Part shown: piece after piece, positions 1 through 64,000 of the stretch
Position numbering within the stretch: the stretch's first letter is position 1
How the letters are laid out: the number at the start of each line of letters is the position of its first letter
Assembly (NCBI GenBank): GCA_020054675.1
Contig: JAIHAL010000002.1
Coordinates: 268,042 to 332,041, forward strand
Direction of reading: 5' to 3'
Source of the DNA: Oscillospiraceae bacterium
Lineage (GTDB): Bacteria > Bacillota > Clostridia > Oscillospirales > Ruminococcaceae
DNA length: 64,000 nucleotides
Made by a program: the position numbers and the translations under genes
Notes under the pieces: generated by a model
Database searches by the model: none
What the model was told of the DNA's origin: nothing
What the model saw: only the letters and a program-made list of their open reading frames with translations

Positions 1-66
1 TATGAACGCAAACTGCGTTCACAAATGCCGTCCGGCAAAACTTAAATTGATGGGAAGAAGTTTTTG

Positions 67-1941
67 ATGAACAAATTTTTGCCTGTTTCAAGAGAGGACA
101 TGCTTGAAAGAGGAATAGAACAGCTTGATTTTATATTAGTTACAGGGGATTCTTATGTTGACCACCCCAGCTTTGGCATAGCCATTATTTCCAGAGTGCT
201 TGAAGCGGAGGGATTTTCGGTAGGAATTATTGCCCAGCCGGATTGGCGCACGAATAAGGATTTTGAAAAGCTTGGAAGGCCACGGCTTGCATTTCTTGTT
301 TCGTCAGGGAATATAGATTCAATGGTTGCGCATTATACGGCGGCAAAGAAAAAACGCTCCGATGATGCTTATACCGCCGGAGGAAAGGCAGGCAAGCGGC
401 CTGACAGGGCGGTAATTGTTTATTGCAAAAAGATAAGGGAGATTTATGGGAATATTCCAATTTCCATAGGCGGCTTGGAAGCTTCACTCAGGAGATTTGC
501 CCATTATGATTATTGGGATGATGCGGTAAGGCCGTCGATTCTTGTGGACAGTGGGGCAGATATTCTGCTTTATGGAATGTCGGAACATCAAATAACAGAA
601 CTTGCCCACAGACTGAATGCGGGTGAGGATATACGCTCCATTACGGATATAAGGGGGACTTGCTACCTTACGGAGCCTAAAAATACCCCTTTGGGCGCGG
701 CGGAATGCCCAAGCTTTGCGCAGGTTTGTGAAAATAAAGAAGCTTATGCAAGGGCGTGCAGGATACAATATGACCAGCAGGATGAAGTTTACGGGAAAAC
801 GGTTATACAAAGGCACGGGGATAAAATGCTTGTGCAAAATCCGCCTGCAAAAAGCCTTACAACCGAAGAACTTGACAGGGTTTATTCCTTGCCTTATGCA
901 AGGACATACCACCCTATGTATGAAAAAGACGGGGGCGTTCCGGGGATAGAGGAAGTTGAATTTTCCATAACCCATAACAGGGGATGCTTTGGGAACTGCA
1001 ATTTTTGCTCCATTGCCTTGCATCAGGGGAGAAAGATTTCCTGCCGCAGCGAGGAATCAATACTGGAAGAAGCAAAGCTTTTGACTGCATTGCCAAATTT
1101 CAAGGGTTATATACATGACGTGGGAGGCCCAACTGCAAATTTTAGAATGCCCTCATGCAAAAAGCAGCTTGAACAAGGACTCTGCAAGGGCAAAAAATGC
1201 CTTGCGCCCACTCCTTGCCCAAATCTTGACGTTGACCATTCGCAGTATCTTGATATATTGAGGAAAATCAGAAAAATCAAGGGGATAAAAAAGGTTTTCA
1301 TACGTTCGGGGATAAGATATGATTATTTGATAGAGGATAAAAACGAAGAATTTATGCGCGAGCTTATAGAGCATCATGTCAGCGGACAGCTTAAAGTTGC
1401 GCCGGAGCATTGTTCTGCGGTTGTGCTTGATATGATGGGCAAACCGCATATAGAGGCATATAAAAAGTTTTCCGAGAAGTTTTATAGGATGACGAAATCG
1501 GTGGGGAAAGAGCAGTACCTTGTGCCGTACCTTATGTCGTCGCATCCGGGCTCAACACTTAAAGAAGCTGTGGAGCTTGCGCTTTTTCTCAAAGAGAACA
1601 ACATAAGGCCGGAACAGGTTCAGGATTTTTATCCCACTCCCGGAACAATATCCACATGCATGTTTTATACGGGGCTTGACCCTTATACCATGAAGCCGGT
1701 GTATGTTCCGCGTTCTGCCGAGGAAAAGGCAATGCAAAGGGTGCTTTTGCAGTATTTCAAGCCGCAAAATAAGGAGATTGTAATAAAGGCTTTGATAAAG
1801 GCGGGAAGAAGGGATTTGATAGGACAAGGCAAAAATTGCCTTGTAGAACCGGATATAAAGGAAAAACAAATTACAAAACAGGGAAAGGATAATAGAAAAT
1901 GGCGAAAAGACGGACAAAATTCCGGCCGCAGAAAGCGATAA
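67..1941 (+). CDS. YgiQ family radical SAM protein
   Basis: A 624-residue protein of the YgiQ family, radical SAM enzymes of unknown substrate. The [4Fe-4S] motif CFGNCNFC lies near residue 307, after the family's N-terminal region with GGLEASLRR. The C-terminal part carries a Cys-rich stretch ([14 protein letters not shown]) and the family-typical FYPTPGT. ATG at 67 is preferred because GGGAAGAAG ends at base 59; an in-frame TTG at 64 is also possible. The end overlaps the next gene by 43 bases. Length is normal for the family. Family call is firm; the reaction is not known. Confidence 0.92.
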
Positions 1942-2861
1942 AATCACTTCCGGCGCTTGCGGCAATTATGCTGCTTGCTTTGGGGATATTCTTTTCTGTT
2001 CTTGATTCAAAGGGAATTTTGACGTATGATTATATAAAGCAGACTTTCGGGCTTGCAAAAAGAGCGGCAACGTTGCAAAACGGCGATGTTGCCGTGCATT
2101 TCATTGACGTCGGACAGGGGGATTGCGAGCTGATAGTTTCCGGCTCATGTTCGGTGCTTATTGATGCAGGGGAGGCCGACTATGCTTCGGAAGTCGGCTC
2201 ATACATAAAATCTCAGGGGATATCAAAACTTGATTACGTTATAGCCACACATCCGCATTCCGACCATATAGGAGGGATGGCGGAGATAATAAAGGAATTT
2301 GACATAGGAAAAGTGATTATGCCGCAAATTCCTGATGAAATTGATGCAAATACCCAGACTTACAGGAAAATGCTTGAAGCAATACGGGGAAAGGGGCTCC
2401 AAATAACTCCGGCAAAACCTCTTGAAACTTATGACCTTGGAGGAATTTCAAGCCTTGAAATCCTTGGCCCAAGTTCGTCGGACTATGAGGAGCTTAACAA
2501 TTTTTCGGTTGTGTGCAGGCTTGTGCATGTGGAAAATTCATTCCTTTTTATGGGAGATGCTGAAAAAGAGGAAGAAAAGGATATAATTGCATCCGGCGCA
2601 GAGCTTGATTCTGATGTTTTAAAAGTCGGACATCACGGCGGCAGCACATCTTCGACTGACGATTTGCTTTTTGCTGTTACGCCGAGATTTTGCGTTATTT
2701 CTGTGGGAGCGGAAAATTCTTATGGCCATCCGAGTGAAAAAGCTTTAAAAAGACTTGAAAAGTATACCGATAAAATATACCGCACGGATTTGCAGGGAAC
2801 AATAACAGCGGTATCTGACGGGAAAAACATAAATTTCAGCTTTGAGAAGGGGAATGGCTGA
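1899..2861 (+). CDS. ComEC/Rec2-like metallo-beta-lactamase fold hydrolase, membrane anchored
   Basis: A 320-residue protein with a basic N-terminus, one membrane segment (about residues 16-35) and an extracellular metallo-beta-lactamase domain. It shows [10 protein letters not shown] and the metal-binding [10 protein letters not shown], then HHGG further on. This matches the soluble domain of ComEC as a separate protein. Such proteins are thought to be extracytoplasmic nucleases or phosphodiesterases; the substrate here is unknown. It overlaps the ygiQ-like gene upstream and the DUF3006 gene downstream (TGATG), so the three are probably cotranscribed. A full-length ComEC with a degenerate hydrolase domain is encoded at 16697-18781. 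Confidence 0.88.
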
Positions 2862-3073
2862 TGCTTGTGGTGGACCGTTTTGAGGGTGGTTTTGCAATAA
2901 TAGAAAAGGACGGCAGGAATTTCATTAAAGTTTCAAAGGAGCTTCTTTCGGATGGAATCAAAGAGGGCGATTACCTTTTTGAGAAGGACGGGAAGTATTT
3001 TTTAGACAAGGAGCAAACAGAGCTTTTGCGCATGGAGATATCAAAATTAAAAAACAGTTTGTGGGAAAAATAA
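2861..3073 (+). CDS. DUF3006 domain protein
   Basis: A 70-residue acidic protein of the DUF3006 type, starting LVVDRFEGGFAIIE, with the usual short beta-rich layout. Its start overlaps the stop of the ComEC-like hydrolase gene by one base, an arrangement commonly seen for DUF3006, which suggests a shared job. There is no signal peptide and no catalytic motif. Function is unknown. Confidence 0.82.
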   Translation: MLVVDRFEGGFAIIEKDGRNFIKVSKELLSDGIKEGDYLFEKDGKYFLDKEQTELLRMEISKLKNSLWEK

Positions 3074-3093
3074 ATAGCGGGAGTGTAAAAAAA

Positions 3094-3960
3094 GTGCAGC
3101 AGGATCTTTTTTCAAAAATAAAGGAAAGGCTGCCCGAATTTTCAAAAGGGCATAAAAAAATAGCCGAATATATGCTTAACCATTACGATAAGGCGGCATA
3201 TATGACCGCGGCAAAACTCGGCTCAATTGTCGGGGTGAGCGAATCCACGGTGGTAAGGTTTGCAACCGAGCTTGAATATGAGGGTTATCCGGAGCTTCAA
3301 AAAGCATTGCAGGAGATAATGCGCAATAAGCTTACATCTGTTCAGAGGATAGAAGTAACAAGCGACCAAATAGGGAATAACGATATTTTTGAAAAAGTTT
3401 TGAACCTTGATATAGATAAAATCCGCAGAACGCTTGAAGAAAGCTCAAGGGAAGATTTTTATGGTGCGGTGGATACGATAATAAACGCAAAGAGGATTTA
3501 TATAATAGGGTCAAGAAGCTCTTCTGCGCTTGCGCATTTCATGTCGTATTATTTTAACCTTATGTTTGAGGATGTAAGGTATATCCATATGGCAACGACA
3601 AGCGAAATGTTCGAGCAGATTATGAGGATTACCGAAAACGATGTGATTATAGGAATAAGCTTTCCGAGGTATTCAAAGCAGACGGTAAAGGCAATGCAGT
3701 ATGCTTCGTCAAAAGGTGCAAAGGTTGTGGCAATTACAGATGGAATGCTTTCGCCTTTGGCCGAGCATGCGACACATCTTTTGCTTGCAAGGAGCGATAT
3801 GGCGTCTTTTGTGGATTCGCTTGTAGCTCCGCTCAGCCTTATAAATGCGCTTATAGTGGCAATAGGCATAAAGAAGCGCGATGAAATTTCACGCAACTTT
3901 GCAAATCTGGAAGAAATCTGGGAAGAATATGAGGTTTACGAAAAAAATAAGGAGAAATAA
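3094..3960 (+). CDS. MurR/RpiR family transcriptional regulator
   Basis: A 288-residue regulator with an N-terminal helix-turn-helix of the RpiR type (about residues 10-75; GVSESTVVRFATELEYEGY) and a C-terminal SIS sugar-phosphate binding domain (about 120-250; IIGSRSSSALAHFMSYYF). Family members sense phosphosugars and control sugar or amino-sugar genes; the ligand here is not evident. GTG at 3094 is chosen because GCGGGAG at 3077-3083 is well spaced. A longer frame from 3061 would overlap the previous gene. It lies three bases from the next gene. Confidence 0.88.
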   Translation: MQQDLFSKIKERLPEFSKGHKKIAEYMLNHYDKAAYMTAAKLGSIVGVSESTVVRFATELEYEGYPELQKALQEIMRNKLTSVQRIEVTSDQIGNNDIFEKVLNLDIDKIRRTLEESSREDFYGAVDTIINAKRIYIIGSRSSSALAHFMSYYFNLMFEDVRYIHMATTSEMFEQIMRITENDVIIGISFPRYSKQTVKAMQYASSKGAKVVAITDGMLSPLAEHATHLLLARSDMASFVDSLVAPLSLINALIVAIGIKKRDEISRNFANLEEIWEEYEVYEKNKEK

Positions 3961-3962
3961 TT

Positions 3963-5192
3963 TTGGCGCATTATGATGCAATAATAATCGGAGGAGGAGC
4001 TGCCGGACTTATGGCGGCTTGGGCGGCATCGCAAAACGGGAAAAGGGTTCTTTTGCTTGAAAAAAACAAGCTCCTTGGCAAAAAGCTTCTTATAACCGGC
4101 AAAGGAAGATGCAATGTTACAAATAATTGCACGACTGAGGAGTTTATGGCAAATATTCCGTCAAATGCAAAATTCCTTTACAGCGCATATTCACGTTTTT
4201 CCTGCATTGATACAATGCGTTTTTTTGAGGAGCATGGCGTGAAACTTAAAACCGAGCGCGGGAATAGGGTTTTTCCCGAAAGCGATAAGGCAAAAGACAT
4301 AGTGCTTGCATTTGAAAGGGCATTGAAAAACGATTTTATTGAAATAAAAAACGATAGGGCAAAGGAACTTATTATTGAAAACGGCGGAATAAAAGGAGTA
4401 AAATGCGAAGGCGGGGAATATTTTGCCTCATCCGTGCTTGTTGCCACGGGAGGGAAATCCTATCCGCTGACAGGTTCGACAGGTGACGGTTACGATTTTG
4501 CAAAACAGGCAGGGCATACCATAACGCCGCTTGTGCCATCGCTTGTGCCGATTGTTTCAAAAGAAAGCTTTCCGGCAGAAATGATGGGACTTTCGCTTAA
4601 AAACGTTGTTTTAAGCTTAAAAGACAGCCAAACCGGCAAAATTCTTTTCAGCGAAATGGGAGAAATGCTTTTTACGCATTTTGGTGTTTCAGGCCCGCTT
4701 GTTTTGTCTGCAAGCGCACATATAAGAAAAATGCAGCCGGACAGATATCTTCTTGTAATAGATTTAAAACCGTCTTTAAGCGAGGAAAAGCTTGATTTAA
4801 GAATTCAACGTGATTTTTCGGACAATTTGAATAAGGATTTTATAAATTCGCTTGGGAAGCTCTTGCCTGCGAAAATGATTCCTGTTGTTGCAAGGCTTTC
4901 CGGAATTCCCGCAAACACAAAGGTAAACCAAATTACTAAAAAACAGCGTGCGGAGCTTGTAAAGCTTTTAAAGAATTTTACGATAACCGCAAAAGCATTC
5001 CGTCCGATTGAAGAAGCAATAATAACCGGCGGAGGAGTAAACGTAAGCGAAATAAATCCCAAGACAATGGAATCAAAGCTGGTCAAGGGACTTTATTTTG
5101 CGGGCGAGGTTCTTGATGTTGATGCCTATACGGGCGGATTTAATTTGCAGATAGCATTTTCTACCGGGTATACCGCCGGAATAAATATGTAA
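3963..5192 (+). CDS. NAD(P)/FAD-dependent oxidoreductase, HI0933/YhiN family
   Basis: A 409-residue flavoprotein. The N-terminus has the Rossmann dinucleotide motif IIGGGAAGLMAAWAA, followed by GKKLLITGKGRCNVTN, typical of the HI0933/YhiN family. The C-terminus has the second FAD contact TGGFNLQIAFSTG. TTG start with AAGGAG about ten bases upstream. The enzymatic role of this widespread family is not established. It forms a run with the RpiR gene before it and cmk after it. Confidence 0.9.
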   Translation: MAHYDAIIIGGGAAGLMAAWAASQNGKRVLLLEKNKLLGKKLLITGKGRCNVTNNCTTEEFMANIPSNAKFLYSAYSRFSCIDTMRFFEEHGVKLKTERGNRVFPESDKAKDIVLAFERALKNDFIEIKNDRAKELIIENGGIKGVKCEGGEYFASSVLVATGGKSYPLTGSTGDGYDFAKQAGHTITPLVPSLVPIVSKESFPAEMMGLSLKNVVLSLKDSQTGKILFSEMGEMLFTHFGVSGPLVLSASAHIRKMQPDRYLLVIDLKPSLSEEKLDLRIQRDFSDNLNKDFINSLGKLLPAKMIPVVARLSGIPANTKVNQITKKQRAELVKLLKNFTITAKAFRPIEEAIITGGGVNVSEINPKTMESKLVKGLYFAGEVLDVDAYTGGFNLQIAFSTGYTAGINM

Positions 5193-5204
5193 AGGGATGG
5201 GAAA

Positions 5205-5879
5205 ATGGTTAAAAACATAGCAATAGACGGCCCATGCGGCGCCGGAAAGAGTACTATCGCCCGCACTCTGGCAAAAAAGCTTGGATATATATATGTCGAT
5301 ACGGGAGCGCTTTACCGCGCTGTTGGATTTTATGCCCTTTCAAAAGGCGCAAAGCCGTCAAATGCGGAAGATGTTGTGCCGCTGCTTTCTGAAATTGACG
5401 TGAATATAGCCTTTGTGAACGGCGAGCAAAGGGTTTTTTTGAATGGTGAGGATGTTTCCGAAAAAATCAGAACTCCCGAAATATCCATGGCGGCGTCCGA
5501 TGTTTCTGCAATACCTGAGGTAAGAAAATTTCTTTTTGGGCTTCAGTTGAAGATTGCAAGGGAAAATAACGTTATAATGGATGGCAGGGATATAGGCACA
5601 GTGGTTTTGCCAAATGCCGATGTGAAGATATTTTTGACCGCTTCTCCCGAGGACAGGGCAAAAAGGCGTTATGAGGAACTTAAATGCAAAGGCGCCGATG
5701 TGACTTATGAAGAAATTTATTCCGACCTTTTAAAACGTGATTACAATGACAGCCATAGGGAAACAGCTCCGCTTAAAAAAGCGGAGGATGCCATTTTGGT
5801 TGATACCACCGGATTCCCTTTTGAAAAATCCGTTGAAACGCTTTTAGGCGTTATTCTTTCCAGATTGGAGGGGAAATGA
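5205..5879 (+). CDS. cmk: Cytidylate kinase
   Basis: A 224-residue (d)CMP kinase that phosphorylates CMP and dCMP with ATP in pyrimidine nucleotide synthesis. The P-loop GPCGAGKST lies at residues 9-17, the substrate segment YVDTGALYRA follows, and DGRDIGTVV and the RAKRRYEEL lid segment are present. The stop overlaps the acyltransferase start (ATGA). The order cmk–plsC–ispH/S1 is a familiar Clostridial cluster, which supports the call. Confidence 0.97.
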   Translation: MVKNIAIDGPCGAGKSTIARTLAKKLGYIYVDTGALYRAVGFYALSKGAKPSNAEDVVPLLSEIDVNIAFVNGEQRVFLNGEDVSEKIRTPEISMAASDVSAIPEVRKFLFGLQLKIARENNVIMDGRDIGTVVLPNADVKIFLTASPEDRAKRRYEELKCKGADVTYEEIYSDLLKRDYNDSHRETAPLKKAEDAILVDTTGFPFEKSVETLLGVILSRLEGK

Positions 5880-6475
5880 TGTATACGGTTTTAAGAGCAA
5901 TTGTTACATTTATTTACAAAATAGTTTATAATCTTAAAATAGAGGGCAAAGAAAATGTTCCCAAAACGGGAGGACATATTTTTGCAAGCAACCATAGGAG
6001 CTATGCCGACCCGGTGCTTATTTCGCTTGGCGTGCCAAAGCGTTTTGCTTATATGGCAAAGGAGGAGCTTTTTAAAAATCCGCTTTTTTCGCTTTTGATA
6101 AGGACTATGGGTGCATTCCCTGTGACAAGGGGCAAGGGGGATGCTGCGGTTATAGATACAGCGGTCGAAAAACTTAAAGGCGGCAGGAATCTCGTCATTT
6201 TCCCGGAGGGCACACGTTCGTATGACGGAAAGGTGGGAAGGGGCAAATCGGGAGTTTCGCTTATTGCCGCAAAGGCAGGAACCGATGTCATTCCGGTAGG
6301 AATAATTTTTGAAGGTAAGAAGCTGAAGTTTCGTTCTAAATTGATTGTGAGGTACGGCAAACCGATAAAGCTTGACGAAACGGAGCTTTCGGCAACATCC
6401 GCCTCTGAGCTTAAAGGACTGAAATCGAGGATAATGGGAGCAATAACCGAACTTGTCGAGGGGGACGGAAATTAA
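5876..6475 (+). CDS. plsC: 1-acylglycerol-3-phosphate acyltransferase (PlsC family)
   Basis: A 199-residue lysophospholipid acyltransferase. The catalytic NHRSYAD motif (His40, Asp45) and the substrate motif FPEGTRS near residue 110 are both present. The N-terminus is hydrophobic and probably membrane associated. Such enzymes add the second acyl chain to make phosphatidic acid. It overlaps cmk by four bases and abuts the ispH/S1 gene, so all three are likely on one transcript. Confidence 0.93.
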   Translation: MMYTVLRAIVTFIYKIVYNLKIEGKENVPKTGGHIFASNHRSYADPVLISLGVPKRFAYMAKEELFKNPLFSLLIRTMGAFPVTRGKGDAAVIDTAVEKLKGGRNLVIFPEGTRSYDGKVGRGKSGVSLIAAKAGTDVIPVGIIFEGKKLKFRSKLIVRYGKPIKLDETELSATSASELKGLKSRIMGAITELVEGDGN

Positions 6476-8461
6476 GTGGCGAAAATTGTGGTTGCAAAAA
6501 GCGCAGGTTTTTGCTTTGGTGTTGACAGAGCGGTAAAAATCGTATATGATGAATTAAAAAAGCATAAAACCGCAACCCTTGGTCCGATAATACACAATAA
6601 GAGCGTAGTTGAGGATTTAAAGTCAAAAGGAGTCAGAGTAGTAAATTCGGTTGATGAATTAAATCCCGACGAATGTGTGATAATACGTTCGCATGGTGTA
6701 GGGGCCGATGTTTACAAGAAGCTTGAGGAGCGCGGAATAAGCTATGTTGATGCAACGTGTCCGTTTGTGGCGAAAATACATTCAATAGTAAAGGAAAAAT
6801 GTGCGCAAGGATTTGAAATTCTGATTGCCGGGGATAAAAACCATCCCGAAGTTGAGGGAATAGTGGGTCATTGCCCGCAAAGCGCCCATGTATTCAAGGA
6901 CGATGAAGAATTAAAAAATTTTTTTGCTGAAAATCCTGAAATATTGCAAAAAAAGGTTGCAATTGTCGCGCAAACAACGTATAATATAAAAATATGGGAC
7001 AAGTGTATTCAAATAGCAAAGGAATTTTGCGGCAGTCCGCAAATATATGATACTATTTGCAATGCTACTTCAAATCGTCAGAAAGAGGCGGAAGAGCTTG
7101 CAAAGGCATCGGATGTTATGGTTATTATCGGAGGCAAGGACAGCTCCAATACAATCAAGCTTTACGATGTCTGCTCACAGTACTGCAAATGTTATCATAT
7201 TGAAGATGCCGGGGAACTTTGCGGGACTTATTTTTCAGGCACTGTTTCCATTGGCATCACGGCCGGAGCATCAACGCCGGCTTATATAATCAAGGAGGTA
7301 CAAAAGCAAATGAGCGAAATGTTAAAAAATCAGGAAGAGGACTTTAATTTTGAAGAGGCTTTGGAGCAGTCCTTCAAAAAAATATATATCGGGAATATGG
7401 TGAAGGGCTATATAACCGCTGTAAATGCAAACGAAGCCATTGTTGATATTGGTACAAAGCATACCGGTTATGTTCCGCTTTCAGAACTTACCGATGACCC
7501 CGGACTTAAGCCGTCCGATGTTGTAAAAGTCGGCGATGAGGTTGATTTAATTGTGACAAAAATCAACGACCAGGATGGAATAGTTACTCTTTCAAAGAAA
7601 AAAGTTGACGCTATGGTTGGCTTTGAAAATATTTTAAAGGCAAAGGATAGCGGAGCGGTTCTTGAAGGCGTTGTTGTAGGCGCTGTAAAGGGCGGGCTTC
7701 TCATTTCAAGCGGAGGAGTTAGGGTTTTTGTTCCTGCTTCGCAGGCTACCACACGCCGTGAGGAAAAGCTCGAGGATTATTTGAAGAAAACCGTTCAGTT
7801 CAAGGTAATTGAAGTGAACGAACAGCGTTCGAGAGCTGTCGGCTCAATTAAAGCCGTTGCTAAGGAGCAAAGGGAAGAAGAAGAAAAGAAGTTCTGGGAA
7901 ACCGTAAAAACAGGGGATGTATTCAAGGGCGAGGTAAAATCCCTTACAAGCTATGGTGCCTTTGTAAATTTAGGCCCTGTTGACGGAATGGTTCATATTT
8001 CGGAGCTTTCTTGGAATAAGATAAAGCATCCTTCCGAGGTTGTTAAGGTTGGCGATGTCCTTGAAGTATATGTAAAGGATTTGGATGCCGAAAAGAAGAG
8101 AATTTCACTTGGCTTTAAGAAGAATGAGGAAAATCCTTGGGAAATATTCAAGAACGAATATAAGGTTGGGGATGTTGTAACTGCTAAGGTTGTTTCAATA
8201 ACTCCTTTTGGAGCTTTTGCTCAGATTATCCCCGGTATAGACGGACTTATCCACATTTCTCAGATTTCGACACAAAGGGTTAATAATGTAAAGGATGCTC
8301 TTTCGGTTGGACAAACTGTTGAGGCAAAGATTACGGAAATTGACCTTGATAGGAAGCGCATAAGCATATCAATCCGTGCACTTTTGGAAGACAAGCAGGC
8401 TGAGCAGGAAGCAAAGGATATTGCTGATGCCGCAAAAAATGCCGGAGTAACCGTTGAATAA
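6476..8461 (+). CDS. ispH: IspH (HMBPP reductase) fused to ribosomal protein S1 repeats
   Basis: A 661-residue fusion. Residues 1-280 are IspH, the iron-sulfur enzyme of the last step of the MEP isoprenoid pathway, with the three cluster cysteines Cys13 (GFCFGVD), Cys95 (DATCPFV) and Cys195 (ICNATSNRQ). From about residue 305 there are four S1 RNA-binding repeats, two of the strong form (SYGAFVNLG, PFGAFAQI). The fusion is well known in Clostridia and supplies the S1 protein. GTG start directly after the plsC stop. A strong terminator follows at 8475. Confidence 0.96.
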   Translation: MAKIVVAKSAGFCFGVDRAVKIVYDELKKHKTATLGPIIHNKSVVEDLKSKGVRVVNSVDELNPDECVIIRSHGVGADVYKKLEERGISYVDATCPFVAKIHSIVKEKCAQGFEILIAGDKNHPEVEGIVGHCPQSAHVFKDDEELKNFFAENPEILQKKVAIVAQTTYNIKIWDKCIQIAKEFCGSPQIYDTICNATSNRQKEAEELAKASDVMVIIGGKDSSNTIKLYDVCSQYCKCYHIEDAGELCGTYFSGTVSIGITAGASTPAYIIKEVQKQMSEMLKNQEEDFNFEEALEQSFKKIYIGNMVKGYITAVNANEAIVDIGTKHTGYVPLSELTDDPGLKPSDVVKVGDEVDLIVTKINDQDGIVTLSKKKVDAMVGFENILKAKDSGAVLEGVVVGAVKGGLLISSGGVRVFVPASQATTRREEKLEDYLKKTVQFKVIEVNEQRSRAVGSIKAVAKEQREEEEKKFWETVKTGDVFKGEVKSLTSYGAFVNLGPVDGMVHISELSWNKIKHPSEVVKVGDVLEVYVKDLDAEKKRISLGFKKNEENPWEIFKNEYKVGDVVTAKVVSITPFGAFAQIIPGIDGLIHISQISTQRVNNVKDALSVGQTVEAKITEIDLDRKRISISIRALLEDKQAEQEAKDIADAAKNAGVTVE

Positions 8462-8474
8462 ATCTAACGAACAG

Positions 8475-8513
8475 AAAAAGCCTTTCGTGACAAATTCACG
8501 GAAGGCTTTTTTT
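8475..8513. terminator. Bidirectional intrinsic terminator
   Basis: A 16-base-pair stem (arms 8475-8490 and 8496-8511, one G-T pair) with a five-base loop, followed by T residues. The A-rich left arm gives a T tract on the other strand too, so it can end both the ispH/S1 transcript and the convergent small gene at 8512-8835. Confidence 0.9.
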
Positions 8514-8835
8514 AGCTTGTATAATCTTCTATGAGCTTTTGGAGTTCTTCGTCGCTGTAAGCGGCGATTCCTTTTTTGAGCATATTTTTGTCGTATTCTC
8601 CAAAGCTTTCTGTGGGAACGTCAAATTCTTCAATGGGTGATGATTCGCCATAATTAAATACCGCGAGGTGGCCATTGTAGTCTTTTAGGATATATAAGGC
8701 TTTTTTTTCGGTTATGCTTATGTTTCCGGCGCTTTCGCCCGGCGGATTAAATGTAAGGGATATGATTACGGTCGTCATGGATAAAATCATTGATATTCCA
8801 AGCATGATTGCCGATATTTTTTTGGAGGATATCAT
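8512..8835 (-). CDS. Hypothetical membrane-anchored small protein
   Basis: A 107-residue protein not recognised as a known family. It has one N-terminal membrane segment (about residues 7-28, IMLGISMILSMTTVIISLTF) and a short outer domain with ALYILKDYNGHLAVFNYGE, a pattern seen in small uncharacterised Clostridial membrane proteins. The C-terminus is acidic. AGAGG precedes the ATG. It is transcribed opposite to both neighbours. Confidence 0.68.
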   Translation of the reverse strand: MISSKKISAIMLGISMILSMTTVIISLTFNPPGESAGNISITEKKALYILKDYNGHLAVFNYGESSPIEEFDVPTESFGEYDKNMLKKGIAAYSDEELQKLIEDYTS

Positions 8836-8923
8836 TTTTAACAGCCTCTTTTCGGAAGTTTTTGCTTATGTTAGTATTTTTGCCTAATTTTCGGGCTTTA
8901 TTCAAATTTAAAAAATTGCCCTC

Positions 8924-8952
8924 TTAACTTTCGGGCAATGATGTGATATAAT
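8924..8952 (+). promoter_or_regulatory. Promoter of the PBP gene, overlapped by an inverted repeat
   Basis: TTAACT at 8924-8929, a 17-base spacer and TATAAT at 8947-8952 with an extended TG (8944-8945). An inverted repeat TTGCCC (8916-8921) / GGGCAA (8933-8938) surrounds the -35 box, so a bound protein could regulate it. Confidence 0.6.
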
Positions 8953-9009
8953 ATAAAAATGATGTTATCGGCGTTTTGCTTTGCAATGCGTTTTGAAAGG
9001 AATGATAAA

Positions 9010-11286
9010 ATGAGCACAGAAAAGAATTCTGCCGCGCCGAAGGGCAAAAAAACAAAAAAGAAATCCCATCCCATTAAAAAGGCCCTTGCGGTTATAGGCA
9101 CGACAATTCTTTCGGTTGTTTTGATAGTTATAATAACCGGTTCAATAGTTGCAACGGCTTTGACGGTTTATGTAATGAAATTTATGGACAATACTAGTGA
9201 TATTGACCTTTACAACCTTGATTTGAAATCCACATCGTTTATTTACGCTTATGATAAGGAAGGGAAAGAGGTTGAAATCCAAAGGATAAGCAGGGATGAA
9301 AACCGCATACCTGTTGATATAAATAAAGTCCCTGAATACGTTAAAATGGCTTTTGTCTGCATTGAGGATGAAAGATTTTTTGAGCATAAAGGCGTCGATT
9401 TTAAAAGAACATTTGCGGCGTTTGCCAATATGTTTTTGAACTTTTATAAAAGCCAGCAGGGTGGTTCTACAATAACCCAGCAGCTTGTAAAGAATATAAC
9501 AAGGGATGACGATGTTTCAATACAAAGAAAAATCCGTGAGATATTTACTGCGATGAATTTGGAAAAAAATTACACCAAAACAGACATTTTGGAGGCTTAT
9601 TTAAATTATATAGGCTTTGGCGGAACTACTTACGGAATTCAAGCAGCTTCATATAAATACTTTGGAAAAGATGTTACCCAGCTTACTCTTGCCGAGGCCG
9701 CATCGCTTGCCGCAATACCAAAGGACCCGAACCATTTGAATCCTTTTGCAAGCCCTGAAAAGAATAAGGAGCGTCAGCTTCTTGTGTTGAAGGCAATGCT
9801 TGAAAACAGCGTGATTTCCGACCAGGAGTATGAAGAAGCTGTAAACCAGAAGCTTGTTTTTGCCGACCCGAATTCATCAACAAATTCGGCGGGGAACCAG
9901 ACTAATTCAACCGTGCAGTCGTATTTTGTCGATTTGGTTATAAACGATGTTGCGGCGGATTTAAAAGAACTTTACGGCCTTGACAGCATTGACAAGGCAA
10001 GGGATAGGCTGATGAGCGGCGGATATAAAATTTATTCCACAGTTGATATTGATATGCAGAAGGCTGTGGAGCAAAAATTTTTGGATTACAAAACTTTTTC
10101 ATCAAAAGTTTTGAATGACCCTCCGCAGGCAGCGTTTATATGTATGGATTATAATGGCAATATAAAGGCGGTAGTCGGCGGAATAGGCGAGAAACCCGGT
10201 CCGCTTTGCTGGAACAGGGCAGTTGATTCAGTACGTTCGCCCGGTTCCTGCATAAAGCCTATTTCGACTTACGGGTATGGGCTTTCGATGGATTTGTTCC
10301 ATTGGTCTACAATTTTTACAGATAAGCCGATAGAGGTAATGGACTATGAGAAAGGCAAGAAAGTCCTTTGGCCTAAAAATTACAGCAATGTCTGGTCATA
10401 TCAGAATTTCTTTACTTTTGAGGCGCTTCAGCGCTCACTCAATACAATTCCCGCCCAGCTTTGCGAAAAGGAAACTCCGCGTGCCGTGTTTGATTTTGTA
10501 AAGGATAAAATGGGAATAACAACTCTTGTAGAAAGCAAGCAGGTTAACGGCACTGTTGTTTCGGATGTAAACCTTTCGCCTATGTCTGTCGGAGGACTTA
10601 CTGAAGGTGTAACGCTTCGTGAATTGGTTGAGGCATACCAGGTTTTCGGAAACCTCGGAAAACGCTATGAAAGCACTACTTATACCAAAGTTACCGATTC
10701 GGATGGGAATATAATACTTGAACATAAGTATATTCCTGTTCAGGCGCTTGATGAAGATACAGCATATGTAATGAATAAGCTTTTGCAGACTGTTATAGAG
10801 GGCCCCAACGGAACCGGTAGAGCGGCAAGACTCAATACAACGCCTCTTGTTGGCAAAACCGGTACATCACAGGACTGGGTTGACCTTTCATTTGTAGGCT
10901 GCACACCGGATTATGTAAGCGGAGTTTGGTATGGTTATGATGAGCCGAGAAAATATGACGAAAAAACTAAAACGTGGATTGTAAATGAGGCAAGGAATAA
11001 ATATTATTCTTCTTCGCAGGTTTGGAAGAATATTTTTGGAGAAATAGCCGAAAATGAAACTGGAAAGGCGTTTCCGACAGACCCGAATGTAAAGGAGCTT
11101 TACTATTGCACCGTAACCGGACTGATAGCGGGACCGAACTGCACTTCAAGGTCGTCCACACCCGGATATTATAAACCGTCAAATATTCCGGCAATGTGCA
11201 ATGGCGACCATTCGCAGCCGGTAGCTGCCCAAGAAACGGAAACCCAGCAAACCACTACAACTGCCGCAGCGGCTGCAGCAAACTGA
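9010..11286 (+). CDS. Class A penicillin-binding protein (PBP1A type)
   Basis: A 758-residue bifunctional cell-wall polymerase. After a basic cytoplasmic start and one membrane segment (about 30-55) comes a GT51 glycosyltransferase domain with EDERFFEHKGVD and GGSTITQQLVKN. The transpeptidase domain has the catalytic serine in SPGSCIKP (about residue 408) and KTGTSQDW (about 615). The C-terminus ends in a Thr/Ala-rich tail. ATG at 9010 is chosen because GAAAGG at 8995-9000 fits; a longer frame starts at 8959 without a clear ribosome site. It has its own promoter and a hairpin after it. Confidence 0.95.
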   Translation: MSTEKNSAAPKGKKTKKKSHPIKKALAVIGTTILSVVLIVIITGSIVATALTVYVMKFMDNTSDIDLYNLDLKSTSFIYAYDKEGKEVEIQRISRDENRIPVDINKVPEYVKMAFVCIEDERFFEHKGVDFKRTFAAFANMFLNFYKSQQGGSTITQQLVKNITRDDDVSIQRKIREIFTAMNLEKNYTKTDILEAYLNYIGFGGTTYGIQAASYKYFGKDVTQLTLAEAASLAAIPKDPNHLNPFASPEKNKERQLLVLKAMLENSVISDQEYEEAVNQKLVFADPNSSTNSAGNQTNSTVQSYFVDLVINDVAADLKELYGLDSIDKARDRLMSGGYKIYSTVDIDMQKAVEQKFLDYKTFSSKVLNDPPQAAFICMDYNGNIKAVVGGIGEKPGPLCWNRAVDSVRSPGSCIKPISTYGYGLSMDLFHWSTIFTDKPIEVMDYEKGKKVLWPKNYSNVWSYQNFFTFEALQRSLNTIPAQLCEKETPRAVFDFVKDKMGITTLVESKQVNGTVVSDVNLSPMSVGGLTEGVTLRELVEAYQVFGNLGKRYESTTYTKVTDSDGNIILEHKYIPVQALDEDTAYVMNKLLQTVIEGPNGTGRAARLNTTPLVGKTGTSQDWVDLSFVGCTPDYVSGVWYGYDEPRKYDEKTKTWIVNEARNKYYSSSQVWKNIFGEIAENETGKAFPTDPNVKELYYCTVTGLIAGPNCTSRSSTPGYYKPSNIPAMCNGDHSQPVAAQETETQQTTTTAAAAAAN

Positions 11287-11305
11287 ACTGGATAATAAAA
11301 ATAAT

Positions 11306-11331
11306 AAGGCGGGCATTTTGGTGCCTGCCTT
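11306..11331 (+). terminator. Hairpin after the PBP gene, probable weak terminator
   Basis: Ten-base arms AAGGCGGGCA and TGCCTGCCTT with a six-base loop and one internal G-T pair. The T tract after it is poor, so read-through into the methyltransferase gene is likely. Confidence 0.5.
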
Positions 11332-11349
11332 ATTTGGAACGGAGAAATT

Positions 11350-12465
11350 ATGGAAAAACTTAAATTTTCATGCCCTTGCCATTTTGGGCTTGAAAGCGTT
11401 TTGGCATTTGAAGTAAAGAAAATCGGAGGCGAGGATGTTTCTGTTTCAGACGGAAAAGTCAGCTTTTATGGGGATTTTTCACTTCTTGCGAGGGCGAATA
11501 TAAATTTGGCAACTGCTGAAAGAGTCTTAATAGTCCTTTCTGAATTCAAGGCACGCACATTTGAGGAGCTTTTTCAAGGAGTAAAGGCAATTCCGTTTGA
11601 AAATTTCATAGGCAAAAAGGATGCTTTCCCGGTAAAGGGACATTCACTTAATTCTGCCCTGCACAGCGTTCCGGACTGCCAAGCTATAATTAAAAAAGCC
11701 GCCGTTGAAAGGCTTAAGGAAAAATATAAGCTGAACTGGTTTGAAGAAAGCGGAGAAACATTTCAAATAAGGTTTAATATTTTAAAGGATGAAGTAAGCA
11801 TATTCCTTGACGCATCAGGACAAGGACTTCATAAAAGGGGATACAGGAGGAATTCCAATGAAGCTCCAATTAAGGAAACTCTTGCGGCGGGAATAATCGA
11901 CCTTGCAAGGGTAAGGAGCGACAGCATAGTTTGCGACCCGTTTTGCGGCAGCGGAACGTTTTTGGTGGAATCCGCATTTAAAGGACTTGGAATTGCTCCG
12001 GGAATAAATAGGCGCTTTGCCTCTGAAAAATGGGGATGCATAGATAAAAATATTTGGAAAGAAGAAAGACAAAGGGCCATTTCAAACGTAAAAAAAGATG
12101 CGGCATTTAAAGCTTTTGGATATGACAAGGAAAGAAGCGCAATCGAACTTTCGGCTGAAAATTGCAAAAAGGCGGGAATTTCAAGCAGGGTAAGCCTTTC
12201 TGTTGCAGATATAAAGGATTATAAGAATAAAGAGGGCACCATAACAATATGCAATCCGCCATACGGGGAAAGGATGCTGCAAGTAAAAGAAGCGGAAGAG
12301 CTTTATCGCATTATGGGGCAGGTGTTCATGGGGAATGCATCGGCGCCGTGCTATATAATTTCCCCGCATGAGGATTTTGAAAAATTTTTCGGCAGAAAGG
12401 CCGATAAGAGAAGAAAATTATATAACGGCATGATAAAATGTCAGCTCTATATGTATTATAAGTAA
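11350..12465 (+). CDS. THUMP-domain class I RNA methyltransferase (RlmL N-terminal/YpsC family)
   Basis: A 371-residue AdoMet-dependent methyltransferase. The N-terminal third resembles the THUMP RNA-binding domain. The catalytic part has the AdoMet site CDPFCGSGTFLVE (about residues 197-209) and the N6-type motif ICNPPYGERM (about 300). This matches the YpsC/RlmL-N family, which makes N2-methylguanine in 23S rRNA. A double-sided terminator separates it from rpmB. Confidence 0.88.
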   Translation: MEKLKFSCPCHFGLESVLAFEVKKIGGEDVSVSDGKVSFYGDFSLLARANINLATAERVLIVLSEFKARTFEELFQGVKAIPFENFIGKKDAFPVKGHSLNSALHSVPDCQAIIKKAAVERLKEKYKLNWFEESGETFQIRFNILKDEVSIFLDASGQGLHKRGYRRNSNEAPIKETLAAGIIDLARVRSDSIVCDPFCGSGTFLVESAFKGLGIAPGINRRFASEKWGCIDKNIWKEERQRAISNVKKDAAFKAFGYDKERSAIELSAENCKKAGISSRVSLSVADIKDYKNKEGTITICNPPYGERMLQVKEAEELYRIMGQVFMGNASAPCYIISPHEDFEKFFGRKADKRRKLYNGMIKCQLYMYYK

Positions 12466-12466
12466 T

Positions 12467-12498
12467 AAAAAATGCCCCGCAGCAGCAGGGCATTTTTT
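12467..12498. terminator. Bidirectional intrinsic terminator between the methyltransferase gene and rpmB
   Basis: Stem with core TGCCC (12473-12477) and GGGCA (12488-12492), extended by A and T tracts on the two sides, so it works in both directions for the two convergent genes. Confidence 0.88.
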
Positions 12499-12511
12499 AT
12501 TCGGATGTTTA

Positions 12512-12700
12512 TTAAATTGCGCGTGTTACCTTGTTTGAACGCAAACATCTTGAACATACGTGGATATGACGAGGAGTTCCGTCAACCAAAGCCTTTATAC
12601 GCTTAACGTTTGGTTTCCAAGTTCTGTTTGTACGACGATGTGAGTGGGAAACCTTTATACCGAAAGTTACACCCTTTCCGCAAATATCGCATTTTGCCAT
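12512..12700 (-). CDS. rpmB: 50S ribosomal protein bL28
   Basis: A 62-residue ribosomal protein. It has the L28 signature KVSHSHRRTNRTWKPN and two CxxC pairs (CDIC near the start, CSRC near the end), the zinc-binding form of bL28. AAAGGAGG precedes the ATG. It is transcribed alone, convergent with the methyltransferase gene and divergent from alaS. Confidence 0.97.
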   Translation of the reverse strand: MAKCDICGKGVTFGIKVSHSHRRTNRTWKPNVKRIKALVDGTPRHIHVCSRCLRSNKVTRAI

Positions 12701-12727
12701 GGGGCTGCACCTCCTTTTCTTTTACAT

Positions 12728-12822
12728 AAAGTCAACATAAATTATATTATCACAAAACAAAAATAAAAGCAAGCTTTTTTTAAAAAAATTACCTTTTAAA
12801 TTGTGAAATCAATGTTGACTTT
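12728..12822. repeat. Eleven-base inverted repeat in the rpmB/alaS divergent spacer
   Basis: AAAGTCAACAT at 12728-12738 is the exact reverse complement of ATGTTGACTTT at 12812-12822. The right copy contains the -35 box of alaS. The left copy lies in the rpmB 5' region. The sequence between is AT-rich and holds no gene. Confidence 0.55.
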
Positions 12823-12843
12823 TTAAGGAACGGTTGCTATAAT
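12815..12843 (+). promoter_or_regulatory. Promoter of the alaS T-box transcript
   Basis: TTGACT at 12815-12820, a 17-base spacer and a perfect TATAAT at 12838-12843. Transcription would begin near 12850, just before the T-box leader. Confidence 0.85.
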
Positions 12844-12849
12844 AATTTT

Positions 12850-13084
12850 GTATGGCGATGATGGGAAGAACCATTTTTGCGCCCGCTCAGAGAGGGAGAT
12901 AAGGTGAGAACTCCCCGGCGCGCGGATTTGGAGGCCATCCCGGAGCTCCCGGTGAAGAATTGGGCGTGCGGCTTGCGTTAAAGGCTTTTGAGAGGCGGCT
13001 TTTGCCGCAATTTGGGTGGTACCGCGGAACAATCCGTCCCAAAGCGGAATTAGTGTAAAATTCTGCTTTGACGGTTTTTTTTAT
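12850..13084 (+). promoter_or_regulatory. T-box riboswitch leader of alaS
   Basis: The conserved T-box sequence GGGTGGTACCGCG is at 13014-13026, where it can pair with the acceptor end of uncharged tRNA. Next comes a long terminator stem (CCGTC at 13034 with GACGG ending at 13074; AAAGCGGAATT with AATTCTGCTTT) and a run of T to 13084. Uncharged tRNA-Ala should favour the antiterminator and raise alaS expression. I could not assign the specifier codon with certainty. Confidence 0.93.
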
Positions 13085-13115
13085 GTAAAAATGAAAAACA
13101 AGGGGAATAATTTAA

Positions 13116-15755
13116 ATGAAATGGACAGGACTTAATGAATTAAGAGAAAAGTATTTGTCTTTTTTTGAGAGCAAAGGACATACACGACTTCCGAGCGCTT
13201 CTTTGGTGCCTCAGGGAGATAACAGCCTTCTTTTGATTAATTCCGGCATGGCGCCGCTTAAAAAATACTTTCTTGGTATTGAAACTCCTCCGAACGTAAG
13301 GGTAACCACTTGCCAAAAGTGCATAAGAACGCCTGATATTGAACGTGTAGGAAAGACTTCAAGACATGGAACATATTTTGAAATGCTTGGCAACTTTTCC
13401 TTTGGCGATTATTTCAAAGAGGAAGCAACCGAATGGGCATGGGAGTTCTGCACCAAGGTTTTGGAACTTCCTGTTGACAGGCTTTACGTTTCGGTTTATG
13501 AGGAAGACGACGAAGCTTATGATATTTGGACGAAAAAGAGAGGCGTTTCGCCGGACCATATGGTAAGACTTGGCAAGGTGGATAACTTCTGGGAGCACGG
13601 TTCAGGCCCATGCGGTCCTTGCTCTGAGATTTATTTTGACAGGGGCGAGGAGTGGGGCTGTGGCTCACCGGATTGCAAAGTCGGCTGCGACTGCGACAGA
13701 TATGTTGAATTCTGGAACCTTGTTTTTTCTCAGTTTGATAGTGATGGAAACGGGCATTATGAAAGAATGCCAAAGCCAAATATAGATACCGGAATGGGCC
13801 TTGAACGCCTTGCCTGCATCATGCAGGGAGTTGCAAACCTGTTTGAGGTTGATACCGTTCAAAATATAATGAAGCATATAAGCGAGATTGCCGGAGTTTC
13901 TTATAAGCAAAATGAAAAGACTGATGTTTCGCTCAGAGTTATAACCGACCATATAAGGAGCACTACATTTATGGTTGGCGATGGAGTTTTGCCGTCAAAC
14001 GAGGGCAGGGGATACGTGCTCCGCAGACTTATGAGACGCGCGGCGCGCCACGGAAGACTTCTTGGCGTAAATGAACCATTCCTTTATAAAGTTTGTGAAA
14101 CGGTTATAGATGAAAACAAGAGCGCATATCCTGAACTGGAAGAAAAGCGCGAGTATATAAAGAAAGTAATTTATACGGAAGAAGAAAACTTTGCAAAGAC
14201 CGTTGATAAAGGCATGGAGCTTCTTTCCGGAATTATCGATTCAACTCTTGCAAAGGGCGGAAAAACTTTAAGCGGAGAGGATACTTTCAAGCTCAGCGAT
14301 ACTTTTGGCTTCCCGCTTGATTTGACTATTGAAATTGCGCAGGAAAAAGGACTTTCGGTTGATGAAAAGCGCTTCCATGAGCTTGTTGCAGAGCAAAGAG
14401 CAAAATCGAGGGCCGACCGCGCGGCAAAGGGAGGTTCTTCATGGAGCGACGACAGCATAGGCGGTCTTGATATTCCTAAAACGGATTTTGTGGGGTATTC
14501 CGATTTTGCTTGCAAAGCATCTGTGCTTGCGATTTTTAAGGATGGCAAGGCTTGCGATAGCATTACCGAGGGCGAAGAGGGCATAATCATACTTGACAGG
14601 ACTCCTTTTTATGCTGAAAGCGGCGGGCAGACAGGAGATAAGGGATTTATTTCAATAGGTGAAAGCAGTTTTGAGGTTTCAGATACAAAGAAAATTTCCG
14701 GCGGTCAGTATATCCATATCGGAACGGTAGAAGCGGGAAGCTTTAGCGTTGGAGATTCAGTAAATGCGTCTGTGGATAAGGATTTAAGGACTTCGACGAT
14801 GAGGAACCATACTTGCGCCCATTTGCTGCAAGCCGCTTTGAGGGAAGTTTTGGGTACTCATGTTCATCAGGCCGGACAGCTTGTTGACCCGCAGCGCCTG
14901 CGTTTTGACTTTGCGCATTTCAATCCGGTTTCTGCGGAAGAACTTGCAAAGATAGAAAATATCGTAAATGAAAAGATACTTGACGCCATTTCGGTTTCCG
15001 TTTCGGAAATGCCGATTGACGAGGCTAAAAAACTTGGAGCAATGGCGCTTTTCGGTGAAAAATACGGCGATGTGGTAAGAGTAGTAAACATAGGGAACTA
15101 TTCAATAGAACTCTGTGGAGGAACCCATGTTGACAACACCTCAAAAATAGGACTTTTTAAGATTTTGTCTGAAAATTCAGTTGCAGCAGGTGTAAGAAGA
15201 ATAGAGGCAGTTACAGGAAAAGGCGTTCTTGAATTTGCAAATCAGCAAAAGGATGCAATAATTGCGGCAGCACAGGCATTGAAACTTTCAAATCCCGCAG
15301 AACTTGCATCAAAGTGCGCGTCTGTTTCGGCTGAAATGAAAGCTCTTGAAAAACAGGTTGAGGCTCTTAACGGACAGCTTGCGGCGACACGTATTGACGG
15401 ACTCTTTAAAAATGCCGTTGATGTAGGCGGAGTAAAACTTATTTATGCCCGTTTTGACGGAATTTCTTCCGATGCTTTGAGGACAATGGGTGATAAGATA
15501 AGGGATAAGGAACCGTCTGCCGTTGCTGTGTTTGCGGGAGTATCCGAAAACGGCGCATCATTTGTTTGCGCTTGCGGAAAGAATGCTGTTGAAAAGGGCG
15601 CAAACGCAGGCAAGATTGTTAAGGAAGCAGCCGCTGTAACCGGAGGAAAGGGCGGAGGCCGTCCTGATGGCGCAATGGCCGGAATTGGCGATGTTTCCAA
15701 GATAGATGAGGCTTTTTCAAAGCTTTCTGAAATTATAAGCTCAATGCTTAAATAA
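13116..15755 (+). CDS. alaS: Alanyl-tRNA synthetase
   Basis: An 879-residue class II synthetase of normal length that charges tRNA-Ala. The catalytic core has RVTTCQKCIRTPDIE and the WNLVFSQFD region. The editing domain has its zinc-site motifs HTCAHLL and CGGTHVDN. The C-terminal DHHA1 domain ends with the Gly-rich GGKGGGRPDGAMAG. It is controlled by the T-box leader just upstream and starts a run with the HIT and phosphoribosyltransferase genes. Confidence 0.98.
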   Translation: MKWTGLNELREKYLSFFESKGHTRLPSASLVPQGDNSLLLINSGMAPLKKYFLGIETPPNVRVTTCQKCIRTPDIERVGKTSRHGTYFEMLGNFSFGDYFKEEATEWAWEFCTKVLELPVDRLYVSVYEEDDEAYDIWTKKRGVSPDHMVRLGKVDNFWEHGSGPCGPCSEIYFDRGEEWGCGSPDCKVGCDCDRYVEFWNLVFSQFDSDGNGHYERMPKPNIDTGMGLERLACIMQGVANLFEVDTVQNIMKHISEIAGVSYKQNEKTDVSLRVITDHIRSTTFMVGDGVLPSNEGRGYVLRRLMRRAARHGRLLGVNEPFLYKVCETVIDENKSAYPELEEKREYIKKVIYTEEENFAKTVDKGMELLSGIIDSTLAKGGKTLSGEDTFKLSDTFGFPLDLTIEIAQEKGLSVDEKRFHELVAEQRAKSRADRAAKGGSSWSDDSIGGLDIPKTDFVGYSDFACKASVLAIFKDGKACDSITEGEEGIIILDRTPFYAESGGQTGDKGFISIGESSFEVSDTKKISGGQYIHIGTVEAGSFSVGDSVNASVDKDLRTSTMRNHTCAHLLQAALREVLGTHVHQAGQLVDPQRLRFDFAHFNPVSAEELAKIENIVNEKILDAISVSVSEMPIDEAKKLGAMALFGEKYGDVVRVVNIGNYSIELCGGTHVDNTSKIGLFKILSENSVAAGVRRIEAVTGKGVLEFANQQKDAIIAAAQALKLSNPAELASKCASVSAEMKALEKQVEALNGQLAATRIDGLFKNAVDVGGVKLIYARFDGISSDALRTMGDKIRDKEPSAVAVFAGVSENGASFVCACGKNAVEKGANAGKIVKEAAAVTGGKGGGRPDGAMAGIGDVSKIDEAFSKLSEIISSMLK

Positions 15756-15768
15756 GGAGGTTTTTGCA

Positions 15769-16107
15769 ATGGATTGCATTTTTTGCAAAATAGTTTCCGG
15801 GGAAATTCCAAGCTCAAAGGTTTATGAAGATGAAAAGGTGCTTGCATTTAAAGATATAAATCCGATGGCTCCCGTGCATATTCTTGTAATTCCGAAGGAG
15901 CATATTTCCGGCGCTTCTGAAATAAATGAAAGCAATTCTGCGGTGGTTGCCCATATTTTTGAAGTTGCCGCAAAGCTTGCAAAGGATATGAAGCTTGAAA
16001 ACGGATTTAGAATAGTTACCAACTGCGGCCCCGATGCCGGACAGACGGTAAATCATCTTCATTTCCATTTGATTGGCGGTAAAAAACTTAATTTGCAGCT
16101 TGGCTGA
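15769..16107 (+). CDS. HIT family protein (HinT-like)
   Basis: A 112-residue histidine-triad protein. The catalytic triad HLHFHLIGG lies near residues 95-103, and the N-terminus has CIFCKIVSGEIPS, typical of the HinT branch with a zinc CxxC. These enzymes hydrolyse adenosine phosphoramidates, including adenylated lysine released by synthetases. Its place directly after alaS fits that housekeeping role. AAGGAGG precedes the ATG. Confidence 0.94.
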   Translation: MDCIFCKIVSGEIPSSKVYEDEKVLAFKDINPMAPVHILVIPKEHISGASEINESNSAVVAHIFEVAAKLAKDMKLENGFRIVTNCGPDAGQTVNHLHFHLIGGKKLNLQLG

Positions 16108-16140
16108 TTTTGCGGCTGCTTTATATTGGAGGAATTTTTT

Positions 16141-16683
16141 GTGGCTGAAGAATTTTATACATTGCAGGTGGCAGGACTTACAAGACGCCTGCCCATTTGC
16201 CCTGTAAATGAAAAGCTCAGCATTGCGGCATTTGTTATGTTTTCAGATGTTGAGCTGACTGTTGCGTGCGCATCGGAGCTTGTTAAAAAGGCTCCGAAAT
16301 GCGATGTTATCATTACTGCGGAAAGCAAGGGCATACCGCTTGCTTATGAAATGGCAAGACAGCTCGGCATTACATATGTCGTTGCCCGTAAAATGCCAAA
16401 GCTTTACATGAGGGACCCTGTGGGATTTGAGGTGCAGTCGATAACTACGGCGGCAAAACAAATGCTTTATCTTGACAGGAACGAAGTTTCCATGCTTGAA
16501 GGCAAAAGGGTGCTGATAGCTGATGATGTCATAAGCACAGGAGAAAGCCTTGCTGCCGTTGAAAAGTTGGTAGCGTTTGCCAATGGAAATGTAGTTGGAA
16601 AATGCGCCGTTTTGGCAGAGGGCGATGCTGCCGACAGGACAGATATATTTTTCCTTGAAAAGCTTCCTTTGTTTTTTAAATAG
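16141..16683 (+). CDS. Phosphoribosyltransferase family protein (adenine PRTase-like)
   Basis: A 180-residue type I phosphoribosyltransferase with the PRPP-binding signature VLIADDVISTGES near residues 122-134 and an APRT-like core (ITAESKGIPLAYEMARQLG). Family members make nucleotides from free bases or act as purine-responsive regulators; which applies here is open. GTG at 16141 is chosen because GGAGG at 16128-16132 sits eight bases upstream; a TTG at 16126 would overlap that site. Confidence 0.84.
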   Translation: MAEEFYTLQVAGLTRRLPICPVNEKLSIAAFVMFSDVELTVACASELVKKAPKCDVIITAESKGIPLAYEMARQLGITYVVARKMPKLYMRDPVGFEVQSITTAAKQMLYLDRNEVSMLEGKRVLIADDVISTGESLAAVEKLVAFANGNVVGKCAVLAEGDAADRTDIFFLEKLPLFFK

Positions 16684-16696
16684 GAGGAATTAAAAA

Positions 16697-18781
16697 ATGG
16701 TGCGAAAAATGGCTTTTGTCGGATGCAGTTATTTGGCAGGGCTGTTTTTTGCATCTTTTTTAAATTTAAAATCCGATTTTATTTTGGCATGCGCTGCTTT
16801 GCCGATTGGATTTTTGTTTTATTTTTTGGTTTCAAAGAAAATTCAAGTTCCGGTTTGCGCGGTATTTTTTTCGGCAGGACTTTTGGTTTACGGATTTTAT
16901 GAGGCCACAGTTTACCGCCCCATGCTTGAAAATGCGGGTAAGGATTGCCTTGCCGAAGGAATTGTGCTGGAAGTCAATAACTATCAAAACGATAAATCGC
17001 AGTATGTTGTAAAGGGAAGAATAAACGGCAAAGACGGGAAATTTGTTGTCTTTTGCCAAACTTTGGATTGCGAAATTTTTGATAAAATAAGCGTTTGCGG
17101 AAAGGCTTCTGCTTTTAAAGATACATATGCATTTCCGGCGGAAAGCTATTATAGAACCAAAGGGATTTTCCTTGAATTTTCAAATCCTTCTAAGGTAAGC
17201 GCGCAAAAGCGCTTTTCGGTTTTAAAATACCTGATTGCATATAGGGATTATATTTGCGGTAAGATTTACTCAGTACTTCCGGGTGAGGAGGGAAAAGCTC
17301 TTGCGGCAATGCTTTTTGGAGATAAGAGCGGCCTTGAAAATGATACAAAAACAAACCTTTTTCGGGTTGGAATAGGGCATATAATGTCGGTGTCCGGAGC
17401 GCATCTTGCTATTATTTCCGATTTTTTTATGCGGATTTTAGGCCTTTTTAAAATAAATAAAAAATTTAAATTTGCCTTTTTGGAAGTTTTGATTGCTTTG
17501 TTTTGCGTAATGGCGGGACTTTGTCAGCCGGTTTTGCGTTCGGCGGTGATGATTACGATTGTTTACGGCGCTGAAATTTTTAAAAGACGGAGCGATACGC
17601 TTAATTCACTTGGACTTGCCTCACTTTTGCTTCTTGCGGGACAACCTTTTTTGGTCAGGGATTCTTCTTTTTTGCTTTCCTTTGCGGGAGTTTTGGGAAT
17701 TGGCGTGCTTGCGCCGGCGCTTTGCTCAAAGATAACAGAAACAGGGGTAAAAGGCAAGCTTTTAAGATATGCTGCTGCAATGCTTTGCGTTTCGGTGGTG
17801 GTTTTTCCGGTTTCGTTTTTGTTTTTTGACGAGGTATCAATCATTTCGCCAGTTGCAAATTTTGTTTTGATACCTGTCTGCTCTGCGGCGCTTATTTGCG
17901 GATTTATCGCAGCAATTTCCGGCGGAGTAGGGTTTTTATCATTTCTGCCGCTTGTTTTTGCAGGCCTTTGCTGCAAATTTGTTATTTTGGCTTCAAATTT
18001 TTTGGCGGATTTAAAATTTTCTTCGCTGCCGCTGGGGTATGAATTTATCGGCATAGGGATAATCGTTTCGATAATCTTGATTGTTGCGGGATTCTTTATT
18101 TTCAAGGATATAAAATCGACAGCGGCAATTTCGGTTGCTTGCGTTTTAGGATTGCTTTTTTCCGGCGAGTTTTATTCATTTGAAAATAAGGACACACTTT
18201 TTGCCGCGGTGGTAGGGAATAGCGATTTTTCTTCTCTTGTTGTTTCAAAAGGAAATACTGCTTTTGTAATAGATTTAAGTGGTGGAAGGAATAATGCTAA
18301 AAATCTTCAAAAATATCTTTGCAGGGCCGGAATAAGAGAATTAGACTTTATTGTGCCTTTAAATTCCACTCAAAGCGTTGCGGCATATCAAAAAAGATTT
18401 GTCGGATTTGATGTTGACGGAATTTTTATAAGGCAGGATGACTTCTGGCTTGATGGATTGAGCATCCTTGATTGTGTGCCTCAAAAACTTGTTTCTGATG
18501 GCTTTGAGGTTGATTTTGACGATTTGAGCGTGCGATTTGGAAGTAAAAATTCTGTTGAAATATTTTATAAAGATTTTTCCATGCTTTGTATGAGTGGAAA
18601 TAATCCGCCTGAAAATTATAACGTGGGATGGGATTTTGTTTTATCCTACGACGGAAAGCCTGTCCAGGTAAAGAATGGAACGTCCTTTTCGCTTGAAAAA
18701 GACGGCAGCGGGATTTTGGTTTCGTATAAAAAGAATGGAAAAGCAAGCTTAAGGAGGATTGAAAATGCCGGCCGTTTCTGA
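16697..18781 (+). CDS. comEC: ComEC/Rec2 DNA-uptake channel protein with a degenerate hydrolase domain
   Basis: A 694-residue integral membrane protein. It has an N-terminal membrane pair and outer DUF4131-like region, the competence core with GIGHIMSVSGAHLAII near residue 230, and many membrane segments up to about residue 490. The C-terminal part has the metallo-beta-lactamase outline but lacks the HxHxDH metal ligands (the matching place reads VPLNSTQS). ComEC moves single-stranded DNA into the cytoplasm during transformation. The next gene, holA, begins 16 bases before this stop. Confidence 0.9.
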   Translation: MVRKMAFVGCSYLAGLFFASFLNLKSDFILACAALPIGFLFYFLVSKKIQVPVCAVFFSAGLLVYGFYEATVYRPMLENAGKDCLAEGIVLEVNNYQNDKSQYVVKGRINGKDGKFVVFCQTLDCEIFDKISVCGKASAFKDTYAFPAESYYRTKGIFLEFSNPSKVSAQKRFSVLKYLIAYRDYICGKIYSVLPGEEGKALAAMLFGDKSGLENDTKTNLFRVGIGHIMSVSGAHLAIISDFFMRILGLFKINKKFKFAFLEVLIALFCVMAGLCQPVLRSAVMITIVYGAEIFKRRSDTLNSLGLASLLLLAGQPFLVRDSSFLLSFAGVLGIGVLAPALCSKITETGVKGKLLRYAAAMLCVSVVVFPVSFLFFDEVSIISPVANFVLIPVCSAALICGFIAAISGGVGFLSFLPLVFAGLCCKFVILASNFLADLKFSSLPLGYEFIGIGIIVSIILIVAGFFIFKDIKSTAAISVACVLGLLFSGEFYSFENKDTLFAAVVGNSDFSSLVVSKGNTAFVIDLSGGRNNAKNLQKYLCRAGIRELDFIVPLNSTQSVAAYQKRFVGFDVDGIFIRQDDFWLDGLSILDCVPQKLVSDGFEVDFDDLSVRFGSKNSVEIFYKDFSMLCMSGNNPPENYNVGWDFVLSYDGKPVQVKNGTSFSLEKDGSGILVSYKKNGKASLRRIENAGRF

Positions 18782-19811
18782 AAATGATTTGACGAAAGCA
18801 ATTAAATCCGGAGAGCTTTTAAGTGCTTATTATTTTTATGGGAAAGATGTTTTTGCCGTTGAAACTTTTGCCAAAAAGGTTCTTGATAAAGCCTTGGGCA
18901 AGGCTGACAGAACTTACAACCTCCATAAATTTGAGGGCAAGAATTTCAATACAAGCGCTTTTGCCGATTGTGTTGAGGCACTGCCGGTTTTTGCCGAAAA
19001 ACTTTGCGTCCTTGTAAATGATTTAAATGCCGATGAAATGAATAAGGACGACTTGGATTACCTTGTTAAGACCATAGAAAATCTGCCTGAAAGTACGGTT
19101 GTAATTTTCTATATAACCGGAATAGACCTTTTTGGCGGGAAAAAATATGTTTCAGAGAAAAATAAGAAAATAATCTCCGCCGTTTCCAAAAAAGGGGCGG
19201 TTTGCGAGTTTTCGTATAAAAAGCCCCAGGAGATTGCAAAAATGATTGAGGATAAGGCAAAGTCCCTTGGCAGCATGATTTCAAAGGAAAATGCGGTGTA
19301 TCTTGCCGAACTTTGCTTTTGCGATGCGGCACTTGTAAACAATGAGCTTGAAAAGCTTGCCGCTTATGCCGACGGCAGAGAAATAAGCCGTGAAATGATG
19401 GATATGCTTGTTTCAAAACAGCTTGAAAGCAGCGCCTTTTCACTTGCAAAGGCACTTGCTTTCGGAAATGTAAGACAAGCGTTTGCAATTCTTGACGTGC
19501 TTTTTGCGCAAAAAACCGAACCGGCCCTTATAATAGGCGCGCTTTCATCATCGTTTGCGGATTTGTATAGAGCAAAGACTGCATTGGGAGAAAGGGTTTC
19601 CCAGCAGGAGGTAATGGATGATTTCGGGTATCCCCAAAACAGAAGCTTTGGCGTCAGGAATGCTTTTGAGGATGCAAAAAGAGTTCAGATTGCCCATTTA
19701 AGACGCTGCCTTGAAATACTTTCAAGGGTTGACAGGGAAATAAAATCGGTGCAGATACCGCAAAGACTTTTGCTTGAAAAGGCATTTGCGGAAATGGCGG
19801 CCGGGAGGTAG
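18765..19811 (+). CDS. holA: DNA polymerase III delta subunit
   Basis: A 348-residue clamp-loader delta subunit. The start has YYFYGKDVFAVETFAKKVL, the family's YFLYG-type motif, followed by an AAA+-like fold without a Walker A and the C-terminal collar helices. It opens the sliding clamp in the replisome. ATG at 18765 follows AAGGAGG at 18751-18757. It overlaps the comEC end, an order conserved in many bacteria. Confidence 0.93.
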   Translation: MPAVSENDLTKAIKSGELLSAYYFYGKDVFAVETFAKKVLDKALGKADRTYNLHKFEGKNFNTSAFADCVEALPVFAEKLCVLVNDLNADEMNKDDLDYLVKTIENLPESTVVIFYITGIDLFGGKKYVSEKNKKIISAVSKKGAVCEFSYKKPQEIAKMIEDKAKSLGSMISKENAVYLAELCFCDAALVNNELEKLAAYADGREISREMMDMLVSKQLESSAFSLAKALAFGNVRQAFAILDVLFAQKTEPALIIGALSSSFADLYRAKTALGERVSQQEVMDDFGYPQNRSFGVRNAFEDAKRVQIAHLRRCLEILSRVDREIKSVQIPQRLLLEKAFAEMAAGR

Positions 19812-19815
19812 AATT

Positions 19816-20418
19816 TTGATACATCTTGACCAGGCAATTATAGTTGAGGGCAAATACGATAAAATAAAACTTTCCTCAATAATTGATGCCGTTATAATTG
19901 TGACAAACGGGTACGGCATTTTTAAGGATGAGGAAAAGCTTGCCATAATAAGGCATTACGCAAGCACTACGGGAGTAATTATCGTTACGGATTCCGATTC
20001 TGCCGGCTTTAAGATAAGAAATTATTTAAAGGGCGCAATCGGAGGCGGAAAGGTGATAAATGTTTATATTCCCGATGTTATGGGCAAGGAAAAACGCAAA
20101 ATAAAGCCTTCTAAAGAGGGAAAGCTTGGCGTTGAGGGTATTGGTAAGGAAATGATTCTTGAAGCCTTTAAAAAATCCGGTGTTGTTTTTTCCGAAAAGG
20201 TGAAAAAAGCAGGGGAGATAACAAGGATTGATTTGTATGAGGATGGGCTTTTCGGTGGTGAAAACAGCTCCGCCAAACGTGCGGCCCTCTTGAAAAAACT
20301 TGGCCTGCCAAGCCTTTTGAGCACTTCCGGATTGCTTGAAATTTTAAATTCCATGATGGATGTTGAAGAATACAAAAAAATTGTTTTTCAGATAGAAACT
20401 GAGAGCGGAGTTGAATAG
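19816..20418 (+). CDS. rnmV: Toprim-domain ribonuclease M5-like protein
   Basis: A 200-residue protein with a Toprim domain: the glutamate motif IIVEGKYDKIKL at residues 7-18 and the aspartate motif IVTDSDSAGFKIRN near residues 56-69. RNase M5 matures 5S rRNA. TTG at 19816 is chosen for the GGGAGG at 19803-19808. In many Firmicutes rnmV sits beside ksgA; here it follows holA and abuts the MBOAT gene, so the assignment rests on sequence. Confidence 0.83.
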   Translation: MIHLDQAIIVEGKYDKIKLSSIIDAVIIVTNGYGIFKDEEKLAIIRHYASTTGVIIVTDSDSAGFKIRNYLKGAIGGGKVINVYIPDVMGKEKRKIKPSKEGKLGVEGIGKEMILEAFKKSGVVFSEKVKKAGEITRIDLYEDGLFGGENSSAKRAALLKKLGLPSLLSTSGLLEILNSMMDVEEYKKIVFQIETESGVE

Positions 20419-21822
20419 ATGGTTTTTTCCAGTTTTACTTTTATTTATTTTTTCCTTCCGATAGTGATGATTTTATATTACATTTCGCCAATGAAGATAA
20501 AAAATTTTATCATATTTGTTTCCGGGCTTGTTTTTTATGCTTGGGGCGAGCCTGTTTATATAATTTTGATGATAATTTCAATACTCATAGATTATACGGC
20601 GGGAAGACTTATAGATTATTTTGATTCAAGCCCTAAAAAGAGAACGATTTGCCTTTTGATTTCTGTGGTTATGAACATAGGGCTGCTTGGAGTATTTAAA
20701 TACGGTTCTTTTGTGGTAAAAAATATAAACGCCATTTTCGGACTTAATATACCAGACCCGGAACTTCCGCTTCCGATAGGGATTTCGTTTTATACTTTCC
20801 AAAGCATGTCATATACGATAGACCTTTATTTGAGGAAGATAAAGGTTCAAAAGAACATTATAAGCTATGCTTCGTATGTTGTGCTTTTCCCGCAGCTTAT
20901 AGCCGGACCTATTGTGCGGTATGAGGATGTTGCAAAGGAAATAGACGAAAGAAGTGTAAACGTCAGCCTTTCAGCCGAAGGGATAGGATTATTTGTAAAA
21001 GGGCTTTCCAAAAAGGTTCTTCTTGCCAACAACATAGGGCTTTTGTGGTCGCAGATAAAGGATATGGATTATGCAAATATTTCCGTTTTAGGCGCATGGC
21101 TTGGAATACTTGCATTTACTTTCCAGATTTATTTTGATTTTTCGGGATATTCCGATATGGCATGCGGAATGGGAAAGATGCTTGGATTTAATTTTCCCAA
21201 AAACTTTGAGCATCCCTATGTTTCGCGCAGCATAAGCGAATTCTGGCGCAGATGGCATATTACCCTTGGCTCATGGTTCCGTTCGTATGTTTATATTCCT
21301 CTTGGGGGAAACAGGTGCGGGATGTTAAAACAAATAAGGAATCTCCTTGTGGTTTGGTTTTTAACAGGTCTTTGGCATGGGGCAAGCTGGAATTTTGTGC
21401 TTTGGGGCCTTTATTTCGGGGCATTGATAATAATTGAGCGCATAGGCTTTGGCAAGGTGCTTGAAAAGCTTCCGGCGCCTGTCAGCACGGCATATACTTT
21501 TTTGATGGTTGTTTTCGGATGGGTGCTTTTTGAAACCGACAGCCTTTCGAAGGCATTTTCTTATTTCAAGGCAATGTTTGGCGGAGCTGGGGTGCTTGCC
21601 GACAAGACTGCAATTTATTTGTTGACTTCAAATCTGTTTATTTTTGCTTTGTGCATTTTTGCTTCGACTGAAATTTTTTCAAAAGTCGCTTTAAAATTGC
21701 GGGAGAAAAATGAAAAGATATTTTCAATTTTCGCACCGATGGTGCAGGTTGTTTTAATGCTTGTTTGTACGGCGTATCTTGCCGATGCAAGCTATAATCC
21801 GTTTTTGTATTTTAGGTTTTAA
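20419..21822 (+). CDS. MBOAT family O-acyltransferase (AlgI/DltB-like)
   Basis: A 467-residue multi-pass membrane protein with about ten membrane segments. It has the MBOAT hallmarks SFYTFQSMSYTIDLY, FWRRWHITLG and the catalytic histidine in LTGLWHGASWNF near residue 320. Such proteins carry acyl groups across the membrane for O-acetylation of polysaccharides or wall polymers. The following gene encodes the usual DHHW partner, so the pair probably acylates a surface polymer. The polymer is not indicated by the neighbours. Confidence 0.93.
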   Translation: MVFSSFTFIYFFLPIVMILYYISPMKIKNFIIFVSGLVFYAWGEPVYIILMIISILIDYTAGRLIDYFDSSPKKRTICLLISVVMNIGLLGVFKYGSFVVKNINAIFGLNIPDPELPLPIGISFYTFQSMSYTIDLYLRKIKVQKNIISYASYVVLFPQLIAGPIVRYEDVAKEIDERSVNVSLSAEGIGLFVKGLSKKVLLANNIGLLWSQIKDMDYANISVLGAWLGILAFTFQIYFDFSGYSDMACGMGKMLGFNFPKNFEHPYVSRSISEFWRRWHITLGSWFRSYVYIPLGGNRCGMLKQIRNLLVVWFLTGLWHGASWNFVLWGLYFGALIIIERIGFGKVLEKLPAPVSTAYTFLMVVFGWVLFETDSLSKAFSYFKAMFGGAGVLADKTAIYLLTSNLFIFALCIFASTEIFSKVALKLREKNEKIFSIFAPMVQVVLMLVCTAYLADASYNPFLYFRF

Positions 21823-21836
21823 TGGAGGTTTTTCTT

Positions 21837-22967
21837 TTGAAAAGAGCATCCAGACTAATTTCTTTTTTTGCTTTTTTTGGCTTGCTTGCGGCATTTTCAT
21901 TGTTTACCGTATTTTTGCCCAAAAACGATTTTTCCGAGGAAGAAAATAGGTACCTTGAAAAATTCCCGGAATTTTCTCTGCAAAACATTTTGAGCGGTGG
22001 ATATATGAAGGGGCTTGAAAGCTATGTTTCCGACCATTTTGCAGGCAGACTTTTTTGGATAAAATCCAAAACGCAAATGGAGCTTTTGCAGGGAAAAAAT
22101 AAGATAAACGGGGTTTATGTGTTAAAGGATAGGCTTGCCGAGGAAATGCCGACTCCTGATTATTCGGATGTTGATAAAAATCTTGATAAAATTGTTTCTT
22201 TTGTCAAAAAAAACGGCAAGCCGGCATATTTTATGCTTGCGCCGACTTCAATAGGGATTTATAGCGATGAACTTCCGCAAAATGCGCCGTCATATGACGA
22301 AAAGAAATTTATTGATTACGTTTATAAAAAGCTTTCCGGAGATTTGACGACTATTGATGTTTACAGTACGCTTTATTCAAGCAAGGACGAATATATTTAT
22401 TATCGCGGCGACCATCATTGGACGAGTCTTGGGGCGTATTATGCCTATTATGCGGCAAGCAAGAAAATGGGCTATGCCGCTGCTTCATGGGGAAGTTTCG
22501 ATATTGAGCATGCAAGCTCTGATTTTCGAGGCACGCTTTTTTCCAAAACCCTTTATGACAGGATAGAGCCTGATATAATTGATTTGTATACGCGAAAAAA
22601 CGGGGCTGATGTTTTGGAAATGGAAATAAACGACGGCAAAGAAGTTAAAAAATATGATAGCATGTATTTTAGGGAATATCTTGGCAAAAAGGATAAATAT
22701 TCGGTATTTTTTGGAACGAATCAGCCTTTGGTTACCGTAAGAACTAATCTGCAAAACGGCGGAAAACTGCTTGTATTTAAAGATTCCTACGCGCATTGCC
22801 TTGTGCCGTTTTTAACGCAAAATTATGCGGAAATCACAATGGTTGATTTAAGATATTTGAATTCCGACATAGAAAAAATGGTTGATGCAGAAAAATATGA
22901 TAAAATTCTTTTTATTTACAATTGCGTGACTTTTGCAGAGGACAAGAACATAAGGAAACTCGGCTGA
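21837..22967 (+). CDS. DHHW motif protein, AlgJ/AlgX-like partner of MBOAT
   Basis: A 376-residue protein with an N-terminal membrane anchor (residues 6-27) and an extracytoplasmic SGNH-like domain carrying GDHHWTSLGAYYAYY near residue 190, the DHHW signature. Further catalytic-type residues lie in LLVFKDSYAHCLVPFL near 320. Partners of this type take the acyl group exported by MBOAT proteins and place it on the polymer. TTG at 21837 fits the GGAGG at 21824-21828; an ATG at 21822 overlaps the upstream stop. Confidence 0.88.
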   Translation: MKRASRLISFFAFFGLLAAFSLFTVFLPKNDFSEEENRYLEKFPEFSLQNILSGGYMKGLESYVSDHFAGRLFWIKSKTQMELLQGKNKINGVYVLKDRLAEEMPTPDYSDVDKNLDKIVSFVKKNGKPAYFMLAPTSIGIYSDELPQNAPSYDEKKFIDYVYKKLSGDLTTIDVYSTLYSSKDEYIYYRGDHHWTSLGAYYAYYAASKKMGYAAASWGSFDIEHASSDFRGTLFSKTLYDRIEPDIIDLYTRKNGADVLEMEINDGKEVKKYDSMYFREYLGKKDKYSVFFGTNQPLVTVRTNLQNGGKLLVFKDSYAHCLVPFLTQNYAEITMVDLRYLNSDIEKMVDAEKYDKILFIYNCVTFAEDKNIRKLG

Positions 22968-23016
22968 AAATGCGGATTGCTTTAAATTTACGAATTTTTT
23001 GTCTTAAAATGGCTTG

Positions 23017-23044
23017 TTGCAAAAAAGCGTTATTTGCATAAAAT
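23017..23044 (+). promoter_or_regulatory. Promoter of a candidate small RNA
   Basis: TTGCAA at 23017-23022, a 16-base spacer and TAAAAT at 23039-23044. It lies 50 bases after the DHHW gene and directly before a compact, terminator-ended structured sequence. Confidence 0.5.
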
Positions 23045-23050
23045 AAATTA

Positions 23051-23182
23051 AGCAGGCAAAACAGCCGTTTTGCGAAAGTGGCACGTTGTGTCCACAGGGG
23101 AGCTTTCGCATTCGGGCGGCATGCTTTTGCCGGCTGATATAGATTTGCGGTCAAGTGCATTGCATTTGGCCGCACTTTTTTT
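23051..23182 (+). ncRNA. Candidate structured small RNA, family not recognised
   Basis: About 130 bases with no open frame and dense pairing. The elements are a hairpin GCAAAAC/GTTTTGC, a long stem GCGAAAG/CTTTCGC enclosing GTGG/CCAC, a short GGC/GCC hairpin, and a strong terminator (GCGGTCAAGTGC against GCATTTGGCCGC at 23147-23173, then T7). A promoter precedes it and an independent rpe promoter follows. It does not match tRNA, SRP RNA, 6S or a riboswitch I know well. Confidence 0.55.
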
Positions 23183-23197
23183 AAATTAAATTTTATA

Positions 23198-23226
23198 TTG
23201 ACGGGTTTAATATAATGTTATATAAT
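23198..23226 (+). promoter_or_regulatory. Promoter of rpe
   Basis: TTGACG at 23198-23203, 17-base spacer, perfect TATAAT at 23221-23226. It lies just after the small RNA terminator, so rpe is transcribed separately. Confidence 0.8.
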
Positions 23227-23298
23227 TATCAATATAGGCTTTAAAATATGGCGGTTTTGGCCGCTTTTAATTGCTTTTTGCTTGCTTTGGAGGATTTT

Positions 23299-23946
23299 GT
23301 GAATACTTACGTTTCTGCTTCTATACTTGGCGCCGATTTGGCCGATTTAAAAAATGAAATTGCAAGAATAGAACTTGCCGGCGCCGACATGATACACTTT
23401 GATGTAATGGACGGCCTTTTTGTGGAGAATATAAGCTTTGGGCTTCCGGTTCTTGAATGCGTGAAAAAATATGCAAAGGTTCCGATGGATGTGCATTTGA
23501 TGATTTCGGAGCCGATAAGGTATGTTGAAAGATTTGCCGCTGCCGGCGCCGATATAATAACTTTTCATGCCGAGGCAGGAAGTGATATTGAGGAAACAAT
23601 AGATAAGATTCGACTTGCCGGTAAAAAAGCGGGAATTTCAATAAAACCTGCAACTCCGGCCGGAGAGGTTTTAAAATTTCTTGATAAGATCGATATGGTT
23701 CTTGTGATGACTGTGGAGCCGGGTTTTGGCGGGCAAGGCTTTATTGAAGGGATACTTGAAAAGATTTCGGAGCTTAGGTTTTATGCAAGAACCAAGGGAC
23801 TTAATTTTGATATTCAGGTTGACGGGGGAATAAATGAAAAAACGGCCTCTCTTGTAAGAGAAGCCGGTGCAAATAATCTTGTTTCCGGTTCTTATCTTTT
23901 TGGCGCAAAGGATGCCGCCGCTGCTGTGGCATCGCTTAAGGGTTGA
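23299..23946 (+). CDS. rpe: Ribulose-phosphate 3-epimerase
   Basis: A 215-residue TIM-barrel enzyme that interconverts ribulose 5-phosphate and xylulose 5-phosphate in the pentose phosphate pathway. It has the family signatures IHFDVMDGLFVEN, DVHLMI and MTVEPGFGGQGF, and VDGGIN near the end. GTG at 23299 is chosen for the GGAGG at 23289-23293; the frame is open upstream to 23248. It ends convergently with mecA, overlapping by 11 bases. Confidence 0.96.
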   Translation: MNTYVSASILGADLADLKNEIARIELAGADMIHFDVMDGLFVENISFGLPVLECVKKYAKVPMDVHLMISEPIRYVERFAAAGADIITFHAEAGSDIEETIDKIRLAGKKAGISIKPATPAGEVLKFLDKIDMVLVMTVEPGFGGQGFIEGILEKISELRFYARTKGLNFDIQVDGGINEKTASLVREAGANNLVSGSYLFGAKDAAAAVASLKG

Positions 23947-24502
23947 AAAATTCGGAGATTTTTTTAACCGCATCACTTTCAATAAGCACGTCAAAGTGTT
24001 CGCGGGTAAAAGCTCCGGTTATTTCGCCTTTTCCGGAAGGACAGGCATATTCGCCGATTATGCTGAGGGTTTTGTTTTCAGTTTTTGGAAAAGTGTTTAT
24101 GATTAAACGGTAATGCTTTTTGTCAAAATAAAGCTCGCTTTCCCTGATTAGGTGGCTGAAATTTTTGTACAGCGTACAGCATAGTGAAATGAGCGATTGC
24201 ACATCATCAGTTTCGCATACTATTTCGGTATACAACTCTGCTTTGGTCTTTTGCTTTTCGCTTAAAACGGATATATACAAAAGACAGCCGCCGTCATTTT
24301 GAGGGAAGGCTTCGACATACAGCTTTTCGGAGCAAAGGTCGATGTTTTTTTCTTCCTTGACTGCTTCGAGCAATTCTATTAAAAGGCGTTTGGTTTCCGG
24401 ATTTCTCCGGTCAAGCCTCTCATAATTTATATCATAATCAAGCATATCAAGCTCTGTCAGGGTTATTTTGACAGTGGTGCTGCTTATAACTTCTATGGTC
24501 AA
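23936..24502 (-). CDS. mecA: Adaptor protein MecA-like (negative regulator of competence)
   Basis: A 188-residue protein of the MecA/NegReg family. The N-terminal domain (TIEVISSTTVKITLTELDML) is the substrate-binding half and the C-terminal half contacts ClpC in known members, bringing proteins such as ComK to ClpCP. TTG at 24502 is preferred over GTG at 24511 because MTIE is the family-like start and the GGGGTGG ribosome site fits. Its 3' end overlaps rpe. The presence of comEC at 16697 suggests a competence link, but that is only context. Confidence 0.82.
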   Translation of the reverse strand: MTIEVISSTTVKITLTELDMLDYDINYERLDRRNPETKRLLIELLEAVKEEKNIDLCSEKLYVEAFPQNDGGCLLYISVLSEKQKTKAELYTEIVCETDDVQSLISLCCTLYKNFSHLIRESELYFDKKHYRLIINTFPKTENKTLSIIGEYACPSGKGEITGAFTREHFDVLIESDAVKKISEFFNP

Positions 24503-24600
24503 AGATACCACCCCTGTGACATGGTTTGTTTTATATTATATGTTTTTTAGATGCTTAAATGGCATGGCAATAAATTAAGTTTGGAAGGAAATTTTTCAGG

Positions 24601-25647
24601 ATGCTTCAATCGCGTTCAACTAAAACCGAATTTTCGGCAATGGCGGACATTTTGTTTGTTGCTGTTGTTTTAACTTTCATGTGTTTTTACTATTATGGAT
24701 TAAGGGCCGTAGCGGTGGTTCTTGTTTCGGTTTTGTCAAGCTTTTTGACGGATTTTATTTGCGTAAAAATCAGAAAGCAGAAGTATGATAGAAGGGATCT
24801 GACAGCATTTGTTTCCGGCGCCGTTCTTGGGCTTATGATGCCTGCTTCGGTGCCTTATGAGATAGTGATAGGGGCAAACGTATTCGCAATAATTGTTGTC
24901 AAGCAGGCTTTCGGCGGGCACGGAAAGAATATTTTCAGCATTCCTGCAGTGGGATTTTTGTTTTCTTCCCTTTGCTGGAAAGAAAATGTGCTGATGTATC
25001 CTGCTCCGTTTGATTCTTTAAGCCTTTCTTCTCATGTTCAAAATACGCTTGTTTCATCTTTTACCCAAACGCTTGGCATAGCGAAAAACCCTTCGGTTTC
25101 GTATTTTGATATTTTCCTTGGCAAATTTGCAGGCCCCATGGGTGCGACTCATATAATAATTTTGCTGGTATGCGCCGTTGTTCTTATGTTTAGACGTTCC
25201 ATTTCCGCTTTGACATTTTGCGGAGGGCTTGGTTCATTTTTGCTTTTTTCTTATATTTTTCCAAAATTCGGAGATTCCGCACAAGCTTCGGTATTTTATG
25301 AGCTTTTTGCGGGAATGACCGTTTTTGGGATGATATTTCTTGCATGCGATTATTATGCGCTTCCCAAAATACGTTTTTCAAGGTTTTTGTATGGCTTTGT
25401 CGTCGGATTTTTGAGCCTTCTTTTCAGACACCTCAGCAGTGTTGAAAATGCGGTTGTCTTTGCTGTGGTAATTGCATCTCCGCTTGCAATTTCGCTTGAT
25501 AAGAGCGTAGTTGCTTTTGGAGGGATGACTAAGGATTTATTTAATTCAGCAAAAGATTTTGTAAAAACAAAAATGCAGTATAATGCAGAAAAACAAATTG
25601 AGGTGGAAAAGGAAAATGGCAAAGAGCCAATCCAAAAAGAAAATTAA
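24601..25647 (+). CDS. rnfD: RnfD-like membrane electron-transport subunit
   Basis: A 348-residue membrane protein with about nine membrane segments, similar to RnfD/NqrB. It has the FGGHGKNIFSIPAVG-type loop and, at AGPMGATHI (about residue 183), a threonine in the position where RnfD carries covalent FMN. RnfD is the membrane core of the Rnf ferredoxin:NAD+ ion pump. Genes for RnfC, RnfG and RnfB are absent from the neighbourhood. It overlaps the rnfE-like gene. Confidence 0.83.
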   Translation: MLQSRSTKTEFSAMADILFVAVVLTFMCFYYYGLRAVAVVLVSVLSSFLTDFICVKIRKQKYDRRDLTAFVSGAVLGLMMPASVPYEIVIGANVFAIIVVKQAFGGHGKNIFSIPAVGFLFSSLCWKENVLMYPAPFDSLSLSSHVQNTLVSSFTQTLGIAKNPSVSYFDIFLGKFAGPMGATHIIILLVCAVVLMFRRSISALTFCGGLGSFLLFSYIFPKFGDSAQASVFYELFAGMTVFGMIFLACDYYALPKIRFSRFLYGFVVGFLSLLFRHLSSVENAVVFAVVIASPLAISLDKSVVAFGGMTKDLFNSAKDFVKTKMQYNAEKQIEVEKENGKEPIQKEN

Positions 25648-26239
25648 AATTGATATGAGCATTTTTGACGGGATATATCAAAAAAATCCTGTGTTTACAA
25701 GCGGGCTTGTTATTGCTCCTGCCGTGGCTGCTGCAATAACGGTTAAAAATGCCGTTGCTTTAATATTTGCTTTTAGTTTGATTTCCTTTTTTGCGGTAAT
25801 TATTTCGTCATTTGTCCCCCGCGATATTGTATATGCGGTTCGTATTATATTATATACTTTTATTGCCGCGCTTGTGTATGTTCCGGTGGCGTTGTTCACC
25901 AAATATGTTTTTCCGTCGGAATTTAGCGCACTTGGGATTTTTATCCCGCTTTTGGTTGTAAATTCGTTTATAACTTCAAAGACGGAACTAAGGTTTTTCA
26001 GGAAAACCAAAAAAGATATGCTGGTGGATGTAATTATGCACATTTTGGGATTTGACCTTTCTGTGCTGATATTTTCATTTTTAAGGGAAATATTTTGTTT
26101 TGGGGCTCTTGGGGATAGGATTCTTGGAATTCCGGTTACATTTCCCATACTTGCCCTTCCGTTTGGAGGATTTATTTTCCTTGGGCTTTTAAGTGCACTT
26201 TTCAGAAAAATACAGCTGATAGTCAGGAGAAATAACTGA
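25616..26239 (+). CDS. rnfE: RnfE-like membrane subunit
   Basis: A 207-residue protein with about six membrane segments. The start KNPVFTSGLVIAPAVAAAITV matches the RnfE/NqrD/RsxE family (usual NPVLVQLLG-type motif, here altered). Conserved membrane cysteines that hold an iron-sulfur cluster in RnfA/RnfE are not in their usual place, so redox activity is uncertain. ATG at 25616 lies in the end of rnfD with AAGGAAA upstream; TGATG overlap with the next gene. Confidence 0.72.
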   Translation: MAKSQSKKKIKIDMSIFDGIYQKNPVFTSGLVIAPAVAAAITVKNAVALIFAFSLISFFAVIISSFVPRDIVYAVRIILYTFIAALVYVPVALFTKYVFPSEFSALGIFIPLLVVNSFITSKTELRFFRKTKKDMLVDVIMHILGFDLSVLIFSFLREIFCFGALGDRILGIPVTFPILALPFGGFIFLGLLSALFRKIQLIVRRNN

Positions 26240-26832
26240 TGGATGTAATTGCGCAAATTATCACGGCCTCTTTTACTGCAATGTTTATTGAGAATATTTT
26301 ATTTGCAAGGGCACTTGGTTCAAGCACCGCCCTTATTGCCGTAAAAAATAAGCAGCAGTTTGTGGGTTTCAGCATAAGCATAACTTATATATGCGTTTTT
26401 GCGAGCTTTATTTCTTATTTTATTGACAAAGCATTTATTAAAAGCGAATATTCGTACCTTTTTATGCCGGTGGCGTATGTGCTTGCCGTGGCGGTCATAT
26501 ATATTATAACTCTTGTGCTGCTTTGGAAATTTTTAAATAGAATTTTTTTAGCGGTAAAAAAATATGTCCATCTTTCTACATTCAACTGTGCGGTTTTGGG
26601 AGCGTTATTTTTAAATTCAAGACATAGCGATACTTTGTTTGGATATATAGGCTTTGGCCTTGGCACCGGGATAGGCTTTATAATAGCTTCATATTTTCTG
26701 TCAATTGTTTACGATAGGCTTTTTTCCGAGGATGTTCCTGAAAGTTTCAGGGGATATCCTTTGATACTAATTTATATAGGGATTTTATCAATGGCTTTTT
26801 ACGGCTTTTTGGGACACCAGTTGGCTTTATAA
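26239..26832 (+). CDS. rnfA: RnfA-like membrane subunit
   Basis: A 197-residue membrane protein with about six segments. ENILFARALGSSTALIAVKNK aligns with the RnfA/NqrE start, in which a cysteine follows the LG; here the cysteine is missing (LGSST). RnfA and RnfE form an inverted pair that binds a 2Fe-2S cluster in known complexes. With rnfD and rnfE it forms a three-gene set with one-base overlaps. Family assignment is moderately sure; function as an ion pump is doubtful without the other subunits. Confidence 0.7.
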   Translation: MDVIAQIITASFTAMFIENILFARALGSSTALIAVKNKQQFVGFSISITYICVFASFISYFIDKAFIKSEYSYLFMPVAYVLAVAVIYIITLVLLWKFLNRIFLAVKKYVHLSTFNCAVLGALFLNSRHSDTLFGYIGFGLGTGIGFIIASYFLSIVYDRLFSEDVPESFRGYPLILIYIGILSMAFYGFLGHQLAL

Positions 26833-26857
26833 GAGATTTTTGGGAGGTTGGGTGAAA

Positions 26858-28084
26858 ATGCAAAAAGGCGGTCGCAAGATAAAGCGCACTAAAAACCTTT
26901 ATGGCAGCAGACGGAGAAACCATGTAAAAAATGCCGTCAAGGCGATTGTTATGATTCTGGTAATCGGCGGGATTGCTTTTTTAGGATATAGCATAGGCGA
27001 GCCGGTTTTGAATTTCCTTAGGGAAAAAGCTCAAAATCCGACATCTTCAACAAGCTCAGCTAATGAAACATCATCCGGTGATGTTTCATCAAAAGCGGAA
27101 GAAAACTCATCAGAGAGTGAAACTTCAAGCAGCAGTACTGAAAGTAGTGAAGGAAATAAAGATTTTGGATTTTCGGCTTATGAAATAAAAAGCGAAAGTC
27201 TTTTGAATATGGAAAGCCTTAAAGCGGCAGTTGACCAGGCAAAACAGCAGGGATACAGCGCGGTTGCAGTTGTTTTAAAATCACCGGGCGGAGCGGTAAA
27301 TTACAATACAAACGTTGAACTTGCAAAGAAAGCGTACATTTCACAGTCGCAGCTTTCTGCGGCCGATATTGCCAAAGCAGTAAATGAAAGCGGGCTTAAA
27401 TCGGTTGCTTTTGTAGGAACTCTTAATGATAACCTTACTCCTAAAGTTGATAAGACTGCGGGATATACCTTTGAGAACAGCCAAACTGCATGGTATGATG
27501 ATTCGCCGGAAAAAGGCGGGAAACCATGGCTGAATCCTTTTTCCGAAACAACCAAAAGCTTTATGACTGAAATCGCTAATGAAGTTTGCCTTGCCGGTTT
27601 TGATGAAGTAATTTGCACAGGAGTTGCCTTTCCGCCTTTCAGGAATACCGACTTGAATTATATAGGTACTTTGGTAAAGGATCCAAACCGATATACGGCG
27701 CTTTTAAATATCGCCGATATATTTAAAACTGCCGCGGCAAACACATCATCCAAAGTTGCGGTTGAAATTTCGGCGAAAGGGCTTATTGAAGGTACTGATG
27801 AAATTTTTAAACCTCAAATGCTTGAAGGATTTAAAATTGCAGTTGATTATAATCCTGCAAAAATTGGAACAAAGCTTGTTGATAATGGTTCTGAAATAAT
27901 TTTGACCGATTTGCCTGCTTATGATAAGGCCAAAAAGATTTTTGAAACAGCAAAAGCCAAGGCAGGCGGAATTGAAATCATCCCCTGCATAGAGCATGAT
28001 GGGGCAAATGTCGGCGATGTTTCGGAAACAATCCGTGCATTGGTGGATTTGGGATATAAAAATTATATAATTAAAAATTTTTAA
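26858..28084 (+). CDS. Membrane-anchored DUF4015-like putative glycoside hydrolase
   Basis: A 408-residue protein with a very basic start, one membrane segment (about residues 35-55), a Ser/Thr/Glu-rich linker (about 65-105) and an outer TIM-barrel-like domain. The segment WLNPFSETTKSFMTEIANEV followed by GFDEVICTGVAFP resembles DUF4015 (putative glycoside hydrolase), in which WLNPY...GFDEIQFDYVRFP is usual. The acidic FDY residues are replaced by CTG, so activity may be lost. GTG at 26852 or ATG at 26858 could start it, both near GGGAGG. Confidence 0.68.
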   Translation: MQKGGRKIKRTKNLYGSRRRNHVKNAVKAIVMILVIGGIAFLGYSIGEPVLNFLREKAQNPTSSTSSANETSSGDVSSKAEENSSESETSSSSTESSEGNKDFGFSAYEIKSESLLNMESLKAAVDQAKQQGYSAVAVVLKSPGGAVNYNTNVELAKKAYISQSQLSAADIAKAVNESGLKSVAFVGTLNDNLTPKVDKTAGYTFENSQTAWYDDSPEKGGKPWLNPFSETTKSFMTEIANEVCLAGFDEVICTGVAFPPFRNTDLNYIGTLVKDPNRYTALLNIADIFKTAAANTSSKVAVEISAKGLIEGTDEIFKPQMLEGFKIAVDYNPAKIGTKLVDNGSEIILTDLPAYDKAKKIFETAKAKAGGIEIIPCIEHDGANVGDVSETIRALVDLGYKNYIIKNF

Positions 28085-28090
28085 ATTTTA

Positions 28091-28129
28091 CCTCCGTTGA
28101 GCTGTTTGCGAAAACGGAGGTTTTGCTTT
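28091..28129 (+). terminator. Intrinsic terminator
   Basis: CCTCCGTT (28091-28098) pairs with AACGGAGG (28113-28120), followed by TTTTGCTTT. It ends the rnf/DUF4015 transcript before glpP. Confidence 0.85.
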
Positions 28130-28221
28130 AAAAAATTACCTTAACCTTACAAAAATTAAACATAAAAATGATAGTCAAGTAAAGGGGCAGGTGGTACAAT
28201 AATACTGCGGAGGGGTTTGAA

Positions 28222-28776
28222 TTGAAGGATTTTAGCGGGAAAATAATTCCCTCCATAGTTGATTACTCACAATTTTGCGATGCCTTGAATTCTGATTGCG
28301 AACGTGTCAATATTATGGTGGGGAACATAAACAACCTTAAGGAAATGATTTTGGAACTTCATAAAAAAGCTAAAAAAGCTTTTGTGCATATTGAAATGAT
28401 TTCCGGGATAGGAAGGGATAAAGATGCCGTGCGTTTTATGTGCGAAGAATTTGACATAGACGGCATAATAACCACAAAAAGTCAAATAATTCTTGCGGCA
28501 AAGGCACAAAAAGTGCCATGTGTGCAAAGGATTTTTGCGATTGACAGCGCTGCGCTTAAAAATGCATTTTCTGCTGTGGCATCCTGTCTTCCGGATGAAG
28601 TAGAACTTATGCCGGGGCTTATGCCTAAAATAATAAGGGAAACAAAAGAAGCGATTAAAAGACCGCTTATTGTCGGAGGACTGCTTAAAACTGCCGAAGA
28701 GGCAAAAGAAGCTTTTTTAAGCGGTGCGGATTATGTTTCAACAGGATGCAAGGAGCTTTGGAATATAAAAATTTAA
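28222..28776 (+). CDS. glpP: GlpP, glycerol-3-phosphate responsive antiterminator
   Basis: A 184-residue TIM-barrel-like protein of the GlpP family (IIPSIVDYSQF start; HIEMISGIGRDKDAVRFM; DGIITTKSQIILAAK; VELMPGLMPKII; VGGLLKTAEEA). In Bacillus GlpP binds glycerol-3-phosphate and prevents termination in the leaders of glp genes. TTG start after GGAGGGG. The next 130 bases form a long terminator hairpin before the transport operon, which is the expected GlpP target. Confidence 0.93.
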   Translation: MKDFSGKIIPSIVDYSQFCDALNSDCERVNIMVGNINNLKEMILELHKKAKKAFVHIEMISGIGRDKDAVRFMCEEFDIDGIITTKSQIILAAKAQKVPCVQRIFAIDSAALKNAFSAVASCLPDEVELMPGLMPKIIRETKEAIKRPLIVGGLLKTAEEAKEAFLSGADYVSTGCKELWNIKI

Positions 28777-28805
28777 TATTATTTCCGGATTTTAGGGTGG
28801 AGTTT

Positions 28806-28888
28806 AGAGAAAACCTTATGCCGCGATTTTTAAGAAGTATTTTGCAAAAAATGCTTTTTATCGCTGCGTTCAGGTTTTCTCTTTTTTT
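28806..28888 (+). promoter_or_regulatory. Attenuator leader, predicted GlpP antitermination target
   Basis: A long stem: AGAGAAAACCT at 28806-28816 pairs with AGGTTTTCTCT at 28872-28882, with inner pairing of GCGAT with ATCGC and of AAGTATTTT with AAAAATGCTT, then T7. It lies between glpP and the permease genes. Read-through would depend on GlpP and glycerol-3-phosphate. Confidence 0.8.
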
Positions 28889-28917
28889 AATAAATACAAA
28901 ACGGAGGATTGATTGAA

Positions 28918-29838
28918 TTGTCGGAATTAACTGTTGTAAAAAGCATTGGATTTTCTGTTGATGAAACAAAAAAGAAAACAAATGTAATGAAATTTATGGA
29001 GCCTTATTTTTTGCTTTCTCCGTCATTGCTTGCATTAATTGTTTTCTTGTATTACCCTTTTTTGAAAACCATTGCGCTCAGCCTTTCAATTACAAACAGC
29101 CAAGGAGTTGCCAAAGCATTTGTGGGGTTAAGGAATTATTTTAGAATTTTTTCGGAAGACGGATTTTGGGAAACTCTTTTGAGGACATTTTATTTTTCAG
29201 GAATAGTTATAATGCTGTCAATGATTTTGGGATTTTTAACTTCAGTTTTGGCGAATGTAAAAGGAAAAGCCTTTGCGCCTTTCGGGATAGTGTTTTCGAT
29301 GCCTCTTGCCGCGGCGTCAAGCGGAGTTGCGATTGTTTTTCAAAAGATGTTCGACCCTGCAAGCGGGGTAATAAATAAAATTTTCGGCACTGATTTTCAA
29401 TGGTTTTTGGACCCTGCAATGGCGCTTCCTTTAACTGCTGTCGTTACGGTCTGGATGATGTCAGGCACAAACTTTATATTTATGAATGCAGGAATGAAAA
29501 ATATTCCTGCGGAACTTTACGAAAGTGCGGAAATTGATGGTGCGGGATTTTGGAGAAAGCTTGCCCATATAACCTTGCCCGGAATTTCACCGGTAATGTT
29601 TTTTGTTTTGACTCTTAATGTGGTTTCGGCATTTCAAGCTTTTGCGCAGGTGAATATAATAACGCAAGGCGGACCGGGAGATGCTACAAAAATACTTGTG
29701 TTCAGCATTTATCGCGACGCGTTTTTCAATTTTAGATTTGACTTTGCAGCGGCGCAATCGGTTATTTTGTTTTTGATAATATTGGCAATAACGTTGGTGC
29801 AGTTTAAAAATGAAAAAAGGATGGTGCATTATTCGTGA
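28918..29838 (+). CDS. ugpA: ABC transporter permease, UgpA type
   Basis: A 306-residue permease with six membrane segments and the EAA loop ESAEIDGAGFWRKLAHITLP near residue 205, the contact site for the ATPase. It belongs to the MalF/UgpA group of carbohydrate permeases. Its location behind glpP and with a glycerophosphodiesterase points to glycerol-3-phosphate or its diesters as substrate. TTG at 28918 fits GGAGG at 28903-28907. It overlaps the second permease by four bases. Confidence 0.9.
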   Translation: MSELTVVKSIGFSVDETKKKTNVMKFMEPYFLLSPSLLALIVFLYYPFLKTIALSLSITNSQGVAKAFVGLRNYFRIFSEDGFWETLLRTFYFSGIVIMLSMILGFLTSVLANVKGKAFAPFGIVFSMPLAAASSGVAIVFQKMFDPASGVINKIFGTDFQWFLDPAMALPLTAVVTVWMMSGTNFIFMNAGMKNIPAELYESAEIDGAGFWRKLAHITLPGISPVMFFVLTLNVVSAFQAFAQVNIITQGGPGDATKILVFSIYRDAFFNFRFDFAAAQSVILFLIILAITLVQFKNEKRMVHYS

Positions 29839-30665
29839 CCAATATACCAAAATGGCAGAAATCCCTGCTCTGGATTTTTGCTTTCGGGCTTGCTTTGGTA
29901 ATCTTTTTTCCTGTTTGGTATATGCTTACTATGGGATTTGCTTCAAACGGTGATATCCTTTCAAACAACGTAAGCCTTATACCGTCAAAAATCAGCCTTG
30001 AAAACATCTTTTTGGTGCTTTCAAGAACGCTTATTTTAAGATATATGTTAAATACCTTATTTGTTGCATTTGCAATATTGGCAATTCAGATTGCAACCTG
30101 CGAGCTTGCCGCATATGCTTTTGCGTTTTATGAATTCAAGGGCAAAAAATTTATTTTCATGCTGGTATTGTCAACTTTAATGATTCCGTCGGAAGCAACG
30201 ATAATTGCAAATTATTTGACCATAAGCTCCTTAAAATGGGTGGATACATATCATGCCCTTATAATTCCTTTTTCCACTTCGGCGACGGGAATATTTTTAA
30301 TGAGACAGTATTTTCTGACGATTGCAAAAGAGCTCCGCGAGGCGGCTTTTCTTGACGGATGCGGGAACATGGCTTTTTTCATTCATGTTGCATTGCCGCT
30401 TTCGCGTCCGATAGCCGCATCTTTTGCAATAACATCATTCATAGGTTCGTGGAATATGTATATGTGGCCTTTGCTTGTTACAAACAAGGATTCAATGCGC
30501 ATGGTGCAGGTGGGAATAACCTCTTTAAGGGATGCCGATGCCGCCCAGACCATAGGGCTTGCCATGGCGGGGATTTGCATTGTTACGATTCCATCAATAG
30601 TAATTTTTGCGTTTGGGCATAGGCAGGTAGTTGAAGGAATGATGGCAGGTTCGGTTAAAGGCTGA
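29835..30665 (+). CDS. ugpE: ABC transporter permease, UgpE type
   Basis: A 276-residue permease with six membrane segments and the EAA loop EAAFLDGCGNMAFFIHVALP near residue 175. It is the MalG/UgpE partner of the upstream permease; GTG start within the previous stop. No gene for an ATPase subunit follows, so a shared MsmK/UgpC-type ATPase must come from elsewhere. Confidence 0.9.
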   Translation: MTNIPKWQKSLLWIFAFGLALVIFFPVWYMLTMGFASNGDILSNNVSLIPSKISLENIFLVLSRTLILRYMLNTLFVAFAILAIQIATCELAAYAFAFYEFKGKKFIFMLVLSTLMIPSEATIIANYLTISSLKWVDTYHALIIPFSTSATGIFLMRQYFLTIAKELREAAFLDGCGNMAFFIHVALPLSRPIAASFAITSFIGSWNMYMWPLLVTNKDSMRMVQVGITSLRDADAAQTIGLAMAGICIVTIPSIVIFAFGHRQVVEGMMAGSVKG

Positions 30666-30715
30666 AAATTCAGCTTTAAATAAAATTAAATTTAAAATAT
30701 GAAAGGAATTTGATT

Positions 30716-32119
30716 ATGAAAAGGGGAAATACAATTAAAATTATTTTTGCGGGGATGTCTTTGACGGCATTTTTGCTTGGCGGATGTTCTTCCGGCAATT
30801 CAGATGGGGGAAATTCAAAAGCGGAAGCGGAAAAAGTTAATGTTGTTTCTGCGGATGAAGTTTTAAACGGGCCTGAAATTGAAGTGACATTTTGGCATGC
30901 GATGGGAGGTACAAACGGAGAAGCTTTAAACAAAATAGTTGAGGAATTCAATAGCAAAAATAAAGGACATATAAAAGTGACAGCCCAGTTTCAAGGCAGC
31001 TATGACGATGAATTGAATAAGCTAAAAAGCGCCCAAATGGCGGGGCAAGGGCCTAATGTGATACAGGTTTACGATATTGGCACAAGATATATGCTCGACA
31101 GCGGATGGGCTGTTCCGGTGCAGGCATTTATTGACGCCGACAAATGGGATAAACAGCAAATTGAACCAAATCTTTTGGCTTATTATGAAATAGATAAAAA
31201 ACTTTATTCAATGCCTTTTAATTCTTCAACACCTTTGCTATACTATAATAAGGATGCTTTTAAAGAAGCAGGGCTTGACCCGGAAAATCCGCCGAAAACT
31301 CTTGAAGACATAATTGCCGTAAGTGATAAGCTTAAAAAGAAGGATTCTTCCGGCGAAACGGTAAGATATGCATATGGAATGTACACTTACGGCTGGTGGT
31401 TTGAACAGCTTATGGCAAAGGAACTCCTGCCGATTTACGATAACGGGAACGGAAGGGATGCGGCTCCTACAAAGGTTGTTTTTGATGAAAACGGAGGCGG
31501 CGCAAAGATACTTAAAATTTGGAACAGGCTTATAAAGGAAGATGTCATGCCGAAATATGCCATGAACAGCGACGATTGCACATCTGCTTTTGCAAACGGC
31601 AAAATTGCAATGACTGTTGGAAGCACTGCGGGACTTGCTTCTACCTTGGCGGCTGTCGGCGATAAATTTGAGCTTGGCACAGGATATTTTCCGGCGGTTG
31701 ACAAAGAGTCAAAAGGAGGCGTTTCAATAGGAGGAGCTTCCCTTTGGATTATGGACAATCAGGATGATAAAATTGAAAGGGCCGCGTGGGAATTTATAAA
31801 ATTTGCGGCAAGTCCGGAACAGCAGGCGTTTTGGAATACAAAGACCGGATATTTCCCGATAACAAAGGGCGCATATGACCAGCAGCTTTATAAGGACAAC
31901 GTTGCGAAATATCCTCAGTTTGAGATGGCTGTAAAGCAGCTCAGGGAATCACCGGCGGAATCCAAGGGAGGACTTTGCGCAATATATACCCAAGCAAGAC
32001 AGATTGTTGAAACTAATATAACCAAAATGCTTAACGGCGAACAATCCGAGGAAGAAACTTTAAGCGCGATAACTAAATCAATAAATACTGCAATAAGTGA
32101 TTATAATCTTGCAAATTAG
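30716..32119 (+). CDS. ugpB: Extracellular solute-binding lipoprotein, UgpB type
   Basis: A 467-residue family 1 solute-binding protein. The signal peptide ends in the lipobox LLGGC (Cys near residue 24). The start of the mature domain (EVTFWHAMGGTNGEALNKIV) is like that of UgpB, which binds glycerol-3-phosphate or glycerophosphocholine. ATG at 30716 follows GAAAGG. It delivers substrate to the two permeases encoded just upstream. Confidence 0.92.
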   Translation: MKRGNTIKIIFAGMSLTAFLLGGCSSGNSDGGNSKAEAEKVNVVSADEVLNGPEIEVTFWHAMGGTNGEALNKIVEEFNSKNKGHIKVTAQFQGSYDDELNKLKSAQMAGQGPNVIQVYDIGTRYMLDSGWAVPVQAFIDADKWDKQQIEPNLLAYYEIDKKLYSMPFNSSTPLLYYNKDAFKEAGLDPENPPKTLEDIIAVSDKLKKKDSSGETVRYAYGMYTYGWWFEQLMAKELLPIYDNGNGRDAAPTKVVFDENGGGAKILKIWNRLIKEDVMPKYAMNSDDCTSAFANGKIAMTVGSTAGLASTLAAVGDKFELGTGYFPAVDKESKGGVSIGGASLWIMDNQDDKIERAAWEFIKFAASPEQQAFWNTKTGYFPITKGAYDQQLYKDNVAKYPQFEMAVKQLRESPAESKGGLCAIYTQARQIVETNITKMLNGEQSEEETLSAITKSINTAISDYNLAN

Positions 32120-32142
32120 CAAAAAGAAGAAGGTAATTTAAG

Positions 32143-32877
32143 ATGAGAAATGCCGCTGTTATGGCGCATAGGGGAGCTTCTTTTTATGCTCCCGAAAATA
32201 CGATGCCTGCCTTTGAACTTGCAAAGGAGCTTGGCGCCGACGGGATAGAACTTGACGTACAGCTTACAAAGGATGGGAAACTTGTGGTTATCCATGATGA
32301 TGAGGTTGACAGGACAAGCAACGGACATGGCCGTGTTTCCGAGATGAGTTACAGCGAGCTTTGCACTCTTGATTTCAGTGCAGGCAAGGATGGCTATAAA
32401 AATACAAAAATCCCGCTGCTTGAAGAAGTTTTTGAGTTTGCGTCAAGAGAGGGCATTTTTGTAAACGTGGAAATAAAGGATGATTCCTGCGCAAAAACTT
32501 TTCCTATTGCCGATAAGGTTATTGAGGCTGAAAAGAAGTACAATATGACCGGAAACGTGACATACTCATCATTCAACCACTATATTTTAAGGTACTTAAA
32601 AAACATATCTCAGGATATACCGGTAAGCATTTTGTACGTCGGAGGTTTTGTGGATATTTGGGAATATGCCAAAAAACTTGATTGCGATGGAATACATCCG
32701 CATTATTCGGCACTTGCCGATAAAAATATAATTTTGGAATGCCATAAGCTGGGAATAAAGGTGCGCCCGTGGACAGTGGATTCAGAGGAGCAAATGAAGT
32801 TTGCGCTTGATTTAGGGGTGGATTCTTTAATTACCAATTTGCCGGATTTGGCTAAAAAAATTATGATGCAAAAATGA
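32143..32877 (+). CDS. ugpQ: Glycerophosphodiester phosphodiesterase
   Basis: A 244-residue cytosolic GDPD enzyme (no signal peptide). It has the catalytic motif AHRGASFYAPENTMPAF (residues 7-23), the metal ligands in IELDVQLTKDG and IHDDEVDRT, and EIKD. It splits glycerophosphodiesters into glycerol-3-phosphate and an alcohol. As last gene of the ABC operon it would act on imported diesters and generate the GlpP effector, which would make a positive loop. Confidence 0.94.
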   Translation: MRNAAVMAHRGASFYAPENTMPAFELAKELGADGIELDVQLTKDGKLVVIHDDEVDRTSNGHGRVSEMSYSELCTLDFSAGKDGYKNTKIPLLEEVFEFASREGIFVNVEIKDDSCAKTFPIADKVIEAEKKYNMTGNVTYSSFNHYILRYLKNISQDIPVSILYVGGFVDIWEYAKKLDCDGIHPHYSALADKNIILECHKLGIKVRPWTVDSEEQMKFALDLGVDSLITNLPDLAKKIMMQK

Positions 32878-32894
32878 TAAAACTTTATTTCTGC

Positions 32895-32932
32895 GTCCTG
32901 CCGGATTAAAAAAATCCGGCAGGACATTTTTA
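32895..32932 (+). terminator. Intrinsic terminator of the glycerophosphodiester operon
   Basis: A near-perfect stem GTCCTGCCGGATT with its complement across an A-rich loop, followed by ATTTTTATT. It separates the operon from recJ. Confidence 0.92.
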
Positions 32933-32966
32933 TTGGGGGAGTTTTGCTTAAATTCATATCCGCTGA

Positions 32967-32995
32967 TTGAAAATTCTGAAAAATGATGATATAAT
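32967..32995 (+). promoter_or_regulatory. Promoter of the recJ-relA run
   Basis: TTGAAA at 32967-32972, 17-base spacer, TATAAT at 32990-32995 with an extended TG at 32987-32988. Confidence 0.82.
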
Positions 32996-33032
32996 TTATT
33001 ATTAAATATTTGTTGAAAGGACCTGCAAGCGC

Positions 33033-35051
33033 ATGAAAAAATGGATTATTCGCCGCCCTGATGAGGAAAAAGTGGAAAATCTTTTGAAAAAGACGGATTT
33101 GCCGAAAATCTGCGCCCAGATTCTTGTTGCAAGAGGCATTGATACGGTTTCGGCAGCGGCGGATTTTTTTGCTTCCGGAGAGCTTTCCGACCCGTTTCTT
33201 TTAAAAGATATGGAAAAGGCGGTCGAGGCAATAAACCATGCACTTGACGAAGGAAAACTGATTTGCATTTACGGGGATTATGATTGCGATGGAATTTGCG
33301 CAACGGTAATGCTTTATTCTTATCTTGAAAGTGTTGGAGCAAATGTTGCATGGTATATTCCCGAACGCGACGATGGATATGGGATGAATGATGACGCGGT
33401 AAAAGAGCTTGCAAAAAATGGCGTAGAACTGATAATTACCGTTGACAACGGCATTTCTGCGCACAATGAAGCTGAGCTTATATATGAGCTTGGAATGGAG
33501 CTTGTAATAACCGACCATCACCAGCCGTCGGAAAGATTGCCAAAAGCCGAAGCAATAGTAAATCCCCATAGAGCGGATTGCCAATCGCCTTATAAAAATC
33601 TTTGCGGAGCAGGTGTTGTGCTTAAACTTATAGCCGCTCTTGACGGCGGAAGCTATGACGCAGTCATGGAACAGTTTTGCGACCTTGCGGCAATAGCCAC
33701 CGTCGCTGATGTTGTTGAGCTCAGCGGGGAAAACAGAACTATTGTCGAAAACGGTTTAAGACTTCTTTCAAACACTGAAAATCTTGGACTTTCAGCGCTT
33801 ATGAAAGAGGCAAAGGTGCCTGTTGAAAAAATAAATTCCTTTTCGGTTGCTTTTATGATTGCCCCAAGGATAAATGCCGCAGGGCGATTTGGTTCGCCGT
33901 CACTTGCTTTAAAGCTTTTGCTTGCGGAGGACGATGACGAGGCTGAAAGTCTTGCGAGTGAGATTTCAAGACTTAATGATTTGCGCAAAAAGGAAGAGGA
34001 ACGCATTTTAAAGGAAATAGATAATATTATTTTGGAAAATCCGATGCTTTTAAACGAAAGAGTGCTTGTATTTTATAAAGAGGGCTGGCATCATGGCGTA
34101 ATAGGCATAGTTTGCGCAAGGCTTGTTGAGAGATACGGCAAACCGAGCTTTGTCATTTCTATTGAAGGCGATGAGGCAAGGGGTTCTGCCCGCAATGTAG
34201 ACGGGTATCCGATATTTGAAGCCCTTAATGCCTGTTCGGAAACCTTTTTAAAATTTGGAGGGCATGATGGTGCCGGCGGATTTTCTTTAAAAACTGAAAA
34301 TATTGAGTTTTTTGTTTCAAAATTAAAACAGTACTCAAAAGAAAAATTTCCGTCAATGCCGCAGCATTCAATAGTTGCGGATAAGGTTTTGGAGCCTAAG
34401 GATTTAAGCGTTGCAGCAATAGAAAGTCTTGAAAGGTTAGAACCTTTTGGCGAGGGCAACAGCAGGCCTCTTTTTGCGGTCTGCGGGGCAAGGGTTGAGG
34501 AAATAATTCCGCTTTCAGAGGGGAAACATTTAAAGCTGAAACTTAATTATGGGGGAATAATAATACCTTCGCTGCTTTTTGGTACATCTCCTGATAGATT
34601 TTATCTTAATAAAGGTGAGATAGGGGATTTTTTAATCCATACCGAACTTAATTTATACAATGGGGTTGCAAGTGTGTCTTCAAGGACAGTTGATTATAGG
34701 AAAAGCGGGATGGCACAGTCGAAATATTTTGCCGCAAAGGAAACTTACGAAAAATATATGCTTGGCGAGGGAGTGGCAGCGGTATTAAAGCCAAGGATAA
34801 TTCCGTCAAGGGAAGAACTTGCGGTAGTTTACAAATCGCTTTCGGATGCGCCGATGCATATTGATACGCTGTTTATGCGCCTGAATTCAGATGCTATGAA
34901 TTATTGCAAATTAAGGCTTTGTCTTGATATATTAAGTGAGCTTGGGCTTGTACATATAAATGCGCCCTATGGCACGGCGCAGCTTTTGCCGGTAAAGGGG
35001 AAGGCCAATCTTGAAAGCTCAAAAATTTTAAGCGGCTTGAGGTGTTTATGA
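33033..35051 (+). CDS. recJ: Single-stranded-DNA exonuclease RecJ
   Basis: A 672-residue DHH-family 5'-3' exonuclease in recombination and repair. Motifs are GDYDCDGICATVM (about residue 84), DNGISAHNEA, DHHQPSERLP (about 160) and the DHHA1 motif GGHDGAGGFS (about 410). An OB-fold region follows. Length fits Firmicute RecJ. Its stop overlaps the relA start. Confidence 0.96.
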   Translation: MKKWIIRRPDEEKVENLLKKTDLPKICAQILVARGIDTVSAAADFFASGELSDPFLLKDMEKAVEAINHALDEGKLICIYGDYDCDGICATVMLYSYLESVGANVAWYIPERDDGYGMNDDAVKELAKNGVELIITVDNGISAHNEAELIYELGMELVITDHHQPSERLPKAEAIVNPHRADCQSPYKNLCGAGVVLKLIAALDGGSYDAVMEQFCDLAAIATVADVVELSGENRTIVENGLRLLSNTENLGLSALMKEAKVPVEKINSFSVAFMIAPRINAAGRFGSPSLALKLLLAEDDDEAESLASEISRLNDLRKKEEERILKEIDNIILENPMLLNERVLVFYKEGWHHGVIGIVCARLVERYGKPSFVISIEGDEARGSARNVDGYPIFEALNACSETFLKFGGHDGAGGFSLKTENIEFFVSKLKQYSKEKFPSMPQHSIVADKVLEPKDLSVAAIESLERLEPFGEGNSRPLFAVCGARVEEIIPLSEGKHLKLKLNYGGIIIPSLLFGTSPDRFYLNKGEIGDFLIHTELNLYNGVASVSSRTVDYRKSGMAQSKYFAAKETYEKYMLGEGVAAVLKPRIIPSREELAVVYKSLSDAPMHIDTLFMRLNSDAMNYCKLRLCLDILSELGLVHINAPYGTAQLLPVKGKANLESSKILSGLRCL

Positions 35052-37237
35052 TGGCGGAGAAAGAAACCATATATACCATTGACATTCTTATCCAAAAAAT
35101 TCTTGATGGTGAAAAACAATATGATTTAAGCAAAATTATTTCTGCTTATGAATTTGCAGAAAATGCTCACCGTGGACAGACGCGCTCTTCCGGAGCGCCT
35201 TATATAACGCATCCGCTTGCCGTGGCATTTATACTTCTTGAACTTGGAATGGATACCGATACGATATGTTCGGCGATACTTCACGATGTTGTCGAGGATA
35301 CCGGCGCAACGCTTGAAGAGCTTAAAAAACGCTTTGGACAGGATGTTGCCATGCTTGTGGATGGGGTTACAAAACTTGGCAAGATTCCGCTTTTCACTAA
35401 AGAGGAGCAGCAGGCGGAAAATGTGAGGAAAATTTTGCTTGCCATGTCGCAGGATATAAGGGTAATAATCATAAAGCTTTGCGACAGGCTCCATAATATG
35501 CGTACTTTAAGCCATCGCCCGCCGGAAAAGCAGCTTGCCACGGCGCTTGAAACGATGAATATATATGCCCCTATTGCACATAGGCTTGGAATACGCGCTG
35601 TTAAGGAAGAACTTGAGGATTTGGCATTCCGCTATCTTGATCCTTTTGCATATGATGAAATAGAGTCCCTCCTTGAAAAGCGCAAAGAGGAAAGGGAGGC
35701 GTTTATAGAATCCATAAAGGAACGCATAGCGGTAAGGCTTGAGGGTGCGGGATTTTCCCAAAATCCGCAAATTGACGGAAGGGTTAAAAGCATTTACGGC
35801 ATATATAAGAAGATGTATATAAACAAGCGCGACTTTGATGAAATATACGATAAATATGCGGTAAGAATAATAGTTTCAACGGTAATTGAATGCTATAACG
35901 CCTTGGGGATAATACACGATATGTTCAGGCCCATACCAAATCGCTTTAAGGATTATATTTCAACTCCAAAGCCAAATATGTACCAGTCGCTCCACACGAC
36001 CGTTATAGGCAGGGAGGGCATACCTTTTGAAGTTCAGATAAGAACATGGGATATGCATTTTACCGCTGAGTATGGAATTGCCGCGCACTGGAAGTATAAG
36101 GAGGGCGTTAGGGGCAAGGACAAGCTTGACAGCCGTCTTGCATGGATACGTCAGATTATAGAGGCGCAGCAGGAAACAGATGATGTTGAGGAAATAGTAA
36201 GGACTATAAAAAGCGATTTGGCGCCGGAGGATGTTTTTGCCTTTACGCCGAAAGGGGATATGATTTCCCTGCCAATGGGCTCTACGGTAATAGATTTTGC
36301 ATATGCCATCCATACGCAGGTCGGGCATAAAATGGTGGGAGCAAAGGTTGACGGAAAACTTCAATCACTGGATTATAAAATACACACCGGAGAAATTGTA
36401 GAGATAATAACCTCAAAGGACCCGAACCACGGCCCAAACAGGGCATGGCTTGAAATTGCAAAAACAAACGAGGCAAAGGCAAAAATAAGGGCATGGTTTA
36501 AAAAGGAATGCCGCGAGGAAAACATAGTAAAGGGCAAACAGGATTTGGAGCGTGAATTCAGACGCAATCAAATAAGGATTCCTGAGGAGGATTTGGAGCA
36601 TTTTCTTGCCGACGACATGAAAAGGCATCATTGTGAAACCCTTGATGACTATTATGCGGCAATAGGATATGGCGGGATTGTTCTTTCGAAGATAATGCAA
36701 AGGCTTAAAGACAGCTATGTAAAGCAGTATGTCGAAGCTCCGCTTTCTCCGACGAGCACTCCGCAGAAACGCACTACCAGCGCTGACGGCATAGTGGTTG
36801 AGGGTATAGACAACTGCCTTATAAAATTTGCCCAGTGCTGCAATCCGTTGCCGGGGGATGAGATTATTGGCTTTATTACCAGAGGTCATGGCGTTTCTGT
36901 GCATAAAAAAGACTGCGTCAATTATTTGAATGCAATAAAAAATGGGAGCGAGCCTGAAAGGTGGATAAATGTCTATTGGGCATCAAACCAAAATAAAACG
37001 TATAAGGCAACGCTTGATATTGTTTCATATGACAGGAATGGGCTTTTGGCTGATGTGGCAACCGTGCTTTCAGAAATGAGGATTTTCATACATGAAAGCA
37101 AATCACGGGAGCTTAAAAACGGAAATGCTAATATTGTCCTTACTATAAGCATAGGCGGGATAGAACAGCTTAACAACATAATAGCAAGACTTAAAAAAAT
37201 CAACGGGGTAATCTCTGTTGACAGGACAGGAAAATAA
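35048..37237 (+). CDS. relA: Bifunctional (p)ppGpp synthetase/hydrolase Rel
   Basis: A 729-residue long Rel protein. Order: HD hydrolase (THPLAVAFILLELGMD, ILHDVVEDTG), synthetase (KSIYGIYKKM, then YQSLHTTVIG), TGS (VFAFTPKGDMISLPMGSTV), a helical and Cys-containing region (CCNPLPGDEI) and a C-terminal ACT domain. It makes and breaks the stringent-response alarmone. ATG at 35048 or 35051, both after TGAGGTG. Cotranscribed with recJ. Confidence 0.97.
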   Translation: MMAEKETIYTIDILIQKILDGEKQYDLSKIISAYEFAENAHRGQTRSSGAPYITHPLAVAFILLELGMDTDTICSAILHDVVEDTGATLEELKKRFGQDVAMLVDGVTKLGKIPLFTKEEQQAENVRKILLAMSQDIRVIIIKLCDRLHNMRTLSHRPPEKQLATALETMNIYAPIAHRLGIRAVKEELEDLAFRYLDPFAYDEIESLLEKRKEEREAFIESIKERIAVRLEGAGFSQNPQIDGRVKSIYGIYKKMYINKRDFDEIYDKYAVRIIVSTVIECYNALGIIHDMFRPIPNRFKDYISTPKPNMYQSLHTTVIGREGIPFEVQIRTWDMHFTAEYGIAAHWKYKEGVRGKDKLDSRLAWIRQIIEAQQETDDVEEIVRTIKSDLAPEDVFAFTPKGDMISLPMGSTVIDFAYAIHTQVGHKMVGAKVDGKLQSLDYKIHTGEIVEIITSKDPNHGPNRAWLEIAKTNEAKAKIRAWFKKECREENIVKGKQDLEREFRRNQIRIPEEDLEHFLADDMKRHHCETLDDYYAAIGYGGIVLSKIMQRLKDSYVKQYVEAPLSPTSTPQKRTTSADGIVVEGIDNCLIKFAQCCNPLPGDEIIGFITRGHGVSVHKKDCVNYLNAIKNGSEPERWINVYWASNQNKTYKATLDIVSYDRNGLLADVATVLSEMRIFIHESKSRELKNGNANIVLTISIGGIEQLNNIIARLKKINGVISVDRTGK

Positions 37238-37260
37238 AGATGTTTTTGGGGGATAATATA

Positions 37261-37899
37261 ATGGACGTATATACATTGTGCTTGGGAGAACTTGGAACCA
37301 ATTGCTATATTGTTTCTTCCGAAAAGAAAAATGCCGTGATAATCGATCCTGCGGATGAGGCGGAAAAAATTTTTGAATTTGTGCAGAATAAAGAACTTTC
37401 GCCTAAAAAAATACTTTTAACCCATGGACATTACGACCATATTCTTGCGGCGGAAGATGTGAGGGTAAAGTATGGCATTCCTGTTTATGTGCATTTAAAC
37501 GATAAGCTTAAGCTTTCAAGCAGAACGGAAAATTTGCACGCTGTTTTTCTTGCTCAAAAGCCTTTTAAGGAAGTGAAAGAGCCGGTAACTTTTTACGATG
37601 AAGAAATAATTGAACAGGATGAGCTTAAATTTGAGGCAATCCATACTCCGGGTCATACTCCCGGTTCGGTTTGTTATATTTGCGGAGAAGCTGTTTTTAC
37701 GGGAGATACGCTTTTTAAGGATTCAATAGGCAGGACTGATTTTCCCGGCGGAAGCTATGATGATATTTTAAGCTCTCTTGAACGTCTAAAAGAGCTTGAG
37801 GGCAATAGAAAAATTTATCCCGGGCATGGAGAGGCGACAACTCTTGAAAGGGAAAAGCATTGCAATATCTTTATGAGGGATTTTGATGATATTTTTTAA
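37261..37899 (+). CDS. Metallo-beta-lactamase fold hydrolase, glyoxalase II-like
   Basis: A 212-residue cytosolic protein with the metal-binding motif LTHGHYDHI near residue 53, HTPGHTPGS near 130 and the ligand in GHGEAT near 190. This matches the glyoxalase II-like group often next to relA in Firmicutes. The substrate is not known. ATG at 37261 is chosen because GGGGG lies eight bases upstream; a further ATG exists at 37240. Confidence 0.87.
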   Translation: MDVYTLCLGELGTNCYIVSSEKKNAVIIDPADEAEKIFEFVQNKELSPKKILLTHGHYDHILAAEDVRVKYGIPVYVHLNDKLKLSSRTENLHAVFLAQKPFKEVKEPVTFYDEEIIEQDELKFEAIHTPGHTPGSVCYICGEAVFTGDTLFKDSIGRTDFPGGSYDDILSSLERLKELEGNRKIYPGHGEATTLEREKHCNIFMRDFDDIF

Positions 37900-37911
37900 A
37901 AGGGATTTTAT

Positions 37912-39375
37912 ATGACTTTAATTTTTTGCGGCAATTCTTTTAAATATGAAGCCGAAGCGGTGGCAAAACTGTTTTTTCCGGGAGAAAGCTTTGATTTTTT
38001 GTATGAACATCTCCTTGTGGATGGCGATGCCTGCATAATAAGGCGCAAGAAATGCAAAAATTATTCGTTTTGCTTTGTAACGGCAAGTCTTGGGGGAAAA
38101 AGGGAGCGGCGCTGCGGCAAAGTGAAAAATGATGCTCAAAATTATGAAAAGCTTTGCGAGCAAATTCTTTGCAGACTTTTGTTCCTTTGCCTTAAAGAAC
38201 TTACGGGAATTTCTCCTCCATGGGGAATGCTTACGGGTATAAGGCCGGTTGCTTTTATAAACAAGCTTATTGATTCAGGTATTGCAAGGGATGAAATCAA
38301 GAAAAATTTATCAGAGGATTTTTTTGTAAGCGAAGAAAAGCTTGATTTTGCCTTTGAGATTTCCGATATGCAAAGACCGTTTTTAAATCCGGCAAAGAAT
38401 TCTTTCAGCCTTTATATTTCGGTGCCTTTTTGTCCGTCAAGATGCAGCTATTGTTCTTTTGTATCCCATTCGATTGAAAGCGCAGGAAAGCTTGTGCCGG
38501 ATTATGTGAAAAAGCTTTGCGAGGAAATTGCCATAACCGCGGAAATTGCCGATAAACTTGGGCTTGTGCCGGATACGGTTTATATAGGCGGAGGGACTCC
38601 CACATCCCTTGAAGCCGAACAGCTTTTTAAGATAATGGAAACGGCGGCGAAAAATTTCAACCTTTCCGGCGTAAGGGAATATACTGTAGAAGCAGGGCGG
38701 GCGGATACGGTAACTGAAGAAAAACTGATTGCCATAAAGAGTGCCGGAGCAACAAGGATTTCAATAAATCCACAGACAATGAACGATGATGTTTTAAAGG
38801 CAATAGGCAGAAGGCATACTTTTAGGCAATTTCTTGACAGTTATGCCCTTGCAAGAAATCTTGGATTTTCAAATATAAATATGGACTTGATAGCCGGACT
38901 TCCGACGGATACCCTTGAAAGCTTTAAGACATCCGTTGATAAGGCAATAGAGCTTAATCCCGAAAGCATTACAGTCCATACGCTTACATTGAAAAGGTCT
39001 TCAAATCTTTTTGGCGATTTTGAAAAAGTAAAGGACAATCCGGTTGGAAAGATGGTTTCATATTCGCAAAAGGCTCTTAAAAACGCAGGGTATAGGCCAT
39101 ATTACCTTTACCGTCAAAAAAATACCCTTGACAATCTTGAAAATGCGGGATATGCTAAAAAAGGATATGAAAGCCTGTACAATATTTTTATAATGGAAGA
39201 AATACAAACCATACTTGCTGTAGGAGCGGGGGCATCCACAAAGCTTGTGAACCTTTCAAAAGGCAATATAAAAAGAGTGTATAATTATAAGTTCCCTTAT
39301 GAATATATAGGCAGATTTAATATGCTTATGGAACGAAAACAGGAAATAATTGATTTTTTTGAAGGAGTTGATTAG
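37912..39375 (+). CDS. hemZ: HemZ, coproporphyrinogen dehydrogenase-like radical SAM protein
   Basis: A 487-residue protein. After an N-terminal HemZ-specific region (about 1-160) comes the radical SAM motif PFCPSRCSYCSFVS near residue 170, then VYIGGGTPTSLE and the HemN-type C-terminal region. HemN-type enzymes convert coproporphyrinogen III to protoporphyrinogen IX; HemZ is a related Firmicute form whose role is less clear. The rel–MBL–hemZ order is conserved in Clostridia. Confidence 0.93.
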   Translation: MTLIFCGNSFKYEAEAVAKLFFPGESFDFLYEHLLVDGDACIIRRKKCKNYSFCFVTASLGGKRERRCGKVKNDAQNYEKLCEQILCRLLFLCLKELTGISPPWGMLTGIRPVAFINKLIDSGIARDEIKKNLSEDFFVSEEKLDFAFEISDMQRPFLNPAKNSFSLYISVPFCPSRCSYCSFVSHSIESAGKLVPDYVKKLCEEIAITAEIADKLGLVPDTVYIGGGTPTSLEAEQLFKIMETAAKNFNLSGVREYTVEAGRADTVTEEKLIAIKSAGATRISINPQTMNDDVLKAIGRRHTFRQFLDSYALARNLGFSNINMDLIAGLPTDTLESFKTSVDKAIELNPESITVHTLTLKRSSNLFGDFEKVKDNPVGKMVSYSQKALKNAGYRPYYLYRQKNTLDNLENAGYAKKGYESLYNIFIMEEIQTILAVGAGASTKLVNLSKGNIKRVYNYKFPYEYIGRFNMLMERKQEIIDFFEGVD

Positions 39376-39376
39376 A

Positions 39377-39733
39377 ATGTCGGCATTTGATGAATTTGTT
39401 TACGGAGCAAAAAAGTGCTTTGACGCTGCAGCTGTAAAAACCAATGAATTTATAGAGGCATCAAAGATACAAATTGAAAAATCCCAGCTTAATTGTGAAC
39501 TTAGGGATGAGTATGTAAAGCTTGGCAAGGCTTGCTATGATATGTCTGAATCGGGAATTGACAATACCGCAAAAATGCAGGCCATAATTGAAAGGATAAA
39601 CAGCATAAAAGAAGAACTAAAGCTTGCCGAGGAAAATTTTAAAAGCAAAAAGCCAAAGATTTGTCCTAATTGCGGCAGCAAAAATGATTATGGTTTTAAA
39701 TACTGCTCAAAATGCGGTTCAAAACTTGATTAA
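39377..39733 (+). CDS. Zinc-ribbon coiled-coil protein
   Basis: A 118-residue protein, helical for residues 1-90 with heptad-like spacing, then a C-terminal zinc ribbon ICPNCGSKNDYGFKYCSKCG with two CxxC pairs. ATG at 39377 follows GGAGTTGATTAG right after the hemZ stop. No known function; such proteins may be adaptors. Confidence 0.8.
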   Translation: MSAFDEFVYGAKKCFDAAAVKTNEFIEASKIQIEKSQLNCELRDEYVKLGKACYDMSESGIDNTAKMQAIIERINSIKEELKLAEENFKSKKPKICPNCGSKNDYGFKYCSKCGSKLD

Positions 39734-39751
39734 AAAAGCGGGATGTTTAAA

Positions 39752-40174
39752 ATGAAGGTGCAGCTTTATAATTTAAAAGAACTTTCACTGTATAAATTTG
39801 TTGTAATTCTTGCAAAGCATAATGGCGATTGGATTTTTTGCAGGAAAAAAGGCAGCGATACTTGGGAGTTTCCGGGCGGGCATATAGACGGCCATGAAAA
39901 GCCAATCGATGCGGCAAAGAGGGAATTAAGGGAAGAAACCGGTGCAGAGGAATTTTCAATAAAGCCTGTTTTTGATTATTCAGTTGCTGACGGTGATTCT
40001 TTTTCATCCGGAATGGTATTTTATGCCGATGTGTCAAAGCTTGGTAAGCTTCCTGATTTTGAAATGGAGAAAATTGCGTTCTTCAAAGAGGTTCCGCAAA
40101 AGCTTACTTATCCTGAAATTGTTCCAATACTTGTGGAGCATTTCAATAAACTTAAACTTACGGGCAAAATTTAA
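39752..40174 (+). CDS. NUDIX hydrolase
   Basis: A 140-residue NUDIX protein with the complete box GGHIDGHEKPIDAAKRELRE followed by ETGAEE, the G-x5-E-x7-REUxEExGU pattern. It cleaves nucleoside diphosphate-linked compounds; the group resembles 8-oxo-dGTP diphosphatases, but the substrate cannot be told. ATG at 39752 is chosen over 39743 because GCGGG needs the space. Confidence 0.88.
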   Translation: MKVQLYNLKELSLYKFVVILAKHNGDWIFCRKKGSDTWEFPGGHIDGHEKPIDAAKRELREETGAEEFSIKPVFDYSVADGDSFSSGMVFYADVSKLGKLPDFEMEKIAFFKEVPQKLTYPEIVPILVEHFNKLKLTGKI

Positions 40175-40183
40175 AGAGGTAGT

Positions 40184-41539
40184 ATGTTGAAAAAGAATGA
40201 TGAGATAATTGTTTCAGTAGATGGCATGACAAGCGAAGGCAATGGAGTCGGAAGATTTGAAGGGATGGCAGTGTTCATCCCTTTTTCCGCAGTGGGGGAT
40301 GTTTTAAAAGTTCACATAACAAAAGTGCAGAAAACTTTTGCCTATGGGATAATAAAAGAAATAATAACTCCTTCTCCGGACAGGATTGAAGCGGATTGTC
40401 CTGTATTTGGAAAATGCGGTGGATGTTCGTTCAGACATATTTCATATGATGCCGAGCTTTCAATTAAAGAAAATATTGTAAAAGATGCTTTCAAAAGGAT
40501 AGGCAAGCTTGATGTTCCTTTTGAAGGTATTCTTGGATGTGAAGAAAGAAATTTTTACAGAAATAAAGCGCAGTATCCGGTTGCGGAAATTGACGGGAAG
40601 GCGGTATGCGGGTTTTATTCCAAAAGGAGCCATAGGGTGGTTCCTTTTGTTTCGTGCAAATTGCAGCCTTCGGTTTTTGAAGAGATTTTAAATTTTATTC
40701 TTTCCTACATTAATCAAAATAAAATACCGGCCTATGACGAATCGGCAGGCAAGGGAATTTTAAGGCACATTTATATCAGACAGGGTTATCATTCAAAAGA
40801 AGTAATGGTTTGTTTTGTTGTTTTTAAAGATATAAAGGCAAGGCTTTTGCCGTTGGCAGAAATGATTTGTGAAAAGTTTAGTGATGTAAAGTCGGTTGTG
40901 ATGAATGTAAATCCGATGAATACTAATGTTATTTTAGGGGATAAGACCGAAATCCTTTTGGGAAGCGAAGAAATTTTTGATTTGATGTGCGGGAACAAAA
41001 TAAAACTTTCGCCTCAATCTTTTTATCAGATAAATACTGCACAGGCGGAAAAGCTTTACGGGATAGTGCGTGATTATGCAGAGCTTTCAGGTAAGGAAAC
41101 CGTTATGGATTTGTATTGCGGAGCGGGGACGATAGGACTTTCGCTGGCAAAGAATGCAGCTCAAATTATAGGGGTGGAGGTAATTCCGGAAGCCATTGAA
41201 AATGCTAAAGAAAATGCAAGTGAAAATGGAATATCAAATGCACAGTTTATATGCGGGGATGCTGCGGATATTGCGCAAGAACTTGCCAGAAATGGACATG
41301 CTCCGGATATAATCATTGTGGACCCCCCGCGCAAAGGATGCGAAAAAGAAACTCTTGATGCAATTTTGCAGATGAATCCAAAGAAAATTATAATGGTTTC
41401 CTGCAATAGTGCCACTGCTGCAAGAGATTGTGCGTACCTTTGCGAAAGCGGATACATTCCCATTAAAGGCCGTGCAGTGGATTTGTTCCCAGCGACGGAG
41501 CATGTTGAGACGGTAGTATTGATGTCAATGGTAAAATAG
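40184..41539 (+). CDS. rlmD: 23S rRNA (uracil-5-)-methyltransferase RlmD
   Basis: A 451-residue RumA/TrmA-type enzyme that methylates uridine in 23S rRNA. It has an N-terminal TRAM domain, the iron-sulfur site CPVFGKCGGCSF (about residues 69-80), the AdoMet motif DLYCGAGTIGLSL (about 307) and the catalytic MVSCNSATAARD near 405. It ends TEHVETVVLMSMVK. In Firmicutes the DNA encoding HVETVVLMS is a frequent integration site, and the sequence after it here changes character, so the last residues may come from an inserted element. Confidence 0.94.
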   Translation: MLKKNDEIIVSVDGMTSEGNGVGRFEGMAVFIPFSAVGDVLKVHITKVQKTFAYGIIKEIITPSPDRIEADCPVFGKCGGCSFRHISYDAELSIKENIVKDAFKRIGKLDVPFEGILGCEERNFYRNKAQYPVAEIDGKAVCGFYSKRSHRVVPFVSCKLQPSVFEEILNFILSYINQNKIPAYDESAGKGILRHIYIRQGYHSKEVMVCFVVFKDIKARLLPLAEMICEKFSDVKSVVMNVNPMNTNVILGDKTEILLGSEEIFDLMCGNKIKLSPQSFYQINTAQAEKLYGIVRDYAELSGKETVMDLYCGAGTIGLSLAKNAAQIIGVEVIPEAIENAKENASENGISNAQFICGDAADIAQELARNGHAPDIIIVDPPRKGCEKETLDAILQMNPKKIIMVSCNSATAARDCAYLCESGYIPIKGRAVDLFPATEHVETVVLMSMVK

Positions 41540-41550
41540 CATGAAGTCCG

Positions 41551-41590
41551 GAAAGCCTTATATATCAAGGTTTTTCACACTTATGGGTTT
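41551..41590. repeat. Imperfect repeat copy 1 after rlmD (possible attachment-site arm)
   Basis: The stretch around AAAGCC-TTATATATCAAGG-TTTTTC...ATGGG resembles AAAGCCCTTGAAATCAAGGG-CTTTTC...ATGGG at 43250-43288. The two copies flank the lnu-like gene, zinc-ribbon gene and recombinase remnant. Similarity was judged by eye and is partial. Confidence 0.35.
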
Positions 41591-41594
41591 GAAA

Positions 41595-41631
41595 CCCGCA
41601 AAGCAAAAATAACATTTTTTCGCTTTGCGGG
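41595..41631. other. Perfect ten-base-pair hairpin without T tract
   Basis: CCCGCAAAGC (41595-41604) pairs with GCTTTGCGGG (41622-41631), and the loop itself pairs (AAAAAT with ATTTTT). No T tract follows, so it is unlikely to be a terminator. It lies at the presumed element edge. Confidence 0.6.
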
Positions 41632-41664
41632 AACAAGTCAACAAATGCCCTATTTGATAGTTAA

Positions 41665-41780
41665 GTGGTCAGGTTAGATGTCAGTGCTCGGTGAGTGCAC
41701 GATTTAGATGTCAGCCTTCGCGAGTGCACGATTTAGATGTTTTTTCGGAATTTTTTGAGGTTGCGTGGTCAGGTTGGATG
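41665..41780. repeat. Direct repeats: GTGGTCAGGTTRGATG (x2, third at 42424) and a tandem of about 29 bases
   Basis: GTGGTCAGGTTAGATG at 41665-41680 recurs as GTGGTCAGGTTGGATG at 41765-41780, exactly 100 bases away, and as ATGGTCAGGTTGGAAG at 42424-42439. Between the first two, a unit TTAGATGTCAG...GAGTGCACGA occurs at 41674-41703 and 41704-41731. The 300 bases before the lnu-like gene hold no other gene that I can support. Confidence 0.65.
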
Positions 41781-41838
41781 TTGGCTAAAAAATGTTGTTT
41801 ATTGTAGCTATAAATTTGAATTTGAACGGAGGGGTTGC

Positions 41839-42333
41839 ATGGTAAATGAAAAAGATGCCATTGAGATAATTTTATATGCCGAAGAAAGTGAGATTGCCAT
41901 TTGGTTAGATGGCGGCTGGGGAGTTGATGCTCTATTAGGAGAGGAAACAAGGGTCCACAACGATATTGATTTGTTTGTGGAAAAAAGCAATAGCAAAAAA
42001 TTTCTTGAAATAATAAAAGATGAAGGCTTTGCTGAAGTTATCGAAGCATATACCACTACAGATCACACGGTTTGGAAGGACGCTAAAGGCAGGATAATCG
42101 ATCTTCATATATTTGAATTCGACGAACAGGGATACCTTGTTTTTGAAGGAGAAGCTTATTCTCCGGAAGTGTTTAGTGGTATCGGGAAAATAGGAGATAA
42201 AGAGGTAAAGTGTATAAATGCTAAGAATCAAGTTTTATTTCACTTGGGATATGAGCATGATGAAAATGATGTTCATGATGTAAGACTTTTGTGCGAGAGG
42301 TTTAATATTCCTATTCCGAATGAATATAAGTAA
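41839..42333 (+). CDS. Lincosamide nucleotidyltransferase-like protein (Lnu(A/C/D) type)
   Basis: A 164-residue nucleotidyltransferase. The motif GGWGVDALLG followed by TRVHNDIDLFVE holds the metal-binding aspartates, and DLHIFEFDEQG and HLGYEHDENDVHDVRLLCE match the LinA/Lnu family that inactivates lincomycin and clindamycin by adenylylation. Length equals that of the Lnu(C) type. ATG at 41839 follows CGGAGG. Placement in a mobile-element scar suits a resistance gene. Substrate range is inferred only. Confidence 0.78.
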   Translation: MVNEKDAIEIILYAEESEIAIWLDGGWGVDALLGEETRVHNDIDLFVEKSNSKKFLEIIKDEGFAEVIEAYTTTDHTVWKDAKGRIIDLHIFEFDEQGYLVFEGEAYSPEVFSGIGKIGDKEVKCINAKNQVLFHLGYEHDENDVHDVRLLCERFNIPIPNEYK

Positions 42334-42502
42334 ATGAGCAAATTTCAATTTGTCCTTGAACCTAAACACAAGAAAAAGTACGGTAGCCTATTTGAAATTA
42401 CTTTCTACTATTTCCGAGGTTTTATGGTCAGGTTGGAAGTTTTGTCTTGCATGTGGTGGTAAATTACCGATTATAGATGATTATTTTGAAGGAGGAGAGA
42501 TT

Positions 42503-42721
42503 ATGAGTGATTATCCTAACTGCAAATCTTGTGGAGCGAAAATGACGGAGTATGATGGGTGTTCATGGTACACTTGTCCTGAATGTGGGCAAGCTATTCG
42601 AGACAATGAAAACGGGTCTTGGACATGGAGAGATGAAATCTTCGGTCGTGGATCTAAGCATCACAAATCAGATTTTGATCTTGCCGACTTCTGTCGAGGT
42701 GGGGAGTTATCTGAGGATTGA
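42503..42721 (+). CDS. Small zinc-ribbon protein
   Basis: A 72-residue protein with two CxxC pairs (CKSCGAK, CPECGQ), an acidic tail and a clear GGAGGAG before the ATG at 42503. The frame is open upstream with another CxxC-like piece (CLACGGK), which may be the remnant of a related gene. No function known. Confidence 0.6.
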   Translation: MSDYPNCKSCGAKMTEYDGCSWYTCPECGQAIRDNENGSWTWRDEIFGRGSKHHKSDFDLADFCRGGELSED

Positions 42722-42758
42722 TTAATCATTCGGAATAAAATCTGAAGAATAAACAACA

Positions 42759-42792
42759 CCCTCCCGGCTGTGAATCATCACGAACAGGAGGG
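42759..42792 (-). terminator. Terminator-like hairpin after the recombinase fragment
   Basis: CCCTCC at 42759-42764 pairs with GGAGGG at 42787-42792. On the minus strand it follows the recombinase remnant and is succeeded by a modest T-rich stretch. Confidence 0.45.
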
Positions 42793-42807
42793 CATTTTGC
42801 TGTATAT

Positions 42808-43221
42808 TTATTCATTAACATCCACAGTCAACCCGGACTTAAATTCCACAGTGAATTTCTTCTCATTTACTGTGACCTTCTCAACCAGCCGTCGGACAAG
42901 CTGCTCGTCGTATTCGGTGAGAGCGGTGGGTTGTTTCTTTAGGAATGTACTCATATCAGTAATGCGTTTTTTAAGTTCATCACGGTTAGCGCTTTCAAGC
43001 AGCAGCTTCTGCTTTTGGTCACGAAGGTGGTGAATCTCATTGCCGACCTTTGACATAATCCCCGTTAGAAGAGACCAAAACATTTGCCAGTCGTCAGATG
43101 ACAGTAAAAAACGGCTTAATGCTGTTTTTATATTGTTGTAGGACACGACGACTCCGGTGTACCAGTTTTGTAACACAAAAGCGCGAGCCAATAAGCGGGC
43201 AAATCCGGGTGGCGCCTCCAC
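42808..43221 (-). pseudogene. C-terminal remnant of a large serine recombinase
   Basis: The last 65 or so residues of this 137-residue frame (DELKKRITDMSTFLKKQPTA, then EYDEQLVRRLVEKVTVNEKKFTVEF) match the C-terminal tail of large serine recombinases of Firmicute integrative elements. The resolvase domain with the catalytic serine and the zinc-ribbon domain are missing. The first 50 residues are not recognised and may be out-of-frame sequence. There is no good ribosome site. It is read as a broken gene left by deletion or replacement. Confidence 0.72.
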
Positions 43222-43235
43222 ATCATAACACTAAA

Positions 43236-43245
43236 TTTGATACAA
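43236..43245 (+). repeat. ATTTGATACAA repeat, copy 1 (copy 2 at 43589-43599)
   Basis: The word ATTTGATACAA occurs at 43235-43245 and 43589-43599. Each copy lies directly before a strong hairpin. The meaning is unknown. Confidence 0.5.
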
Positions 43246-43275
43246 CGAAAAGCCCTTGAAATCAAGGGCTTTTCG
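43246..43275. terminator. Fourteen-base-pair hairpin, terminator-like
   Basis: CGAAAAGCCCTTGA pairs perfectly with TCAAGGGCTTTTCG across two bases. T and A runs are on the arms, so it may work in either direction. Confidence 0.6.
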
Positions 43276-43342
43276 GCGTTTCATGGGAAATTTTGATGGC
43301 TTTATCACGCTGCTTTTCACGCTCGGATTGGAAACAATAGGA

Positions 43343-43369
43343 AAAAATGCACCCGCTGGGTGCATTTTT
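43343..43369. terminator. Bidirectional intrinsic terminator
   Basis: AAAAATGCACCC (43343-43354) pairs with GGGTGCATTTTT (43358-43369) around GCT. Confidence 0.75.
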
Positions 43370-43599
43370 GATGGGTTGGGTGCATATTATGTAAACTTAA
43401 AGTTTTTCTTCAATTAGCAAATTTGAGTCTTTTCAAAGATTGTGTAAACCTCCGAAATTGGTGTAAAATATGGGTCTTAAGTTCACGGGGGTAGATCGAG
43501 AACGGTTCTTATAGGTGTGTTTTATATTCGTGGAAATAAGTCAACATATAGCTTAAATCCTGCTGACTCTACGGTGTTGAGACCATTGATTTGATACAA

Positions 43600-43642
43600 T
43601 GCACACCCTTACAGTTCATTAGGGTAAGGGTGTGCATTTTTG
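43600..43642 (+). terminator. Intrinsic terminator
   Basis: TGCACACCCTTAC (43600-43612) pairs perfectly with GTAAGGGTGTGCA (43624-43636), followed by TTTTTGT. The region 43222-43695 holds three such hairpins and no gene that I can support. Confidence 0.8.
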
Positions 43643-43695
43643 TATTTATTATAAGATGTTTCGCCAACGAGCAGAGTTTCGCGTGCGAGCAAGCG

Positions 43696-43764
43696 CTATT
43701 TTTTTATACCTTTAGCATCAACCGCATTTTGAATATATTCACGATATTTATTTAGGTCGCTCAT
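43696..43764 (-). pseudogene. 22-residue frame after the defence operon, probable truncated gene
   Basis: ATG at 43764 with AGGAA upstream gives MSDLNKYREYIQNAVDAKGI plus two lysines and a stop. It looks like the N-terminus of a larger protein cut short. It lies 55 bases after the radical SAM gene on the same strand, so it may be a lost eighth member of the operon or a small peptide. Confidence 0.3.
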
Positions 43765-43819
43765 ACATTCCTGATGTCAGGGTTTTGAGTGTAAATTTCC
43801 CGATTGTGATTTCCACTTT

Positions 43820-45832
43820 TCACTTAACTTCTTTCCGATAAACCTTTTGCAGCAAAGCAATAATTTCCTCAATTTTATCAAGCATAATTTCACTTGCAAT
43901 TTCGTCTTTATTTTGTGACCTTAGGACTTCTCTCAACTGTTTAGATTTTTGATATAAGCGCTGTTCAATTTTCTTTTCATCACACTCAAGGCCTAATCTC
44001 ATAATATTCTTTAATTCAGTATCCGAAATTGCATTAGCCAATCTATAACGTAATGCGATATGCAAGCTTCGGGTGTCTAAAACAATCCTCTTTAAACTTT
44101 TTTGTGCCTTATATAAAGCGTCGAAAACATTTGTATGTAGATATGGTTCATCAATAAAAGCGCGAATTATATCGGTAATAAAAACAGTTCCTTGTAGTTC
44201 AAGCATGCCTAGAAGACAAGAGTACTGTGTATATTTTGAATTAATTACATATTTTAGGAGCTCCTTATATAGAGTTGAAAACTCAAACTTAATATAATTA
44301 AGCATGTCAACACCAAGCACTTTGATATTCCTTAAAATACTCAGGTAAGATAAGTTATGAATGAACATTTTACGAAGCGTAGGTGTGGTTGCATGCGCAT
44401 AATTCTCCATTGAAAAATCATTTTCTTTTATAAGGTCAACATAACTGGTATAGTTATCTCCCAAAGAACGATAAAGCCGAGTCCACTCTTCAATACGACG
44501 GTGGTTAATCTCCCATTGAGCATATCTCTTTTTTCTATCTTCTATTGATTCACCTTTGCGTTCAACAAAATGTCCACGAAGGCCAAGAAGGTCTTCTGGC
44601 ATAGCGAGGTTTTCTAAAAATTCCTCAGCAGTGGCTCCAAAATCGGCCTCAAAAAAAGAGCGAGTAGAAACTCCCTTACCTTGTGTTGGAATTAACATCC
44701 TTTGTACTGCACGGAGATATTTTTTATTCCAGTGCGTACCAACAAAAGACCTATCGGTCGCGTTTAATGGAATATATTTCATCGGGAATGAAAAGATATG
44801 CACCTTCCCGTCGTGTCCATATTTAGCATTTAACTCATCGCAGAAGTCCATAGAAATCTTCATGCGATTGAACAAGTCTTGTGGCGTGTCAGCACGGTAA
44901 TGCTGTCCTTTACCTGTGAAATCTTCACCATTATAAAGTATATAGTTAGATAAATGTTTAATGCCGTTTTTGGCACAAAGCTCTAATGCTCTTTTATATT
45001 GCTCTTCATCCTCAATATGGTCAAATGCTATTCGAGCAGGATTAATTGCAAGTTCGCCAAGTCGTTTAGCTTTATGCTCGTTGAGCAATTTTGCATCTAA
45101 CCCCTGGTTAAAGTCAACATAGCGTTGAAGAGGTTTTCCGGTGCGTGGGCTTGGATAAGTACAACCCTTTCCAAACCCTAATTCTATTAACTCATCCACA
45201 ATAAGGTCAAATTTGTTTGATCTTAGGACATTATTATCCATCAAAAGCAAATTTCGTTTTGGTCCAAAACGTCTATCTATTTCGGCAATTTGTTCTCGAA
45301 TTGAGATGTATGGCACATACTCAGGCTCCAGAGTTTGCACTGCGCAAAATTGGCACTTCATGCCACAGCCACGTGTCGTGTAAAGAAAATAAGCATCTGT
45401 TACCGGATATTTATATTCTATATCATCTAATATATCATAGTCAGGTGTCAGGCAGTCAACGCACTCTTCGCCAGGTAAACCAAGTGTTCCTTTGCGATTA
45501 AGCAAACCCTTAACAAGCTTAATTGTTGGAAAAGTCTTGTGAAACAATTCCGGCATGAGAGTGGCCATAATACCACCTACAAAAACCATATGTTGGTCCT
45601 TTGCAACCGTAAGAGCATATTCTATACTCTTTTTAGTTTCCTCCCATTCAAAGGTAAATAGTGTTGTAACGTAAACTCTATCCCATCTTTTTTTCGCTAA
45701 TTCGTCTGGTAATTTACCTTTTGCAAAAACCACATAATCACCTAATTTTTTATGAAAAGTCGAAATTTTCATCAACCCCAAAGGTGGATATTTATTTGCG
45801 TAATTTGGCTCTATTAATAGAATGTCTGCCAT
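43820..45832 (-). CDS. Radical SAM protein with B12-binding-like N-terminus, defence operon
   Basis: A 670-residue protein. The N-terminus (LLIEPNYANKYPPLGLMKIS; later VFVGGIMATLMPE) resembles the cobalamin-binding domain found before some radical SAM domains. The [4Fe-4S] motif is CGMKCQFC near residue 156, followed by a TIM-barrel region (LLLMDNNVL, NQGLDAKLL). The last 250 residues are helical and not recognised. It abuts the NERD-helicase gene without a gap, so it is the last full gene of the operon. The enzyme class is clear; the substrate is unknown. B12-dependent members often methylate unreactive positions. Confidence 0.85.
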   Translation of the reverse strand: MADILLIEPNYANKYPPLGLMKISTFHKKLGDYVVFAKGKLPDELAKKRWDRVYVTTLFTFEWEETKKSIEYALTVAKDQHMVFVGGIMATLMPELFHKTFPTIKLVKGLLNRKGTLGLPGEECVDCLTPDYDILDDIEYKYPVTDAYFLYTTRGCGMKCQFCAVQTLEPEYVPYISIREQIAEIDRRFGPKRNLLLMDNNVLRSNKFDLIVDELIELGFGKGCTYPSPRTGKPLQRYVDFNQGLDAKLLNEHKAKRLGELAINPARIAFDHIEDEEQYKRALELCAKNGIKHLSNYILYNGEDFTGKGQHYRADTPQDLFNRMKISMDFCDELNAKYGHDGKVHIFSFPMKYIPLNATDRSFVGTHWNKKYLRAVQRMLIPTQGKGVSTRSFFEADFGATAEEFLENLAMPEDLLGLRGHFVERKGESIEDRKKRYAQWEINHRRIEEWTRLYRSLGDNYTSYVDLIKENDFSMENYAHATTPTLRKMFIHNLSYLSILRNIKVLGVDMLNYIKFEFSTLYKELLKYVINSKYTQYSCLLGMLELQGTVFITDIIRAFIDEPYLHTNVFDALYKAQKSLKRIVLDTRSLHIALRYRLANAISDTELKNIMRLGLECDEKKIEQRLYQKSKQLREVLRSQNKDEIASEIMLDKIEEIIALLQKVYRKEVK

Positions 45833-47464
45833 TTAGCAAGTCCTCTCACTTTCTTCAAAATTCAAAACGTATAAATAAAACCTAGCCCTGGTATGTGCTG
45901 TGTAAAGAGTAGCACGAACACTTTCCGTTTTCGGTGCATTTTTATATGTATGATTAATATATATCACTATATCTGATTCAAGCCCCTTAAAACTTTGTAT
46001 CGTTCTATAGGCAATAGAATTATCTGTAAAAATATATTCATCACTGAGCTTTAATCCTCCTACTAAGTTAGTTTCACTCAGAATAGAATTCTCCTTCTTT
46101 CGATTACTCAAAATAACAATCTTTTGTGGTTTAACTCCCTCTCTATGTACTAATTTGTTAATAACAGAATCAATAAATGCTATGGCTTGTTCTTTTCGTG
46201 TGAATTTTCGAGAATCAGGTTCTACCCCTTCAATTTGATTAGCAATAGTATCGAGCCCTAAGTTTGTCTGTTCTTGGGCATACCTATAAATGTTCGCTGT
46301 ATTCCTAATGTTATAGCGCAATACGAATGGTGGGGTGTCAATGAAAAACTTGTCACCAAAATCCCGTTTGAAAATATTTTGGCTCTCGTCGTATAACACA
46401 TATAGCGAACCATTATCTTTCACCATTAAATTAGAACAAAAAGCCCAATCTTCGGTAAAATCTTGCGCTTCATCGACAATTACTAAATCATATCTTGGTA
46501 GGTTTGTCAAGCTACAAAATAATTCACTATATTCCTTACAACCGTTTTTTTCAGGCGCAGTTGCAACTTTATTTCCGAGAAGTAAATAAGCATATGAATC
46601 AATATTATAACAATCGGCATTATTATTTGAAATAATAGCTGATACATGATCAGCTAAAGCTTTATTATAGCAAAGGTATAGTGCTTTACCACCGCTCTGT
46701 ACACACCGTATCACTTTTTTTATTCCGATCCAAGTCTTACCGGTGCCTGCTCCTCCAACAATAAACGCTCTCGGATAATGCGCCAACAAGTCAATAACAG
46801 TATCTTGTATTCGATTTATTTCGATAAGTTCTCTTTCTTTATCTTGAATAAGAGCACCTGCTGAAATGGATAATGCAATACGTTTATTGATTACGCTGAT
46901 AAACTTTTTCTGAGCGTCAGGAGAAAGAAAAGATGATGACCCTCTACGTTGTGCTTTAAAGAAACGAAATATCTCTATAATTCGCTTTTGCAAGTTACCC
47001 ATCCCTAATAAATCAATAGTAGTCTCTAATGGCGACCCAACTGTAATAGGTGCATTTATCGAATAATTTGGAAAGGCAACAGCACATCCGTATACACCAG
47101 GAAATTGAGCTTCTACTTCCTCTTCATAATATTTTTTAAAGAAGCGCATGCTCTGTTCTGCTTGTTCATAAGGGGAACGTTTTAGTTTACGTTCTCCGTC
47201 GTGGTCGACCAAAAACCACAAGCCGTCTTCCACCCTTATACCCGTACCGCCTTTCACCTCAACGCATAAAAAACCATAATCTGGGTGAAAAATTAAAAAG
47301 TCACATTCGCTATCTTCTCTCACACCATTATTCGTTGAATACCATCTTACAGAATAGAATACATGGTATTTATCTGATAACTGTTCTTTACAAGCATTAA
47401 AAAATTTCACTTCAGAGTAGGCGTGGTAAGTTTCAGGTATTTGAGTAGGATGCATGATAGCCAT
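45833..47464 (-). CDS. NERD nuclease-domain SF1 helicase
   Basis: A 543-residue protein. The N-terminal NERD domain has the PD-(D/E)xK-like pattern ECDFLIFHPDYGFLCVEVKGG cut short here as ECDFLIF...EVKGG (about residues 53-73). The helicase part has Walker A VGGAGTGKTWIG near 235, Walker B VIVDEAQDF near 330, and a UvrD-like end with AHTRARFYLYVL. Such proteins could unwind and cut DNA. ATG at 47464 fits GGGAGG; the frame opens at 47470. Two bases separate it from the DrmB-like gene. Confidence 0.87.
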   Translation of the reverse strand: MAIMHPTQIPETYHAYSEVKFFNACKEQLSDKYHVFYSVRWYSTNNGVREDSECDFLIFHPDYGFLCVEVKGGTGIRVEDGLWFLVDHDGERKLKRSPYEQAEQSMRFFKKYYEEEVEAQFPGVYGCAVAFPNYSINAPITVGSPLETTIDLLGMGNLQKRIIEIFRFFKAQRRGSSSFLSPDAQKKFISVINKRIALSISAGALIQDKERELIEINRIQDTVIDLLAHYPRAFIVGGAGTGKTWIGIKKVIRCVQSGGKALYLCYNKALADHVSAIISNNNADCYNIDSYAYLLLGNKVATAPEKNGCKEYSELFCSLTNLPRYDLVIVDEAQDFTEDWAFCSNLMVKDNGSLYVLYDESQNIFKRDFGDKFFIDTPPFVLRYNIRNTANIYRYAQEQTNLGLDTIANQIEGVEPDSRKFTRKEQAIAFIDSVINKLVHREGVKPQKIVILSNRKKENSILSETNLVGGLKLSDEYIFTDNSIAYRTIQSFKGLESDIVIYINHTYKNAPKTESVRATLYTAHTRARFYLYVLNFEESERTC

Positions 47465-47466
47465 AA

Positions 47467-49356
47467 TCAATCCTCCCAGAAACCGATAAGTTTCTCTTGT
47501 TTCTGTTTATCAAAATAGCCACAGAGATAGCTTCGGTCTAGATCTTTATTAAAATGCTGGCATGATACCTCGTTTAAAAACAAACATCCAGCGCAAGACT
47601 TTTCTTTGTCAATACAAATTGGGTCGAAAATACATTTTTTTGTTTTTTCCTTTGCATGCTTCAACCATCGATCAAAATGCCCCTGAAAAGCGCTGTATAA
47701 CGCTCCCATATTAAAACCTTGTGAGTTTGAGCAGTATATAAATACAGCAGGGATATTTGGTAAAATATATTCTGATAGCGAACTCTTGTCTAATCCGCAT
47801 ATCTCGGATGCTTCATTTATCAAGGCGTGTGAGATACTATGTATTAGGGTATAAACCTTTTTAGTGATTATCCCATAGGAATCGTGTTCATCAATATGGG
47901 AAAATGGAGTAATTCTATCAAGCCGCACTCTATCTAAAAACCACATTTTTATTCCATAATCGCTCATATCCTGTGGTAAGTCCTCGTTTTGAATTAGATT
48001 ATTGTCAAGCAACCAGTTTAAAACCTTTCGACGATCCAGCTCAAATAATACACCTTCAGTCTCAAGACGTGTTGCATATATATTCTTCTTGTCCATTTCC
48101 TGTGGAAATCCGTGCAGCTTAACTCCTTCCAAACATTCACGTTCTTTTCGAGTATATCCATAAGCCGCAAATACAACGGGAACTCCAGAGCAGATTTGAA
48201 CTTTGGAAAAGCCCATCTTTTTTGAAATGCCAATATAATCAGGCTTAATTCCATCATTGACAATTTCTGCATCGTTTTCAGCATCCTCAAGCGAGAGAAC
48301 AACTTTTGCATTAACAAGTTCGTCATATTCTAGGATCTCTTCAGCAATAGGTTTAATGTCATCAGAATGAATTATTGAAAGACCTTGGCTGACTCTTTCG
48401 ATAGCTTCAAAAATTTTTCCACTTGGATTTGACCGGCGTTTGGCATCCAAAACCATATTAATAGTAGTTTCATCCAAGCCACCAAGTCTCAAAGCTTCTG
48501 CTTCTTTTTGTAAAGATATTTCGAATTCATCTTCACGGGTTACATGCCCATTAGCAATAATTTCAGCATATTCTTTTTGTGGTATCAACTCTAAATATTG
48601 ACCAATAACCACCTTTTCCCCACGATTTTCATCCTCATTATCCAAGAATACATCTTTCCTTTTATCAAGGAGATCGATTATTGAAAGTGTAAATGGAAAA
48701 AAATGCGACGAATCAAGAGCTGGTTTGATATCAAGCTTTGATTTGCAATCCGGGCAGTAAAACGGAAGGTCAGCCTTTTGCCCACACTTTTTACAAACAA
48801 AGTCTATGCCGCTTCCACGACGAGTCATGTATTTTGTGCCATGTTCTTTGTTACGACATTTAGGTACAAAAATACCATCTGCATACCCACATTTACAAAA
48901 CCGAATCATTCTAAGCTGTGTCATATGCTTTCCACAAACATCACATGGCTCATGCTCGCGCCGCTTAAACTCGTCATAACTATAGTACTGACGAACACGA
49001 CCGCAGGAGTTGCAAACAAATACCCAAGGCTTAACCGATGTAACAATAGCCCTTTCCTGTTCACTAACTTTTGGAGTCAGAACATAATAATTATCCTCAT
49101 TTATAACCGATGAAAAATTAACAACTGATGCCGGTCCATCCGGACTATTATTTTTAAATTCATTCACACGCTGATTCACTACACGGAGTAACCGCCGATT
49201 ATTTATACCTGTTAGATGGACACTATTCCATCTGTCAACGTGAACGGCATATGTAATACCTCCTCCGCTTTGTGTAAAGTCTACCCAACTTCCCGGCAAA
49301 TATTTATACAACGCTTGGTGGACTCCGCGACTCATTGTATTCTTATTAGATGGCAT
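47467..49356 (-). CDS. drmB: DrmB-like DUF1998 protein
   Basis: A 629-residue zinc-rich protein. The N-terminal third has several Cys pairs (CNSCGRV, CDVCGKH, CKKCGQ, CPDCKSK). The C-terminal DUF1998 region has Cys clusters (CIFDPICIDKEKSCAGC). The start SRGVHQALYKYLPGSWVDF fits DrmB of the DISARM anti-phage system, which forms a complex with the helicase DrmA. It follows the DrmA-like gene by 12 bases. Similarity to known DrmB is judged by features, not alignment. Confidence 0.83.
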   Translation of the reverse strand: MPSNKNTMSRGVHQALYKYLPGSWVDFTQSGGGITYAVHVDRWNSVHLTGINNRRLLRVVNQRVNEFKNNSPDGPASVVNFSSVINEDNYYVLTPKVSEQERAIVTSVKPWVFVCNSCGRVRQYYSYDEFKRREHEPCDVCGKHMTQLRMIRFCKCGYADGIFVPKCRNKEHGTKYMTRRGSGIDFVCKKCGQKADLPFYCPDCKSKLDIKPALDSSHFFPFTLSIIDLLDKRKDVFLDNEDENRGEKVVIGQYLELIPQKEYAEIIANGHVTREDEFEISLQKEAEALRLGGLDETTINMVLDAKRRSNPSGKIFEAIERVSQGLSIIHSDDIKPIAEEILEYDELVNAKVVLSLEDAENDAEIVNDGIKPDYIGISKKMGFSKVQICSGVPVVFAAYGYTRKERECLEGVKLHGFPQEMDKKNIYATRLETEGVLFELDRRKVLNWLLDNNLIQNEDLPQDMSDYGIKMWFLDRVRLDRITPFSHIDEHDSYGIITKKVYTLIHSISHALINEASEICGLDKSSLSEYILPNIPAVFIYCSNSQGFNMGALYSAFQGHFDRWLKHAKEKTKKCIFDPICIDKEKSCAGCLFLNEVSCQHFNKDLDRSYLCGYFDKQKQEKLIGFWED

Positions 49357-49368
49357 TACTCGTCCCTC

Positions 49369-52300
49369 CTATTTCATCTCGACGATAAGTTGCTGGTCAG
49401 TATCACGAAGGCTCAACATTACTTTAAAATAACAATGATTGAAAACCTCAGTAATATATGCGTTCCCATCAAAGGAACCATTTTTTAAGTTATCAACTAT
49501 TTTGTCAATCAATCTGTCGATTGTCTGCCTGTATAGTTTTCCTACTGAACTATCATCGTCAGAACACTTGTAAACTCCATAAGCATGCCTCTTCAATTCC
49601 TCAGAAGAAATATTTCCAGAAGTCAAGGCCATCTTTAAATTTGAATACTTACTGATATCAGTCATACCCGTTTTATATTTTAACAAGTAGAGATAGTGAT
49701 TAAGAAATAGACTAGAGATAACCCCCGGCAAGGTATGTTCTACCGCTTTTGTAGCCCAACGATTTATCGATACAGAGTCAACTAATATATCTTTATACTC
49801 ATGAAATTTGTTGAAATTTTTAAGATAGCTTCGATCTTTTTCCCGAGTTGGACGAATAATATCAATAACGATGCCGGTATGTTTCCTTCCTACACGCGAG
49901 TATGCTTGAATATATTCAGCAGTGTTGCCAGGAATTCCATAGAAAAGCATTAAGTTAAATCTATCAGCATCAACACCGTGAGAAATCATGCTTGTAGCAG
50001 CAATCATATTAAAGTCAATTCCTTCTATCACACTTTCAGCATTCTCAATAGTTGATAATGTGGACCTGACTTCCTGAAAAGTATCATCGCCAGTCATTTT
50101 TTTAGCAATCAAAGGTTGAATATCCTCATCAATAAGTTCCGTATTGATCGGGTCTTCTAATGCCTGCAGTACCCGATTACTTTCAAGTTTTACATTGTTA
50201 TACTCAAGAATTATCCAATATTCTTCCAGTAGTTGCTTTACTTTTTCTATACGTTCTTCTTCCGACCCAGAAATTTCAATTCCTGTAAAGCCAAGAACCT
50301 CTTGTGGGTTTTTATACAGATTCCAAACAACTCGCTTTAGATATTGGAGTGAGTAAGCCACACTGTTTACAATTGCTTTACCAAAAGGAGCATACCCAAT
50401 AATAATCCTGCCAATGTCATTTTTATCGACAAACGAATAAAAGTTATGGTCAAGATAGGGGGAAGCAGACGGAAAACGAATGGCTCCCTTCCAATACAAA
50501 TGTTTAGCTTGTTCAGCATAAGCTGAAATTGTGGCTGTCGCTCCAATTACTTTTATACCTCTATTGCAACCTGAAAGATTCTTAATGAAATACTCAAATA
50601 GTGTTTCATAATGAGAAGCATAAGCTCCTAATGACTCACGAATAAGGTGCAATTCATCCTGTATCATTAAAGTTGGTGCCGGGTCTTTCATCGTCACTTT
50701 TTTATAATCTGCAGGGTCGCACTGACAATCATAAACAAGGCATTTAGTTTTAGCTGTAAACCCATGTTTTGGGCATTCAAATTCAGCACCATAAAGAATG
50801 TTGTGAAAGTTCGAGTTAAAGCCGAGAGCTGTCATCTTATCTACTGTCGAAATGATCACAGATGGTAAATATCTGTATATATCGTTATCCACTAAGTAAA
50901 GCGGAATAATACCTTGTGATAAACATGTAGAATTATCACAAGTATGCCTTAGTGAATTAGCCTGAGAGTCATAAACAACATGAACAGTTTTATTACCACA
51001 GAACGGACAAATATCGATTAATCGATATTTCTCATCTATCTCATCAGGAGATAGTTCCATCAACGTCTTTTGAAGGTCTTTATCAATGTTATTTGGAGTA
51101 TTGCCATCACCAACATAATACCCAAGACTGAATGGACTACCACTAATTTGATTAGCTTGCCGAATTATCTCAGCCGTTGCAAGAATATTAGCGACACGCT
51201 GAACCTGTTGCACAGAAAGCAAGCGGAGAGGGTATTTTAAAAGAGCGGTAACTCCATAGTTCTTACCGCGTAAACGGTCAAAAAACAAATTGAAAACGAG
51301 AATCCCTAAGAATGCCTCAGTTTTACCGCCACCAGTAGGAAAATATAGGATATCCACATCATCGGTTTTTGCTTTGTTTTTTATGTCATCATCGAGCATT
51401 AAATCTTGCTCATGTGCTACAATGTCAAGAATTAATGAAACTATAAAAACGATTTGAAACAAACGCCAACTATCATAGCCTTTATTTTTTGCGGAATCTC
51501 TGAAAGCTTGATTCATATAACGAAAGGCGTCATTAATCATATTGTATTTGTTAATCAATTCTATACCAGTGGCAAAGCGCGTAATTTCTAACTTGAAATC
51601 ATCAATTTCTTTTCTAAACTGTTTCACACCATTTGATGTAAGAGAACTGCATCGCCTGTCAAAATCTGCATTCCATCGTTCTAGTTCTTTTTGCATCTCG
51701 TTGTGGATGCTTTTTAGTGTACCGATTGGATTATTAATTAAATCTTCAAATTTGATTGCCATCTTGTCATTCGTTTTTAAGCGATGCTGAACAAAGCAAG
51801 GAACATGGGTTGTTTGTATCTCAACATTTTCCTTGTCGTAAATCACATTGCAGTTGTTTCCAAGTGCATAAACCTCTCTATCATATTTATAGTCATCATT
51901 AAAATAATCCAATTCGAAAGGCTTGAACATAGTATTCAGACACTTGACCTTTAATCCTGAATTAAAGAGCGTGCTGATTCTGTACTTATCCGTTTTAGCT
52001 GCGGTTTGACCGTTACCTGCGGTTTCATCATCCCAAGGAGTCTCGTTGCTTAGAGCAACAGTCACATTTAGATAATCATCGCAACCTTTCAGGTCAACAC
52101 TAATGGAATAATCGAACCGGAGAAACATGTCAAATTCCTCGCGTATCGTCTGCTTTTTAATATAAGTATTCCATGCATTCTCAGTAAGTAGGTCATCTAT
52201 TTTAACTTTATCTCTGAATTGACAAGATAAAATATTAGGGCGTTTTTTTGCCTCACTGCAAAGAGTATCAACTTGCCTTTTTATCTCTTTGTAAAAACAA

Positions 52301-52824
52301 GATTCTTTAGGCACACTCCCACAATCAAATTTAGGGTTGTATATATCTTGAATTTTTACCTCAACAAAAGCATTGTCTCGGTCAATAGCTATTTTCTCGT
52401 ACACCGGGAGTAGTTGAACCTTGTGGGCTTTCATCTCAGCAGTAAAACTACCAACTTTGAATGCTTCAGCGAGCGCATTAAAATCTGTAAATCTTAAGTC
52501 AGTAAAAGTAGACGTAAAATTTTTCAAAAAAAATGCGCGTTGCTGGTCAAGTGTTGGCAAAACTCTAAAAAAGAAATACCCTTGCGGATATATCCGTAAA
52601 ACAGCATGGTCAATATCTTTTTTAGGAATTCGAAAATCAACGCTAATTTGTTTAATCAATACACTCGAAGAAAAGCTATCCTCAGCGCTTCGTGGAGATA
52701 GTTTCCCAACAAAAATACGATCTTCAGGATTGTTAAATAACCACTGTTCTTTGTCAGTACCAGAAATTGCTGCAACAAATCTATCAACAATATTTTTGGC
52801 CAATATTTCTCTATTGTTCGCCAT
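49369..52824 (-). CDS. drmA: DrmA-like SF2 helicase
   Basis: An 1151-residue helicase. The Walker A is in YFPTGGGKTEAFLG near residue 493, the DEAD-like box is DELHLIRE near 718, a zinc cluster CPFCGNKT...HTCDNSTC lies between, and motif VI is EYIQAYSRVGRKHTG near 970, preceded by ISHGVDADRFNLM. The TGGGKTEA form and the size match DrmA of DISARM, which binds DNA ends and blocks phage replication. The first 450 residues are unrecognised. It overlaps the beta-helix gene by 14 bases. Confidence 0.85.
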   Translation of the reverse strand: MANNREILAKNIVDRFVAAISGTDKEQWLFNNPEDRIFVGKLSPRSAEDSFSSSVLIKQISVDFRIPKKDIDHAVLRIYPQGYFFFRVLPTLDQQRAFFLKNFTSTFTDLRFTDFNALAEAFKVGSFTAEMKAHKVQLLPVYEKIAIDRDNAFVEVKIQDIYNPKFDCGSVPKESCFYKEIKRQVDTLCSEAKKRPNILSCQFRDKVKIDDLLTENAWNTYIKKQTIREEFDMFLRFDYSISVDLKGCDDYLNVTVALSNETPWDDETAGNGQTAAKTDKYRISTLFNSGLKVKCLNTMFKPFELDYFNDDYKYDREVYALGNNCNVIYDKENVEIQTTHVPCFVQHRLKTNDKMAIKFEDLINNPIGTLKSIHNEMQKELERWNADFDRRCSSLTSNGVKQFRKEIDDFKLEITRFATGIELINKYNMINDAFRYMNQAFRDSAKNKGYDSWRLFQIVFIVSLILDIVAHEQDLMLDDDIKNKAKTDDVDILYFPTGGGKTEAFLGILVFNLFFDRLRGKNYGVTALLKYPLRLLSVQQVQRVANILATAEIIRQANQISGSPFSLGYYVGDGNTPNNIDKDLQKTLMELSPDEIDEKYRLIDICPFCGNKTVHVVYDSQANSLRHTCDNSTCLSQGIIPLYLVDNDIYRYLPSVIISTVDKMTALGFNSNFHNILYGAEFECPKHGFTAKTKCLVYDCQCDPADYKKVTMKDPAPTLMIQDELHLIRESLGAYASHYETLFEYFIKNLSGCNRGIKVIGATATISAYAEQAKHLYWKGAIRFPSASPYLDHNFYSFVDKNDIGRIIIGYAPFGKAIVNSVAYSLQYLKRVVWNLYKNPQEVLGFTGIEISGSEEERIEKVKQLLEEYWIILEYNNVKLESNRVLQALEDPINTELIDEDIQPLIAKKMTGDDTFQEVRSTLSTIENAESVIEGIDFNMIAATSMISHGVDADRFNLMLFYGIPGNTAEYIQAYSRVGRKHTGIVIDIIRPTREKDRSYLKNFNKFHEYKDILVDSVSINRWATKAVEHTLPGVISSLFLNHYLYLLKYKTGMTDISKYSNLKMALTSGNISSEELKRHAYGVYKCSDDDSSVGKLYRQTIDRLIDKIVDNLKNGSFDGNAYITEVFNHCYFKVMLSLRDTDQQLIVEMK

Positions 52825-53890
52825 GAGTTGCCCACCCCTTTTCCTTTAATCGTTTATATATAAATTCAGGCTTCAATCCAAGATTTGATATAAGTTGTTC
52901 AAAAATCCAATCGTAAAGCTCTTCGCTAAGTATGTCGCCATAATTATGAAGAATATTAAGTGCCATCAACAGCTCCGAATAGTTGTTAACTGTGCAGATT
53001 ATGCTATCAGAATTACTATATAGTAGATTTGTAAAATGTTGATCAAGCATAATAAACATTTCATCGACCTTTGACCAATTTCGGAAGTGGTCTGAGTTAG
53101 CTATTTCAGATAGCCAGATTAATTGAACAATATTTTTGCATTTATCTAAAGAATGGCAACTCAATTCTACTTCTTGCAACACAGCTTTCCAACGTTTAAA
53201 CTTTTCTCTTTCCTCATCGTCATGTGCGCTCGATATAACAAGGTCTAAATATCCGCAAAAGTCGTTTTCTTGCTTGAAACTCTTTTCACCTATTTGGATA
53301 AGGTTTGCTTCAGTACCTGTCCCTATAAGCTTATCCGTAATATGATTGCTCTCTTCCGATTTTTGAGTTGAATCTTTTATAATTACGGCTTCTTCGCCAT
53401 TATCCAGATCTAACGGCTCGCCAGTAAAAAGTACAGGTGAACAAAGTACTCCAGCTCCAAATACAGTTTCTCCGCAAATAATTGCCTTATTGCTTTCTGC
53501 AGTATTATCAATTTCAATGGTATGAGAAACAAGAATATTGCTTTCTGCTATAATTGTTTTGGCCTTTATTTCTTGAGCTGTTATTCTACTGTTTGTTTCA
53601 ATATTTATGGCTATAATTTCCTCAGCCCATATTTCTCCATAAACAGTAATCGTGTTTGCCTTACACTTGCCAATACAGATGAATCTACCTTTAACATCAA
53701 TCTCATATGCTTCAACATCACCGACAACGATTAAATCAAAAAGCGCCGTTATTTTCCCTTTGCATTTAATATTTGATTCAACTATATAACTGGCCTTAAA
53801 TATTAAATCATCACTATCTATGCTATGTGGTACAATAAACCTCTCTCCTGAAGTAAAAACACCTTCTGTCTTATCGTCATATGTTATCAT
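52811..53890 (-). CDS. Beta-helix (bactofilin-like) protein of the defence operon
   Basis: A 359-residue protein. Residues about 20-150 are short repeats rich in Ile, Val and Gly (KGKITALFDLIVVGDVEAYE; KGRFICIGKCKANTITVYGE), the pattern of a parallel beta-helix as in bactofilins and polymer-forming proteins. A linker and a helical C-terminal half (about 215-355; WKAVLQEVELSCHSLDKCKN) follow. It overlaps both neighbours by 14 bases, so it is translationally coupled to the two helicase genes. It may form a scaffold or filament. Confidence 0.75.
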   Translation of the reverse strand: MITYDDKTEGVFTSGERFIVPHSIDSDDLIFKASYIVESNIKCKGKITALFDLIVVGDVEAYEIDVKGRFICIGKCKANTITVYGEIWAEEIIAINIETNSRITAQEIKAKTIIAESNILVSHTIEIDNTAESNKAIICGETVFGAGVLCSPVLFTGEPLDLDNGEEAVIIKDSTQKSEESNHITDKLIGTGTEANLIQIGEKSFKQENDFCGYLDLVISSAHDDEEREKFKRWKAVLQEVELSCHSLDKCKNIVQLIWLSEIANSDHFRNWSKVDEMFIMLDQHFTNLLYSNSDSIICTVNNYSELLMALNILHNYGDILSEELYDWIFEQLISNLGLKPEFIYKRLKEKGWATHGEQ

Positions 53891-55871
53891 GGTTTTTCAC
53901 CTCTGGTATAGATTGTCTCAGCAAATCTAAATAAATTGATTCACCCTTAGGTGCTGATAGAATTATGGTTAATTCGTCCTTTGCCCTCGTACAGCCCGTA
54001 TAAATAAGATTTATATTTTTTTTAAAGGCATCAAGTTTATCAGGTAACTGCTCTTTTGGAGCTAGCTCAAAATCTTCTAAAGTCCTTACGTTTTCATGTG
54101 TTCCTAAAGGACGCAATCCTGCAAGAACTACAGCTCTAAAATCAAGTCCAAGAGAACCCTCTATCGAGGCTACTGTAACTCCTCGACGCGAACCATAAGT
54201 TATTCCATTTGAGTAGCCTTGATATAAAAATGCTGGGGATTCCCACCCATTTGCTTGAAAGTATTGTATAATATATGGTCTAAGTCTATAATAATGTGTT
54301 TTCCATCCTTTTGTTGTATATTTCGCACATTCATTAAAGAGAATAATAGCAATATCAACTTCACTTAAGCCTTTCTTTTCAATAAGGTTTTTTACTGCAT
54401 CACCGATGGCGGTTGCCTCTCCAATATTACTATACTCACTTAGCTCAACTAATGTAGGAGCATTACCTGGGCGATATGCAGTTCCTCGTAGAAATAATTC
54501 TGGATCTTCCGAAAAGTCAATGCCCAATGTTGACCCCAGTGTTTTTGCCGCCGAAACGAATCTGTCAATTGCATCATTTATTGGTTTGGAGTTACGGTAA
54601 TTTATTTCTATTGTCAGCGTTTTTCCACGGTATTCTGGGTAAGCGTCACCACCACCTTGCCAGGGTGCCTTGCCGTGTTTAATGTTGTTTTTTACATCTT
54701 GTGATTTATCTCCAGCAATGACAAAGAAATGCTCCTCATCTTTTTTACTTTTTAGAAGATTAAAGCAAAATCGGTACCATTCCGGCTTGAAAATTTGAAC
54801 TTCATCAATAAAGATTCCGTAAAATCTCTCCTTGATTCTACCTTGCACCAATGCATTGTTAGCCGCTTCGAACAGTTTGTCATATGAATCATTCTTATCA
54901 TAATAGTAAGATGAAGGTACCGGTATACCATTACTTTCTAATAATGATTTGCATAATGAAAAAAAAGTTGAGCAACGCACATTTCTATCTGTAAATCCTG
55001 CCTGAGCTATTGCCCAAGTGTAATAGTTATTCAGATTCCTGTTGTAACAAGTGATGAGGAATTCTTCACTTGGATTAAGACTTGCTAGCTTAAAACACTT
55101 TGAGATCAATAGTACACTTTTGCCACTACCCGCACAAGCAAGTATTAGCTGGTTGCCTTTTGTAATTCTGTTCACAATGTCTATTTGCTTACTATCTAAA
55201 CGATAGGATTGTACAGCCCTATCAGCTGAATTCAAATTTCCATCATTACCAAGCACTGTTTCTGTTTCGTCAAGGACAACTTTTCGTGGTATTGTGATTT
55301 CAGGGCAAAGCCTCTGGAAGATATTGTTTACTTGCTCTTCCTTAAGTTCATCCGCATTACTCAAATATCTTTTAAGTGAGGTAGCACCTTCTTTGCGTAT
55401 TTGAGTTATTGTATCTTTGAATAGGACGTGTTCTTTACAAAACTGGCGCTCATTTTCGTCAAGATTCAATGTCACTTGATGTTCATCAGCCTTCGGGAAC
55501 ACAAAGCAAATATTAAGCGAAAATCTTAATTTGCTTGATTTATCTGTGAGATAGCGACTCTCTTCGAGCCTTTTGACAATATCATTTTTGAGAACTTCAT
55601 ATATTGAGGGATTGCTAAGAACCTTTATAGTCATCTGAACAGCCAAATCCTGCGCTTCAATAAAACGAAACAGGAGAATCCCTTTACTTACAAGCAAGAG
55701 GTTAAACAGTTCAGGCTTCCCGTCACCAGCGTCCTTTTTTCGTGGATTAATATGTAGCACATAATATGCCATTTTCTCCTCCACAAAAGCCCGCTCAATT
55801 GTCCGAAGAAACGACTTCTCGTCAACAGACAATTCTAATTGCTCGTATTTTTCGGGATAGACCTGTATCAT
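53877..55871 (-). CDS. SF1 (UvrD/REP-like) helicase of the defence operon
   Basis: A 664-residue protein. After a 200-residue N-terminal region of unknown fold comes Walker A ILACAGSGKSVLLIS near residue 242, Walker B GIFIDEVQIFKPEW near 350, LTIEINYRNSKPI near 420, SIEGSLGLDFRAVVLAGLR near 590 and IYTGCTRAKDELTII near 640. This is a UvrD/DUF2075-like SF1 helicase. It overlaps the GHKL ATPase gene by one base upstream. A similar pairing of an ATPase and an SF1 helicase is known in some nucleotide-triggered defence systems, but those have different ATPases. Confidence 0.86.
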   Translation of the reverse strand: MIQVYPEKYEQLELSVDEKSFLRTIERAFVEEKMAYYVLHINPRKKDAGDGKPELFNLLLVSKGILLFRFIEAQDLAVQMTIKVLSNPSIYEVLKNDIVKRLEESRYLTDKSSKLRFSLNICFVFPKADEHQVTLNLDENERQFCKEHVLFKDTITQIRKEGATSLKRYLSNADELKEEQVNNIFQRLCPEITIPRKVVLDETETVLGNDGNLNSADRAVQSYRLDSKQIDIVNRITKGNQLILACAGSGKSVLLISKCFKLASLNPSEEFLITCYNRNLNNYYTWAIAQAGFTDRNVRCSTFFSLCKSLLESNGIPVPSSYYYDKNDSYDKLFEAANNALVQGRIKERFYGIFIDEVQIFKPEWYRFCFNLLKSKKDEEHFFVIAGDKSQDVKNNIKHGKAPWQGGGDAYPEYRGKTLTIEINYRNSKPINDAIDRFVSAAKTLGSTLGIDFSEDPELFLRGTAYRPGNAPTLVELSEYSNIGEATAIGDAVKNLIEKKGLSEVDIAIILFNECAKYTTKGWKTHYYRLRPYIIQYFQANGWESPAFLYQGYSNGITYGSRRGVTVASIEGSLGLDFRAVVLAGLRPLGTHENVRTLEDFELAPKEQLPDKLDAFKKNINLIYTGCTRAKDELTIILSAPKGESIYLDLLRQSIPEVKNHDNI

Positions 55872-57403
55872 TATTTTTTCCCTCCTGACTTTAGCTCTTC
55901 TAAGAATTCGTGATATAGGCTATCAACAGTGGCGCGCTCAAAATTACGTGATAAAACTTCCATCATTGCTTGAATGACTTTTTTTTCTGCTTTTGAAAAA
56001 TTTGAAGGTATGTCTTTCTTTACTCTAAAATTTGTAGATTCATGTACTTCGTCCATAAGCTTATTGAGTTGCTCTACCAAAGCTGTTTTTTGCGCAAGCA
56101 CTTCAACAGGGGCGTTTTTCGGAATAGTATAAAGGTCCCGTTTTGTCGCTTCAAGTCTAGCTGCAACTTGATCTTTTTCAGTAGATGAATGAAAGCCAGT
56201 AGTTAGAACTTCCTCTACCTTAGCTATATCGCGCTCAACTTTTTTAATAGTCTTCTGTATTGGATTGTTTCTAATTTTGGACGCAGCACGAATTTTCTCG
56301 GTTATCTCAGTCCCAATTGTATCTCTTAAGCCAATAGTAAACTCTGAAAAAGTTGTGTTTTTCTCGAAGTCATCTCTTCTAGCATTTGGAATTAAGTTAG
56401 GGGAAATAACATAAACTTCACCTATCGCCCAAGCGTTGAATCGGCTTTCTTTGTAATAAGGAGCGAGTGTGCGTCCGTCACCAATGAGTATATTCCCTTG
56501 TCGTACCCTGATTCCAGAAATTCGCTCGTCGACTAGTGTTCCTGAAAAATTTGTATTTGCGTACCAACCATAAGCAATCATTTTATGACTACCATCATTT
56601 ATTTTAAAGAAGGAGAGACTGAGAATCTCATCTTTTGATACACCTGCACGAGAGTTTGCCTCAAATGTCACCTTATATGGTTTATATACTTGTGAAAGGG
56701 ATTCAAACGACTCTCCAATGAATATTGGGTATTCCGCAATTGCTATTCCATTTTCCAACAACTCTTTTTTTATTTCTCTTCCCCAATAGAATCTTTCTTT
56801 AAAAGGCACTGGTGCAACTTGTGATATGTAATCTTTAACTGTCTCTAAATCCAAAAGTGAAGAAATATCATCAACCTCTTCCATCTTAACAATAAAATAG
56901 TGCGCTGATGATTGTTCTTGCATAACTTTTATTTCGGTTACGGCCTCAATAACGCTCTGCAGATTGTGCTCAGTGCTTTGACCTGGAACTAAAAGGGCTT
57001 TTAATTTATCGCAATCAAAAGTAATTAGCGTTTTTACATTTTCGCCCACCGCAGAGGTACAAAAGCTGAGTCTTTTACAATACGAAAGACCTCCCAAGCG
57101 CCCTATACCGCGAAAGCCACGATTAGTAGTATGTAGTTTGGTGGAATTACCAATATCAAGTAAAGTTTTTCCAACCAAATCTTTCTTGACGCCTGTACCA
57201 TTGTCACGTATAGTAATTTCTCGCCTTGTTCCATCAATAATAATTTCTATACGGAAGTCCTCCGGTTTAATAATACCTTCTGAGAAAGCGGCATCTAATG
57301 AGTCAACCGCATTTTGTATATATTCTCGAAAACAAGACTCTGGCTCACTGTACATGCCGGTAGTCAATGATTCAAGAGTAAATTTGCCTATTTCAATATC
57401 CAT
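55871..57403 (-). CDS. GHKL (Hsp90/MutL-like) ATPase of the defence operon
   Basis: A 510-residue protein with an N-terminal GHKL ATP-binding domain: N-box CFREYIQNAVDSLDAA (residues about 24-39), G1 box RDNGTGVKKD near 75, and G2 box NRGFRGIGRLGG near 100. The rest (Ser/Glu-rich, helical towards the end) does not match Hsp90, MutL or histidine kinases. Such ATPases close as dimers on binding ATP. It could be the sensor or clamp of the system. It follows the HTH gene by 26 bases. Confidence 0.85.
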   Translation of the reverse strand: MDIEIGKFTLESLTTGMYSEPESCFREYIQNAVDSLDAAFSEGIIKPEDFRIEIIIDGTRREITIRDNGTGVKKDLVGKTLLDIGNSTKLHTTNRGFRGIGRLGGLSYCKRLSFCTSAVGENVKTLITFDCDKLKALLVPGQSTEHNLQSVIEAVTEIKVMQEQSSAHYFIVKMEEVDDISSLLDLETVKDYISQVAPVPFKERFYWGREIKKELLENGIAIAEYPIFIGESFESLSQVYKPYKVTFEANSRAGVSKDEILSLSFFKINDGSHKMIAYGWYANTNFSGTLVDERISGIRVRQGNILIGDGRTLAPYYKESRFNAWAIGEVYVISPNLIPNARRDDFEKNTTFSEFTIGLRDTIGTEITEKIRAASKIRNNPIQKTIKKVERDIAKVEEVLTTGFHSSTEKDQVAARLEATKRDLYTIPKNAPVEVLAQKTALVEQLNKLMDEVHESTNFRVKKDIPSNFSKAEKKVIQAMMEVLSRNFERATVDSLYHEFLEELKSGGKK

Positions 57404-57429
57404 TTTAAAAGCCTCCTGATATCATACTA

Positions 57430-57660
57430 TTAGTTGGTATACTTCTCACATTTATCTTCATCAGGCACTATTTCCATGATATCACCTATATCACATTTTA
57501 AGGCAGTACATATTTTCATTAATATCGTGGTTGTCACAGGCTCATCTCGACCAAGCTTGGTTATCACGCTAGCACTGATATCCGCAGCGGCTTGAAGATC
57601 CTTCTTCTTCATTTTTCTATCAATGAGCAGCTTCCATAATTTGTTATAGCTAACAGCCAT
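57430..57660 (-). CDS. Small Xre/YozG-type HTH regulator of the defence operon
   Basis: A 76-residue helix-turn-helix protein (YNKLWKLLIDRKMKKKDLQ, then AADISASVITKLGRDEPVTT). Proteins of this form often precede restriction or other defence genes in Firmicutes and probably repress them. ATG at 57660 is preferred for GAGGTG; the frame is open from 57732. It is the first gene of the operon and has a strong promoter with a palindromic operator. Confidence 0.87.
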   Translation of the reverse strand: MAVSYNKLWKLLIDRKMKKKDLQAAADISASVITKLGRDEPVTTTILMKICTALKCDIGDIMEIVPDEDKCEKYTN

Positions 57661-57683
57661 GATTTTCACCTCAACTAAATACA

Positions 57684-57720
57684 ATGTATACATAATATCA
57701 TATTTTTTCGATAAATGCAA
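57684..57720 (-). promoter_or_regulatory. Promoter and palindromic operator of the defence operon
   Basis: Reading the minus strand, TTGCAT (57715-57720), 17-base spacer and TATTAT (57692-57697) with an extended TG. The palindrome ATGTATACAT at 57684-57693 overlaps the -10 box and the likely start point, which fits repression by the HTH protein. Confidence 0.8.
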
Positions 57721-57782
57721 TATTTTGCACATAATTAAAAGATTTTTGTTGTATTTGCGCGAATATTAGTTCTCATAATACA

Positions 57783-57825
57783 TAAAAAAATAACAGTTCA
57801 GTATATTAACTTACTGAGCTGTTAT
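57783..57825 (-). terminator. Intrinsic terminator of the xre-immA operon
   Basis: ATAACAG...TCAGTA pairs with TACTGA...CTGTTAT (57790-57825, one mismatch-like G-T), followed on the minus strand by T7. It insulates the defence operon promoter from the repressor operon. Confidence 0.85.
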
Positions 57826-57832
57826 CTTTTTA

Positions 57833-58363
57833 TTAATTGCACATATTCAATCTATTTTTCAAAAAATCCTTCGAACCTACGTCAAAAGGCTTAAGGTTGT
57901 GTCCTTGCCGATTCAGCATATCAACTTTAAGCATCATTAATTCCGGAAAAACTTGCATTTCTGCCGACATCTGAAAATAATCATATTCGTTTTCGAGCAT
58001 TTCAAAGAAATCCTCATCGGGGATTAGCAGTTGAGCGGAAAAGTAATTTGCATCAATTTCCCTTCGGTGTGTTTCATATAAAATGGAGCTGCGGTCTGTA
58101 AAAGCGCGAAAACAAGAACCCCTATGCAGCTGGTCGTGCCCCAGTTCATGGGCCAATACGATTCTTTGCTCAACCTCCCCCAAGTTATTATTCAGCACGA
58201 TATACCGGTTTCTTAAAACATAAGCGTACATTCCTTTAATCGAACTTAAATCCATGTAGAAGATTTGTATTCCCAGTTCCTGTGCTATTCTATATGGGTT
58301 GGTTGTCCCACATGAGCGGGTAAGACGATTTGCTTTAATTATAGCGTCATTATCAAATATCAT
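57833..58363 (-). CDS. immA: ImmA/IrrE family metallo-endopeptidase
   Basis: A 176-residue protein with the zinc-protease motif VLAHELGHDQLH near residue 70, and the ImmA-type end (SAQLLIPDEDFFEM). In ICEBs1 and related elements ImmA cuts the repressor ImmR to start excision. The Xre gene lies 33 bases upstream, matching the ImmA/ImmR pair. ATG at 58363 is chosen because AAAGGG fits; an upstream ATG at 58384 is possible. Confidence 0.88.
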   Translation of the reverse strand: MIFDNDAIIKANRLTRSCGTTNPYRIAQELGIQIFYMDLSSIKGMYAYVLRNRYIVLNNNLGEVEQRIVLAHELGHDQLHRGSCFRAFTDRSSILYETHRREIDANYFSAQLLIPDEDFFEMLENEYDYFQMSAEMQVFPELMMLKVDMLNRQGHNLKPFDVGSKDFLKNRLNMCN

Positions 58364-58396
58364 GAACACCATCCCTTTAAGCATATATTATTGCGA

Positions 58397-58804
58397 TTAT
58401 TCTCTTTTCTTCTTTCGTCCGTATTTCTCCTTATTTGCCTTCTTTGCTTCAAAGTATAGCTTTGTTAAAATTTCAAACATCTCGTCCTTCTCATCTTCGT
58501 CAAGCTCCCCGCCGGCAAACAGGGCATCCGCTCCCTGAAGTATTTTTTGTGCCTGACGGTTGCCTATACTGCCGTATTTTTGGGATGCTTCAATCTGAAA
58601 CTGTTCTTCAGGCGTAAACAGGTACTCAAATGAAACACCGAAGGTGTTCATGATATTCTGAATAATCTCAGGTTTGGATGGTGTTCTTTCATTTGTTTCA
58701 TAGTAGCCGTATACACGTTCCGACACGCCTATTGCTTTGCCTGCCTCTGCCTGCGACCAGCCTCTGTCCAAGCGCAGTTTTTTTAATTTGTCACCAAATT
58801 TCAT
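58397..58804 (-). CDS. Xre family repressor (ImmR-like)
   Basis: A 135-residue regulator with an N-terminal HTH (LDRGWSQAEAGKAIGVSERV) and a charged coiled C-terminal region ending in a Lys/Arg-rich tail. It sits beside immA, faces the + strand genes of the element across a promoter region with CGAACA boxes and so is the likely immunity repressor. AAAGGAG precedes the ATG. Confidence 0.9.
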   Translation of the reverse strand: MKFGDKLKKLRLDRGWSQAEAGKAIGVSERVYGYYETNERTPSKPEIIQNIMNTFGVSFEYLFTPEEQFQIEASQKYGSIGNRQAQKILQGADALFAGGELDEDEKDEMFEILTKLYFEAKKANKEKYGRKKKRE

Positions 58805-58827
58805 AGTTAGCAGCTCCTTTCCTGCTC

Positions 58828-58856
58828 ATTATATATTATTGTTCGGAATTTGTCAA
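58828..58856 (-). promoter_or_regulatory. Promoter of the xre-immA operon
   Basis: Reading the minus strand, TTGACA (complement of 58851-58856), 17-base spacer and TATAAT (complement of 58828-58833). A CGAACA box (58840-58845 on the other strand) lies in the spacer, so the repressor may control its own gene. Confidence 0.82.
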
Positions 58857-58884
58857 TATGTCGAACATAAATTTCTAAAAACTA

Positions 58885-58914
58885 TTGACAGCGAACATAT
58901 GTGTGTATTATAAT
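58885..58914 (+). promoter_or_regulatory. Promoter of the rightward element genes
   Basis: TTGACA at 58885-58890, 18-base spacer and TATAAT at 58909-58914. CGAACA at 58892-58897 lies in the spacer as in the divergent promoter. Confidence 0.82.
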
Positions 58915-58967
58915 ATCCATATCAGAACAAATTATGCGAAGGAGTTGCATATTTTTTGCCTTCAATA

Positions 58968-58982
58968 CGAACAAAATGTTCG
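58968..58982. promoter_or_regulatory. Palindromic operator CGAACA-AAA-TGTTCG
   Basis: A perfect 15-base inverted repeat. Single half-sites of the same sequence occur at 58840-58845, 58862-58867 and 58892-58897. They are probably Xre repressor sites. The half-site resembles the Firmicute LexA box, but the spacing here is one base longer. Confidence 0.68.
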
Positions 58983-59079
58983 GAATACCAAAATTGGGGC
59001 GATATAATTATTCGTCAAACATATTATATCAAAAAAGATGTACCAAAAATAGGACAATAAATATAAGGCAGGTGAGCTT

Positions 59080-59217
59080 ATGAAAATTAGAGTGAAATGT
59101 CCGCTATGCGAAAAAAGGATTCTTGACGCAAGCCAAGACGCGAAAGGAGAGATTGAGTTAAAATGCAAAAAATGCAATAAGGTTGTTAAGATAACCCTTG
59201 GCCAAAAAATAAAATAA
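59080..59217 (+). CDS. Small Cys-rich (Com-like zinc-ribbon) protein
   Basis: A 45-residue protein with two CxxC motifs, CPLCEKR and CKKCNK, and ATG after GGTGAG. It resembles the short zinc-ribbon proteins found near the start of many Firmicute integrative elements and phage Mu Com. It is the first gene after the rightward promoter. A link to translation control is possible. Confidence 0.68.
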   Translation: MKIRVKCPLCEKRILDASQDAKGEIELKCKKCNKVVKITLGQKIK

Positions 59218-59235
59218 TGTAACATACCGAGCAAC

Positions 59236-59346
59236 GGAGCCGAGTGTGAGCTACCAAATAGCCGGATGAATGCTAAACGAGAGTTGGCATATCATCCGGT
59301 TATTTTCGTTTAGCGGACACTCGGCTTTTCGTTTTCACTTGGCTCC
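59236..59346 (+). ncRNA. Structured RNA with a predicted pseudoknot before the sigma-like gene
   Basis: Interleaved pairings: GCCGAGTGT (59239-59247) with ACACTCGGC (59317-59325); CCGGATGA (59262-59269) with TCATCCGG (59292-59299), extended by ATGC/GCAT; and GCTAAACGA (59272-59280), in the loop of that hairpin, with TCGTTTAGC (59306-59314). A second pairing GGAGCCGAGTG (59236-59246) with CACTTGGCTCC (59336-59346) excludes the first. The closing stem is followed by TTTTCGTTTT, as in a terminator. Confidence 0.65.
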
Positions 59347-59374
59347 CTCGGCAAAACGAGAGGAGTTAAGAAAA

Positions 59375-59770
59375 ATGAAAATTGAGTACACTTACCGCTT
59401 CAACAATGAAACCATAACCATTGAAGTCACAGAGGGCGATTATGACATTCTTATTGAGCTTGACCGAATTGAACGCAATGTTAACCAGAAAGAAACCCGA
59501 CGTCATGCTTCCCTTGACGCATTTAACCTTGACGGCAACCTGTTTCCATCAGAAGAAGATGTCGAAGCCGAATGCATCCAAAATGAAGAGTACATAGCGC
59601 TGCATAAGGCCATTAATCAGCTTTTGCCCCAGCAGCGGGAGCTAATCAAAAAGGTGTTTTTTGAGAATAGAACCATTGTCAGCATTGCCCGTGAGGAAGG
59701 AGTAGGAGAAAGCGCAATACGCGACCGTTTAAGCCGCATTTATATAAAACTTAAAAAATTTTTGAAATAG
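59375..59770 (+). CDS. Sigma-70 region 4-like regulator of the element
   Basis: A 131-residue protein. The N-terminal half (YTYRFNNETITIEV, GDYDILIELDRIERNVNQKE) is typical of small sigma-like factors of integrative elements. The C-terminal half has a sigma region 4 helix-turn-helix (SIAREEGVGESAIRDRLSRI). It may switch on later element genes. ATG at 59375 follows AGGAG; the frame is open to 59270 through the RNA element. Confidence 0.85.
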   Translation: MKIEYTYRFNNETITIEVTEGDYDILIELDRIERNVNQKETRRHASLDAFNLDGNLFPSEEDVEAECIQNEEYIALHKAINQLLPQQRELIKKVFFENRTIVSIAREEGVGESAIRDRLSRIYIKLKKFLK

Positions 59771-59846
59771 ACCCTGCGGATTTGCCTCTGCCGTGAGTTA
59801 CCTATAGAGAGCACAACAATACCGCTCTCAGGAAAGGAGTCAGAAA

Positions 59847-60047
59847 ATGAGGCATGAACTCAAAATCAGCGTCCGTAAAGCGCCGTTTGAAGGATGTGTT
59901 ATAAAAAACCAAACGGTAGCTATGCGGGAGCGGTTTCTGAAGCGGCTGTTCGGCAATAAACACCGGTTGATGGTTATAGTTCCCGGTGAGAGCGTCGAAC
60001 GTGTGTCGATTTCAGAACTGCCGGAGGAGGGTGACGAAGATGAATGA
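59847..60047 (+). CDS. Small hypothetical element protein
   Basis: A 66-residue basic-then-acidic protein not recognised (MRHELKISVRKAPFEGCVIK). GGAAAGGAG precedes the ATG and its stop overlaps the next frame. A short hairpin GAGAGC/GCTCTC stands in the 76 bases before it. Confidence 0.6.
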   Translation: MRHELKISVRKAPFEGCVIKNQTVAMRERFLKRLFGNKHRLMVIVPGESVERVSISELPEEGDEDE

Positions 60048-60237
60048 ACGTGATCCCACTCCTAAAATTCCGATGCCCGTTAAAGCAAAACCTTACAAGC
60101 ATCAAATTGAGGCTTTCAATTTCGTTTGTAAGTGTTTCGGGTTGATTGCGGAAGGAGGTGTTTCCGATGCAAATGGCCGAGGTGACCTGCCGGATTTGCG
60201 GCAAGCCATTTCTAAAGTCGGAAAGCCAAGTCCGTGA
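60040..60237 (+). pseudogene. N-terminal fragment of an SNF2-type helicase
   Basis: From ATG at 60040 the frame has MPVKAKPYKHQIEAFNFVCK, the usual start of phage and element SNF2 helicases (KPYKHQ, Q-motif). After about residue 35 the sequence is no longer helicase-like and overlaps the HNH gene. The rest of the helicase resumes at 60592. This is the 5' part of a split gene. Confidence 0.72.
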
Positions 60238-60628
60238 GAACAACTTTTGCTGCAAGGCTCATTTTTATGAATGGAACTCACAGCGGATGGCCGATTACAA
60301 CCGCAACGCAAATCCAATGAACAAGCCGGGCGGAGTGCTTGAGTCACGTATCAAGCGCAGCCTTGCAATGCGGGGCGGCGGTGAAGGAAAAGCGTACAGA
60401 AAATTTCTCGGCAGGCACGAGCATCGCAGGATTGCGGAAGCGAAGCTTGGCAGACCACTGCAAAAGGGCGAGGTAGTCCATCACATTGACGGAAATAAGC
60501 TGAACAACCATCCGGCAAACCTTGAGGTGTTTCCTTCCCAATCCGAACATGTAAAAGAGCATCCGAGAGATGAAAAAGGCAGGTGGTGCAAATGTACATT
60601 TCCAACGGCAAGGGCGCAGCTCTTTTGA
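60167..60628 (+). CDS. HNH endonuclease inside the split SNF2 gene
   Basis: A 153-residue protein with an N-terminal zinc motif (CRICGKP...CCKAHF) and a C-terminal HNH nuclease: HEHRRIAEAKLGRPLQKGE then VVHHIDGNKLNNHPANLEV. GGAAGGAGG before ATG at 60167. It lies between the two parts of the SNF2 gene, as a homing endonuclease would. Its end overlaps the second SNF2 part in another frame. Confidence 0.87.
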   Translation: MQMAEVTCRICGKPFLKSESQVRENNFCCKAHFYEWNSQRMADYNRNANPMNKPGGVLESRIKRSLAMRGGGEGKAYRKFLGRHEHRRIAEAKLGRPLQKGEVVHHIDGNKLNNHPANLEVFPSQSEHVKEHPRDEKGRWCKCTFPTARAQLF

Positions 60629-61941
60629 TGGAAATGGGCTGACAAGGCACAGGGAAAACACTAACCGCCATCGCGGCAGCAGGCGCATTGTACAATGCAG
60701 GTCGCATCAGGCGTGTTTTGATTGTGGCCCCTCTATCCATCTTGGGTGTATGGCAGGATGAGTTTAATAACTTCGCAGACTTTGATTACAACCTTGCGGT
60801 ATTGACCGGCACAAGCGCAAAGAAAATAGATACCTTAAGACACTTAAATGGCAGCGCGCTTCAGGTGGCGGTAATCAACTACGAAAGCGCATGGAGGCTG
60901 GAAAAGGAGCTTACTGCATGGAATCCGGACCTTATTATCGCCGATGAGGGACATAAGATTAAAACCCATAACATCAGTGCCAGCAAAGCAATGCACAGGC
61001 TTGGGGCAAGAGCGCGGTACAGGCTTCTTTTAACAGGCACTCCGGTAACCAACAAAGCAATTGATGTGTTCAGCCAGTACAAATTTTTAAATCCGGCAAT
61101 CTTCGGCCAAAGCTTTTATGCTTTCCGGAACCGATACTTCGACATGGTCGGGTATGGCAACCATACCCCTGTTCTCAAAAAATCTATGGAGCGGGAATTG
61201 ACAGAAAAAATTCATTCCATCGCTTACCGTGCAACAAAAGCGGAATGCCTTGATTTGCCGGAAACAACGGATATCATACGCAAGGTGGAATTGGAACCGC
61301 AAGCAATGCTTCTTTACAGAAATCTTGTAAAAGACAGCTATGCGGAGCTTTCTGAAGGTGAAGTTACAATCACAAATGTTTTGACAAAGCTGTTGAGGCT
61401 GTCCCAGCTTACCGGTGGGTTTTTAGGCAGTGACGACAGTTCAAAGGCAGAGCAAGTCAGTACAGCAAAACTGAAAGTGCTTGAGGACATCATTGATTCG
61501 GCTCTGGAGGAAAACAAAAAGCTGGTCGTTATTGCCCGGTTTATCCCTGAAATAAACGCCATATGCAGGATGCTTGACAAAAAAGGTGTGCGTTACTCTT
61601 TACTTACGGGCAGCGTAAAAGACCGGGACGAGCAGGTTGCACAATTTCAGAATTACCCGGACGTACCCGTGTTTGTCGGGCAGATAGCGACAGCGGGACT
61701 TGGCATTACCCTTACGGCAGCAAGCACGATGGTGTTTTATTCACTGGACTATTCCATGAGCAATTTCGAGCAGACAAAAGCGCGGATACATAGAGCCGGA
61801 CAGCGAGTGCCCTGCACTTACATTTACTTGACCGCGGCAGGCACAGTTGATGAAAAGGTATTAAAGGCACTAAAAAATAAGGCCAACCTTGCAAAGAGTC
61901 TTGTAGATGATTACAGAGCGGGGCAAAACCCGTTTCAATAG
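60592..61941 (+). pseudogene. SNF2-type DEAD/DEAH helicase, main part, broken by an in-frame stop
   Basis: The frame from 60592 reads MYISNGKGAALLMEMG then TGA (60640-60642), then QGTGKTLTAIAAAGAL and continues to 61941. Removing nine bases restores MEMGTGKT, the usual Walker A, so the stop is due to a nine-base insertion. Downstream are IADEGHKIKTHN (DEAH), LLTGTPVTN, and the SNF2 C-terminal motif ARIHRAGQRVPCTY. The part after the stop has a TTG at 60688 but lacks Walker A if it starts there. The helicase is probably inactive unless the stop is read through. Confidence 0.85.
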
Positions 61942-61958
61942 CAAAGGAGTGATGGATT

Positions 61959-62381
61959 TTGAATGAATCAGAAAGAATGTTTGAACTTGCAGATCGTTTA
62001 AAAGAACTGCGTGACACAAAGAAAGAGCTTGAGCAGAAGCTAAAGGCAGTAAATGCGGAAATTGAGGAAGTGGATTTTAACCTGGCAAACGCCATGCTGG
62101 AATCCGAAACACAAAACTTTACCCGCTCCGGCGTCATGTTTTGCTTAACCAATACAACCCGAGCATCAGTAGCGACCGAGCGTAAAGAGGAGCTTTTTGA
62201 AGCGTTGCGTGCAGAGGGCTACGGCGGGCTTATCTATGAAACGGTAAATGCCAATTCTCTGTCTGCTTTTGTAAAAGAGCAGATGTCGGAGAACAACGAT
62301 CAGCTTCCGGAATGGCTAAACGGTCTGGTCAATGTATTTGAAAAAACCACAGTTGGCGTGCGTAAGGCAGCCAAAAGATAA
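61959..62381 (+). CDS. Element-associated coiled-coil protein
   Basis: A 140-residue protein with a long N-terminal coiled coil (LADRLKELRDTKKELEQKL) and a C-terminal part with FTRSGVMFCLTNTTRASV and TVNANSLSAFVKEQM, similar in layout to uncharacterised proteins next to the SNF2 helicase in Firmicute elements and phages. TTG start with AAGGAG. Function unknown. Confidence 0.7.
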   Translation: MNESERMFELADRLKELRDTKKELEQKLKAVNAEIEEVDFNLANAMLESETQNFTRSGVMFCLTNTTRASVATERKEELFEALRAEGYGGLIYETVNANSLSAFVKEQMSENNDQLPEWLNGLVNVFEKTTVGVRKAAKR

Positions 62382-62402
62382 TTTGAAAGGGGAAAGAAAT
62401 CT

Positions 62403-63146
62403 ATGAAAAACAATGAAATTGTAAAAAGCAACGGTACATTTTTGGCATTGCAGGACTTTAATTTAAACGACGCTTTTTCAGATGAACTTGCAGGACTTTC
62501 CGGCAGCTTTGAGCGTATTAAAATACCTGCCGCAGGAAGTACGGTGTTTGAAATCCCGGGCGAGGATCCGGATAACCCTGACGCAGTTAAGGAGTTTTCA
62601 GCCGTAATCCTTTATCATCATCCCCTTTATGCTTACTACAAAAACAAATATACCGGCGGCTCCAATCCTCCGGATTGCGGCAGTTTTGACGGAATCACCG
62701 GCGAAGGAGACCCCGGAGGAAGGTGCGACAAATGCCCGTACAACCAGTTCGGCTCGGGCGAAAGCGGCGGTAAGGCCTGCAAAAACAGAAGACGTATTTA
62801 CCTGCTCCGCGAGGGCGAAATATTCCCGATGATCCTGTCACTTCCAACAGGCTCCCTTAAGGATTTTACCCGCTATCTTATGCGCTTGCTTTCCAAAGGC
62901 AAAAAATCAAACTCGGTGGTAACGAGGTTTAGTTTAAGAAAGGCGACAAATGCAAATGGTATTACGTTTTCGCAGGCGCAGTTTACGGTTGACCGGGACC
63001 TTTCACCGGAGGAATTTAACCTTATAAATTCACTGTCCAAGCAGGTCAAAGCCTTAAGCGTCCGCGTCGGGCATGATACGGAACCGGAGGATACTCCGTT
63101 AAATGTTGACATTGAAACCGGAGAGGTAATTGAACCTTTGGAATAA
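62403..63146 (+). CDS. Element/phage conserved protein with a Cys cluster
   Basis: A 247-residue protein with a cysteine cluster CGSFDGITGEGDPGGRCDKC followed by CKNRRRIYLL, probably a zinc site, then a beta-rich half. Such proteins stand next to DNA polymerase genes in Firmicute phages and elements. ATG after GAAAGGGG. A role in DNA replication is inferred from neighbours. Confidence 0.72.
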   Translation: MKNNEIVKSNGTFLALQDFNLNDAFSDELAGLSGSFERIKIPAAGSTVFEIPGEDPDNPDAVKEFSAVILYHHPLYAYYKNKYTGGSNPPDCGSFDGITGEGDPGGRCDKCPYNQFGSGESGGKACKNRRRIYLLREGEIFPMILSLPTGSLKDFTRYLMRLLSKGKKSNSVVTRFSLRKATNANGITFSQAQFTVDRDLSPEEFNLINSLSKQVKALSVRVGHDTEPEDTPLNVDIETGEVIEPLE

Positions 63147-63205
63147 CATAGTGCCGCAGGGGGAGCTCCCCGCTCCCCTGAAAGCGGCGGAGAGGAGACG
63201 GTATT

Positions 63206-64000
63206 TTGGATTATATATGCGTAACATCTTTAAATGATCTGCAGAAATATTTAAATGGCGCAGCCATTGTTGCATTCGATTTTGAAACATCACCGGATGA
63301 TGAGTACAGAAATGAAGAGAAGTCCGCTTTAGACCCGCATAAAGCGCATATCGCAGGCATGAGCTTTTCGGTATCCGAAGGCAGTGCAATATACGTGCCG
63401 ATAGCTCATAAAACCGGCAAAAACATAGAAAAGCATGATGAGCTTATGAAATACCTACAGTCTGCAATATTTGAAAATCATAACATCATCAAAGTCGCCC
63501 ACAACCTTGCTTTTGAGGCAATGTTCCTGTACTCAAAAGGAATTATTGTTAGGGAGCCGTGTTATGACACCATAGCTGCTGCGCAATTGACATTGAAATC
63601 AAAGTGGGAATTCCGCAGCCTTGCCGACAGCGGATTAAAACTTCTTGCAGCCTCCCTATTCGGTGCAGATATGCCGGATTTTCAGACCGTGACCGGCGGC
63701 AGGTATTTTGATGAGCTATATCCGCAGGATTATGAAACAATACGCTATGCCTGCGCAGACTCAGATTATACCTTGAGGCTGTATCACCGGTTTAATGACT
63801 GGTTTGACCGTTTTTTGCCGAAGCACAGGTACATAGCGGAAAAGGTAGAATCCCCTACTTCAGTGTATGTTGGGATTATGAAATATAACGGGATTCCGGT
63901 GGACAGGGATGCAATGCTCAAAAAACAGGCCGAAGCGGAAGAAAAGATTTCAAGTCTGAAAGCTGAAATTGACGAGATTACGAACGGCGTGAATATAGGG
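63206..64000 (+). CDS. Family A DNA polymerase (N-terminal part, runs off the window)
   Basis: The frame is open to the end (265 codons). The visible part is a 3'-5' exonuclease domain with FDFETSPDDE (motif I), VAHNLAFE (motif II) and YACADSDYT (motif III), as in the polymerases of Firmicute phages and elements. TTG start after AGAGGAG. The polymerase domain lies beyond the window. It is probably in one run with the two genes before it. Confidence 0.88.
   Translation, partial: MDYICVTSLNDLQKYLNGAAIVAFDFETSPDDEYRNEEKSALDPHKAHIAGMSFSVSEGSAIYVPIAHKTGKNIEKHDELMKYLQSAIFENHNIIKVAHNLAFEAMFLYSKGIIVREPCYDTIAAAQLTLKSKWEFRSLADSGLKLLAASLFGADMPDFQTVTGGRYFDELYPQDYETIRYACADSDYTLRLYHRFNDWFDRFLPKHRYIAEKVESPTSVYVGIMKYNGIPVDRDAMLKKQAEAEEKISSLKAEIDEITNGVNIG

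Follow-up and report, generated by a model that had tools for sequence, protein, structure and literature searches.

The 64,000-nucleotide stretch analyzed here (the window) carries an eight-gene minus-strand operon (43820-57732, catalytic motifs intact) that includes a radical SAM gene and a GHKL ATPase gene. Radical SAM and GHKL genes form a recurrent module, shared by four families of defence-like operons, that PADLOC does not detect. From domains, models and genomic context we infer roles in defence and DNA modification. The operon is read as a DISARM-like restriction system in which the radical SAM/GHKL module supplies the self-mark and the NERD helicase serves as the nuclease, an assignment we hold at even confidence.

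Organization of the operon

The original prediction placed overlapping or nearly touching genes behind an HTH gene in one operon. All genes were confirmed, with gaps between -14 and +26 bp (26, -1, -14, -14, 12, -4 and 0 bp from P0008 to P0001). The features are:

57430..57732, minus strand: P0008, HTH_26 Cro/C1-type regulator that opens the operon (Pfam HTH_26, 3.9e-21)
55871..57403, minus strand: P0007, first-copy GHKL (HSP90/gyrase B-type) ATPase (Pfam HATPase_c_3, 6.8e-10)
53877..55871, minus strand: P0006, SF1 (UvrD-like) helicase (Pfam UvrD, 2.6e-7; PADLOC NERD+UvrD candidate, 3e-27)
52811..53890, minus strand: P0005, beta-helix and helical-domain protein (AlphaFold2 model, pLDDT 80)
49369..52824, minus strand: P0004, DrmA-like SF2 helicase (PADLOC DrmA, 4.4e-163)
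47467..49356, minus strand: P0003, DrmB-like DUF1998/MZB protein (PADLOC DrmB, 4e-52; Pfam MZB, 5.4e-6)
45833..47470, minus strand: P0002, NERD nuclease fused to an SF1 helicase (Pfam NERD, 5.3e-12; PADLOC RTasNERD-Hel, 3.4e-71)
43820..45832, minus strand: P0001, radical SAM protein with a Rossmann/cobalamin-domain-like N-terminus and a helical C-terminal extension (CxxxCxxC and AlphaFold2 model)
43714..43821, minus strand: decayed remnant of a second GHKL gene (tblastn and sequence reading)
43343..43369, minus strand: terminator-like hairpin behind the operon, from a pattern scan only (stem of 12 pairs, then a T-rich tail)

An alternative ATG start for P0002 lies at 47464.

The window copy adjoins a repressor/M78 pair and phage-like early genes, and a related locus (L074) comes from a viral-contig collection. 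Both locations are consistent with an operon for mobile-element maintenance or conflict that sits beside a prophage and is not aimed at phages. This explanation is highly improbable because components match defence-system models (DrmA, DrmB) and prophages often carry defence systems.

DrmA/DrmB core and accessory genes

The DrmA-like and DrmB-like genes were correctly predicted. PADLOC matched them at 4e-163 and 4e-52, and P0003 also carries an MZB/DUF1998 zinc domain. NCBIfam scores were under the model cut-offs for both DrmAS (P0004, 360 bits; cut-off 950) and DrmB_fam (P0003, 84.5 bits; cut-off 240). P0004 has the motifs GGGKTE, DELH and QAYSRVGR, and P0006 has GSGKS and DEVQ. Domain matches or AlphaFold2 models likewise bore out the GHKL ATPase, SF1 helicase, beta-helix protein, NERD-helicase and radical SAM assignments. 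The NERD active-site residues of P0002 (ECDF...EVK) are kept in four loci, and this domain is the candidate nuclease of the operon.

The AlphaFold2 model of P0005 has a beta-helix followed by a helical domain. No PADLOC, Pfam or NCBIfam family matched P0005 above cut-off, and its fold search had no match under 1e-3, the uninformative hits at E 0.004-0.5 being left-handed beta-helix enzymes and unrelated chains. P0005 is the fastest-evolving part of the operon, with 45-50% identity and dN of 0.44-0.50 versus 0.05-0.19 for the other genes.

Comparison with known systems

As in DISARM, a DrmA-like helicase is followed by a separate DrmB-like DUF1998 protein, and P0004 has 31% full-length similarity to an archaeal DISARM DrmA. 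In contrast to DISARM, the operon lacks the methyltransferase, DrmC, DrmD and DrmE and instead has the GHKL, SF1 helicase, beta-helix, NERD-helicase and radical SAM genes. The anticipated absence of a methyltransferase and a PLD nuclease held: no operon gene matched DrmMI/DrmMII or another DNA methyltransferase family (PADLOC, Pfam, NCBIfam), and none has the PLD domain of DrmC. DrmD (class 1) and DrmE (class 2) also had no match among the operon genes. BLAST and a motif scan found no DNA methyltransferase in the 40-64 kb part of the window or in L001, L002 and L074.

Methylation is held to repress DISARM, which can also do without DrmC (PMC9142583); both points speak for the self-mark reading. 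A modification-independent relative would discriminate by DNA structure (5' single-stranded ends), with radical SAM and GHKL as accessories, perhaps with a host function. The trigger loop through which DrmAB binds 5' overhangs (PMC9142583) favors this model, as does a DrmA-DrmB pair known without an adjacent DrmC in L158. The radical SAM gene, however, is as conserved as DrmA (78-86%, dN 0.08-0.14) and recurs with unrelated engines, and we regard modification independence as distinctly unlikely. Of the two forms originally proposed, modification-independent or differently modified, the second is now favored.

The YprA-family helicase is common to ARMADA, BRIGADE and TALON, and TALON also has a NERD nuclease (PMC12458937). 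The window operon differs from these systems in lacking BrxHII-like helicase, PglX-like methylase, TPR-CSD and TBP genes. Its DUF1998 part is a gene of its own (P0003), as in DISARM, whereas ARMADA has OB-CON-DUF1998 fused to the helicase; P0004 had no match to the C-terminal Vsr nuclease of ARMADA. Radical SAM, GHKL and beta-helix proteins go unmentioned in the preprint on the YprA family, which leaves "many uncharacterized DISARM-like" classes open (PMC12458937).

PbeABCD (CxC ABC-ATPase-DndE) operons share the radical SAM and GHKL pair in L043 and L044 and the radical SAM gene alone in L045 and L065; PbeA, PbeC and DndE are present in all four loci. The window operon differs in having none of these three genes, and a PbeA search of G000 gave no match. 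PbeABCD marks are phosphorothioate or cytosine methylation, and no radical SAM gene is named as a component (PMC10853773). The likeness to Dpd lies in the DGQHR/ParB proteins, relatives of DpdB/DndB, that accompany radical SAM/GHKL modules; the window operon differs in having no DGQHR gene, and no TGT-like DpdA was identified when the loci were read. Filing the operon as DISARM, ARMADA, BRIGADE, TALON or PbeABCD was rejected on the features tested.

Recurrence of the operon

The same gene order was found in a Desulfovibrio MAG, a Bacillota MAG and a contig from a viral collection, and a further locus is truncated, which gives five type A loci (n = 5, one truncated). L001 and L002 share the order throughout; L074 matches it starting with the second gene, and the truncated L003 breaks off after the first five genes. 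L074 was found with the radical SAM profile, and a search of viral contigs with P0004 alone gave no close DrmA relatives. Loci from other phyla keep the order at 44-91% identity, and the enzyme genes have dN of 0.05-0.19 at saturated dS. The order kept across phyla and the low dN at saturated dS indicate that the gene set is more than a chance arrangement. Searching plasmids for DrmA turned up canonical DISARM or other DrmAB arrangements, and the GHKL search led to SNF2-ParB-DGQHR operons.

The gene set recurs in unrelated hosts. No PADLOC, NCBIfam or Pfam model covers the full set, which is nameless in these models and in the literature found. The proposed kinship with DISARM stands for the DrmA/DrmB core without methyltransferase or DrmC. 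It describes only half of the operon, because the radical SAM/GHKL half is common to DrmA-free operons (PbeA/PbeC/DndE, HerA-type, SNF2-ParB/DGQHR).

The radical SAM protein

P0001 has both radical SAM superfamily features, the CxxxCxxC cluster (156-163) and a partial TIM barrel. C156, C160 and C163 are invariant and are the only conserved cysteine columns in 21 sequences. The Pfam Radical_SAM score is 29.1 bits, just below the cut-off of 29.5, and a search of PDB sequences with the radical SAM profile found no homologue. The AlphaFold2 model (pLDDT 86.7) resembles cobalamin-binding radical SAM enzymes, with AprD4 (Z 18.3), MgmA (17.3) and TsrM (15.6) as best fold matches. Residues 1-430 have the same fold as AprD4, MgmA, TsrM, OxsB, CysS and TokK, which likewise have a single CxxxCxxC cluster. 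P0001 differs from these enzymes in its 12-17% identity and additional helical C-terminal domain. The N-terminal fold resembles a cobalamin-binding domain, although the Pfam B12-binding score is 15.3 bits, below cut-off. Assignment as a methylthiotransferase (MiaB/RimO) was rejected because no cysteine is conserved beyond the three columns in the 21 sequences, and the second Fe-S cluster of those enzymes needs three more.

Exchange of the radical SAM/GHKL module among operons

The pairing of radical SAM with GHKL is repeated across DrmAB, PbeA/PbeC/DndE, HerA-type and SNF2-ParB/DGQHR operons, and GHKL is within 300 bp of radical SAM in 31 of 42 loci. The term HerA-type operon is used because the NurA name for the ~370-aa HerA partner, in which Pfam finds nothing, comes only from the annotation of a Marinitoga virus homologue. 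The radical SAM tree shows repeated partner exchange. Its type A clade is nested in a supported clade (95-100% SH-aLRT) that also holds Pbe-type and ParB-type members. At least two, four and three label changes are needed for types B, C and D, respectively.

Pbe operons show mutual exclusion between radical SAM and phosphorothioate-type PP-loop enzymes. The radical SAM gene is present in 7 of 23 Pbe loci, and a PP-loop sulfurtransferase-like ORF occurs in 0/7 of these versus 10/16 of the others (Fisher p = 0.0075, a value that is based on a motif scan, ignores shared ancestry and counts three distant relatives (25-26%) among the seven radical SAM genes). DndC is absent from nine module-carrying genomes. 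Distant phage homologues of the radical SAM gene lie directly behind ParB-like genes in 11/19 loci versus 2/44 for more distant homologues. For the adjacent ParB proteins the matches are to ParB families and to a phage DNA-methyltransferase family, and the phage radical SAM copies occur without GHKL. Most loci of types A, B and C showed no ParB protein. DGQHR/ParB-family proteins (DndB, DpdB) go with known DNA-modification modules (PMC10853773, PMC12839542).

Two other roles for the radical SAM enzyme were weighed. In an effector or alarm module, GHKL would sense phage DNA or protein upon infection and activate the radical SAM enzyme, which would then either produce a toxic or chain-terminating nucleotide, in the manner of viperins, or alter a host macromolecule; DrmAB and the helicases would be a parallel DNA-attack arm. 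Viperins are radical SAM antivirals, GHKL ATPases commonly serve as switches, and the module mostly adjoins DNA-attack engines. Viperin structures do appear in the P0001 fold list, but far down (Z about 8), well under the cobalamin-domain enzymes (Z 14-18), and both the PP-loop exclusion and the ParB-adjacent phage homologues point to a modification slot. We consider the effector role unlikely. Less probable still is an enzyme that repairs or edits DNA during restriction, or strips phage DNA of its modifications to let DrmAB act, with no self-mark. Spore photoproduct lyase is a radical SAM precedent for DNA repair (the similarity is at class level only), type A operons are helicase-rich, and phage modifications are a known restriction barrier. 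Such a role leaves the replacement of DndC-type genes unexplained, and phage copies beside ParB genes without GHKL would be odd for an anti-phage demodifying enzyme.

Proposed mechanism

In the favored DISARM-like scheme, DrmA and DrmB would load as a helicase on foreign DNA, by analogy with the solved DISARM DrmAB complex. Judging from their domains, the SF1 helicase and NERD-helicase would extend unwinding, and the NERD domain, with its conserved active-site residues, would cut DNA in place of DrmC. The radical SAM enzyme, with GHKL as a switch or clamp, would place a non-canonical mark on host DNA, a task that falls to the methyltransferase in DISARM and to the sulfurtransferase in Dnd/Ssp; this step is suggested by the exchange of partners, the exclusion of PP-loop enzymes and the setting of the phage homologues. 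Simple C-methylation would be the plainest chemistry because the nearest folds include several cobalamin-dependent methylases. The radical SAM enzyme could instead act on RNA, protein or nucleotides. The beta-helix protein is the likely phage interface, or may be an adaptor.

Since the pair recurs beside three other restriction engines, the module may represent a novel means by which self DNA is marked. Our broader proposal, held tentatively and at somewhat less than even confidence, is that radical SAM and GHKL form a third transferable DNA-modification module beside Dnd/Ssp and Dpd. An undescribed, probably radical-generated mark would let four or more unrelated restriction engines (DrmAB, PbeA/PbeC/DndE, HerA-type, SNF2-ParB) tell self from phage, and a distantly related phage enzyme would disguise phage DNA. 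If the module marks DNA, it would bring a new chemistry to self/non-self discrimination and account for DrmAB and PbeA/PbeC engines that operate with neither methyltransferases nor DndC. With the modification reading set aside, the results still define an as yet unnamed DISARM-like system and a mobile radical SAM/GHKL module.

GHKL genes and the regulator

P0007 has an N-box (EYIQNAVD) and the motifs DNGTG and GFRGIG and is 81-86% identical in L001, L002 and L003. It is similar to HSP90; the PDB sequence search gave weak HSP90/HtpG matches only. Of the second GHKL gene, which follows radical SAM, the window keeps a pseudogene remnant of ~35 codons with an internal stop (tblastn 96% over 23 residues and 91% over 11). 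The gene is intact in L002 and L074, and an intact version is missing from the window copy of the operon and from L001. The window copy of the operon may be impaired because it has no intact second GHKL gene. In L164 a PbeA/PbeC operon is headed by a homologue of the P0008 regulator (64% identity), and another homologue (56% identity) lies upstream in L003.

Gene content of the operon

Eight open reading frames run on the minus strand of the window from 57732 to 43820, with intergenic gaps of 26, −1, −14, −14, 12, −4, and 0 bp. Family searches assigned them, in order of transcription, as follows.

P0008, minus strand: HTH_26 regulator
P0007, minus strand: GHKL ATPase
P0006, minus strand: UvrD-like SF1 helicase
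P0005, minus strand: beta-helix protein, no family match
P0004, minus strand: DrmA
P0003, minus strand: DrmB
P0002, minus strand: NERD domain plus SF1 helicase
P0001, minus strand: radical SAM protein

DrmA (GGGKTE, DELH, and QAYSRVGR), both SF1 helicases, the GHKL ATPase (EYIQNAVD, DNGTG, and GFRGIG), and the radical SAM protein (CGMKCQFC) all retain their catalytic motifs. The NERD residues ECDF...EVK are identical across four loci. The family searches found neither a DNA methyltransferase nor a PLD nuclease among the operon genes, and a BLAST and motif scan found no DNA methyltransferase in the 40–64 kb part of the window. These results bear out the original prediction of a tight eight-gene cluster, headed by an HTH gene, that is missing both enzymes.

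The gene set recurs and matches none of the named systems compared

When 84,980 species genomes were scanned with a DrmA pattern, three relatives emerged at 74–78% identity: L001 (Desulfovibrio MAG), L002 (Bacillota MAG), and L003 (a contig binned as Parabacteroides). In L001 and L002, gene order is conserved across the full set of seven operon genes, without the HTH gene, at 44–86% identity. L074, from a viral-contig collection, starts within the SF1 gene and continues through the radical SAM gene at 47–91% identity. L003 runs from GHKL to DrmB and is then fused inside DrmB to a gene with an Mrr-type nuclease domain that is 92% identical to the gene following a second GHKL gene (GHKL2) in L074; this junction arose either by deletion or by misassembly at 3x coverage. 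With the window, these loci make up a type A sample of five, MAG contigs among them.

GHKL2 is intact immediately behind the radical SAM gene in L002 and L074 and absent from L001. The window retains a decayed 5′ part directly behind its radical SAM gene.

43714–43821: GHKL2 remnant, approximately 35 codons with an internal stop

An ancestral set of eight genes following the regulator is therefore probable, and the operon in the window may be impaired. Relative to the window, the enzyme genes have dN values of 0.05–0.19 with saturated dS, compared with 0.44–0.50 for P0005. These substitution rates indicate strong constraint on the enzymes and fast change in P0005, as would be expected of a phage-facing part.

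The operon is not DISARM because it lacks the methyltransferase, DrmC, DrmD, and DrmE. The defining genes of ARMADA and PbeABCD are missing, and neither BRIGADE nor TALON (PMC12458937) fits. Many uncharacterized DISARM-like classes exist (PMC12458937), and the DrmAB half falls among them. The proposal of a distinct DISARM relative holds, but it describes only half of the operon. Separately, L158 (6380–13076), L159, and L010 (10362–16241, with an additional cytosine methyltransferase) have DrmA-DrmB pairs without an adjacent DrmC behind a protein that matches, or is annotated as, sigma-70-like, which is another unnamed DrmAB arrangement.

A radical SAM/GHKL module with exchangeable partners

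Searches with the radical SAM protein showed that the P0001 family (approximately 36–52% identical over the core) adjoins a GHKL ATPase in operons lacking DrmA.

Operon types without DrmA
Type B: large protein with sigma-region-4 match, PbeA (PADLOC, 3e-243), PbeC (6e-226), DndE-like protein, radical SAM, sometimes GHKL; with GHKL in L043 and L044, without in L045 and L065 (at contig end)
Type C: ~370-aa protein (loosely named), HerA-like ATPase, GHKL, radical SAM; L046, L047, L048, L053, L067, L069–L071, L082, L092, L095
Type D: ParB-like proteins, DrmD/ZorD-kind SNF2 helicase, in many cases a DGQHR (DndB/DpdB-type) protein, radical SAM, GHKL; on plasmids of rhizobia and other Alphaproteobacteria (L006, L007, L008, L055) and in numerous integrated elements

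In 31 of 42 family loci, a same-strand GHKL gene lies no more than 300 bp from the radical SAM gene, and some of the remainder stop at a contig edge. The family is rare, with 7 strong matches among 398 genomes of the window's phylum, and 5 among 297 and 4 among 296 in two others. Two type C loci, L070 (5286–7489) and L071 (12327–14562), have two GHKL genes flanking an ATPase-like protein starting MKISI/MKISIENFKSI and a 273–295 aa protein.

Maximum-likelihood phylogeny of 43 radical SAM proteins (quick search without bootstrap, SH-aLRT support) placed the four type A sequences in one clade (100%), nested in a supported clade with type D L075 (95%) and type B L043 (97%) and L044 (100%). The supported branches require no fewer than four label changes for type C, three for type D, and two for type B. 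This branching indicates transfer of the module from one restriction engine to another. At L164 (5687–5965), a regulator 64% identical to P0008 precedes a PbeA/PbeC operon; the regulator, too, is therefore exchanged among systems. Searches of largely open-access literature with few preprints turned up no account of radical SAM and GHKL together as a defense or modification module, and the module is probably novel in that capacity.

Evidence for a proposed role in DNA modification

Four lines of evidence point to DNA modification as the role of the module. The first is replacement. Among 23 PbeA/PbeC loci (22 from the window's phylum plus L065), seven have a radical SAM gene, four of the P0001 family and three distant relatives. 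A PP-loop sulfurtransferase-like ORF occurs in none of these seven versus 10 of the 16 others (Fisher p = 0.0075, uncorrected, motif scan). Five PP-loop ORFs were scanned: one is a clear DndC, and the remaining four matched PAPS-reductase-like models, with weaker DndC similarity in three. DndC is also missing from nine module-bearing genomes, including one assembled as a single contig. The distant relatives are 25–26% identical to P0001, two without any NCBIfam match and one with weak B12-radical-SAM matches, and are possibly independent recruitments.

L049, 7800–9056: distant radical SAM gene
L174, 11733–12965: distant radical SAM gene
L179, 13708–14883: distant radical SAM gene

The second line is ParB-family partners. 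Dnd and Dpd modification is accompanied by DGQHR/ParB proteins (PMC12839542), as is the type D radical SAM protein. Third, phage-contig relatives immediately follow a ParB-like gene at 11 of 19 loci, whereas more distant homologues do so at 2 of 44. The adjacent ParB proteins have matches to ParB families and to a family of phage DNA methyltransferases, and DNA methyltransferases were read from the sequence near some of these loci. The phage pair is a candidate DNA-modification pair. On phage contigs L093 (9411–11194; phrog_9298 match), L099, L101, L104, and L113, the ParB-like gene overlaps or touches the radical SAM gene near terminase genes.

The fourth line is fold. The AlphaFold2 model (pLDDT 86.7, pTM 0.80) has its best matches over residues 1–430 to AprD4 (Z = 18.3), MgmA (17.3), and TsrM (15.6), and also matches OxsB, CysS, and TokK. 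The predicted fold class thus resembles the AprD4/MgmA/TsrM group, with putative cobalamin binding. A methylthiotransferase was ruled against because no cysteine is conserved outside the three that form the radical SAM cluster. Repair or demodification by the radical SAM protein is improbable. Synthesis of an alarm or nucleotide toxin by the radical SAM/GHKL pair is the leading alternative to modification, although an unlikely one.

Proposed mechanism

In the solved DISARM complex, a trigger loop keeps DrmAB inactive until 5′-overhang DNA opens it; DrmAB is proposed to sense methylation, and DrmC is dispensable (PMC9142583). We give an about even chance to the operon being a restriction system of the DISARM kind whose self-mark has been exchanged. 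In this model, radical SAM/GHKL would mark DNA, and the NERD domain of P0002 would probably act as the nuclease, with P0006 as an additional helicase and P0005 as an adaptor or sensor. Gene content, motifs, conservation, partner exchange, and fold class are established by the analysis, whereas defense, marking, and all physical contacts are inferred. An accessory role for radical SAM/GHKL in a structure-sensing system is doubtful, ranking between the other two alternatives.

Neighborhood of the operon

The sequence beside the operon at 57833–64000 is a prophage or related element, and the operon lies at its edge.

57833–64000: M78 (IrrE-like) peptidase, Cro/C1 repressor with a divergent promoter pair of perfect consensus, sigma-70-like gene, HNH, phage-type SNF2 helicase, Pam3 gp33-like gene
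37912–39375: another, unrelated radical SAM gene, with a Pfam match of 9.7e-26 and chromosomal-looking neighbors
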